Shown here: positions 1-36,683 of the stretch, in pieces
Position numbering within the stretch: position 1 is the first letter of the stretch
How the letters are laid out: each line of letters starts with the position of its first letter
From: Desulfovibrio cuneatus DSM 11391
GTDB taxonomy: Bacteria > Desulfobacterota > Desulfovibrionia > Desulfovibrionales > Desulfovibrionaceae
Length of the DNA: 36,683 bases
Direction of reading: 5' to 3'
Assembly (NCBI RefSeq): GCF_000430005.1
Contig: NZ_AUCY01000034.1
Coordinates: forward strand, 1-36,683
The notes under the pieces: generated by a model
What the model was told of the DNA's origin: nothing
Database searches by the model: none
Seen by the model: only the letters and a program-made list of their open reading frames with translations
Position numbers and translations under genes: made by a program

Positions 1-37
1 TTTGGAGGCGAGCCTTCCATTTCCTGATTTGATGTGT

Positions 38-150
38 CTTTTACCGTTTGGCGGCGTTACTTCACTTTTTCTGAAGCAGTCGAGGACGGAAGAGTTCACT
101 CCTGCTTCAGAAAAAGCTCGTGCCCAGCCAAACGAAAAACTCAGCGTTTG
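38..150 (+). repeat. Repeat A, copy 1 (left end decayed)
   Basis: This is a palindromic intergenic element of the A family. It has the inner terminal motif CCGTTTGGCGGCGTTAC near 44-60 and the opposite end GCCAAACGAAAAACTCAGCG at 127-146. Its centre is a perfect 15-bp stem, 65-79 paired with 102-116, closed by an inner GGAC/GTTC-type hairpin. The outer GGAAACGCT of the left end, seen in other copies, is not recognisable here. It touches repeat B copy 1 on its right. No gene overlaps it convincingly; an open frame through it is only a shadow of the palindrome. Confidence 0.8.
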
Positions 151-302
151 CTAGAGCATTTCAACGTTGAAATGCTCTGTGGACGCGCAGTGGACACTCG
201 CGAAGCGTGTCGTTTTATTTTATTATCACCTTGGGTTATGTTGAGTTGCCCATGTGTATTACGGAAAATGAATACAACTTTTCAAAATTAAGATGCTCTA
301 AG
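151..302 (+). repeat. Repeat B, copy 1
   Basis: This ~152-bp element shares its ends and much of its body with 10778-10930. Both begin CTAGAGCA, carry GTGGACGC, then GGACAC-CGCG-AGCGTGTCG and TTTTATT-TATTAT, and end near TTTTCAAA-TTAA-TGCT-TAGAG, which is an inverted version of the start. The first 26 bases after CT (153-178) form a perfect palindrome centred on ACGT. It has no coding potential that I trust, and the size and inverted ends suit a small non-autonomous mobile element. Confidence 0.75.
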
Positions 303-317
303 AGGGGTGCCTTATTT

Positions 318-441
318 CCTTTGGAGGCGAGCCTTCCCTAAAGCCGACGGTAGTCGCGAGCGTAGCGAGCCGTGGAGCGAGGGCGGAGGGTACGGGCAGC
401 TTTGCTGCCTGTACATCTCCACGAAGCCCGAGCGGAGAAAG
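318..441 (-). repeat. Repeat C, copy 1 (reverse orientation)
   Basis: Read on the minus strand this matches 29812-29920: TTTCTCCG-TCGGG-TTCGTGGAGATGT, then a hairpin, then CCCTCGCTCCACGGCT-GCT-GCTCGCGACT-CCGTCGGCTTTAGGGAAG. The hairpin arms (390-400 with 404-414, loop TTT) differ in sequence from those of the other copy but still pair. A fragment of its outer edge, TTTGGAGGCGAGCCTTCC, also forms the first 18 bases of the window, so a further copy may lie just upstream. Confidence 0.75.
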
Positions 442-509
442 GAGGAGGCAGAGCCTCCTCAAATAGCAAAAGACAGGGGTTGCCGGGGAAAGCCCTGGCA
501 GCCCTTTTT
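442..509 (+). terminator. Tandem hairpins ending in a T-run
   Basis: Two hairpins follow repeat C. The first is a perfect 8-bp stem, 442-449 with 453-460 (loop AGA). The second pairs about 476-488 with 492-504 using one bulge and two G-U pairs, and is followed by TTTTT at 505-509. The form is that of a rho-independent terminator on the + strand. The transcript it would end must start to the left of the window, since no + gene precedes it here. It could also be a tail of the repeat block. Confidence 0.45.
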
Positions 510-538
510 ATTCACACGTGGGTGTGCAAGTGGTTGGT

Positions 539-552
539 GCGGAATGTTCCGC
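539..552. promoter_or_regulatory. Inverted repeat upstream of the DUF1269 gene
   Basis: GCGGAA-TG-TTCCGC is a 6-bp inverted repeat 56 bp before the start codon at 608, the right size for a dimeric regulator site. I cannot name the regulator. No convincing -35/-10 pair is visible around it. Confidence 0.25.
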
Positions 553-607
553 GCAGGCCACAGTGTATTTTGTGTAATGAACTTGTGTAATTACCCAGGA
601 GATAATT

Positions 608-1099
608 ATGGCAGCTCAGCTTATTGTTGTAGCCTACCCGGACATGTTTAAGGCGGAAGAAGTGCGCCTGACCTTGATGAAACTGCAAAAATCGTATTTG
701 ATTGATATGGAAGATGCCGTAGTGGTCACCAAAGACGCCAAGGGTAAAATAGCCCTGAACCAGATTAACAACCTCACAACGGCTGGGGCAGTTTCCGGTG
801 GTTTTTGGGGGCTTTTGATTGGCCTTTTGTTTATGAACCCGCTGCTTGGTGCTGCCGTGGGCGCATCCACCGGGGCAGTAAGCGGAGCACTTTCCGATGT
901 GGGCATTAACGACAACTTCATGAAGGAACTGGCAGGCCATTTGGAGCCGGAAACCTCCGCCCTGTTCATTCTGGTGCGCAGTGTGACTCTGGACAAGGTT
1001 TTGCCGGAAATTGAGCCCTTTGGTGGCAAAGTCCTTCAGTCTTCCCTTACTCAGGAAGATGAAGCAAAGCTTCAGGCCGCGTTGAATTCCGGGAAGTAA
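608..1099 (+). CDS. DUF1269 family membrane protein
   Basis: A 163-aa protein that fits the DUF1269 family, small bacterial proteins of unknown function with a glycine-rich hydrophobic middle. The N-terminal third (about 1-55) has a beta-alpha-beta look and ends in a basic stretch rich in V and T. Residues ~57-95 are Gly/Ala-rich and hydrophobic, likely a hairpin of two short membrane segments. The C-terminal part returns to a soluble fold (SALFILV, then a final charged helix). The start is supported by AGGAGA at 597-602, just upstream. Downstream lies a stem-loop and then the transporter gene on the same strand, 157 bp away, so co-transcription is possible but not shown. The family is often linked to envelope stress, but nothing here proves a role. 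Confidence 0.8.
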   Translation: MAAQLIVVAYPDMFKAEEVRLTLMKLQKSYLIDMEDAVVVTKDAKGKIALNQINNLTTAGAVSGGFWGLLIGLLFMNPLLGAAVGASTGAVSGALSDVGINDNFMKELAGHLEPETSALFILVRSVTLDKVLPEIEPFGGKVLQSSLTQEDEAKLQAALNSGK

Positions 1100-1141
1100 T
1101 GGATATTGCCCATTGAGTGCATTGGTTGTTACTTGAAAGAG

Positions 1142-1175
1142 GCTGCCCCCAGCTTGTGTATGGGCAGGGGGCAGC
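1142..1175 (+). terminator. Stem-loop after the DUF1269 gene
   Basis: A perfect 9-bp GC-rich stem, 1142-1150 with 1167-1175, has a 16-base loop. The bases after it (ACATTTCC) are only weakly T-rich, so termination may be partial or factor-dependent. Confidence 0.4.
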
Positions 1176-1256
1176 ACATTTCCAAAATTAGTTAGCCATG
1201 CCTGCGAAAGCAGGGCGGTACAATACCTGTACAGTGTGAGGGAAGGAGCCAGCAAC

Positions 1257-2210
1257 ATGGGGTTTGTAAGCAGAAGAAGAAAAAATGTCATTCCACGGGA
1301 TGAAGCTGCGCGTATTGAGCAGCGCACCTTAACTCTTTCTTTGCTGCTTGTAACGCTTGTCGGGGTAGGCAGCCTGTTTTATGGGTTATGGATTCAGTCG
1401 GATGTGGTTATTTTAAATGGTATTTTTACCATGTTCAGCCTTATGGGCTCGTGGTTGAACCTGACGGCCTCAAAGCTTATTACCCGCCCGGCAGACGACA
1501 GGTTTCAGTATGGTTACTCGCATGTGGAACCCATTGTGCATTGCGTTAATGGCCTGATGATGGCCCTTATGTGCGTGTATTCTCTTATTGTGGGCATTGA
1601 AGGTATTCGTTCTGGCGGGACAATTGTTGATGCTGCCATGGTCATTTGGTTCAGTGTGGTGACTTCCATTATTTGCGGGGTTTTTGGCCTGTACGAACTG
1701 ATGTTGGGCGGCAAGCTGAATTCGCAGCTTTTGCGTAACGATGCGCGGGAATGGTTGATGGATTTTGGGTTCAGCCTGGTCACGCTTGTGGGGTTTGCAG
1801 GTCTCTTTATGCTGCCCCCTGCCTGGCAAAAGGTGTGGGTGTATTACGCCGACAGCGTTATGGTTGTGGTCATGTCATTGCTGCTGTTGCCTTTCCCTTT
1901 GCAGGTGTTGCGTGACAACATGCGCGAGGTGCTGCGTATAACCAATACCCAGGAAGGGCTGGTGCTGCGTGTGAATGAGGCCATGGAAGAAATTGATAAA
2001 GACCATACCATACTTGATTACTCTACTCATATTGTGAAAATGGGGCGCACCTATTTTGTGGAAGTGAGCATTCTTGTAACACCGGAGTTTTCCCTGCAAA
2101 CCATTGCCCTGCAAGATTCCCTGCGGGAAATTATATGGAAGGCCTGTGACAAGCCCCTGGATGAGTTATGGCTTTCCGTGTGTATTACTCAGGACGAGCG
2201 CTGGGCCTAG
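1257..2210 (+). CDS. Cation diffusion facilitator family transporter
   Basis: A 317-aa inner-membrane protein of the CDF family, which exports divalent metals in exchange for protons. Six hydrophobic segments fill residues ~25-220, followed by a cytoplasmic ferredoxin-like domain (~225-317). Family signatures seen are PADDRFQYGYSHVEP between segments 2 and 3, and LRNDAREWLMD at the start of segment 5. The start chosen is ATG 1257, because GGAAGGAG lies 9-16 bases before it. A GTG at 1236 would place that ribosome site inside the gene. Odd point: segment 2 reads LNGIFT, where this subgroup normally has an Asp before the Gly, so a usual metal ligand appears to be Asn54. The substrate cannot be told. 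The stop codon overlaps that of nagB on the other strand in the sequence CTAG. Confidence 0.85.
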   Translation: MGFVSRRRKNVIPRDEAARIEQRTLTLSLLLVTLVGVGSLFYGLWIQSDVVILNGIFTMFSLMGSWLNLTASKLITRPADDRFQYGYSHVEPIVHCVNGLMMALMCVYSLIVGIEGIRSGGTIVDAAMVIWFSVVTSIICGVFGLYELMLGGKLNSQLLRNDAREWLMDFGFSLVTLVGFAGLFMLPPAWQKVWVYYADSVMVVVMSLLLLPFPLQVLRDNMREVLRITNTQEGLVLRVNEAMEEIDKDHTILDYSTHIVKMGRTYFVEVSILVTPEFSLQTIALQDSLREIIWKACDKPLDELWLSVCITQDERWA

Positions 2211-3010
2211 GCCAACGCTTCAATATGGCTGTACTGGTCTTGCAGTTCTTTAAAATACGAGTACGTTTTCAGGCGCAGTTCGGAGCAGGCATCTTTGTCT
2301 GCCACCACAAGTACATTGGGGTGCATTTGCAGGGCAGTTATGGGCCAGGCGTGTGAAATGGCACCTTCCACGCATTCACGCAGGGCAAGGGCTTTTTTGT
2401 GCCCGGAAACAAGAATAAGAACCTGCCGGGCATCCATAAGTTGCTGAATGCCTACGGTGAGGGCCTTATCGGGCACCTGGGAGATGTCGTTATTGAAAAA
2501 ACGTGAATTGGCAATGCGGGTACTCATATCCAGGTGGACTATACGGGTAGAGGCTGCCGGGGAAGAATAGGGTTCGTTAAAGGCAATGTGTCCGTTTTCA
2601 CCAACACCGCCCAGGAACAGGTCCACCCCGCCATTGGCGGCAATGCTTGTTGTGTACTGCTCGCATTCTTTTGCAAGGTCTGGGGCATTGCCATTGGGAA
2701 TGTGCACTTGGGCTGGGTCAATATCTATATGGTTGAACAGGTTTTCAAACATATAGGTGCGGTAACTTTCCTTGTGTCCTTCCGGCAGGCCAATATATTC
2801 ATCCATATTGTACGTGGTCACGTGGGCAAAGGAGAGTTCCCCCCTGGTATGCATGGTCACCAGGTGTTGGTACATCTCAAGCGGGGTGCCGCCTGTGGGC
2901 AGGCCAAGCACGAAAGGCCGTGCCTTGGTGGGCGCTGCATGAAGGATTTGTTGCTTCACATACTGGGCAGCCCAGTTACCCACACCTTTTCGGGTAATGA
3001 CCAATCGCAT
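2207..3010 (-). CDS. nagB: Glucosamine-6-phosphate deaminase
   Basis: A 267-aa protein, the usual NagB length, converting glucosamine 6-phosphate to fructose 6-phosphate and ammonia in amino-sugar catabolism. Motifs in order: phosphate-binding LGLPTGGTPLEMY (35-47), NMDEY with general-base Asp70, GENGHIAFNEP (137-147) with His141 and Glu146, and LVSGHKKA near residue 200. The E. coli enzyme has Asp at the position of Asn139, but Asn is also found in the Bacillus type, so this is not a defect. AGGA lies 7 bases before the ATG. No nagA or sugar transporter is next to it. A 186-bp gap separates it from the gene pair upstream on the same strand. Confidence 0.93.
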   Translation of the reverse strand: MRLVITRKGVGNWAAQYVKQQILHAAPTKARPFVLGLPTGGTPLEMYQHLVTMHTRGELSFAHVTTYNMDEYIGLPEGHKESYRTYMFENLFNHIDIDPAQVHIPNGNAPDLAKECEQYTTSIAANGGVDLFLGGVGENGHIAFNEPYSSPAASTRIVHLDMSTRIANSRFFNNDISQVPDKALTVGIQQLMDARQVLILVSGHKKALALRECVEGAISHAWPITALQMHPNVLVVADKDACSELRLKTYSYFKELQDQYSHIEALA

Positions 3011-3196
3011 ACAGTGTCCTGTTGTTGGTTGTAAGTTGGCCTGTCAAAAAAGTAACCAGCTTGGATGATTGATACATGTTTGCAATTAACACTAAGTTCT
3101 CATCCAGAAGCATCCAAAAGTTCCAAATAACCCGGTAAATAGTCGTTGCCGGGCAAGGCGAATGTAAGGGCTGGTTAAGGAAACAACAGGTAGTGC

Positions 3197-3634
3197 TTAC
3201 CTTCTAGCTGTCCCTTCTTTGCTTGTTTGGGTAAGAATAAGTTCTACTTCATCGCGGGAAAGGCCCGTGGCTTTGGCAAGCTGATCAGGGGTGCGCCCCT
3301 TGCTGTGCCCGGTAAGAATAAGTTCACGCAAAAATTGGGGGGAACGGCTAATGGCTTCGGCCTGCTCCACAAGGTGTGTGAGTTCTGCGGCGCGTTCTTC
3401 AAGTTTTCGGTTCAAGGTAATGAGTTCTGATTGACGGCGGGCAAAGCTTTGCACCAGTTCCTGTTCCAATTGGGCATTCATTTGCAGTTTATCCAGCAGT
3501 TGCCCCTGGTTTTCCTGTAGGCTGGCCAAGCCGTCTTCTGAACGCTTGAGCCGGGCAAAAAAACGGAAAAGAATAAAGAATAGGACAAACTCCACAAGGC
3601 TGAGCAGAATAAGCAGAACTATGGAAATATTCAT
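3197..3634 (-). CDS. One-helix coiled-coil protein with DUF2802-like tail
   Basis: A 145-aa protein. Residues ~3-25 are a single strongly hydrophobic helix (N-out or signal anchor). Residues ~28-95 are rich in E, Q, L and R in a heptad-like pattern, and the last ~40 residues form a small helix-turn-helix (GRTPDQLAKATGLSRDEVEL). This architecture resembles the DUF2802 proteins that sit in polar-flagellar and chemotaxis loci, and also SwrB-type proteins. The match is from memory of the family pattern. ATG 3634 is preferred: it overlaps the stop of the upstream gene as ATGA, a sign of translational coupling. A GTG at 3664 would add 10 residues inside the neighbour. A role in flagellar assembly is an inference from context. 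Confidence 0.65.
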   Translation of the reverse strand: MNISIVLLILLSLVEFVLFFILFRFFARLKRSEDGLASLQENQGQLLDKLQMNAQLEQELVQSFARRQSELITLNRKLEERAAELTHLVEQAEAISRSPQFLRELILTGHSKGRTPDQLAKATGLSRDEVELILTQTSKEGTARR

Positions 3635-3963
3635 ATTTTTCGGTTCACCATTATGCCAATCCACGGCGTTTGGGCCGTAGGGGCAGGTTCGGGTTCCTGG
3701 TCTTCCTTGGGACGTTTATCTCCATTTTTGGAAGAGTGGTAAGAGGCCCCTTTGTTGTCTGGCTTATCATCCACTGAGCGGCGACGCTTCTTTTCTGCGG
3801 GCTGTGTTTTTTCAACTTGCTGTTCGCGTTTTTTCATGTCAACAGCAGCTTGGTCTTGCAGCACAGCCTGTTGCGCCTGAGCATTGTTTTGCAAAGTCTC
3901 AAGCGTTTTTTCTGCCTGTGCTAATTGCACGACAGAAAGAAGTGGCACATTTTCAATACTCAT
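3631..3963 (-). CDS. Small charged protein of unknown function
   Basis: A 110-aa protein that I do not recognise. Residues 1-45 are predicted helical and rich in Gln, Ala and Leu (SVVQLAQAEKTLETLQNNAQ). Residues ~46-95 are a highly charged, low-complexity stretch of Lys, Glu, Asp, Arg and Pro that looks disordered. The start is well supported by AGGAGGAG just before the ATG. It overlaps the next gene by 4 bases, so the two are made together, and the partner has a DUF2802-like tail. The position next to the flagellar operon suggests a flagellum-linked role, but the sequence itself does not show one. Confidence 0.6.
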   Translation of the reverse strand: MSIENVPLLSVVQLAQAEKTLETLQNNAQAQQAVLQDQAAVDMKKREQQVEKTQPAEKKRRRSVDDKPDNKGASYHSSKNGDKRPKEDQEPEPAPTAQTPWIGIMVNRKI

Positions 3964-4025
3964 AGCCTCCTCCTGTCAAAAGAAGGGGGTAGTGGCCCAG
4001 GAAAATACTGGTATGTGGTTTCCTG

Positions 4026-4102
4026 GTTCTTTTTACTGAGTAAAAAGAACAGAATCCTTGAATAAGGAGAATTTACTGCTCCTGAAAATAAGCGGATTCT
4101 GT
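4026..4102. repeat. Two adjacent inverted repeats
   Basis: The first is a perfect 11-bp stem, 4026-4036 with 4040-4050, loop TGA. The second pairs ACAGAATCC (4049-4057) with GGATTCTGT (4094-4102) and has an inner 5-bp stem AGGAG/CTCCT. The two share bases 4049-4050, so both cannot be fully formed at once. They lie 60-140 bp upstream of the start at 3963 on the minus strand, where they could act as a leader structure or as operators. Confidence 0.4.
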
Positions 4103-4105
4103 GCC
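4092..4105 (-). promoter_or_regulatory. Weak sigma-54-like site before the 3963 gene
   Basis: On the minus strand the bases read AGGCAC-AGAAT-CCGC. The -24 GG and -12 GC are at the correct 10-base spacing and GGCAC matches well, but the -12 element lacks the usual TT. It overlaps one arm of the inverted repeat. Confidence 0.3.
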
Positions 4106-4456
4106 TTTTCCAAACAAGTGGACGTTACTTGTTCGGGCATGGTTCTGATGTATGGCAATTAATCAGCGGTTTTCTGGAACAGGCACCTATAGGCTGTTAT
4201 GTTCTGGCATAGAGGCGTGTGCAATGGCCAAAGGGATAACGTGCTTCTTGGTACGTGCCAGAAATTGAAGAGTCCCCACTGCTCCCCATATTCTATAGCA
4301 TTATGTTCCTTTAGTCTTACCTTGTTCTGTGAGAGTGTGCAAGGGCAGGGCGCGGAAAAAATGCAGTCAGGGGGTAGGGTGTAGGCGGGATTTTATTACA
4401 TAATGGAGTTGCGGGGGGGGCGGTGCACGCGGAGGCGGCGGCACGCCACATGTCCC

Positions 4457-4490
4457 AAAAAAAAGAGGCTGCGTTCTCTCGCAGCCTCTT
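4457..4490 (-). terminator. Rho-independent terminator of the flagellar operon
   Basis: An 11-bp perfect stem, 4463-4473 with 4480-4490 and a 6-base loop, is followed on the minus strand by eight T (the A-run 4457-4464). It lies 34 bp after the fliL stop and closes the operon that starts at fliR. Confidence 0.9.
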
Positions 4491-4524
4491 GCAACATTTT
4501 CAGGGACCACTCAGCCTAGCGCAC

Positions 4525-5241
4525 TCACATGCCACCGGAGTAAAAATCCTCAATAAATACTTTTTGGATTTTCCCGGATGTCATGTGTTCATTGATGACC
4601 TGCACAAGCTGTTCCCGCAATTCTTCTGCCCTGGAGCTATCCATGAGGGATTCCAGGGTTTTCCTGCTTAAGTAATAGTACACCGCATCACGTAGTACGG
4701 TATTGCGGGCTTCAAGTTCGCTTTTTAAGAGGGGCTCATCAATGGGTATGGTCAGGGTAATGGTAAAAATAGCCACTTCCCCTTCGGCTCCTTTCAAAGG
4801 CACGTTGAAGGCCGGCCAGGTAACCATAAATTTGGCAATGGGCGGGGCCGGAGCAAGGCCGGGTGCCGAAGGCACCACCACTTTGCGTGCTTCAGGCTTA
4901 GGGGCTGGGGCTTCTTTGGGTTTGTCCGGGGCGGAAAACAGAAATATATTGACCACCACAGCACCAATCACAAGCAATACCAAGGAAGCGCCAATAAGGA
5001 TAAGCCGCTTTTTGTTAGCCAGCAATCCGGCAAGGCCGCCTTTGCCTTTGGCCTTGGTGTCAGGTTCTGGCAGGGCTACCTTTTCAGGAAAATCAAGGGG
5101 TGGGGGTGGTTCTGTGGGCTCTGGTTCAGGGGCAGAAAGAAAAGGGGCATCGTCCAGGTCCAGTTCAACGTTGGTAGGCGCTGCCTGTGGCTGGGCAGCG
5201 GCGTTGGGGGTGTCATCTGGGTCTGGTACGAGAAAAAGCAT
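4525..5241 (-). CDS. fliL: FliL-family flagellar basal body protein
   Basis: A 238-aa protein of the FliL family, which surrounds the stators and supports torque. It is longer than most FliL (about 150-180 aa) because of a ~80-residue N-terminal cytoplasmic extension rich in Pro, Glu, Ala and Asp. A membrane helix follows (RLILIGASLVLLVIGAVVVN), then a Pro/Ala-rich linker and the periplasmic FliL domain. That domain ends in ELREQLVQVINEHMTSGKIQ and VFIEDF, as expected. ATG 5241 is chosen. A TTG at 5262 would add 7 residues, and neither has a strong ribosome site. It is the last gene of the operon, with a terminator behind it. A 128-bp gap with three small hairpins separates it from cheY. Confidence 0.87.
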   Translation of the reverse strand: MLFLVPDPDDTPNAAAQPQAAPTNVELDLDDAPFLSAPEPEPTEPPPPLDFPEKVALPEPDTKAKGKGGLAGLLANKKRLILIGASLVLLVIGAVVVNIFLFSAPDKPKEAPAPKPEARKVVVPSAPGLAPAPPIAKFMVTWPAFNVPLKGAEGEVAIFTITLTIPIDEPLLKSELEARNTVLRDAVYYYLSRKTLESLMDSSRAEELREQLVQVINEHMTSGKIQKVFIEDFYSGGM

Positions 5242-5287
5242 AGAAGTACCTATTTCAGGCAACGCGCCCGGTATACAAACAAGCCTT

Positions 5288-5348
5288 TGCCATACTCAAT
5301 ACGGCAAAAGACATGTTGCCTGTATCAGGCTGTTCCGCTAGCGCGGAA
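5288..5348. repeat. Three small hairpins between cheY and fliL
   Basis: In a row: TTTGCC/GGCAAA with an 11-base loop, GCCTG-TAT-CAGGC (5318-5330) and TTCCGC-TAGC-GCGGAA (5333-5348). None has a T-run on the minus strand, so they are more likely sites of mRNA processing or stability than terminators. Confidence 0.4.
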
Positions 5349-5369
5349 GGCATGCCGGGCAAGCGTTGG

Positions 5370-5750
5370 CTACGGGAAAATTTTGTCAATTTTCTGTTTC
5401 ATTACTTCTGCAGTGAAGGGCTTCACAATGTAGTTTGAAACCTTGGCCTGCACGGCTTCAATAATGTTTTCCTGCTGGGCTTCCGCCGTAACCATAAGGA
5501 ATGGCAGGTCGGCAAATTCTTCGCTGGAGCGCACCTTGCGCAGCAGCTCAATGCCGGTCATTTGTGGCATGTTCCAGTCGGAAATAATAAATTCAATCTT
5601 GTCTTTGTTCAGCACATCCCAGGCGGATGTCCCGTCGTCTGCTTCCACCACGTTGTTCATGCCAAGCTGGCGCAGAATGTTTTTGATAATACGGCGCATG
5701 GTGGAAAAGTCGTCAACTACCAGAATGCGCATGTTGGGATTATAAGGCAT
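5370..5750 (-). CDS. cheY: CheY-type single-domain response regulator
   Basis: A 126-aa receiver domain and nothing else, as in CheY, which binds the flagellar switch when phosphorylated. All five active-site positions are present: Asp13 and Asp14 (VVDD), phospho-acceptor Asp58 (IISDWNMP), Thr88 (MVTAEA) and Lys110 (IVKPF), with Tyr107 at the aromatic switch position. AGGAGT lies just before the start. It follows fliA by 11 bp. A location between fliA and fliL is typical of a flagellar CheY, but genomes of this kind carry several CheY copies, so I cannot say it is the main chemotaxis one. Confidence 0.93.
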   Translation of the reverse strand: MPYNPNMRILVVDDFSTMRRIIKNILRQLGMNNVVEADDGTSAWDVLNKDKIEFIISDWNMPQMTGIELLRKVRSSEEFADLPFLMVTAEAQQENIIEAVQAKVSNYIVKPFTAEVMKQKIDKIFP

Positions 5751-5761
5751 GGGATACTCCT

Positions 5762-6571
5762 TTATAACGATGCTGCCGAGTCGCCGTAGCGCCGGGAAAA
5801 AGCTTTTCTCAAGCGGGTAAGTGCCTGCGAATGCAATTGCGAAACGCGGCCTTCGGTAATGCCCATTACTTCCGCCGCTTCACGCATGTTCAATTCATCC
5901 GTATAATAAAGCGACAATACCAGCTTTTCCCTTGGTGTCAATTGGTCAATGAGTTCAGCTATCTTGCCCAACATGTCGCGTTCGGCTGCCTGTGCAAAGG
6001 GTTCCTCTTCATGCATTCCCTCTGCTCGCGGTAGCGAATCTTGAATTAAATCAAGGGATACACAGAACTGGCTGTTCAATGCTTCCAGGCCTTCACGCAC
6101 GTCTTTAATTTCCAGGCCAGTTTCTCTGGCCAGGGCTTCTTCCGTGGGTTTATTGCCTGTTTGATGTTCCAGTTTGAGCATGGCTTCATCAAGCACACGC
6201 ACCCTGCGCCGCAGGGAACGTGGGAACCAGTCCAGCTTTCGCAGTTCATCCAGCATGGCGCCACGAATGCGGCTTTCCGCATAGGTGTCAAATTTAATGC
6301 CAAGCTCTGCCTTAAATTTTCCAAAAGATTCCATAAGCCCCAGTGTGCCAGCACTAATAAGTTCGCCCAGTTCAATATTGCGTGGCAGGCGAGATTTTAG
6401 ACGCAACGCAAGGTACTTCACTTTTGGGGCGAAGTGCCGCGCAATTTCCTCTTGCTCGGCCAAAGAAAACCCAGACCAGGGTGAAACACCTTGGTCAAGA
6501 GCTTCCCATGGGGGCAGGGATTGCTTATTCACGGAAGAGCAGTTGCTTCCAGAAGAACTTGATGTTTCCAT
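5762..6571 (-). CDS. fliA: Flagellar sigma-28 factor FliA
   Basis: A 269-aa sigma-70 family factor that directs transcription of late flagellar genes. After a ~35-residue variable N-terminus comes region 2 (LISAGTLGLMESFGKF, FDTYAESRIRGAMLDELR, then DWFPRSLRR), region 3, and region 4 with LTPREKLVLSLYY and the helix-turn-helix MREAAEVMGITEGRVSQLHS. The group-4-like size and the LRKLDWFPRS motif are typical of FliA. The start is the least certain part: ATG 6571 has no clear ribosome site and lies 47 bases inside flhG, so translation is probably coupled to flhG, or a later start is used. Confidence 0.92.
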   Translation of the reverse strand: METSSSSGSNCSSVNKQSLPPWEALDQGVSPWSGFSLAEQEEIARHFAPKVKYLALRLKSRLPRNIELGELISAGTLGLMESFGKFKAELGIKFDTYAESRIRGAMLDELRKLDWFPRSLRRRVRVLDEAMLKLEHQTGNKPTEEALARETGLEIKDVREGLEALNSQFCVSLDLIQDSLPRAEGMHEEEPFAQAAERDMLGKIAELIDQLTPREKLVLSLYYTDELNMREAAEVMGITEGRVSQLHSQALTRLRKAFSRRYGDSAASL

Positions 6572-7340
6572 CGAGCTTATTGGGTACTTCCCACTGTTGT
6601 ATGTTGCGGGCCAGCTCTTTAACAGCCAGGGTGGCAGGGCAGGCAGGGGCTATGGCCACAAACGGTTTTTGCTTCATCACTGAATCGCGCACGGTGGAGT
6701 CGCGCGGGATAACACCAACCAGATCAAGGGAAATACCACTCAAAAAGTGGTCGCATGCAGAATACAGCCGGCGAAACATTTCTTTTGCGGTGTTCATGTC
6801 CGGCATCATGTTGGCCACCACCTTGAACCTGTCCACCCCATGTTTTTGTTGCATTACCTTAATAAGGGCATACGCATCGGTAAGGGAAGTGGGTTCCGGG
6901 GTAAGCACCACCAACCGTTCCTGGGCAGCAAGGTTGAAATACAAGACGTTATCATGAATACCCGCACCCGTGTCTACAATGAGGTAGTCGATCTGGTCTT
7001 CAAATTCGTCCATGGCTTCCAGCAAAGAAATTTTCTGACCAGGGGAAAGGGCAAGCATTTCCCCAACGCCGGAAGCAGCGGGAAGAATTTTAAATCCATA
7101 GGGAGTATCCATCAAAATGGAAGAAAGTGCAACGTCTTCATGAAAAAGATGAAACAAATTGAAAGGCGGCGTCATGCCAAGCAGAACGTCGACATTGGCA
7201 AGGCCAAGGTCTGCGTCAAGCAGCAGAACACGTTTATTGTCTGCGGCAAGGGCTGCGGCAAGGTTTACTGAAAGGTTCGTCTTACCCACCCCTCCTTTGC
7301 CGGAAGTGACGGAAATAACCAAGGGAAGATGCGCTTTCAT
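6525..7340 (-). CDS. flhG: Flagellar number regulator FlhG/FleN (MinD-like ATPase)
   Basis: A 271-aa MinD/ParA-type ATPase that limits flagellar number together with FlhF. The deviant Walker A motif SGKGGVGKT is at residues 13-21, LLLDADLGLANVD follows near 40, and IVDTGAG near 115 is the switch II region. The second ATG (7340) is preferred, since GGAG is 8 bases before it and only 2 bases before the ATG at 7346. Odd point: the P-loop begins at residue 13, so the N-terminal DQAxxLR helix that stimulates FlhF in other species is missing. A consensus sigma-54 promoter just upstream leaves no room for a longer protein. It starts the second transcription unit of the operon: flhG, fliA, cheY, fliL. 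Confidence 0.92.
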   Translation of the reverse strand: MKAHLPLVISVTSGKGGVGKTNLSVNLAAALAADNKRVLLLDADLGLANVDVLLGMTPPFNLFHLFHEDVALSSILMDTPYGFKILPAASGVGEMLALSPGQKISLLEAMDEFEDQIDYLIVDTGAGIHDNVLYFNLAAQERLVVLTPEPTSLTDAYALIKVMQQKHGVDRFKVVANMMPDMNTAKEMFRRLYSACDHFLSGISLDLVGVIPRDSTVRDSVMKQKPFVAIAPACPATLAVKELARNIQQWEVPNKLDGNIKFFWKQLLFRE

Positions 7341-7379
7341 ATGCATTACTCCAGAAACATGACGGTGCGTAAAAGAACC

Positions 7380-7394
7380 GCAAATATTGTGCCA
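7380..7394 (-). promoter_or_regulatory. Sigma-54 promoter for flhG-fliA-cheY-fliL
   Basis: On the minus strand the bases read TGGCAC-AATAT-TTGC, a full match to the -24/-12 consensus with correct spacing. It lies in the 189-bp flhF-flhG gap. Transcription should start near 7368, giving a leader of about 25 bases, and would depend on RpoN and an activator of the FlrC/FleQ kind. Confidence 0.85.
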
Positions 7395-7529
7395 CCGCTG
7401 AGGCGGTTATGATGGTTAAAAGCCATTTCGGTACATAACACTGTGGGCGGGCGTAAACATTGCCCTGCCTTGGTACTGCGCCTGGGGCGTTGTAAGAGCA
7501 CTGTGAGGGACACTTTGCCGGCCCAGCCG

Positions 7530-8609
7530 TTATTCTGGCAGTTCCCGCTTGAATATAAGCCGCCACATGAGGGTTGCCGAGGCCGCGGTAAGCGAACTGC
7601 CAAGCCCAGGGCCGTAAGAAAAGGCCGAGGTGGGCAGCCCTGTGCTGTGTGCCACGTTTACCATTTGGCCATAGTGGTCCATTTCATCCAGCTTTGTGTA
7701 CACCACACTGCTGGTAAAAGGCGTTTTATAGCGTGCCAGTAAACTTCGAATGTGGTTTAGCCCATACTGGGGGGCAAATACCAGGTGCACTGCACAAGCT
7801 TCACGCCATGTGCCGCCAAAATAGCTGGCTTCGTCTGGGCGAATGCCCGCTTCTGCCAGCAGGGGCACCAGCGCCTGCCTGCGGTCCAGCCCTGGCATGT
7901 CTACAAAAGTGCGGTCATACCCTTCAGCCCCGGCAGAAGCCAGCGCTGCCATGAGCTCCATGGGGGTGGAAGCTTCTTTGTATACCAGGTCGGAAAGTTC
8001 CGCATAGTGGCGCAAATAAAGGCGGCCATTGCCCCTGGCTGCGTCAGCATTAATAATGCAAATACGCATGGAAGGGTCCACCTTGCGCAGTTGCAGGGCA
8101 AAGCGCAGTGCTGTGGAAGTTTTTCCCCCGCCAAATGGGCCTGCCATGAAATGCACCTGCATGGGCCATGCTTCCGTGCCCCAGGGGCGCACAGGAACCA
8201 TTGCACTGAGAGGTGCAAGAATAGAGCCAGTTTGTTGTTTGAGCAGGGTTGTGTACAACGCCAGCACGGCTTCATCGCTAACCCCTTCTCGCTGTAGGAA
8301 TTCCAGAGCCAGCTTTTGTTTTGGTTCCAGCTGTTCCAGGCGCAGCGCGGGTTTTATCAGGGTAAGAATGTGTTCTTTTATGACACCCCATTCTTCTTCC
8401 CATGAGGGGCCATACGTACCAATGCCCCCAAAACTGGGAGTGTGTGCCGGTGCGGAAGCAACGTGGTTGCAGCGTTCCAACGCTGCTGTCATGCTTATGA
8501 CACCATCTTCTTCTTTGGTGTCAAGAATCACGGCGTCGCTACCAAGCTCTTCCCTGATTTGCGCCAGTACATCGGCGGTGCTTTTCGCTGAAAAGGTTCT
8601 TAGCTGCAT
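7530..8609 (-). CDS. flhF: Flagellar placement GTPase FlhF
   Basis: A 359-aa SRP-type GTPase that sets the place of flagellar assembly, with the standard FlhF N-terminus (MQLRTFSAKSTADVLAQIREELG, residues 1-23, here read as two halves around residue 12) and a C-terminal NG domain. The GTPase motifs are present but changed: P-loop GPFGGGKTST (157-166, usually GPTGVGKTTT), DMPG (237-240) in place of DTAG, and an intact TKLDE (305-309). The linker between the N-terminal part and the NG domain is short. The start overlaps the flhA stop as TAATG, so the two are translationally coupled. Function as FlhF is clear from context, while GTP turnover may be unusual. Confidence 0.9.
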   Translation of the reverse strand: MQLRTFSAKSTADVLAQIREELGSDAVILDTKEEDGVISMTAALERCNHVASAPAHTPSFGGIGTYGPSWEEEWGVIKEHILTLIKPALRLEQLEPKQKLALEFLQREGVSDEAVLALYTTLLKQQTGSILAPLSAMVPVRPWGTEAWPMQVHFMAGPFGGGKTSTALRFALQLRKVDPSMRICIINADAARGNGRLYLRHYAELSDLVYKEASTPMELMAALASAGAEGYDRTFVDMPGLDRRQALVPLLAEAGIRPDEASYFGGTWREACAVHLVFAPQYGLNHIRSLLARYKTPFTSSVVYTKLDEMDHYGQMVNVAHSTGLPTSAFSYGPGLGSSLTAASATLMWRLIFKRELPE

Positions 8610-10753
8610 TAGTCGATTCCTACATTTCCTACGGCTGTAAGCCTGATGTCAGAAGGAATTTCCGCCTGTGAAAGTATGGGTGCTGAAGGCAGAAAACGGG
8701 AAACCAGTTGAGCCAGATGGGGCCGTACCAAGGGGGAAACAAGTACCACAGGCTGTCCGTCTGTGGTGACAGCCCCTTCAATAGATTTACTTATTTGCTG
8801 AATGAGCTTTTGGGCTGAACCAGGTGCCAGGGCAAGGTATACACCGTTTTCCGTTTGCCGGATAGCCTCTTGCAACGTCTGTTCCGCCTTGGGGTCAAGA
8901 GTAATTATGGGAAGAACCCCTTGTGAGTCAAGGTATGGCTTCACAATAGAACGGGAAAGTTTTTCCCTGGTATATTCTGTAAGTGTTTCTGGATTTTTTA
9001 TGCCGATGCCGTAGTCGGCAAGGGTTTCCACAATGGTGAGCAGGTCGCGTATGGAAACATTTTCCCGCACCAGGTTCTGTAGCACTTTTTGCACAGTCCC
9101 CAGGGGCAGAATGTTGGGTACCAGTTCTTCCACCACTTTGGGTGCCGTTTTTGCCAGGTTGTCCAGCAGGCTTTGCACTTCCTGCCTGCCCAGAAATTCA
9201 CCCAGGTGGCGGCGGAACACTTCTGTTAAGTGGGTGGCAATAACGGTGGAGGGGTTTACCACGGTGTAGCCTGCCAGAACGGCCTCGTCTTTGCGGGCGT
9301 CGGGAATCCATATGGCGGGCAGGTTAAAGGCTGGCTCGCGCGTTTCCACACCCTGAATGCTGCGCTTGGCGTTGCCAGGGTCCATGGCCAGGTAGTGGTC
9401 AATTAAAATTTCTGCGCTGGCTACTTCGTTGCCCTTAATGAGCAGGGTATATTGCCCGGGCTTAAGCTGCAAGTTGTCGCGCAGGTGCAGCGAAGGGAGA
9501 ATAACCCCCATGTCCAGGGCAAACTGGCGGCGAATGGAGCGAATGCGGGAAAGCAGGTTGCCGTTCTGGCTTTCGTCCACAAGGGGCACAAGGCCATAGC
9601 CCACTTCCAGTTCCAGTGCGTCCAGGGGGAGCAGGGCCTGCACTTCTTCCGGGGTGTCCATGTTGCCTTCCTGCGCAGCCATACCGCCGGAAAGGCTTTT
9701 GGGGCCATTGGGGCTGTCAAGGCGGGCGGGGCCGTGCTCTGCCTTGCCAGCGGGGGCATTTTTGCCACCTTTGGTAATGTAGGCCAAAAAGGCCAAAAGG
9801 CCACCAATGCTTAAAAACGGTAAGCCCGGCATACCCGGCACAATGCCAAACAGCATGACCACACCGGATACAAGGCTAAGGGCGCGGCTGTTGTAGGTAA
9901 GCTGGCCAATAAATTCTTCACCCATTTTTGCTTCAGCAGCGGCACGGGAAACAATAATACCGGCGGCTGTGGAAGTGATAATGGAGGGAATGGTGGCCAC
10001 AAGGCCGTCACCAATGGTAAGCAACGTATAGGTGCGCAGGGCGTCGCCCCACATCATGTCTTTTTGCACAACACCAATAAGTACGCCACCAATGACGTTG
10101 ATAAGCGTAATGAGCATACCAGCGTTCACGTCGCCGGAAACGAACTTGCCCGCACCGTCCATGGCACCGTAAAAGTCGGCTTCTTTACGTATGTTTACCC
10201 GGCGCTCCTTGGCTTCTTCTTCGTTAATCAGCCCGGCGTTGAGGTCGGCTTCAATGGCCATTTGTTTGCCTGGCATGGCGTCCAGGGTAAAGCGTGCGGT
10301 TACTTCTGCAATACGGGTCGTGCCAGAGGTAATAACCATTTTGTTCAAAATGAATAAAATGGTGAAAATAACGCCACCAATAACGTAGTTGCCGCCCACA
10401 ACAAATTCGCCAAAGGCCTTAATAACCTGCCCGGCAGCGTCGGTTCCTTTTTCGCCGTTCATAAGAATAAGGCGGGTGGAGGCCACGTTCAGCGCCAGGC
10501 GCAGCAGGGTGGTAACCAGCAAAAGGGAAGGGAATATGGTAAATTCCAGCGGGGAAAGAATGAACATGGAGGTGACAAGCACCGTGAGGGAAAGAGAAAT
10601 GGAAATACACAGCAGCATGTCCAGCACAAGGGTGGGCACTGGCACCAACATAACAAACAAAATGGTGACCACGCCAGCGGCAAGCAAAAAGTCGCCTTGC
10701 CGGGCGAAACGGGCATAATCTATTTTTGGACCGGTAACACCTTGTTGTGCCAT
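8609..10753 (-). CDS. flhA: Flagellar export gate protein FlhA
   Basis: A 714-aa protein of the FlhA/SctV family, the nonameric gate of the flagellar type III export apparatus. About eight membrane helices lie in residues 20-330. The FHIPEP signature ARFTLDAMPGKQMAIEADLN sits near 160-180, followed by the charged cytoplasmic loop EEEAKERRVNIRKEADFYGAMDG in two parts. A variable linker at ~345-375 leads to the C-terminal cargo-binding domain (~380-714). The length is slightly above the typical 690-700. The ribosome site before the ATG is weak (AAGGCG). A repeat B copy fills most of the 201-bp gap to flhB. Confidence 0.96.
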   Translation of the reverse strand: MAQQGVTGPKIDYARFARQGDFLLAAGVVTILFVMLVPVPTLVLDMLLCISISLSLTVLVTSMFILSPLEFTIFPSLLLVTTLLRLALNVASTRLILMNGEKGTDAAGQVIKAFGEFVVGGNYVIGGVIFTILFILNKMVITSGTTRIAEVTARFTLDAMPGKQMAIEADLNAGLINEEEAKERRVNIRKEADFYGAMDGAGKFVSGDVNAGMLITLINVIGGVLIGVVQKDMMWGDALRTYTLLTIGDGLVATIPSIITSTAAGIIVSRAAAEAKMGEEFIGQLTYNSRALSLVSGVVMLFGIVPGMPGLPFLSIGGLLAFLAYITKGGKNAPAGKAEHGPARLDSPNGPKSLSGGMAAQEGNMDTPEEVQALLPLDALELEVGYGLVPLVDESQNGNLLSRIRSIRRQFALDMGVILPSLHLRDNLQLKPGQYTLLIKGNEVASAEILIDHYLAMDPGNAKRSIQGVETREPAFNLPAIWIPDARKDEAVLAGYTVVNPSTVIATHLTEVFRRHLGEFLGRQEVQSLLDNLAKTAPKVVEELVPNILPLGTVQKVLQNLVRENVSIRDLLTIVETLADYGIGIKNPETLTEYTREKLSRSIVKPYLDSQGVLPIITLDPKAEQTLQEAIRQTENGVYLALAPGSAQKLIQQISKSIEGAVTTDGQPVVLVSPLVRPHLAQLVSRFLPSAPILSQAEIPSDIRLTAVGNVGID

Positions 10754-10777
10754 GATTCTGACGCCTTTTTGCTATGC

Positions 10778-10930
10778 CTAGAGCAATTTTAGTTTGAAAT
10801 TGCTCGGTGGACGCAACGCGGACACCCGCGGAGCGTGTCGTTTTATTGTATTATAGCAATGTGTTACATTGAAATGCCAAAGCACTGCATGGTAACTCAC
10901 TGTATATTTTCAAAGTTAAACTGCTTTAGA
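10778..10930 (+). repeat. Repeat B, copy 2, inside the flagellar operon
   Basis: The same element as 151-302. The terminal palindrome here is GAGCAATTT paired with AAATTGCTC around TAGTTTG, a different sequence from copy 1 but still base-paired. It begins 24 bp before the flhA start, between flhB and flhA, without breaking either gene. Confidence 0.75.
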
Positions 10931-10954
10931 GTCAACAGCCTGACAATTACCCGT

Positions 10955-12031
10955 TTACTGGGAACGAGGCCGCTGTTTGCTAGGGTTGTTTTTCCAGATT
11001 TGAGCAAGAATAACAGCCACTGCCTGATACAGTTCTGCCGGAATCATATCGCCGACTTCGGTTTGTTTATACAAAGCCCGTGCCAAGGGAACATTCTCAC
11101 GAATGGGCACCTTGTTTTCTCTGGCCAGTTCTTTAATGCGCTCTGCCACGCGGTTGGCCCCTTTGGCTACCACCACAGGGGCCGGGGCTTCGCTGGTGTC
11201 ATATTTCAACGCCACGGCAAGGTGCACGGGGTTGGTAATGATAACGTCTGCCTTGGGCACATTGGTCATCATTTGGCGCATAACCATTGCCATCATTTTC
11301 TGACGCATTTTGGCTTTAATTTCCATGTCGCCTTCAGCCTGCTTGCGCTCGTCCTTAACCTCGTTTTTGGTCATTTTCAGGTCTTCATTGTACTTCCAGC
11401 GGGTGTACCATAAGTCTGCAACGGCAATAAGCAGCATGGGCACCAGGGCATACTTCACCGCTTTAGCGCTTATGGTAAGAATGTACACAATAATGCCCGT
11501 AGGATCAAAGTCGAACAGGCGTAGCATGGCGGGTAATTCGGCTTTTACCACGATAAATGGCGCAAGGCCAATAAAAAAGGCCATGGCAAGGCTGCGGCCC
11601 ATGCGAATGAAGGTTTGGGCCGACAGAAACATGCGCTTAATGCCTTTAAGGGGGTTGAACTTGGAAAGCTTGGGCTGGAATGGTTTGCTTATCCAAAGGC
11701 TACCCACTTGCAGGCGGGTGCCCAAAAAAATGCAGGCCATAATAAATAATAAAATGGGCAGCATGAGCCTGGCTAGTTCCGTAGCCAGAAAGACCATGAG
11801 CCCGGTGACACGTACATCAGTAAATTCAAGGTCTTCAGGAATAACCAGGAACATGCGGAACAGTCCCTGTATTTCTTCCCCCATGAAGCCAATCCACATG
11901 GTCAGCGCGATGTACCCCGCCAGAATACTTAAGGCCTTGCCCACTTCCTGGGAGCGGGGCACGTTGCCGTCGCCGCGTGCTTTTGAAACACGCTTGGGGG
12001 TGGCTTGCTCTGTGCGGGAAGGGTCTGCCAT
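10955..12031 (-). CDS. flhB: Flagellar export protein FlhB
   Basis: A 358-aa member of the FlhB/SctU family, which sets the switch from rod/hook to filament export. Four membrane helices lie between residues ~30 and 210, followed by a basic linker (WKYNEDLKMTKNEVKDERKQ, in the part joining membrane and cytoplasmic domains) and the cytoplasmic domain. The self-cleavage motif is NPVH (267-270), not the usual NPTH. Asn and Pro, the residues that cut, are kept. The ATG lies 3 bases after the fliR stop, so the genes are coupled. The start codon for flhA is 201 bp downstream. Confidence 0.95.
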   Translation of the reverse strand: MADPSRTEQATPKRVSKARGDGNVPRSQEVGKALSILAGYIALTMWIGFMGEEIQGLFRMFLVIPEDLEFTDVRVTGLMVFLATELARLMLPILLFIMACIFLGTRLQVGSLWISKPFQPKLSKFNPLKGIKRMFLSAQTFIRMGRSLAMAFFIGLAPFIVVKAELPAMLRLFDFDPTGIIVYILTISAKAVKYALVPMLLIAVADLWYTRWKYNEDLKMTKNEVKDERKQAEGDMEIKAKMRQKMMAMVMRQMMTNVPKADVIITNPVHLAVALKYDTSEAPAPVVVAKGANRVAERIKELARENKVPIRENVPLARALYKQTEVGDMIPAELYQAVAVILAQIWKNNPSKQRPRSQ

Positions 12032-12034
12032 GGG

Positions 12035-12814
12035 TTAAGTCCCCATGCGCATCAGGTTGCGCAACATCGGCCCGAGCCCCACCACCAGCTCTTCCATATA
12101 ATTGGCAAGCACGGTGAACAAAAGCCCCAGAAAGAAAAAACCCACGGCAATTTTAATGGGAAAGCCAAAGGTAATAAGGTTCATTTGCGGGGCAGCGCGG
12201 CCCATAAGGGCAAGGCTGAGTTCCACCAGCAGCAGGGCCGCAATAATGGGGGCTGCAATGCGCACCGCCAGCAGGAACATGCCTGCGGAAAGTTCTATCA
12301 CTGTGTGGGTTAGCCGCTCCGGGTGGACAACCCCCCCCGGGGGTACCAGGGTGAAGGAGTCGGTTAAGGCACGCAGCAGGTGCAGGTGGCCATCAAGCAC
12401 CAAAAACACCATAAGGGCTGTCATGTATAAAAATTGTGAAGTAGCCGTTACCTGGGCACCGCTCAGGGGGTCTGCAAACGAAAGCATGGAAAAGCCCATT
12501 TGCAAGCCCACTACCTGGCCGCCTGTTTGCAAGCCGGCAAAAATAAAATGGACACTCAGGCCCATAACCAAGCCAAACACACTTTCACCCAGTAGCAGCA
12601 CGACCAGGCCAAAGGGGTGGGCAGGCATGCTGGCCCCGGCAATGGCAAGCTTGGGCCACAAGGCAAGGGTAAGCATAAGGGAAACACTTACCTTAACAGA
12701 AGTGGGAATGGCGTCGCCACCATAAAAAGGCAAAAAGAACAGCACAATGCTTACCCGCATAAAGGTAAGCAGAAAGCTGAGGAATGCTTCAGGCGAAAAA
12801 GCAAAAATATCCAT
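12035..12814 (-). CDS. fliR: Flagellar export protein FliR
   Basis: A 259-aa polytopic membrane protein of the FliR/SctT family, part of the export gate with FliP, FliQ and FlhB. About six hydrophobic segments are seen, with family features FFLPFYGGDAIPTSVKV, LGESVFGLVMGLSVHFIF and AAPQMNLITFGFPIKI. ATG 12814 (MDIFAFSPEAFL) is chosen. AGGAA lies 6 bases upstream, and an upstream ATG at 12889 would add 25 residues not expected in the family. It is the first gene of the minus-strand operon. fliP and fliQ are not in this window. Confidence 0.94.
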   Translation of the reverse strand: MDIFAFSPEAFLSFLLTFMRVSIVLFFLPFYGGDAIPTSVKVSVSLMLTLALWPKLAIAGASMPAHPFGLVVLLLGESVFGLVMGLSVHFIFAGLQTGGQVVGLQMGFSMLSFADPLSGAQVTATSQFLYMTALMVFLVLDGHLHLLRALTDSFTLVPPGGVVHPERLTHTVIELSAGMFLLAVRIAAPIIAALLLVELSLALMGRAAPQMNLITFGFPIKIAVGFFFLGLLFTVLANYMEELVVGLGPMLRNLMRMGT

Positions 12815-13148
12815 AGTGTTCCTGCGCAACCCACGGTGCGCAAAAAAAATGAATGAGGCACCCCAGTGTGGCGTGGGGCTGGTCATCAAAAAAAAGGGGC
12901 TATTTCATATTGTAATGAATGCTGACAACATAAATTCGCCCTAGGCTGATTGTTGTATGCTCTTGGTGTAGCTGTCAAGTAAAAAACAGAAAATTGATTG
13001 CGTAAAGGAATACTGAAACAGGAAAGCGTTGTGCACCAGTAAATGGACCCTTTTTTGCATTTAACAAATGAATACGAAGAATGTCATGACAGGCCAAGGA
13101 AAATACAGATTCATTGGTTTTTGCCAAGGGTAACCAAAAGGGGGTACC
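12815..13148. other. Divergent promoter region between fliR and the 13149 gene
   Basis: No gene is seen here. On the minus strand TTGACA occurs at 12974-12969, but the best -10 (TACAAC) is only 15 bases away, so it is a poor sigma-70 candidate for the operon. On the minus strand I found no GG-N10-GC with sigma-54 character. On the + strand AGGAAAG-CGTT-GTGCA (13020-13035) has correct sigma-54 spacing with a partial match and could serve the gene at 13149. Confidence 0.35.
13020..13035 (+). promoter_or_regulatory. Partial sigma-54-like site before the 13149 gene
   Basis: The -24 GG (13021-13022) and -12 GC (13033-13034) are 10 bases apart and TGCA matches, but CAC of the -24 box is absent. 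It lies 114 bp before the start codon. This is a weak candidate only. Confidence 0.25.
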
Positions 13149-13592
13149 ATGCGTATTGAAACAATGTATTCCACAAATGTACCACAACGGATAGAGGCGG
13201 CAGGGGCTGCCCGCCAGGGGCAGGGCCAGCAGGCACAAGGGCCACGCCCTGTGGGCAGGCCAGCAGGGTATGATACGGTAAGTATTTCTCCTGAGGCGCT
13301 GGAAATGGCCTTGCGTACCCTGCAAGCCCCGCAGCCAGACGATGAGGACGACTTTGAAGCCCAACTGGAAGAGCTTGATGCAGAAGCACGCCTTGCAGAG
13401 TATTTGCAGAAAAAGAAGGAAGCCTTTGGGGACCAGCCCAATGAAGAGGCTGAAGAGATTGAAGCGCTGCTGGAAGCCTTGCAATCAGAACGGGCAGCCC
13501 CTGGTGGTGCTTTGCTTGGGGCGGGGAAGTACTCCAGCGTTTCAGCCCTGCAGGCGCAGGTAGAGCGGGCTCGCCTCGAAATCATCACTTAA
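13149..13592 (+). CDS. Acidic protein of unknown function in the flagellar locus
   Basis: A 147-aa protein that I do not recognise. The N-terminal ~38 residues are rich in Gln, Gly, Ala and Arg and look disordered. A short motif YDTVSISPEALEMAL follows. From residue ~60 to 120 it is strongly acidic and helical (DDEDDFEAQLEELDAEARL and EEAEEIEALLEAL). The D-x-VSISPEA motif recalls the DxVxLSxEA pattern of FlgM and of other small flagellar regulators, but the rest does not match FlgM and I do not call it that. The start is supported by a G-rich ribosome site right before the ATG. It is divergent from fliR and converges on the SRPBCC gene with an 11-bp gap. Confidence 0.65.
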   Translation: MRIETMYSTNVPQRIEAAGAARQGQGQQAQGPRPVGRPAGYDTVSISPEALEMALRTLQAPQPDDEDDFEAQLEELDAEARLAEYLQKKKEAFGDQPNEEAEEIEALLEALQSERAAPGGALLGAGKYSSVSALQAQVERARLEIIT

Positions 13593-13603
13593 ATCCGCCT
13601 ACT

Positions 13604-14038
13604 CTATTTTTCCGCCTGTTCCTTAAGCGCCCGAAGCCACTGGCTAAGGGCGTTTTCCAGTGTGGCCTGCAATGTTGCCCGCATGAGCAGGGCGGCGGGG
13701 CCTTCAAATGACTCAGCAGTGCGCACGCGCACGTTTCCTGGTTCTTCATAAACATCCCATTCATGCAGGGCTGTAACGCCCATGGCGGTGCCTTTCCAGG
13801 CAAGGCGGGCAGGTGCTGCGGCTTCTGCCACGGTGGCCTGAATGGTAACCCCTTGGCTTTGCCAGGAAAAAGAAACCCCGGCAGCCAGTGGCTGTGCTGC
13901 CTGCACCTGGCGCACTGTGGGGTTCCAGGTTTCCCACTGATCTGCGGTGGCAAGTAAGTGCCATACGGTTGAAGCGGGGGCTGCTATGGTAATTTCCTGT
14001 TGGTCATACACAGGAGCGTTGCTGTTTGCCTGAATCAT
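13604..14038 (-). CDS. SRPBCC (START-like) family protein
   Basis: A 144-aa protein with the SRPBCC fold signature, a hydrophobic ligand cavity used by polyketide cyclases, dehydrases and lipid carriers. An opening strand (EITIAAPASTVWHLLATADQWETWNP) is followed by alternating beta-strands and a long C-terminal amphipathic helix (TLENALSQWLRALKEQ). No catalytic residue points to one reaction. ATG 14038 is chosen, with AGGA 6 bases upstream. An ATG at 14071 would add 11 residues. It stands alone between a flagellar-locus unknown and the repeat block before the adhesin, with no clear functional partner. Confidence 0.75.
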   Translation of the reverse strand: MIQANSNAPVYDQQEITIAAPASTVWHLLATADQWETWNPTVRQVQAAQPLAAGVSFSWQSQGVTIQATVAEAAAPARLAWKGTAMGVTALHEWDVYEEPGNVRVRTAESFEGPAALLMRATLQATLENALSQWLRALKEQAEK

Positions 14039-14079
14039 GCTGTTTCCTTGCTTATGAGTGTGTGCTGCCATGGGTGAAG

Positions 14080-14355
14080 GGGAACGAAGTGCTGATTTAT
14101 TCCGTTTGGCGGTGTTACTTCACTCTTTCCGCCCTTGCTCACCTTTCTTCCGCTCCTGCGGCGGGGTATATGCTCCGGCGTGCGGGGCTGCCTACGTCCC
14201 GCCGTGTTGTTCCACGGCTCGCTCCGCTCGCGACTGCCGTCTCCCTTTCTCCGCTGTGACTGCTGCCGGGGTTAGGGTCGCAAGAGAAGGCAGAAGAGTC
14301 AACTCCATCTGTCAAAAAATGCGTGCCGGGTCAAACATAACAACTGAGAGTTTCT
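14080..14355 (+). repeat. Repeat A copy 2 with repeat C sequence nested inside
   Basis: The left edge (GTGCTGATTTATTCCGTTTGGCGGTGTTACTTCAC, read in halves from 14089) and right edge (GTCAAAAAATGCGTGCC, then GTCAAACATAACAACTGAGAGTTTC ending 14353) are those of repeat A. The middle holds a repeat C core, CCACGGCT-GCT-GCTCGCGACTGCCGTC, at 14212-14241. At ~276 bp it is twice the normal A length, so C seems to have entered an A element, or both arose from a larger parent. It covers the start of the gap before the adhesin. Confidence 0.65.
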
Positions 14356-14700
14356 CAGCTACCTTTACATGAGTGCTTTTTTAAACTCCCCCCACGCTGG
14401 GGGGTTGTACATGTTGGCATATAAAGCGTTTTTTTGAGTAACTGGCCTCGAGCTGTGTGTTGTTTTAGCAAAAATCTTTTGTTCCACAGGTAGTTGCGCA
14501 TGTGAGCAGATGAATGCTGTGAAGAAAAATATTTTTTGGCATAGTGCGAAGAAATTTGTATATAGCAAGAATAAATTGCTGGCAAATAGGTAGCATCTTC
14601 AAGTGATTGTATTTTTTAATGTAGCTTTTATATATCAGATTGAATAGTAGGTTTTGCACGTAACTCGTTGAATGCTTTTACAGTTTATTCATAAGAGTGA

Positions 14701-14729
14701 TTGACATGATGTATCTATTATGCGATACA
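14701..14729 (+). promoter_or_regulatory. Candidate sigma-70 promoter of the adhesin gene
   Basis: A perfect -35 TTGACA (14701-14706) has 17 bases to GATACA (14724-14729), which is preceded by TG in the extended -10 position. The -10 itself matches only half of TATAAT. The surrounding DNA is AT-rich, as expected for a promoter. Confidence 0.4.
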
Positions 14730-14876
14730 CTTTGAGAAATTGCAGTATGGCGCAATGCACGATGAAATGACCCGCAGGACGCGCAGGGGGCACCAACAAA
14801 GTGTGTTGCGTAATTTTGCTAGTGTTCTGAATTTTGGAGAACCCTTATTCCCTTTGTGGCGATGCGTGGATATGTT

Positions 14877-14907
14877 CAACGGTAATCTGTTCTAGCCGTT
14901 GTTTTTT
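14877..14907 (+). terminator. Attenuator-like hairpin in the adhesin leader
   Basis: CAACGG (14877-14882) pairs with CCGTTG (14896-14901), and six T follow directly. The 6-bp stem is short for a full terminator, so a conditional stop in the leader is possible. Confidence 0.35.
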
Positions 14908-15059
14908 GCACAGGCCCTGCCTGCTTACGGGGAGATTTTGAAAGTTTTTATCTCATATATGAGTCACCGTTTCGGTAACCTGAACCCGAAGTCACTACGC
15001 AAAGCGTATGTTTTTTACTCGGCTACATGCACACGCCGTGCATTAATTAGGAGGTTGTT

Positions 15060-18000
15060 ATGAGTCAAACTAATGGAAAGCAAGCTGCCAATAGTTCACC
15101 TGTTGTTGTTCCTGGCGTCCAGGCAAATCAAGAGATTTCAATTCCTGCTGTGGCAGGGGCAGAAGTACAGTTCCAGTTTGACCCAACCTCAGCCACTGTT
15201 ACCCGTGTAGACAATAGTCTTGTATTTACCCTTGATAATGGCGGTAAAGTTACTATTACCGATTTTTTTGTGACCGATGGGCAACCGCTGCCCATGCTGG
15301 CCTTGCCCGACGGGCAGGTGGTTCCCAGTGAAGCCGTGCTGGCAGGCCTTAATGGCGACATGGACTTGAGCACCGCCGCAGGCCCGGCAGCACGCCCCCC
15401 AAGCAGCGGCGGCACAAGCTATGAAGACAGCGCGGGCTCGCTTATTGGCGGAACAGACCGCCTGGGCAGCCTTGGCACCGACGGCTGGGGAAATTCCCTG
15501 AGCCAGCCGGAACAGGGCATAGGCACCCTTGAAGTTCCTGGCGGGACCTTTTCCTTTGATGCGTCCTCTGATGTGGGGGGAGCCTTTGGGGTGAGCGGTG
15601 GGCTGTACGAAGACGGCATGGCCTACCAGAACACGGGGGACACCACCGTTGCCTCTGGTAAACTGGATTTTTCCTTTTCCGGCACGGGCACAACTGTGGT
15701 GGATTCTGTTTCCCTTACCGGGTTACCGGTGGGCACCGTTGTGTACATTGGTAACCCGGATAACCCCACGCAAACTATTACCATTGAAACTGCTGGTCAG
15801 GCCGTTTCTTTAACCTATAGCCAGCTTACTGGCGACGGGGTGTACCTGCTGCCGCCGCCTAACAGCGACGCAGACATGAACATTAATGCCAGCGTGACGT
15901 TACGGGCAACTTCTTCCGGCGTTACCCAAACGCTGAACGGCAGTTTCACCATTGTTGTGGACGCCGTGGCAGACAAGCCCACAGAAGTGGAAGCAGCATT
16001 TGTTGGTGGAGTAGACCAGACTGCCATAGGCAACACTTTGGCAGGGAAAGAAGAACAGCAGGTAACCATAAAAGCGAAAGCTGTTTTTGGTGGCGATGCA
16101 GACGGCGCAGATACGGACGAAAGTCATTTTGTAATGGTAAGTGGTGTCCCTTCAGACTGGAGCCTGGCCTCCATTCCCCAAGGGTGGGTGCAGGTTACTG
16201 ATGCAGCACGCCTCGCAGCCATGGGTGCCGGTGCGGGCGATGTGGTGTTTGAAGTTTCTGCTGACTTGCTCCAGGGAGCGAATGCCTCTGTAGAAGGGGA
16301 CGTGACTTTTGATACCAATGAATGGTCGAGTGAGCGCCTTGGCAGCGGTGCCGTCAATACGGCCGGTAACGCCACCCTTACGGTGAAAGGTGTTACCTGG
16401 GAAGAAAACCCCAGCGACGGCGAACTGACCCAGGATAACAACATTGCCACCACCAGTTCACAAGATATGACAGTGCATTTTGAGGAATCAAAGCCTGTTA
16501 TTACTTCCCAGGATTTGGTGCTGCCAGTTGATGAAACCGCTGGCTTACAACAGCAGGACAAGGCTGTTACCGCTCTTACCCCCGAAGCGCAAGCCGTTCT
16601 TGCCGGGCTGGGCCTTGGCAGCACCCCTGCCGTTGCAGCAACGCAAAATGACGTTACTTTTTCACTGGGAACAGACGTTACCACCCCTGAGTTGGGCGAA
16701 GGCAGCCGCGGCATTGCCCTTTCCAGCGAACAAACCGACCCGGTTTATACCGCAAGCGGCCAGCTACTGACCATTGAAACGGTGGATGGCGTGTTGCAGG
16801 GCTATTATATGGAAGGTGGCACCAAGCACCTTGCCTTTGTGGTGTTCAGCTCAGACCACAACTTTGCGGGGGGCACTGGCAAGCTGACCTTTGTGCAGTA
16901 TGAAGCCTTGCGCCATGCCGATGCAAACAACCCGGACGATGTGCTGCCCATTAACGTGCAGATAACCGTAACCGATGCCGATGGGGACAGTGTGACCACT
17001 TCCCTGACCATTACTGTGCATGATGACGGGCCAACGGCAATTGCAGAGTCTGAAATGCTGGGAGAGCACGACACCTCTGTTTCCGGCAACGTGCTTGGCA
17101 ACGACCAGTTTGGCGCAGACGGCCGGGCCGCCACCAACGGGCTTGATTTCAATACTGAGGCAGGTAAAATAACCTATACCTTGGGAGATGGCACCACCGT
17201 TGCCCTGACCCTTGATGCTGAGGGCTTCCTGCGTGATGCCTTTAACCAGAACTACGGCAAGCTTACCCTGAACGAAGCAGATGGCAGCTACACCTACACC
17301 GTTCCCGGCAAAAGCCTGAATGCGCTGGAAATGGATGGCACCATCAAGGTGGATTACACCCTGAAGGATGCTGACAACGATACCGCCAGTGCTACCCTGA
17401 GCATCACGGTGAAAGGCGAAGACCTGAAGCCGGAAGTTATCATTAATGCAGGGGCAAACAACCTGCTTGTGGATGAAGCCGCCCTTGATACCATAGGCAC
17501 CAATGCTGCCGCTAATGCAGAACACGCCAGCGGTTCCCTTGACGTAAGTTCTTACGAGCAACTCACCACCATTACCGTGGGCGGGGTTGTGCTTACCCTG
17601 AAATACGATGCCAGCGGCACCCTTTCCGGGTATGACGTGGATGCCTCAGGCGAAAACGTACCCAATGGTGATTTGGCCATTGCTGCCAGTGGTGCCGTTT
17701 CTGTTGCCTACGCTGCTGATGGCAAAGCAACCTATACTGTTACTTATTCCTATACGCTGACTGACCCACGCACGGTGGATACAGATGCCGATACAATTAC
17801 GGTACCTGTAACGGTAACCGACAAAACAGGCGACGAGGCAAACGGCAACTTTACCATTACCATAAAAGACGATGCCCCCATTGCCAGTAATGAAAGTGTA
17901 GCCCTGGATACTACCTCCTCTTCAGAAACCTCTGTTCCCGGCAACGTGCTTGATAACGACCAGTTTGGCGCAGACGGCCGTGCCACCACTGACGGGCTTG

Positions 18001-21000
18001 ATTTCCATAGTGCGGCAGGTGAAATTACCTATACCCTGGGAAATGGCACTACCGTTGCCCTTACCCTTGGTGCAGACGCTGTTCTGCGTGACGCTAACGG
18101 CCAGAACTACGGCAAGCTTACCCTGAACGAAGCAGATGGCAGCTACACCTATACAGTGCCAGGCAAAGGGCAGAGCGTTGTAGAACTGGATGGCACCATC
18201 AAGGTGGGCTATACTCTTAAAGATGCTGATAACGATACAGCCAATGCAACCCTGAGCATTACGGTGAAAGGCGAAGACCTGAAGCCGGAAATTAGTATTG
18301 ACGCTGGGGCAAGCAACCTGAATGTGGATGAAGCCGCCCTTGATAGCATAGGCACCAATGCCGCTTCCAATGCCGAACACGCCAGTGGTTCTCTTGCCGT
18401 AAGTTCTTATGAACAGCTCACTACCATTAATGTGGGCGGCGTTGTACTTACCCTGAACTACGGTGCCGATGGCAAGTTGGCTGGCTATAGCGTGAACGGC
18501 ACTGCGGAAAACGTGCCCAATGGCGATTTGACCATTGCGGCTACCGATGCTGTTTCCGTTACGTACGCCGCGGACGGCAAGGCAACCTACACTGTTGAGT
18601 ACTCCTATACCCTGACAGCCCCCCGCACGTTTGACGGAGACTTCGACACAATTTCTGTGCCTGTAACGGTTACGGATAAAACAGGTGACGTGGCCAATGC
18701 CAACTTCACCATTACTGTGCAGGACGACGCCCTTACGGCTGCTCCCGACACCAACACCTTTACCGAAGGCAGCCAAACATCTGTCAGTGGTAACGTGGTA
18801 ACGGGTGAAGGGCAAACAGGCGGTAAAGACACCATTGGCGCAGACGGTCTGAAAGACGTGCAGTTTCACGGCCTGACCGTCACTTCTGGCAGCCTTGTGG
18901 ACAATAACAATGGCACCTACACATACCAGAATGCTGATGGAACAACCGCCGGAACGTTGACCCTGAAAGCCGATGGTAGCTACACGTTTGAAAAAACGGG
19001 TGGCATTCAAAACAGCTTTACCTTGGAATGCAAGTATGCCGCCACAGACAATGATGGCGACAGGGCTGAATCGACCTTGACCATAAACGTGGAGGCCGCA
19101 CCCATTACTGTTGGGCTCAGCGGTTCCGCACAAGCGTATGAAAGTAACGCAAACAATACCCAAGGTGCAGGGGAATACACCCTGAATATATATGATGAGA
19201 GCAATGGTATTGCTACAGGTGGGCAGATTCCCGACGATATTACTGTGACCATCAAAGTAACGTTGGATTCTGCAAAACTGGAAGACTTTGACCAAGCCGC
19301 ACTGGAAACGCTTGATGGCTACACAGTACAGTACGACAACCATGGCAAGGCTGTCAGTTTTACCTTTACCCAAACTATTTCCCATGGCGATGCCGACGGC
19401 AAATTGACCTTCAATCTGCCCTTTAATGACGACCACATTACAGAAAATACCGAAACGTATACCGTTTCCATTGAAAAGGTGGAAGGTGGCACAGGTGTGT
19501 ATGTTTCAGAAAAAGCAGATGCCAGCACTGTAGATACCACCCTTATTGATGACGGTTCCACGGCTCACCCTAAAGACGGTCCTGTAGTCAACGTGGTGCG
19601 CACAGACGGCACAGGCAACTCTTGGGAAGGGGCACAGGATTCTTCCTTTGAATTTAAGCTGGACCTGAAAGACCCGCACACTGGCAGCACTTACGCTGGG
19701 GACAGTGACGGGTTTATGGCGCAAGACACAGTTGTTACTATCACCCTTGGCGGCAGTGCACAGCTTGGCACCGACTTTACCCTGGATACCTCTGCTTTTG
19801 ATAACATCCCAGGGCTGAGCTATGAGGTGAAAGACAATACGATTATCTTTACCATTACCGGGCAAGTGGATGCCAACGGCAACCTGCATGCCCCCGGCAC
19901 TGCTGTCTTTAATGTGAGCGACCTTGGCAAGTTGACCTTCCAGGCCAATGTTATTTCCGACGCCATGGCAGAAAACGCAGAAGCCATTACCCTGAACGTG
20001 ACTACTGACGGTGGCAACGAAAGCGCCAACGGTTCCGGTTCTTCCGTCACCATAGAATCTGACCCGAAATTGTCCCTTGCCTGGGCCGCTGGTTCGGTGA
20101 ACGAAAGCCAGGGCAACATTACTGCCAGCCTGACCCTTGATAAACCCCTTGGCGAAGACGTGACCGTGACCCTGAAACTGGGCGGTACTGCACAGGTGTA
20201 TCAGGAAGGCGACACCCTTGCCCTGAAAGACTACACCCTGCCCGAGGGCTGGAAACTGGAGTCTGACGGCAACGGTGGCTTTAACTTGGTGGGCACCATC
20301 AAGGCGGGCACTTCCGGCACTATTCCGCTGGAGTTCGGGCTTGTTGACGATCATATCAGTGAAAGTAATGAAAGCATTACCCTGCAACTGGATAATGCCA
20401 CTTATGCGGGCGGCCAAAGCAACGTCACCATTGGCACAACGGGCACCCAAACCGTTACCATAACCGACGACAACGCCATTCCCAATAGCGATGGCGCTTC
20501 CAGCACCAACGAAAAAGATGGCCCTGTGGTGGGCATAAAAATGGATGGGGCCAGCAGTGCAGCGGAAAATTCCGGCACCACCTTCACCTTCCAGGTAACG
20601 CTTACAGACCCGCACGCACGGGCCAATGAATACTCTGGCTTTGAAGACAACAACACCCTTTCGCAAGACATGGTGTTAACCTTGCAAGTGGGCGGCGCGG
20701 CTACCCTGGGCAAGGACTATACCCTGGACTTTACAAGCCTGAACGAATTGAAGGCCGCGGGTGTGCTTACTTACACAGCCGATGCCAATGGTAAAATTAC
20801 CATTACCCTGCACGGGCAGGTAGATGCCAGCGGCAACCCTTCCGGGCATACGCCGTTCAACATGGCAGACCTAGACAAGTTGCAGGTGGGTGCCACCATC
20901 AGTAACGACATGGTAACGGAAAAGAATAGTGAATCCATTACCATGAACGTCATCACTGACGGCAAGAACGAAAGCACCGGAGGTGGCACTGCCACGGCCA

Positions 21001-24000
21001 CCATTGAAGGGGATACGCCTGTTCAATACAACGGCCCCTTTGTGGAGTTTGGCAAGGCCAATTACGGCAGTGTGCAGGAAAGCAACGGCAAGCTTAACTT
21101 TACCCTTGAACTGCGCGACCCTGCCGATAAAACACAGCCATATAGTGGCACCGGGCTGGAGCAGGATATTGTTGCCACCATCAAGGTTGACTTTACCGAG
21201 ACCTTCCAGGCCCATGACCTGAAGTTTTACACCCAGTCTGGCAACTCATTTACTGCCAAGCAACTGGACACCGCCAGTTTGCGCAGTGCCGGGCCGCTGT
21301 TTGTGAACATTGGCGACCCGGACGGCGACGGCAACGACAACTACGCGCCCATTACCTTGCAACCCGCCACGGGCACTCCCACAGGCTTTACCTTTGATGC
21401 AAAGCTGCCTGTTGGGCCTGCTGGCGATGCAGACGGCAAGTATGACCTGAGCCTTGAAATGAACGACGACCCGTTCGGCGCAAGCGAACAGCAAAAGTTT
21501 GACAAGCCAGATGAAAGCATCAAAATGGAAATAGTAGGGGTGGAAGGCAGCGAAGCCCGTATTGGGGACGTTGCCAACACAGAAGGGACGGTGACAGACG
21601 ACGTACCGGAAATGGCGGAAACAGGCGGCCTGGAAGGGCTGAAAGTGGGTCTGCACCTTGCCACTACCAGCGGTACTCCGTATACCAATGCGGAAGTGAA
21701 CGAGGGGCTGGATTACAGGCTGTATGTGGACCTTACCACCCAGAATGGCACCGCTTTTGGCACAGGCAACAACCCCTATGCTAACTACACGGGCAACCAG
21801 GTGCTGCCGGAAGACCTGGTTATTACCATTACGCTGGAAGGCACCGCTGACCTGGGCGACGACTTTACCGTAAGCTGGAACTTGCCAGCAGGTGCCGAGG
21901 TGAGTGGCCCCAATGCCAATGGGGAATACACCCTAACCTTGAAGGGCGGCATCTTTAATGCCGCCGATGCAGGCAAGGTGTGGGCCAACATTGATGTGAA
22001 GGGCGATAACATTAACGAACACGGCAATGCCAACCAGTACCTTGACGACAAAGCCGCAGACGAGAAATTCTCCTTTACCGTAACCGACGTAAAGGGCAAC
22101 GAAAGCAGCATTACAGATAAAGCGGGTGCACACACAACGGAACGCACTATTAACGACGTGGCCGACGGCAAGCTCACCCTTTCTGGTGGTACCTTTGATA
22201 CCACCCACACAGAATGGGGCTTTGGCCTGAAGGTTGGCTATGGCGCAACCGAAGGCAACGGTGGCAACCAGTTGCCCGGTGAAACAGTGCACATGCAACT
22301 GAAAGTGAGCGACAGCGTCAGTATGCAGCACGGTGAAGAATACCGGCTGGATGCTTACAGCCTGTTCTGTTCTCTCAACGCTGGTGATGCCGACCTGCAA
22401 GGCTTCCTCAACGCCAACGGCATTACCGACCTTGCTACTTACAATGCCTGGGTAAATGGCAACGACCTTTCCGCCGCTGCCGGGGACAAGGGCCTGATTT
22501 TTGTGGATGGAGACGATGCTGGCTGGGCCAAAGGCGACAGTATCGTATACGATGTGTATGTGCCGAAAGATTCATGGAAGGCTGATGGCTCGTTAACGTT
22601 CAGCGTTGACCAGGGCGACCACCACGGCGGGCGCGATGATGCGGGCTTTACTGTGGAACTGGTCAACCCGTACGATAAAAACGGCGACGGCGTGAGCGAT
22701 GCAGGCCAGCCGGGCTTTGACATGAAGGGCGAGATTGTGCAGGTGGTGAACCCCAGTGATGTGGCGGTTTCCGACGCCATACAGGTGAGCCTTTCCAACG
22801 GGCATACCATTAGGGAAGGTGGCACCGAGGGCATTGGCGGCACGGCGGTGGAGCAATACACCGTGCAGTTTGCTAATGCCAACGCTGCAACAGTTGGTGG
22901 TACCTGGAAGGCCGCAGGCGACGTTATGTTCGACCTGACCATTAAGCCCACAGGCGCTGAGTTTGACAGCAATACAAGCGATAATATTGGCAATGGCACA
23001 GTAAAAGACTTTGCTCTGGCAGATTTTGAAGGCAAGCCCCTTGATATGGGCAATGGCACCTACGACCTTTCCACGATAGATACGCCTGAAGAGTTCGCCC
23101 TGCTGAGTCAGAAACTTTTTGGTGCTAATTACCCAAATATTCAGGTGACAGGCATTACCTACAATGGCAATAACGTTGTGTTTGCTGTGAAGGTGGCCGA
23201 AGGCTACGACCTTTCCCAGGGCGTGAAGATAAACTTCATCACCGAAGATGACAGGGTTTCGGAACCGAGTGAAAACTTTGTTCTGACGGTTACCGACCTG
23301 CATAGCAACAAAGACCTTGATCTTTCCACCACCAAAAACAGTGGCACCACCACCATTGTGGATGAAGGTGATGTCACACGGTTGAACGGCTTTGCCCTTG
23401 CCCTGAAAGACGGGGGTGCAGTGGGCGTTGAAAAAAGCGAAACCGGGGTAAGCGTTACCGTAAAAGCCTACATTTTGAGCAATGGGGTGGACGGCACTGG
23501 CTGCAACGACGGGCAGGTAATTACCCTTGACGACATGAAGGCCCTGTACACTGCTGAAACAGGCAACAGTTACTCCGGTGCCAATGATGCCGACTTCGAG
23601 AAATTTGTTATTGACCACTTTGGGCCTACCCAACCCATTACCTTGGATTTTGGTTTTAGTGACGATTCTGCCGTACGCAATGCAGATTACAGAACGGACC
23701 AAACGTCATTCACCCGTGGGCCGGGCGGCTGGACGCTGGTTATTGATGAAAACACAGGCGAAATTAGCTTTGAACGCAATGACATCAATATTACCACCAT
23801 TAACGACAACCTGGACGAAGGCACGGAACAGTTCGATATTACGCTGAATGGCGTTTCCAGCAACGAATCCCGCTTGGTGAATGGTGCAGATGGTGTGACC
23901 GAAAACACCACCGTCAAGGCCGATATTATTGACGTGCACGACGGCCCTGTGCTGGAAGGCTTTGGTTTGAATGACGAGTCACTGGTGGAGCCAGACCGTT

Positions 24001-27000
24001 ACGATGTGGTGGATGGACAGCGCCTGCACACGGTGGAATACATTTTGAATTTGAGCAAGGCCACTGCTGAACCTGTCACCGTGTGGCTGGATGCTGGCGG
24101 TGCCGCTTCACTGGGTATCGACTACTCTTTTGGTGAAGGGGTATATACCTACCAGAACGGTAGCTGGCATACCTTTACGGCAACGGGCGAACTGGTTGCC
24201 AGCAACGCTCCCGCAGGCTTCAGGGGCGAGCCGAAAGAAGGCGGCTTCTGCATTGTTATTGATGAAGGGCAGTCCAGCGGCACCGTGAACGTGGTGGTAC
24301 TGCACGACAACGACGAAAAGGCCGTGGCAGAAGGTGTGGACAACGGCACGGAGAACATCAACCTGACTGTAACCGACATGACGGGCAGTGAAGTGATGTA
24401 CAAAGATCCGGCCACAGGAGAAGTGAAGCCCTGGGCAGACAAGCCTGCTGGCTTGATCGTGGACGAAGGCAAGTCTGACCTGAACATTATAGATGATATG
24501 GAAGGCCCAGCCATTTCCGTTGGCCTTGGCGGCGACTACAATGCACGAACAATAACGCTACACATTGGTGAAGATGCCACCGCTCCCATTACCGAGCCTG
24601 TAACGGTAAAATTGCAGGTAACAGATCAACTCGGTAACTCCCACGAGGTAAGCATTACCGTGCAACCGGCAGACCTGCATGACGCAAGCCTGACGGATGC
24701 CGTGAACAAGGCCCTGGCTGACCAGAAAATTAACATAAATAACTGCTATGTGCAGATAATAGATACCACTGGCGGGGAAACGCAGGTTTCCGGCGGGCCA
24801 GTGTATGTGAACAATGATAGCGGCCCGGCGATTATTGAAATTAAGGGCTTTGAGGGCAATACCATTACCGAAGGTGATGGGGAGAGCCCTGAATACACCA
24901 TGAATCTGCTTATTTCGCAGCCAGATAAATTGCCAAACACCCTTAGTTTTGATTTGGAACACCTTGGTGGCACGGCAAGCCTGAGTGGCGATTTGGCAAA
25001 TACTGGTGGCGCCCATGTGGAAATTACCAATATAGACGCCCTGAAAGCTGCCGGGACGGATGTTACCCTTACTATCAATAAAGATGGCGTGTTCCTGCAA
25101 GATGGAACACAAATTGGTACGGTTACGGGTGACCTGCCTGTGGCACTGGATGATACCAGCGTGGAAGGTACAGAAAGCTTTTATACCATTATTACCAACC
25201 CCAGTTCCCCGCTGGATATTGACGAAGGTGTGGCAACCGTTGAGGTTATAGATACCACCAGGGTCGGGATTGTGCTGGTGAAAGAAGACGGCACCCTGTT
25301 TACCGGCACCACAGAAGACGCAGGCCTGCTTAACCTGAAGGCCATGCTTGTGATTGTGGACCCCCAGGGCAACCCTGTGCTTGTAAATGGCGAGTTTGTA
25401 CAGGCCACCACGGAGGTGCCCATTTCCTTCAAGGTGGGGTACACCAATGCAGAAGGCACAACAGGTGGGCAGGGGGCAGACTTTACTGGCAATAATGTAA
25501 TTACCTTCCCGGTAGGTTCAGGTACGGTAGACTTTAATCTGATGATTCAGGAAGACCGCCTTTCAGAAGGTACAGAAAAGTTTGATGTTTCCTTTGAACT
25601 GACAGACAAGAGCAAGACCGAGCTTGGGGGCAGTGCCCAAAATAATATTGTTGGTGGCAAACAAGGGTTTACCATTACGGATGAAGACACCTCCCTGCAA
25701 ATTGGCTTTACGTCCGATAGTTCGGTAAGTGAAGCTGACACCCTGACGGTAACCTACTTTGCTGAGGAAACCATGAGTGGCGCTGCCTTGCCCCAGGGTG
25801 GGCAAGCAGGCGGGGTGAACAAGTCTGTTGTGGCGGAAGACGTGACCATTACCTACGTCATTACGCCAAAAAGCGCAGGCTTTGACCTGAATGATATCAA
25901 GAGCATGACAGTTAATGGTAAAACATACACGCACGACGGCCCTGCTGGGGCTAACCTGAGCGACCTGTTGACGGCAGACGGCAACGGTGGATGGGAATTC
26001 AAGGTTACCCTGAACAAGGGTGTGGCCTATGGTGAGTTTAAAATCACCTTGAATAACGATGTGCTGACAGAGGGCTCCGAACAGTTTGGCCTGGCCATTA
26101 AGGAAACAAGCGGCAGCGAAAGTCTGGTTGGGCCGGGCAGCGACAAAACCATCAACGTGGAAGACGTGCTGGACGGTGCCCGCCTGGGCATTGTGGCAGG
26201 CCCAATGGCTGAAGAAGGTGACTACGCCACGGCAACCATCAAAATGACGGCAGGCATGGCTTCTGAAGAGCCTTCCACCATTACCCTGACGGTGAAAGAC
26301 GGCAACAGCAGTAACCTGAGTGACAAGTTCGACACCAATGGCGTCATTAAAGTAAACGGCTTTGGCGGCGAAGCAACCATAGATTTGAAAAATGCCCAAA
26401 ACGGCATTGCCACAGGCCAAATTACGGCCGCTGGCAAAACGTATGACCTGAAGTTTGACCTGAACACAGGCAAGCTGACCATTGATATGCCAGCAGGTGT
26501 TGGTAACACGTCGCAAGACATCACAGTTTCCTTCCCTGTGCAAGACAGCAGTGTCGCGGGCGATTCCGGCAGCTTCACCTTTGGGCTGGAAGTAAACGGT
26601 GGGGAAATGCAGTTGGCTGGCTCCAACCCACCAAACTATCAGGCAGGTGAATGGACTGGTGAATTCAGCGCCGAGGGCACAAGCAACGGCGGTTCCAACA
26701 CCTTCAAGATAGCGGCGACTGGCGGGTCAAGCTTTAACGACCTGACAGAAACCACTGAAACTGTGCTTACCTTGGGCAACCTGCGGGCAAGTGGGAGCAG
26801 CGTTGACCTGGTGCAAAAAATTATTGTGGACGGGGTGGAAATACCCAGGAGTGCATGGTCTTGGGATGGGCAGAATGTGGTTATTCACACAGGCTCTTGT
26901 AAGCCAAATTACGAAGTAACGCTTGTGTACAATACCGTGGGTGTGAACCCGGCAGACCTTTCCTACGCCAAGGGCAACGTGGACCTTTCTGCCAGTGTTG

Positions 27001-29684
27001 TTGGCTACGGCAGGGAAGTGGTTACCCAAATTGGGGATGAAACCGACAAAACCCAGTTTGACGGGCCGGAAGCTTCTTTGGTGAATGTGGCCGAAAGCGT
27101 GGTGGAAGGCAGCGTGGTGGAAGGCGATGTGCGCGTGCACTTCCCCATGCTGGATGGCGACCTGAACCCGGACGGCACCCACACCACAGTGGAGAACCTG
27201 AACGTTACCTTGCAATTGTCCAAAAATATCAACGGCACATACTCAAGTACCGTTGAGTTTGGTGGCAACAGCTATGTAGTGAACCAAACCACCGGGCAGG
27301 TAACGGTTTCTATTCCCAAGGGAACATTGGTAGATGCTGATGGTAACCTGGACATTCACTTTACGGTGACAGTGCCAGATAACACGGTGACCAAGAACCC
27401 GAACTTCTCTATTACGGTTGTAGACCTGAAGGGCGACACAGGTTCTGACACACATTATGAAAAGTATAGCAAGGACAGTACGGCAGAAACTGTGACTGTG
27501 ACAGATAACGACACAGACAGTGGGCCAACGGTTTCACTTGGTTCCAATGGTGCTGGTACGGAAGGGGGCAAGTACTACACGTACTTGTCCATCCAAAACC
27601 CTTCGGGTAAAGATACTATCGGTACTACTGTAGAGGCCATGCGAGTGACAATACAAGTTGGGCAAAACCCTGATGGTACGTATTCTGCCCCGGCAAACTG
27701 CAGCAGCAATGCCACAATCAAAGATTGGAATCCGGAAACCGGGCAATTTGTGTTGGAGATTATGCCAGGTACTTCTTTTAGTCCTACCTCAACATGGTTC
27801 TATATGAACACGGCGGATAACAGCCTGGCCAGCAACCCGCCGGCAACCTTGACTATTATCAATGTTGAAGGGGCTGGTAGCGGCAATACATACGAAACCA
27901 TTATCCATAGCGATGAAACTAAATCTGTTACTCTTGGCAATAATGGCACCCCTTCCGGCCCAGAGTTTACGTTAACGGTAGACCAGACCAGCGTGAATGA
28001 AGGAACGGATCTTGCGGGTACGCTCAAGCTGGCCTTTACGGCTGACAAGGCCAACCCGAACACCCTTGGCACCGATGTAACGGTAAACCTGACTCTGAAT
28101 AACGCCAATGCCACGTTTACTTTGAGCCAGGCCGCGCTGGACGCCGGGGTTACTTGCACGCAGAACGGGGCTAAGGTCACCATTATCTTCCCTAATGGCA
28201 GCAGCATGGCCGACTTTGCAGACGGCCTGGACTACAGCATTAACGTGCCAAAAGACGAAATGAAAGGCCAGAACCTGGAAATTACCGTTGATTCTGTTAC
28301 CCAGTCTTCCAACTACTACGAAAAAGTGGGCAATGTGGGTGACAGCCAGTTCGAGGTGCCCGTTATTCCGGTAACAGACCAGCCCACGGACCAAAGTGTG
28401 GCTCCTGGCCAGCTTGTGGAACAGGATGGGCACGTGGCCAGCGTTAGCTTTACCCTGGCTGCGGATTTTGCAGACAAATCAGGTACGGAAGAGCACTTCT
28501 TTCTGGTAGCCTTGCCTGCAGGGGCCATTCCCCCGGCCGGGTGGGTTGCCATAACCGACCTTGCACTACTGCAAGCCGCAGGCCTGGGGGACAAGGTGTA
28601 CAAGGTACCTGCCGACGCACAGGGTGACGCTTCCTTTGACTTACAGGTGCCCGAACACTTTGCAGGTGGCGACTTGCAGTTCAGGGCCGGGGCTGTGGAA
28701 ACAGGGCAAAACCAACCGACCTATGAAGTGAGTGAAATTGGCAGTAGTAGCATTGCTCCCACCGGAATTATTAACCTTGTGCCGGAAGCCCAGGCGAGCC
28801 TTGGTGCGCTGGACGGGGACCTTCCTTATTTTGATGGTTCCCTGGCTGTGCAAGACCCGGATGGCGATTCCTGGCAGGTGGTGTCTGTTTCCGTTGGCGA
28901 CCAAGTCCACTTGGTTCCGGAAAATGGTTTCAAGACCATTGAAGGGGAACACGGCACGCTGACACTGCATGCCGATGGCACCTACCATTATGAGTTGCAC
29001 GAAGGGGAGGTGGCCACAGACATTAATGACATGGAAAGCTTTGGCTACACCGTGCGCGACAGCCACGGCGGTGAAAGCACCAGTTCCATTGACATTACCC
29101 TTGGCCAACCGGCAGATGGTGACGCGCTCACGCCCATGGCTGCCAACGCTGCCTTTACCTTAGCAGGAGACCATTTAGAAGGGGTGTTTGCAGACCAGGC
29201 CTTGTATGACAACACCAGCCACCAAAGCGCTGCGGATACTGCCGGGGAACAACACCTGTGGTTTGACTCCCCCAACGGGGAAGATACCTTGCTCAACGAT
29301 TGTGCAGGGGAGCATCTCCTGCTTGGGCAGGCAAAAATGGCAGAAGACGGAACCTATGTGCACGGGTTTGTATACGAAGGGGCAGAACCCCTTAACATTC
29401 AAGTGACAGACGACAACAATCAGGTACTCAGCCTGCATGACGTGTTGTTTACCGATGAAGAATCTGCCCTGGATACCTACCTGGAAGCCATGGTCAACAA
29501 CAACGACATTACGTTGATAGTGCAGACAGGAAACACGGAACACACCATTATTATTGAAATGGGTGCCGGTGCCGTGGCCGGGTATGAAAACTATACTTCC
29601 TTTGTGGAACAATACAATGTGGCAGAAAGCGAAGAGGCCCAGTCTGCTATGGTGCATCAGTTGCTTACCTCCATTACCTGCTAG
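15060..29684 (+). CDS. Giant LapA-like type I secreted adhesin
   Basis: A 4874-aa acidic protein with no Sec signal. Residues 1-110 form a retention module of the LapA kind (Val/Thr-rich beta strands, LDNGGKVTITDFF), with the cleavage motif TAAG at 105-108, almost the position known from LapA (107-110). A Gly/Ser/Pro linker follows. Next come a domain ending VDAVADKPT (~171-305), a DESHF/GWV-type domain (~305-478), a T1SS-143-like repeat ending DDGPTA (~478-660), a tandem 285-aa duplication (~657-1225), a shorter VCBS-like unit (to ~1347), then about 16 Calx-beta-like units (acidic D-x-x-x-E-x-x-E signatures) to ~4437. A second GWV-type domain (~4438-4564), a cadherin/VCBS-like domain with DPDGDSW (~4566-4684) and a C-terminus with LHDVLFTDEESALDTYL complete it. 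Canonical GGxGxD repeats are absent. Expected role: calcium-dependent attachment and biofilm, held in an outer-membrane TolC-like pore and released by a LapG-type protease. The transporter, lapD and lapG are not here. Confidence 0.9.
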   Translation: MSQTNGKQAANSSPVVVPGVQANQEISIPAVAGAEVQFQFDPTSATVTRVDNSLVFTLDNGGKVTITDFFVTDGQPLPMLALPDGQVVPSEAVLAGLNGDMDLSTAAGPAARPPSSGGTSYEDSAGSLIGGTDRLGSLGTDGWGNSLSQPEQGIGTLEVPGGTFSFDASSDVGGAFGVSGGLYEDGMAYQNTGDTTVASGKLDFSFSGTGTTVVDSVSLTGLPVGTVVYIGNPDNPTQTITIETAGQAVSLTYSQLTGDGVYLLPPPNSDADMNINASVTLRATSSGVTQTLNGSFTIVVDAVADKPTEVEAAFVGGVDQTAIGNTLAGKEEQQVTIKAKAVFGGDADGADTDESHFVMVSGVPSDWSLASIPQGWVQVTDAARLAAMGAGAGDVVFEVSADLLQGANASVEGDVTFDTNEWSSERLGSGAVNTAGNATLTVKGVTWEENPSDGELTQDNNIATTSSQDMTVHFEESKPVITSQDLVLPVDETAGLQQQDKAVTALTPEAQAVLAGLGLGSTPAVAATQNDVTFSLGTDVTTPELGEGSRGIALSSEQTDPVYTASGQLLTIETVDGVLQGYYMEGGTKHLAFVVFSSDHNFAGGTGKLTFVQYEALRHADANNPDDVLPINVQITVTDADGDSVTTSLTITVHDDGPTAIAESEMLGEHDTSVSGNVLGNDQFGADGRAATNGLDFNTEAGKITYTLGDGTTVALTLDAEGFLRDAFNQNYGKLTLNEADGSYTYTVPGKSLNALEMDGTIKVDYTLKDADNDTASATLSITVKGEDLKPEVIINAGANNLLVDEAALDTIGTNAAANAEHASGSLDVSSYEQLTTITVGGVVLTLKYDASGTLSGYDVDASGENVPNGDLAIAASGAVSVAYAADGKATYTVTYSYTLTDPRTVDTDADTITVPVTVTDKTGDEANGNFTITIKDDAPIASNESVALDTTSSSETSVPGNVLDNDQFGADGRATTDGLDFHSAAGEITYTLGNGTTVALTLGADAVLRDANGQNYGKLTLNEADGSYTYTVPGKGQSVVELDGTIKVGYTLKDADNDTANATLSITVKGEDLKPEISIDAGASNLNVDEAALDSIGTNAASNAEHASGSLAVSSYEQLTTINVGGVVLTLNYGADGKLAGYSVNGTAENVPNGDLTIAATDAVSVTYAADGKATYTVEYSYTLTAPRTFDGDFDTISVPVTVTDKTGDVANANFTITVQDDALTAAPDTNTFTEGSQTSVSGNVVTGEGQTGGKDTIGADGLKDVQFHGLTVTSGSLVDNNNGTYTYQNADGTTAGTLTLKADGSYTFEKTGGIQNSFTLECKYAATDNDGDRAESTLTINVEAAPITVGLSGSAQAYESNANNTQGAGEYTLNIYDESNGIATGGQIPDDITVTIKVTLDSAKLEDFDQAALETLDGYTVQYDNHGKAVSFTFTQTISHGDADGKLTFNLPFNDDHITENTETYTVSIEKVEGGTGVYVSEKADASTVDTTLIDDGSTAHPKDGPVVNVVRTDGTGNSWEGAQDSSFEFKLDLKDPHTGSTYAGDSDGFMAQDTVVTITLGGSAQLGTDFTLDTSAFDNIPGLSYEVKDNTIIFTITGQVDANGNLHAPGTAVFNVSDLGKLTFQANVISDAMAENAEAITLNVTTDGGNESANGSGSSVTIESDPKLSLAWAAGSVNESQGNITASLTLDKPLGEDVTVTLKLGGTAQVYQEGDTLALKDYTLPEGWKLESDGNGGFNLVGTIKAGTSGTIPLEFGLVDDHISESNESITLQLDNATYAGGQSNVTIGTTGTQTVTITDDNAIPNSDGASSTNEKDGPVVGIKMDGASSAAENSGTTFTFQVTLTDPHARANEYSGFEDNNTLSQDMVLTLQVGGAATLGKDYTLDFTSLNELKAAGVLTYTADANGKITITLHGQVDASGNPSGHTPFNMADLDKLQVGATISNDMVTEKNSESITMNVITDGKNESTGGGTATATIEGDTPVQYNGPFVEFGKANYGSVQESNGKLNFTLELRDPADKTQPYSGTGLEQDIVATIKVDFTETFQAHDLKFYTQSGNSFTAKQLDTASLRSAGPLFVNIGDPDGDGNDNYAPITLQPATGTPTGFTFDAKLPVGPAGDADGKYDLSLEMNDDPFGASEQQKFDKPDESIKMEIVGVEGSEARIGDVANTEGTVTDDVPEMAETGGLEGLKVGLHLATTSGTPYTNAEVNEGLDYRLYVDLTTQNGTAFGTGNNPYANYTGNQVLPEDLVITITLEGTADLGDDFTVSWNLPAGAEVSGPNANGEYTLTLKGGIFNAADAGKVWANIDVKGDNINEHGNANQYLDDKAADEKFSFTVTDVKGNESSITDKAGAHTTERTINDVADGKLTLSGGTFDTTHTEWGFGLKVGYGATEGNGGNQLPGETVHMQLKVSDSVSMQHGEEYRLDAYSLFCSLNAGDADLQGFLNANGITDLATYNAWVNGNDLSAAAGDKGLIFVDGDDAGWAKGDSIVYDVYVPKDSWKADGSLTFSVDQGDHHGGRDDAGFTVELVNPYDKNGDGVSDAGQPGFDMKGEIVQVVNPSDVAVSDAIQVSLSNGHTIREGGTEGIGGTAVEQYTVQFANANAATVGGTWKAAGDVMFDLTIKPTGAEFDSNTSDNIGNGTVKDFALADFEGKPLDMGNGTYDLSTIDTPEEFALLSQKLFGANYPNIQVTGITYNGNNVVFAVKVAEGYDLSQGVKINFITEDDRVSEPSENFVLTVTDLHSNKDLDLSTTKNSGTTTIVDEGDVTRLNGFALALKDGGAVGVEKSETGVSVTVKAYILSNGVDGTGCNDGQVITLDDMKALYTAETGNSYSGANDADFEKFVIDHFGPTQPITLDFGFSDDSAVRNADYRTDQTSFTRGPGGWTLVIDENTGEISFERNDINITTINDNLDEGTEQFDITLNGVSSNESRLVNGADGVTENTTVKADIIDVHDGPVLEGFGLNDESLVEPDRYDVVDGQRLHTVEYILNLSKATAEPVTVWLDAGGAASLGIDYSFGEGVYTYQNGSWHTFTATGELVASNAPAGFRGEPKEGGFCIVIDEGQSSGTVNVVVLHDNDEKAVAEGVDNGTENINLTVTDMTGSEVMYKDPATGEVKPWADKPAGLIVDEGKSDLNIIDDMEGPAISVGLGGDYNARTITLHIGEDATAPITEPVTVKLQVTDQLGNSHEVSITVQPADLHDASLTDAVNKALADQKININNCYVQIIDTTGGETQVSGGPVYVNNDSGPAIIEIKGFEGNTITEGDGESPEYTMNLLISQPDKLPNTLSFDLEHLGGTASLSGDLANTGGAHVEITNIDALKAAGTDVTLTINKDGVFLQDGTQIGTVTGDLPVALDDTSVEGTESFYTIITNPSSPLDIDEGVATVEVIDTTRVGIVLVKEDGTLFTGTTEDAGLLNLKAMLVIVDPQGNPVLVNGEFVQATTEVPISFKVGYTNAEGTTGGQGADFTGNNVITFPVGSGTVDFNLMIQEDRLSEGTEKFDVSFELTDKSKTELGGSAQNNIVGGKQGFTITDEDTSLQIGFTSDSSVSEADTLTVTYFAEETMSGAALPQGGQAGGVNKSVVAEDVTITYVITPKSAGFDLNDIKSMTVNGKTYTHDGPAGANLSDLLTADGNGGWEFKVTLNKGVAYGEFKITLNNDVLTEGSEQFGLAIKETSGSESLVGPGSDKTINVEDVLDGARLGIVAGPMAEEGDYATATIKMTAGMASEEPSTITLTVKDGNSSNLSDKFDTNGVIKVNGFGGEATIDLKNAQNGIATGQITAAGKTYDLKFDLNTGKLTIDMPAGVGNTSQDITVSFPVQDSSVAGDSGSFTFGLEVNGGEMQLAGSNPPNYQAGEWTGEFSAEGTSNGGSNTFKIAATGGSSFNDLTETTETVLTLGNLRASGSSVDLVQKIIVDGVEIPRSAWSWDGQNVVIHTGSCKPNYEVTLVYNTVGVNPADLSYAKGNVDLSASVVGYGREVVTQIGDETDKTQFDGPEASLVNVAESVVEGSVVEGDVRVHFPMLDGDLNPDGTHTTVENLNVTLQLSKNINGTYSSTVEFGGNSYVVNQTTGQVTVSIPKGTLVDADGNLDIHFTVTVPDNTVTKNPNFSITVVDLKGDTGSDTHYEKYSKDSTAETVTVTDNDTDSGPTVSLGSNGAGTEGGKYYTYLSIQNPSGKDTIGTTVEAMRVTIQVGQNPDGTYSAPANCSSNATIKDWNPETGQFVLEIMPGTSFSPTSTWFYMNTADNSLASNPPATLTIINVEGAGSGNTYETIIHSDETKSVTLGNNGTPSGPEFTLTVDQTSVNEGTDLAGTLKLAFTADKANPNTLGTDVTVNLTLNNANATFTLSQAALDAGVTCTQNGAKVTIIFPNGSSMADFADGLDYSINVPKDEMKGQNLEITVDSVTQSSNYYEKVGNVGDSQFEVPVIPVTDQPTDQSVAPGQLVEQDGHVASVSFTLAADFADKSGTEEHFFLVALPAGAIPPAGWVAITDLALLQAAGLGDKVYKVPADAQGDASFDLQVPEHFAGGDLQFRAGAVETGQNQPTYEVSEIGSSSIAPTGIINLVPEAQASLGALDGDLPYFDGSLAVQDPDGDSWQVVSVSVGDQVHLVPENGFKTIEGEHGTLTLHADGTYHYELHEGEVATDINDMESFGYTVRDSHGGESTSSIDITLGQPADGDALTPMAANAAFTLAGDHLEGVFADQALYDNTSHQSAADTAGEQHLWFDSPNGEDTLLNDCAGEHLLLGQAKMAEDGTYVHGFVYEGAEPLNIQVTDDNNQVLSLHDVLFTDEESALDTYLEAMVNNNDITLIVQTGNTEHTIIIEMGAGAVAGYENYTSFVEQYNVAESEEAQSAMVHQLLTSITC
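15372..15383 (+). other. TAAG protease site of the adhesin
   Basis: The codons ACC GCC GCA GGC encode Thr-Ala-Ala-Gly at residues 105-108, between the retention module and the linker. In LapA-type adhesins the LapG cysteine protease cuts between the two Ala when cyclic-di-GMP is low. The assignment rests on motif and position. Confidence 0.7.
17025..18735 (+). repeat. 855-bp in-frame tandem duplication in the adhesin
   Basis: The block from about 17025 to 17879 is repeated from 17880 to 18735. For example, ACGACCAGTTTGGCGCAGAC starts at 17101 and again at 17956, a period of exactly 855 bp (285 codons). The copies are similar but not identical, with scattered synonymous and some replacement changes, so the duplication is not very recent. 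Each copy holds a VCBS-like unit and a second beta-domain ending in a DD-A-P/L junction. Confidence 0.85.
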
Positions 29685-29811
29685 GGAAACACGCATTTAT
29701 TCCGTTTGACGGCGTTATTTGCATTTTTTGAAAGGGGGCAGGACCAAAGAGTCCAGCCCGCCTTTCAAAAAATACTTCATGCCTTGCCAAACGAAATAAC
29801 TGCGCGTTTCC
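29685..29811 (+). repeat. Repeat A, copy 3, directly after the adhesin stop
   Basis: It begins at the base after the TAG stop. The ends are GGAAACACGCATTTATTCCG and the inverse of GGAAACGCGCAGTTATTTCG. The core stem is 29723-29735 with 29761-29773 (13 bp, perfect), followed inward by GGGC/GCCC and GGAC/GTCC around a CAAAGA loop. As a long hairpin just behind the gene it may serve as its terminator or protect the 3' end. Confidence 0.85.
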
Positions 29812-29979
29812 TTTCTCCGTTCGGGTTTCGTGGAGATGTGCGAGGTGGCAAAGCCACCTCGCACCCTCAGCCCTCGCTCCACGGCTGCTATGCTCGCGAC
29901 TGCCGTCGGCTTTAGGGAAGATGTGGGCTCAAAAGCTTGAAAAGCTAGCGCCTTGCCAAACGAAATAACTGCGTCCTTA
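29812..29979 (+). repeat. Repeat C, copy 2, plus an isolated right end of repeat A
   Basis: 29812-29920 is repeat C in + orientation, with a perfect 12-bp hairpin, 29838-29849 with 29853-29864 (loop AAA). It runs on to GCCTTGCCAAACGAAATAAC at 29950-29969, a second copy of the right edge of repeat A. This arrangement (A, C, A-end) looks like C inserted with duplication of the A edge. Confidence 0.65.
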
Positions 29980-30018
29980 GAGGAATTATGAGGGAGCAGC
30001 GATTTTACTCAACGCATT

Positions 30019-30067
30019 AATAAGAGCCCCCCTTGCACATTACTGATATGCAAGGGGGGCTCTTATT
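30019..30067. terminator. Strong bidirectional terminator between adhesin and mltA
   Basis: A perfect 19-bp stem, 30019-30037 with 30049-30067 and an 11-base loop, has a run of six G-C pairs. T-rich bases follow on the + strand (TTATTAGTTTTC) and an A/T-rich flank on the other side. It separates two convergent genes. Confidence 0.88.
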
Positions 30068-30093
30068 AGTTTTCTACAGGGAAGGGGGGCGTG

Positions 30094-31266
30094 CTATCTG
30101 TTCTTTAATCCCTTCTTCACCAGCACAAACATGGCACTCGGCGCATCCAGGAACCCGGCAACGTGTTCAGCCTCTGGCCCGGCACCGCTGAACAGGTCAA
30201 TTCTGTTACCTTTAATGGCCCCGCCTACGTCTTGGGGCAGGGTCAGGCCATAAAAGGGTATGGTCATGTTGCCCTGGGCGTCTGGCAGGGGCAGGGCAAC
30301 AAAGGTCAGGCTGCCATGGGGCAGGGTGCGTCTGTCCACAGCAAGGCTCATCCACGGGGTAAGGGTTCTGCCCATGGCCCCAATTGGGCCTTGGTTTGCC
30401 TCACGGAAAAACACATAGCTGGCGTTCTGGTCAAGCAGTTCTGCCTGCTCATTGGGGTGGCTGGCAAGGTATTCCCGTATGCTTTTCATGTTTACATTGC
30501 CAGGGGCCAGCAAGCCCCGTTCTTTCATGACGCGGCCAAGAGATGTGTATGCGCGGTTGTTTTTGTCTGCAAACAACACGTGGGTAATGGTGCCATCAGG
30601 GAACAGGAGCCGCCCGGAACCCTGCACATGCAGGAAAAATGCGTCCACTTCACTGCTTACCCAGGCAATTTCAAGCCCTTTGCCACGCAAAACGCCTTTT
30701 CTGTCAATATCGGAATGGGTGTGGTAGGGCACGCCTTTACGCAGGTCGCGGGGCACCCGGTACAAGGGGTAAGGGAAGGCAGCGGAACGGGTGCGGCTTG
30801 CCTTCAGTGTGGGCTCGTAATAGCCTGTGGCCCCAAAGTCTGGCCCAATGCGGTACCAGGTAAATTCTTCCGCTAGCAGGGAAGGGGCTCGCATAACATT
30901 GGGCAGCACAGCCTGCATGTGGCGCAATGTGGCTGCAAGTTCGCCGTATGTCAGGGAAAGGCCGGGGTGGTTTAATGCGGTATCGTTTGCAGGTTTGGCC
31001 GCAGCATGGGCCAGGCTTTGGCTAATGGCAAAGGCCACCTGTTGCTGGCTTACTTTTTTGCCAAGCTGGCCAGCGGCCTGGGCGGCAATGTGTTCGGCTT
31101 CTTCCTGGCTAAGGCGTACCGCCCCCCTGGCTTGCATGGGGGAAATAATGTGGGCTTGCTTGTTGCCTTTTGCCGGGGGAGTGTGCAACGTACACCCGGT
31201 AAGGGAAAAAGCCAGCCCCGCAAGGAGCAATGTTGTGCAAATGGGCTGAAATACAGTGCGGCGCAT
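30094..31266 (-). CDS. mltA: Membrane-bound lytic murein transglycosylase A (lipoprotein)
   Basis: A 390-aa outer-membrane lipoprotein that cuts peptidoglycan glycan strands with formation of 1,6-anhydro ends. The signal peptide ends in the lipobox LTGC with Cys25. A variable helical stretch of ~100 residues follows, then the MltA domain (GYYEPTLKASRT, WVSSEVDAFFLHVQGSGRL) and the 3D barrel domain with LPQDVGGAIKGNRIDLFSG, where Asp346 and Asp357 are the conserved acids. GGAG lies 6 bases before the ATG. It is convergent with the adhesin and divergent from the thioesterase. A housekeeping role in wall turnover is likely. A link to flagellar passage through the wall is possible but not shown. 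Confidence 0.92.
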   Translation of the reverse strand: MRRTVFQPICTTLLLAGLAFSLTGCTLHTPPAKGNKQAHIISPMQARGAVRLSQEEAEHIAAQAAGQLGKKVSQQQVAFAISQSLAHAAAKPANDTALNHPGLSLTYGELAATLRHMQAVLPNVMRAPSLLAEEFTWYRIGPDFGATGYYEPTLKASRTRSAAFPYPLYRVPRDLRKGVPYHTHSDIDRKGVLRGKGLEIAWVSSEVDAFFLHVQGSGRLLFPDGTITHVLFADKNNRAYTSLGRVMKERGLLAPGNVNMKSIREYLASHPNEQAELLDQNASYVFFREANQGPIGAMGRTLTPWMSLAVDRRTLPHGSLTFVALPLPDAQGNMTIPFYGLTLPQDVGGAIKGNRIDLFSGAGPEAEHVAGFLDAPSAMFVLVKKGLKNR

Positions 31267-31481
31267 GGGGGACTCCGGTTACAGGCATATGATGCTGGGG
31301 AACATACCGGGTTTTGCTCTTGTGGGCAAGGTATGGTGCCAGGAAATTGCCTCCGTTATCGCCTGTTTGCAGCCAGGAAAAAACAGGCTACATTGCTGTT
31401 GCCTGCCGTTTGTGCCTGGGTAGTAATACGAAGTGATTATGTTGACCGACAAAAAATATGGCCAGCATTGAAGGAGTGATT

Positions 31482-31901
31482 ATGTCCGTGAATGCAAAAA
31501 AGTGTGTGTACCTGCACCGGGTTTCCTACGGGGAAACAGATGCCATGGGAGTACTTTATTATGCAGAATATTTGCATATTTTTGAACGTGCCCGCAGCCA
31601 GTATATTCGGGAGCTGGGAATGTCGTATGCTGAAGTGGAACGGCGCGGTATTTACCTGCCCGTGCGTGAAGCCGCCTGCCGCTACCGTGCTTCCGCACGG
31701 TATGATGAAGTGATAGCCGTTCAGGTAACGGTGGAAGAACTGCGCGGTGCTTCCATGGCGTTTGTGTATGAAATGATTAACAAGGAAACCGGACAACTGG
31801 TTGCCACAGGCATGACACAGCACGCCCTGGTGAATGGTACAGGCAAGCCTGTGCGTATGCCGGAATGGTTCAAACTGCTTGTTCTTGGCGGCACGGAATA
31901 A
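31482..31901 (+). CDS. ybgC: YbgC-type acyl-CoA thioesterase
   Basis: A 139-aa hot-dog fold protein. The active-site region YGETDAMGVLYYAEYLHIFE (16-35) has the family Asp20 and the later Glu35 of Y-x-x-TD-x-x-GV-x-Y. The YbgC group hydrolyses acyl-CoA or acyl-carrier thioesters and is often tied to the Tol-Pal system or phospholipid synthesis. No tol or pal gene is here. ATG 31482 is chosen, as GAAGGAG lies 6 bases upstream. An ATG at 31458 would add eight residues. It stands as a single gene, with a 191-bp gap to the first base of the mltA start codon if ORF starts are compared. Confidence 0.87.
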   Translation: MSVNAKKCVYLHRVSYGETDAMGVLYYAEYLHIFERARSQYIRELGMSYAEVERRGIYLPVREAACRYRASARYDEVIAVQVTVEELRGASMAFVYEMINKETGQLVATGMTQHALVNGTGKPVRMPEWFKLLVLGGTE

Positions 31902-32342
31902 CTGGCGGCGTGGTGGCGTTTTTTTTGAAACCGGGAATTCATGGTTTCTTGCGGCGTGCCGCCGCACACTCTCCCTCACCATCATATAACTACTCTATTA
32001 GAAACGCTCAGTTTTTCGTTTGGCAAGGCGCGATGTTATTTTTGCAAGGGCGGGCTGGACTCTTTGGTCTTGCCCCCCTTCAAAAATAGCAAGCAACGCC
32101 GCCAAACGGAATAACTGAGCGTTTCTAAAAAACAAAAACGCCACCTCTCCGTCCCTGGATCAGCAGCGTTTATGGGGTAAGTAACCCGTCTGTCATGGTC
32201 GCTCCAGCGCATTCGCCTGGCTAAGGGTTCGCAAATTCCTTTTTGCTCTCCGCTTTTTCAATTTTGATCCAACCCTTCTCTGACTTCCTGGCCTCTCGCG
32301 CCAGCTTGAGGCCAGGAAATCTACGGAGGGGGGGGATCATGT
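31902..32342. other. Gene-free stretch between the thioesterase and TPR genes
   Basis: It holds repeat A copy 4 (31998-32128) and an 11-bp hairpin, 32285-32295 with 32308-32318, with no T-run. Nothing else in it can be named. The two flanking genes converge on it. Confidence 0.5.
31998..32128 (-). repeat. Repeat A, copy 4 (reverse orientation)
   Basis: The ends are a perfect 16-bp inverted repeat, TTAGAAACGCTCAGTT at 31998-32013 and its complement at 32113-32128, extending with few changes through CGTTTGGC. Read on the minus strand the core (TATTTTTGAAGG to CC-CTTGCAAAAATA around GACC-AAAGA-GTCC) matches copy 3 in plan, with one bulged base. It lies between two converging genes. Confidence 0.85.
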
Positions 32343-32376
32343 GGCAAAATCAGGCAAGCCTGTTTTGCCTTTTTTT
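32343..32376 (+). terminator. Rho-independent terminator on the + strand
   Basis: GGCAAAA (32343-32349) and CAGGC (32351-32355) pair with GCCTG (32358-32362) and TTTTGCC (32363-32369), with one bulged T, and seven T follow. It would stop transcription from ybgC before it runs into the TPR gene, whose stop codon it touches. Confidence 0.7.
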
Positions 32377-32935
32377 ACGCCGCAAAGTGGGCGTAAAGTT
32401 GTTGGGCAGCGATATTCTCTGGGTGTTCACCCAAAAGAAGTTCTAACTGAGCCCGAGATTCTTTTTCGCGACCAAGGGAAAGCAAGCAACCTGCCAATGC
32501 GTAGCGAATGGCTTCATCGCTTCGTTCCTGAAGGGCAGCTTCCAGCATGGGAACAGCTTCTTCAAGGCGATTCAGGAAGTAGCAAAGCTGCACAATGCCG
32601 TTAATGGCAACCATATTGCAGCTGTTGTAAGAAAGTGCCTGGGAATAGTGGGTAAAGGCTGTTTCGTATTCGCCTTTTTCCACTTCCACCATGGCCATGC
32701 CAGACAATGTTTTGTCGCTTTGGCACACGGTATTTGCTTTGGTGTACAGGGAGTAAGCCTGTTCCAGGTTGCCCCGGTCCAGTTCAATGGCTGCCAGGCC
32801 AAGGTAAGGTTCTGGCTTGCTTTTGTCGCAGCTCACGGCCTTCAGGTAATAGTCTTGGGCTTTTTCGTATTCACCCATAAACAAATAGCATTCACCCAAT
32901 TCTTTGTTAATTTCGTAATCTACTTGATTGCTCAT
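32375..32935 (-). CDS. Five-TPR protein of the sigma-54 regulon
   Basis: A 186-aa protein made almost only of tetratricopeptide repeats, about residues 8-40, 42-74, 75-107, 109-141 and 142-174 (for instance GECYLFMGEYEKAQDYYLKA). It has no signal peptide or membrane helix, so it is probably a cytosolic protein-binding scaffold. ATG 32935 is chosen because AAGGAGGGG lies right before it. A longer frame to 33103 has a Lys-rich, non-TPR start and passes through the promoter. A consensus sigma-54 promoter lies 85 bp upstream, back to back with that of flgB, so control with flagellar genes is likely. The partner is unknown. An export chaperone or assembly factor is one guess. Confidence 0.8.
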   Translation of the reverse strand: MSNQVDYEINKELGECYLFMGEYEKAQDYYLKAVSCDKSKPEPYLGLAAIELDRGNLEQAYSLYTKANTVCQSDKTLSGMAMVEVEKGEYETAFTHYSQALSYNSCNMVAINGIVQLCYFLNRLEEAVPMLEAALQERSDEAIRYALAGCLLSLGREKESRAQLELLLGEHPENIAAQQLYAHFAA

Positions 32936-33019
32936 AATCCCCTCCTTGTTGTGCGCTGTTGTGCGCATTTTGCCTGCTTCATAAAGTTTATTGGCGCGAG
33001 CAAGCTTGCCAAAGCTTAT

Positions 33020-33034
33020 GCAACCCGTGTGCCA
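33020..33034 (-). promoter_or_regulatory. Sigma-54 promoter of the TPR gene
   Basis: On the minus strand the bases read TGGCAC-ACGGG-TTGC, a full match to the -24/-12 consensus. Transcription should begin near 33008, giving a leader of about 73 bases. It lies 231 bp from the flgB promoter, in divergent orientation, so the two could share an upstream activator. Confidence 0.8.
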
Positions 33035-33265
33035 TTTTTTCTTTTTGTGCGAAGTTTTGTTGTAACTATGGTAAATTGTTAATAATAATTTTTTCTTGGG
33101 CATTGGCGTGTCCTGTTGTCAGGCGGCAGTTTTTGCTTTTCCTGTCATTTTTCCTTCTTTGCTGCCCCCTTCCTTATAAAGGGCGTATTCAAAATTATGA
33201 CAAGTAACGGTGTGGGGGTATGGCTTTAGTGCTTAATGCACTGTAAATAAACAATAAATTAATTT

Positions 33266-33280
33266 TGGTACGCTTGTTGC
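33266..33280 (+). promoter_or_regulatory. Sigma-54 promoter of flgB-flgC-fliE-fliF
   Basis: The bases read TGGTAC-GCTTG-TTGC, one change from TGGCAC and otherwise consensus with correct spacing, followed by TTAA. Transcription should start near 33292, 53 bases before the flgB ATG. The region from 33060 to 33260 is AT-rich and could hold the activator sites, though I cannot name them. Confidence 0.8.
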
Positions 33281-33344
33281 TTAATGCTGGCAAAGCAGAT
33301 GGGAAAAAAATTCCCACATAACTTTACCTTAAGGAGGAAACGGT

Positions 33345-33755
33345 ATGAAAAGCCTTTTTGGTTCACACATTGAACTGACCAGCCGGGTGCTGGATATGCA
33401 GTTGCAACGGCAGAACATGATTAACGGGAACATTGCCAACATCAAAACAGAAGGCTACCGCCCCCGCAAGGTGGAGTTTGAAAAAGAATTGCAATCAGCC
33501 CTTGGGCTGGACGTGCGCGGCAAAATGAGCCGTACCCAGGAAGGGCACATGCCTTCTGTGTTCGACGCCAACACCTTTTCCGCGAATGCTGAAAAAGCGT
33601 TCAAGCCGCGCATTATTTACGGTGAAGACCGTGTGAGCATTGATAAAGAAATGGCAGAAATGGCAAAAACCCAACTGCAATATAGTGCCCTTTCCCAGGT
33701 TATTCGCAGTAACTTTGAAGGGCTGAAAACCGTCATCGCAGAAGGACAAAAATAA
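33345..33755 (+). CDS. flgB: Flagellar proximal rod protein FlgB
   Basis: A 136-aa rod protein, normal FlgB length, exported by the flagellar apparatus with no signal peptide. The rod-family motif is near the N-terminus (NMINGNIANIKTEGYRPRKV, with NIAN replacing the common NLAN). The C-terminal helix (KTQLQYSALSQVIRSNFEGL) is the coiled-coil half that packs in the rod. AAGGAGG lies before the ATG. The stop overlaps the flgC start as TAATG. Confidence 0.95.
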   Translation: MKSLFGSHIELTSRVLDMQLQRQNMINGNIANIKTEGYRPRKVEFEKELQSALGLDVRGKMSRTQEGHMPSVFDANTFSANAEKAFKPRIIYGEDRVSIDKEMAEMAKTQLQYSALSQVIRSNFEGLKTVIAEGQK

Positions 33756-34192
33756 TGGACTTCATGACCGCACTTGACGTGAGCGCTTCTGCTCTTTCGG
33801 CAGAGCGTACCCACATGAATATAATTTCCATGAACCTGGCCAATGCCAAAACCACCCGCACGGCGGAAGGTGGCCCTTACAGGCGCCGCAGCGTGTATAT
33901 GCAAGAAACTGAGGTGGATACACCCTTTAGCAAGCAAATGCGCAGCGCCATGGACAGAGAGTTGAAAGGCGTGCGTGTGCAAGGCATTGCGGTGGACCAG
34001 CGCCCCCCCAAACTGGTGTTTGAGCCAGGCCACCCAGACGCCAATGAAGACGGTTATGTGGCTTACCCGGACATTAACGTGGTGGAAGAAATGGCTGCCA
34101 TGATGACCGCCCAACGTGGCTATGAAGCCAACGTGGCCACCATTGAAACCGTTAAATCCATGTATACCAAAGCCCTTGATATTGGGCGTTAA
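33755..34192 (+). CDS. flgC: Flagellar proximal rod protein FlgC
   Basis: A 145-aa rod protein. The N-terminal helix DVSASALSAERTHMNIISMN contains the rod motif region (MNLANAKTTRT), and the C-terminus (NVVEEMAAMMTAQRGYEANV, then LDIGR) is the typical FlgC end. It overlaps flgB by one base, which supports coupled translation. A repeat A element begins at the base after the TAA stop. Confidence 0.95.
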   Translation: MDFMTALDVSASALSAERTHMNIISMNLANAKTTRTAEGGPYRRRSVYMQETEVDTPFSKQMRSAMDRELKGVRVQGIAVDQRPPKLVFEPGHPDANEDGYVAYPDINVVEEMAAMMTAQRGYEANVATIETVKSMYTKALDIGR

Positions 34193-34318
34193 GGAAACGC
34201 TGATTTATTCCGTTTGGCGGCGTTCCTGCACTTTTTCTGAAACAGTCGAGGACGGAAGAGTCCACTCCTGCTTCACAAAAAGCTTGTGCCTTGCCAAACA
34301 AAACAACTGAGCGTTTCC
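34193..34318 (+). repeat. Repeat A, copy 5, between flgC and fliE
   Basis: It starts directly after the flgC stop with GGAAACGCTGATTTATTCCG and ends with the inverse of GGAAACGCTCAGTTG-TTTG. The core pairs CTTTTTCTGAAACAG with CTGCTTCACAAAAAG (13 of 15 bases). It stands inside what should be one operon, so transcription must cross it for fliE and fliF to be made from the flgB promoter. Confidence 0.88.
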
Positions 34319-34379
34319 AAGATGCTATGGAATCAGTGCTTTGAAAATTTTCTGACTTTTGCAAATAAAGGAGCATACC

Positions 34380-34709
34380 ATGAGTATTCAATCTGTGGGC
34401 TTAAAGGCCTATAATCAGGCCCTTGAAAACTTCCAGCGTGCCCAGCGTGCCTCCAAGGCTTCAGCACTTACCCCTGCGGCACAGCCAACAAACAATTTTG
34501 CCGAAACCCTGAACAGTTCCCTTGGCAAGGTAAACAACCTGCAAACCGAACGCACCGCCATGATAGAGTCCTTCGCTTCTGGTGAAAACCAGAACGTGCA
34601 TGAACTGATGATTGCCATGCAAAAGGCCAGCGTTGCCGTAAGCATGACATCTGCTGTGCGGAACAAGGTTATTGAAGCGTATCGTGAACTTTCTCGCACC
34701 CAATTCTAG
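34380..34709 (+). CDS. fliE: Flagellar MS-ring/rod adaptor FliE
   Basis: A 109-aa protein, the usual FliE size, joining the MS ring to the rod. The family helix features are NNFAETLNSSLGKVNNLQTE and NVHELMIAMQKASVAVSMTS, followed by a conserved C-terminal helix (VRNKVIEAYRELSR). ATG 34380 is chosen, with AAAGGAG 7 bases upstream. An ATG at 34359 would add seven residues and lose that ribosome site. A short repeat A copy starts at the base after the stop. Confidence 0.93.
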   Translation: MSIQSVGLKAYNQALENFQRAQRASKASALTPAAQPTNNFAETLNSSLGKVNNLQTERTAMIESFASGENQNVHELMIAMQKASVAVSMTSAVRNKVIEAYRELSRTQF

Positions 34710-34764
34710 GGAAACGCTGATTTATTCCGTTTTGCCTAGCTAAACGAAAAAATGCAGCGCTTCA
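34710..34764 (+). repeat. Repeat A, copy 6 (short, core deleted)
   Basis: Only the two ends remain: GGAAACGCTGATTTATTCCG, then TTTTGCC-TAGC-TAAACGAAAAAATGCAGCGC-TTC. The whole middle of the ~127-bp form is missing, leaving ~55 bp that can fold as one hairpin. It begins directly after the fliE stop. Confidence 0.8.
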
Positions 34765-34829
34765 CAAGATCAAGAGTTTATACGGTTTACACGCATCAAC
34801 GGGCCAGCGCACACGCGGACAACGTGAAA

Positions 34830-34891
34830 CGGTTCCTACCCAGAACCCTGGTGCCAGGTTCATGTACTTACCCCGGTTCCTACCCAGAACC
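34830..34891 (+). repeat. Direct repeat of an 18-base hairpin before fliF
   Basis: CGGTTCCTACCCAGAACC occurs at 34830-34847 and again at 34874-34891, 44 bases apart. Each copy holds an inverted repeat GGTTC/GAACC. A further CCTGG-TG-CCAGG palindrome lies just after the first copy. The pair sits 43-104 bp before the fliF ATG and could be a regulator site or a leader structure. Confidence 0.6.
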
Positions 34892-34934
34892 GCATGGAAT
34901 TAACCCTGCTGCAACTCCTTAAGGAGAAACTACC

Positions 34935-36566
34935 ATGTCACCCATGCTGCAAGATTTCATCGAACGTTTCAAGAATGTCTGGTCCAGTGTGTCGTTTTCC
35001 CAGCGCATGTTCATTGGGGGTCTGGCAACCATTCTCATCGCTGTGTTTATTGGCGTTATGGTTTGGATGGGTCGCCCGGAATTTTCTCTTTTATATGCCA
35101 ACCTGCAACCGGAAGACGCCAACCGGGTCGTAAAAATACTGGAAAAACAGCAGGTTCCTTTTGTGCTGGAGCAAAACGGCACCGCCATTATGGTTCCTGC
35201 AGATAAAGTGCATGGATTACGCATTAGCATTGCCGGTGAAAATGTGCTTACAGGCAGCGGCATTGGCTTTGAAATTTTTAACGATGTGCAGGTTGGTCAA
35301 ACCGACTTTGTACAACGCCTGAACTACCGCCGCGCTCTGGAAGGGGAACTTGGCCGTACCATCAGCCAGTTTCCTGGTGTGGAAAGTGCCCGTGTCCACC
35401 TGGTTTTGCCCCACCGCAGTCTGTTCATTGAAGAGCAGCAAAAACCTTCCGCTGCGGTGCTGTTAAAGCTTACCGGCAGCCGCCGTGTGGAACCGCGCGA
35501 CATGGAAGCTTTGGTGAACTTGGTAACCATGTCTGTGGAAGGGCTGGACAGAACACGGGTTTCCGTAACGGACAATAGCGGCAAGGTACTGTTCCAACCA
35601 GAAGTGGAAGGCTCAATTTCCGGGCTTACGCAAACCCAGTTTGACCACAAAACACGTACCCAGCAAAACCTGGAGCGCCGCATTGAAGAACTGCTTATGC
35701 CGGTTATTGGGGCAGGCAAGGTAATTGCCCGCGTCAATGCAGACCTGGACTTCAGCCAGCGCACCATTCGCCGCGAAATGTTTGACCCGGACAAAACCGT
35801 GGTGCGCAGCGAAAACCGTAATGAAGAAAGCACCCAGGGCCGTGCCACCATTGGCGGCGGCGTGCCAGACCCCAACTTCCGCGGCGACAACCCCGCCGGG
35901 AACATGAGCGACCAGAACAGCAGCCGTGAAAGCCGTACCATCAACTTTGAAATTAACAAAGAAGAGCAGAACATTGTTAGCAACTCAGGGGACATCAGCC
36001 GCATCTCGGTAGCTGTGATTGTTGACGGCACGTACGAGAAAAATGCAGAAGGCGAAATGGTGTTTACCCCGCGTAGTGCAGAAGAAATGGAACGCATTCG
36101 CCAGCTTGTTGCCAGCGCCGTTGGGTTCGACTCTGTACGCGGTGACACCCTTGAAGTAAGCAGCATTGCCTTTGAAGGTGTGGACGTGGCAGATGCAACC
36201 CCGGTAAGCGCCGTGATTATGGATTACGCCATGCGCTTCGGCAAACCGTTCCTCAACGCACTGCTGGTATTCCTCTTCCTCGTCATGGTAGTACGCCCGG
36301 TTGTTCTGGCCCTTATCCGGCCCAAAGTGGAAGGCCGCATGATTGAAGAACTGGAAGGCCTGCCACAAACCGACGACCGCCTTGCTCTGGCAGAAGATAG
36401 TGAAGACGCCGTAACTGCCACCGCCATGCTGGATAAGATTGAAGACATTAAAGTGCACGCCCTGCACCTTTCCGAGCAGAACATGGAGCAAGCCCTGGGT
36501 ATTATTAAGCGCTGGCTGAAAGACCCCAAAGAAGAAGGGCATAAAGTACCTGCACGTGCAGCATAA
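34935..36566 (+). CDS. fliF: Flagellar MS-ring protein FliF
   Basis: A 543-aa protein forming the MS ring in the inner membrane, the base on which the motor and export gate are built. The first membrane helix is ~24-46 (RMFIGGLATILIAVFIGVMV). The ring-building motifs RBM1 and RBM2 follow (LEKQQVPFVLEQNGTAIMVP, and FPGVESARVHLVLPHRSLF), then RBM3, with an insertion of low complexity at ~300-340 (Asn, Gly, Ser, Arg). The second helix is at ~430-452 (FLNALLVFLFLVMVVRPVV), and the cytoplasmic tail ends in HLSEQNMEQALGIIKRWLKD, which binds FliG. AAGGAG lies 8 bases before the ATG. fliG would be expected next but lies beyond the window. Confidence 0.97.
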   Translation: MSPMLQDFIERFKNVWSSVSFSQRMFIGGLATILIAVFIGVMVWMGRPEFSLLYANLQPEDANRVVKILEKQQVPFVLEQNGTAIMVPADKVHGLRISIAGENVLTGSGIGFEIFNDVQVGQTDFVQRLNYRRALEGELGRTISQFPGVESARVHLVLPHRSLFIEEQQKPSAAVLLKLTGSRRVEPRDMEALVNLVTMSVEGLDRTRVSVTDNSGKVLFQPEVEGSISGLTQTQFDHKTRTQQNLERRIEELLMPVIGAGKVIARVNADLDFSQRTIRREMFDPDKTVVRSENRNEESTQGRATIGGGVPDPNFRGDNPAGNMSDQNSSRESRTINFEINKEEQNIVSNSGDISRISVAVIVDGTYEKNAEGEMVFTPRSAEEMERIRQLVASAVGFDSVRGDTLEVSSIAFEGVDVADATPVSAVIMDYAMRFGKPFLNALLVFLFLVMVVRPVVLALIRPKVEGRMIEELEGLPQTDDRLALAEDSEDAVTATAMLDKIEDIKVHALHLSEQNMEQALGIIKRWLKDPKEEGHKVPARAA

Positions 36567-36579
36567 CATTTGGGTAGAG

Positions 36580-36675
36580 GCTGCGTGCATTGGGTAGATA
36601 CACGCAGCGTGACATGGAACAAAGGCTACTTCGCAAGAAGTAGCCTTTGTTATTTGTGCAGCATAGCTGCACAAA
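36580..36675 (+). terminator. Three tandem hairpins after fliF
   Basis: In a row: GCTGCGTG (36580-36587) with CACGCAGC (36601-36608). Then a perfect 15-bp stem, 36618-36632 with 36637-36651, closed by a GCAA tetraloop. Then a perfect 10-bp stem, 36653-36662 with 36666-36675, loop ATA. The middle one resembles a terminator with a poor T-run (TTTGTTATTT). They may weaken or process the transcript before the next gene. Confidence 0.55.
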
Positions 36676-36683
36676 TACGCTGC

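Follow-up and report, generated by a model that had tools for sequence, protein, structure and literature searches.

A ~150-bp IS5-type miniature element carrying a widely shared hairpin, with copies adjoining stop codons, in Desulfovibrio cuneatus

Introduction

Many families of miniature inverted-repeat elements (MITEs) are purely selfish. YPAL of Yersinia is a MITE of 3' untranslated regions whose copies sit just past stop codons and are reported or suspected to make the mRNA more stable when co-transcribed with it, and BOX elements have a modular structure. The BOX elements of Streptococcus pneumoniae are named among repeats in section 3.3 of a MITE review (PMC10969869), part of which also describes Chunjie, a MITE of 178-235 bp in Geobacter uraniireducens, reported within an operon. 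Passages of PMC1590033 present Ype of Yersinia and Efa of Enterococcus as miniature insertions larger than REPs that lie near gene 3' ends and form RNA hairpins, with mRNA stabilisation reported or suspected. REPs themselves are given in sections of PMC3733652 and PMC12306157 as 20-40 bp long with a GTAG or CGTC tag, and those lying no more than 15 nt from a stop are able to influence translation. For the IS5 family, the relevant part of PMC10359306 gives a YTAR target duplication.

Arguments that a transposon has become a regulator usually rest on individual insertions. We describe a structured core that is present in hundreds of copies, six of them dispersed in a 36,683-nt contig of Desulfovibrio cuneatus DSM 11391 (NZ_AUCY01000034.1; "the window" denotes this whole stretch).

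Results

An earlier sequence-only reading of the window had listed six copies of a palindromic element and a lone right end, with a perfect 16-bp terminal inverted repeat in copy 4 and one copy deleted for its core. All of these are present (Table 1). Covariance model R1 recovers five of the window copies (1, 3, 4, 5 and the core-deleted copy 6), and the long-form copy is absent from its window matches. The copy 4 repeat is read directly in the sequence as 16 perfect bp, and by a repeat finder as 20 nt at 95%. Beyond the window, the end motif with at most 3 mismatches matches 484 times in the 3.36-Mb host genome, versus once for the reversed control.

Table 1. Element copies and adjoining stop codons in the window
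Feature	Position	Strand	Basis
Copy 1, decayed left end	28..151	+	covariance model R1, 81.3 bits
Long-form copy: 271-bp core region 14085-14355 with extra inner sequence, plus 25-bp right extension	14085..14380	+	end motifs at 14086, 14330
TAG stop of 4874-aa ORF (15060-29684), within left CTAG flank of copy 3	29682..29684	+	in-frame stop at L end
Copy 3, 126-nt hairpin	29685..29811	+	model R1, 127.7 bits
Sequence beyond copy 3 with second right arm (~29955-29979, 5 mismatches), end ..GCGTCC adjoining TTAG	29812..29980	+	arm match, sequence reading
Copy 4, 126-nt hairpin; outer right end unrecognisable	32000..32126	- (canonical strand)	model R1, 125.4 bits
TAA stop of flgC (ORF 33755-34192), within left TTAA flank of copy 5	34190..34192	+	stop at L end
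Copy 5: hairpin (34193-34318) with a decayed right extension of 25 bp	34193..34343	+	model R1, 120.5 bits
TAG stop of fliE (ORF 34359-34709), within left CTAG flank of copy 6	34707..34709	+	ORF
Copy 6, core deleted so that the two arms abut	34710..34764	+	model R1, 42.8 bits

The extent first proposed, ~127 bp, describes the hairpin correctly and falls 24-25 bp short on the right: the full element is ~150 bp, made up of a 126-nt hairpin and 24-25 bp at its right. Copies in relatives extend to ...AATCAGTGCTTCC and measure 149-152 bp in 33 of the 34 with a recognisable outer end. The layout, with IS5-type ends, is YTAR-GGAAACGCTGATT ... AATCAGTGCTTCC-YTAR. Since the left arm (..GGCGGCGTT) and the right arm (..GGCAAGGC) are unlike, each copy has an orientation. 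Because the right edge had been set too far inward, the reading had seen no clear target duplication. At the corrected edges an exact 4-bp YTAR duplication flanks 17 of 34 copies in relatives (shuffled mean 5.7) and, in host stretches picked around known copies, 7 of 26 (shuffled mean 1.2); both counts exceed all 2000 shuffles, and control lengths of 2, 3, 5, 6 and 8 bp, tried at these edges, give 0 or 1 matches. Absence of an exact duplication from half of the relatives' copies counts against the MITE explanation. A swap test of the arms was positive in the host copies, a result that subfamilies alone could give, and flat in the MES5-type group.

Evidence for mobility came from occupied and empty sites and from IS5-family elements. 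The copies number in the hundreds, and two of four tested copies in one related genome (G055) are missing from some relatives; each empty site has one diverged flank, which counts against this evidence. A 1263-bp IS on a viral contig carries both MITE ends, TTAG on both sides and an NF033581 IS5 transposase; pattern scans of viral sequences turned up five stretches, among them L166, which contains this IS, and a contig bearing copies of the hairpin. Among the 30 transposase loci listed from a larger set of matches, a MITE end adjoins YTAR at 14 of 16 with transposase identity of at least 50% and at 0 of 14 below 40% (3 of 300 shuffles), counts corrected for L197 (62 aa aligned at 56% identity, without an end), which had earlier been placed in the low-identity group. 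One IS with both ends (L176) counts against: its two flanks are TTAA and TTAG, and its gene is broken. A transposase gene flanked by the same ends, which the earlier reading had proposed to look for, exists in related genomes and was not found in the host, where PF01609, PF13340, PF13546 and the close IS5 transposase gave 0 matches (96% complete, 76 contigs). The close IS5 transposase was likewise not found in the MITE-richest genomes (G000, G055, G093, G094, G045, G128, G119, G133, G285); only G121 among copy-rich genomes has it, and genomes that encode it contain few MITE copies when the best 12 candidates per genome are scored. The hairpin core was not found in the 16 IS loci searched. IS701-type elements target YTAR; their transposase, PF13546, was found in 0 of 11 genomes. 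PF01609/PF13340 loci were considered as mobiliser and rejected on a scan of L104-L112 for the ends and of four of these for other inverted repeats, with L200-L208 left out; L107 and L108 have their own, different ends. Searching plasmid and phage records with a 171-bp MES5 stretch gave nothing. The window family is supported as an IS5-type non-autonomous MITE, as the earlier reading had suggested in part, by its terminal repeats, 4-bp duplication, filled and empty sites, copy number in the hundreds and IS5-family elements with the same ends.

The 126-nt window hairpin belongs to a far larger hairpin superfamily of the class. Its core occurs in at least 112 of 348 genomes (best 10 candidates per genome), with up to at least 125 matches per genome (best 150 candidates); copy numbers taken from the best 12, 150 or 10 candidates are minimum values, and absences are tentative. 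Rfam gave 0 window matches at the gathering score, and in six diverse-copy loci searched at E<=0.5 it matched elsewhere in L098 only and nowhere on the element. Covariation was strong, with 544 double-change cells versus 150 shuffled in an alignment fitted to the model, and 141 versus 41 for a structure derived from the alignment in which they were counted. The most conserved letters are the loops, while the stems covary. Terminal repeats differ in other families that share the core; the G042 family has a TA-type target and GGGCCTGTTAAC ends, and a single end resembling these occurs at L177:2086. The hairpin occupies the rpmI-rplT gap and the leuD 3' end in two genera. The earlier reading had named shared orthologous sites as a sign of fixed regulatory structures, and this holds in part for the wider superfamily.

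Position relative to genes was examined in 76 diverse copies, high-scoring matches drawn mostly from four genomes. A stop codon lies within 26 nt before the 5' arm in 66 of the 76, and by the arm facing a stop the split is 66 versus 13; these counts leave out sides scored as none, open or short flank, use a coding frame picked by codon-position G+C and not annotation, and include some orthologous sites repeatedly (such as L101/L219/L292, L209/L234, L306/L308, L235/L311 and L086/L287). They supersede a 38-copy count that had left out 10 copies inside ORFs and 2 without genes. Co-directional diverse copies are 33 sense and 2 antisense, the outermost repeat lies no more than 3 nt from the stop in 45 of 63, and TGA makes up 7 of 66 stops beside hairpins versus 33 of 79 in the background. 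Copies of the host genome have an in-frame stop at the left end in 31 of 70 and at the right end in 2 of 26. The window family has no clear strand bias among co-directional copies (14 sense and 8 antisense in the host, 6 and 8 in relatives), nor has the young, identical G042 family (6 versus 4).

A functionless MITE, its stop adjacency arising from a TA-containing target and the loss of insertions within genes, is an unlikely explanation that nevertheless deserves weight: YTAR or TA targets together with TAR stops account for both the adjacency and the rarity of TGA, and the near-even split of G042 is as this explanation would have it. A palindromic target, however, confers no orientation, yet the diverse copies are strongly skewed in the arm that faces the stop and in strand, and their loops are the most conserved letters between covarying stems.

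We regard as improbable an element acting at the DNA level, as a cruciform or single-stranded DNA hairpin in whose arms template switching maintains complementarity. Pairing is nearly strictly Watson-Crick: across 46 non-redundant copies, G-U pairs fill 49 of the 1442 paired cells, a share judged against a shuffled mean of 140, and the outer arms vary between copies yet match in cis, all of which suits such an element; the strand bias behind stop codons points instead to transcription, and arm correction does not explain conserved unpaired loops. The REPIN-like family also suggested for the window, spread by a RAYT tyrosine transposase, would agree in size, hairpin shape and intergenic position, but is very improbable given the 4-bp duplication at the ends, the lack of any GTAG tag seen, and a search of the host for PF01797, in which the only Y1 transposase found is a single IS200-type element, broken into ten fragments that lie at contig ends; its own ends are unrelated.

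Discussion

We consider it probable that the element is an IS5-type MITE of ~150 bp with the superfamily hairpin inside, and that sense copies of this hairpin behind stop codons are retained. IS5-type transposases would have moved it in trans and since been lost from the host genome. Because TA lies inside the targets, insertions often strike TAA or TAG stops, and such an insertion leaves the gene intact with the hairpin beginning at the stop. Copies whose transcript forms a hairpin immediately after the stop may then be retained, most likely because this hairpin would protect the 3' end of the mRNA, or adjust decay or translation of the gene before it while letting the operon continue. Such a role at the mRNA 3' end is suggested by position, structure and precedent.

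A broader reading, which we put forward tentatively as a genuine possibility, is that a hairpin chassis of ~100 nt spread class-wide by swapping the terminal repeats of unrelated transposon families, and that selection sieved insertions on either strand to sense hairpins exactly at stops, giving a genome-wide mRNA 3'-end layer. The repeats that such swapping would involve are IS5-type YTAR in the window lineage, TA-type GGGCCTGTTAAC in G042 and others elsewhere.

With young and old, mobile and fixed copies in one class, the shift from random-strand to sense-strand placement behind stops becomes countable, and afterwards testable in cultivable Desulfovibrio. Annotation would gain a structured, high-copy element not described before, and the finding of one core with different terminal repeats raises the question of how the interior of a MITE outlives its transposase.

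Among described systems, REPs and REPINs are likewise high-copy intergenic palindromes; unlike them, the element here is 125 nt long with IS5-type ends, and no RAYT was found in the host genome. It shares with the IS5 family its end letters, the 4-bp YTAR duplication and, in elements with the same ends, NF033581, and differs as a MITE without a gene. Like Chunjie and other MITEs, compared by description only, it is small, non-coding, intergenic and variable in size. As in BOX elements, to which it is also likened by description and whose sequence is unrelated, repeats nest in one another and long forms are modular. With YPAL, Ype and Efa it shares a miniature size above that of REPs, a hairpin fold and a position near gene 3' ends, and with YPAL a place behind stop codons (66 of 76 diverse and 31 of 70 host copies); it differs from them in sequence and host, in a strand bias marked only among diverged copies, and in the joining of one core to several terminal repeats class-wide.

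Copies in the window and anatomy of the element

The family of hairpin elements in the window is, on strong grounds, an IS5-type MITE. All six copies listed by the sequence-only reading were confirmed, as was its lone extra right arm. Each copy has a single left (L) and a single right (R) arm, and six RNA folds, one of them of the opposite strand, ranged from -42.6 to -78 kcal/mol (z -3.5 to -12.4). Three copies begin immediately 3’ of a stop codon, namely those of a 4874-aa ORF (TAG), flgC (TAA) and fliE (TAG). The latter two sit inside the flagellar cluster flgB-flgC-fliE, whose genes all lie on the same strand; a hairpin between co-directional genes is therefore tolerated there.

Copies in relatives (Desulfovibrio sp. 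MES5, isolate Im510_bin30 and UBA930) revealed that the element continues past the R arm for 24-25 bp, finishing in a second GG-type end, with YTAR repeated in the flanks at these extended edges. Among the 34 relatives’ copies whose outer end is recognisable, 17 have flanks that match exactly over 4 bp (mean 5.7 and maximum 14 over 2000 shuffles), as do 7 of 26 copies from the window’s own genome (mean 1.2 and maximum 6 on shuffling), while matches of 2, 3, 5, 6 or 8 bp at the same edges occurred 0 or 1 times. YTAR is the duplication reported for IS5 (PMC10359306). A recognisable outer end is kept in 26/72 own copies versus 34/45 in relatives, which suits an older own population, and 21 of these 72 are long forms, 179-320 bp in size, in which inner modules recur.

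Coordinates of additional features (L numbers, fetched genome stretches; G numbers, genomes compared)
Feature	Location	Description
4874-aa ORF	window 15060-29684	only a weak sub-threshold BapA_N match, in first 480 residues
Near-perfect inverted repeat	window 30018-30068	arms 23 bp, terminator-like in appearance
Near-perfect inverted repeat	window 36618-36651	arms 15 bp, terminator-like in appearance
Second small palindromic repeat, CTAGAGCATTTCAACGTTGAAATGCTCT-like	window 151-185; L071, L044, L054, L056	adjoins or is interrupted by MITE copies
Modules recurring inside own long-form hairpins	e.g. L144:2495; L137:4305; window 14085-14355	apical module ~78 bp
Further modules of the own long forms		~120 bp, in both orientations; ~20 bp, in right arm
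Tandem hairpins	G050:C1:14623-15204 and onward (L274)	at least 5 copies head to tail, period 152 bp
Own-genome copy with G042-like ends	L137:7772-7896	

Filled and empty sites in relatives

Four copies within roughly 80 kb of genome G055 were compared with G093, G094, G045 and G043, and three of the four could be placed across relatives. Copy A occupies its site in G055 and G093 but is missing from G094; copy B is filled in G055, G094 and G093 and missing from G045 and G043; copy C, for which the calls rest on G055, G093 and G094, is filled in the first two and shortened in the third. Sites empty in relatives, anticipated for a mobile element, were thus found for two G055 copies, but one flank has diverged at each, so the empty sites are not letter-perfect.

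A candidate mover

A 1263-bp IS on a viral contig has ends GGAAACACTGATTAA and GGAAGCACTGATTAA, with TTAG on either side, and its transposase, of the IS5 family (NF033581), was matched in 33 of 288 family genomes. In a sample of 30 loci among the matches listed, an end adjoined YTAR at 14 of 16 loci with at least 50% transposase identity and at 0 of 14 below 40% (control, 3 of 300 shuffled loci). At L176, from the window’s genus, both ends lie 1170 bp apart, flanked by TTAA and TTAG, and the gene is broken. The sequence-only reading had proposed a search for a transposase gene flanked by the same ends; such a gene exists on the viral contig, and a matching end lies at 14 of the 16 close loci, but the own genome has no match to PF01609, PF13340, PF13546 or the close transposase, and the latter is also missing from the genomes richest in the MITE, G121 excepted. 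The putative IS5-type mover is therefore identified from its ends and target rather than from observed transposition. Neither the viral IS nor any of 15 loci with the close transposase carries the hairpin core, so the MITE does not appear to be a shortened version of these IS. Separately, ten contig ends in the own genome (L064-L073) coincide with a multicopy IS200-type element, which therefore probably breaks the assembly.

A shared core with different terminal repeats

Our first model gave weak matches in 44 of 288 family genomes, with inner motifs in common but not ends. Across a 22-copy alignment with 33 pairs, 95.2% of cells are paired (shuffled 75.1) and 141 are double-change cells (shuffled 40.7; 0/500 shuffles); 79 matches fitted to the model gave 544 versus 150. 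In a non-redundant set of 46 copies, information content is 0.34 and 0.43 bits/position over the outer 11 letters and 1.14 over the rest. Despite this low conservation the outer arms pair in cis (-11.2 versus -3.7 kcal/mol when swapped; better than the swapped mean in 43/46), and G-U pairs make up 49 of 1442 paired cells. Rfam returned no match in the window and none on the element at six loci of diverse copies, the diverged hairpins that share the inner core.

Across the class, model R2 at E<=1e-4 placed the core in at least 112 of 348 genomes and at least 22 of 59 genera, with 10 candidates scored per genome. At E<=0.01, with 150 candidates per genome and some places counted on both strands, there were at least 98 matches in G027, 125 in G042, 59 in G118 and 40 in G036.

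The core is identical among eighteen fetched G042 copies, whose ends read YTA|GGGCCTGTTAACGC...GTTAACAGACCC|TAR, with G after the left TA and C before the right TA in all 18 and TA itself intact in 17 at each side. From these letters, a TA target would fit rather than a 4-bp duplication; no transposase for such ends was found. A copy in the own genome and one in UBA930 (L050) lie between similar ends, differing at 2-4 letters, and further copies bear still other inverted ends. At the rpmI-rplT site of the g12 genomes, where flanks are 97-99% identical, two groups have entirely different outer stems around nearly the same core.

Stop codons and strand

An in-frame stop lies at the L end in 31 of 70 testable own window-family copies and at the R end in 2 of 26 (relatives, 15/42 and 5/34); both ends could be tested in 58 copies, of which 20 have it at L and 7 at R (p 0.019). 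We compared diverse, G042 and window-family copies by one uniform test. Among the 76 diverse copies, 66 have a stop on the side of the 5’ arm, always at -6 to 26 nt, and 13 on that of the 3’ arm (7 at <=40 nt); co-directional copies are 33 sense and 2 antisense (p 3.7e-8). Strand bias is absent from the identical G042 family (6 versus 4). For the window family, stops near the 5’ and 3’ arms number 31/33 and 11/18 in the own genome (p 0.006) and 17/19 and 11/18 in relatives (p 0.062), with no clear bias among co-directional copies (own 14 versus 8, relatives 6 versus 8).

The outermost inverted repeat begins <=3 nt from the stop in 45 of 63 cases. Stops at elements are TAG 42, TAA 17 and TGA 7, and away from them TGA 33, TAG 28 and TAA 18, a rarity of TGA expected if stops served as TA targets. 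Two genera share occupied orthologous places in the rpmI-rplT gap and downstream of leuD; behind polA, two genomes of a single genus do.

Discussion

There is strong support for a hairpin superfamily to which the core belongs, some of its families being mobile, and, as a pattern, for diverged copies lying on the sense strand behind stops. Selection behind this placement is moderately supported, the comparison of young with old copies being based on one identical family and the window families. Among the matches listed in literature searches on Desulfovibrio with REPIN/RAYT, MITEs, IS5 and dispersed, palindromic or stem-loop repeats, we found no report of the family. Judging from position and precedent, hairpins behind stops may protect or tune mRNA. 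YPAL in Yersinia is one precedent. Others are Ype/Efa elements (PMC1590033) and REPs <=15 nt from the stop (PMC12306157).
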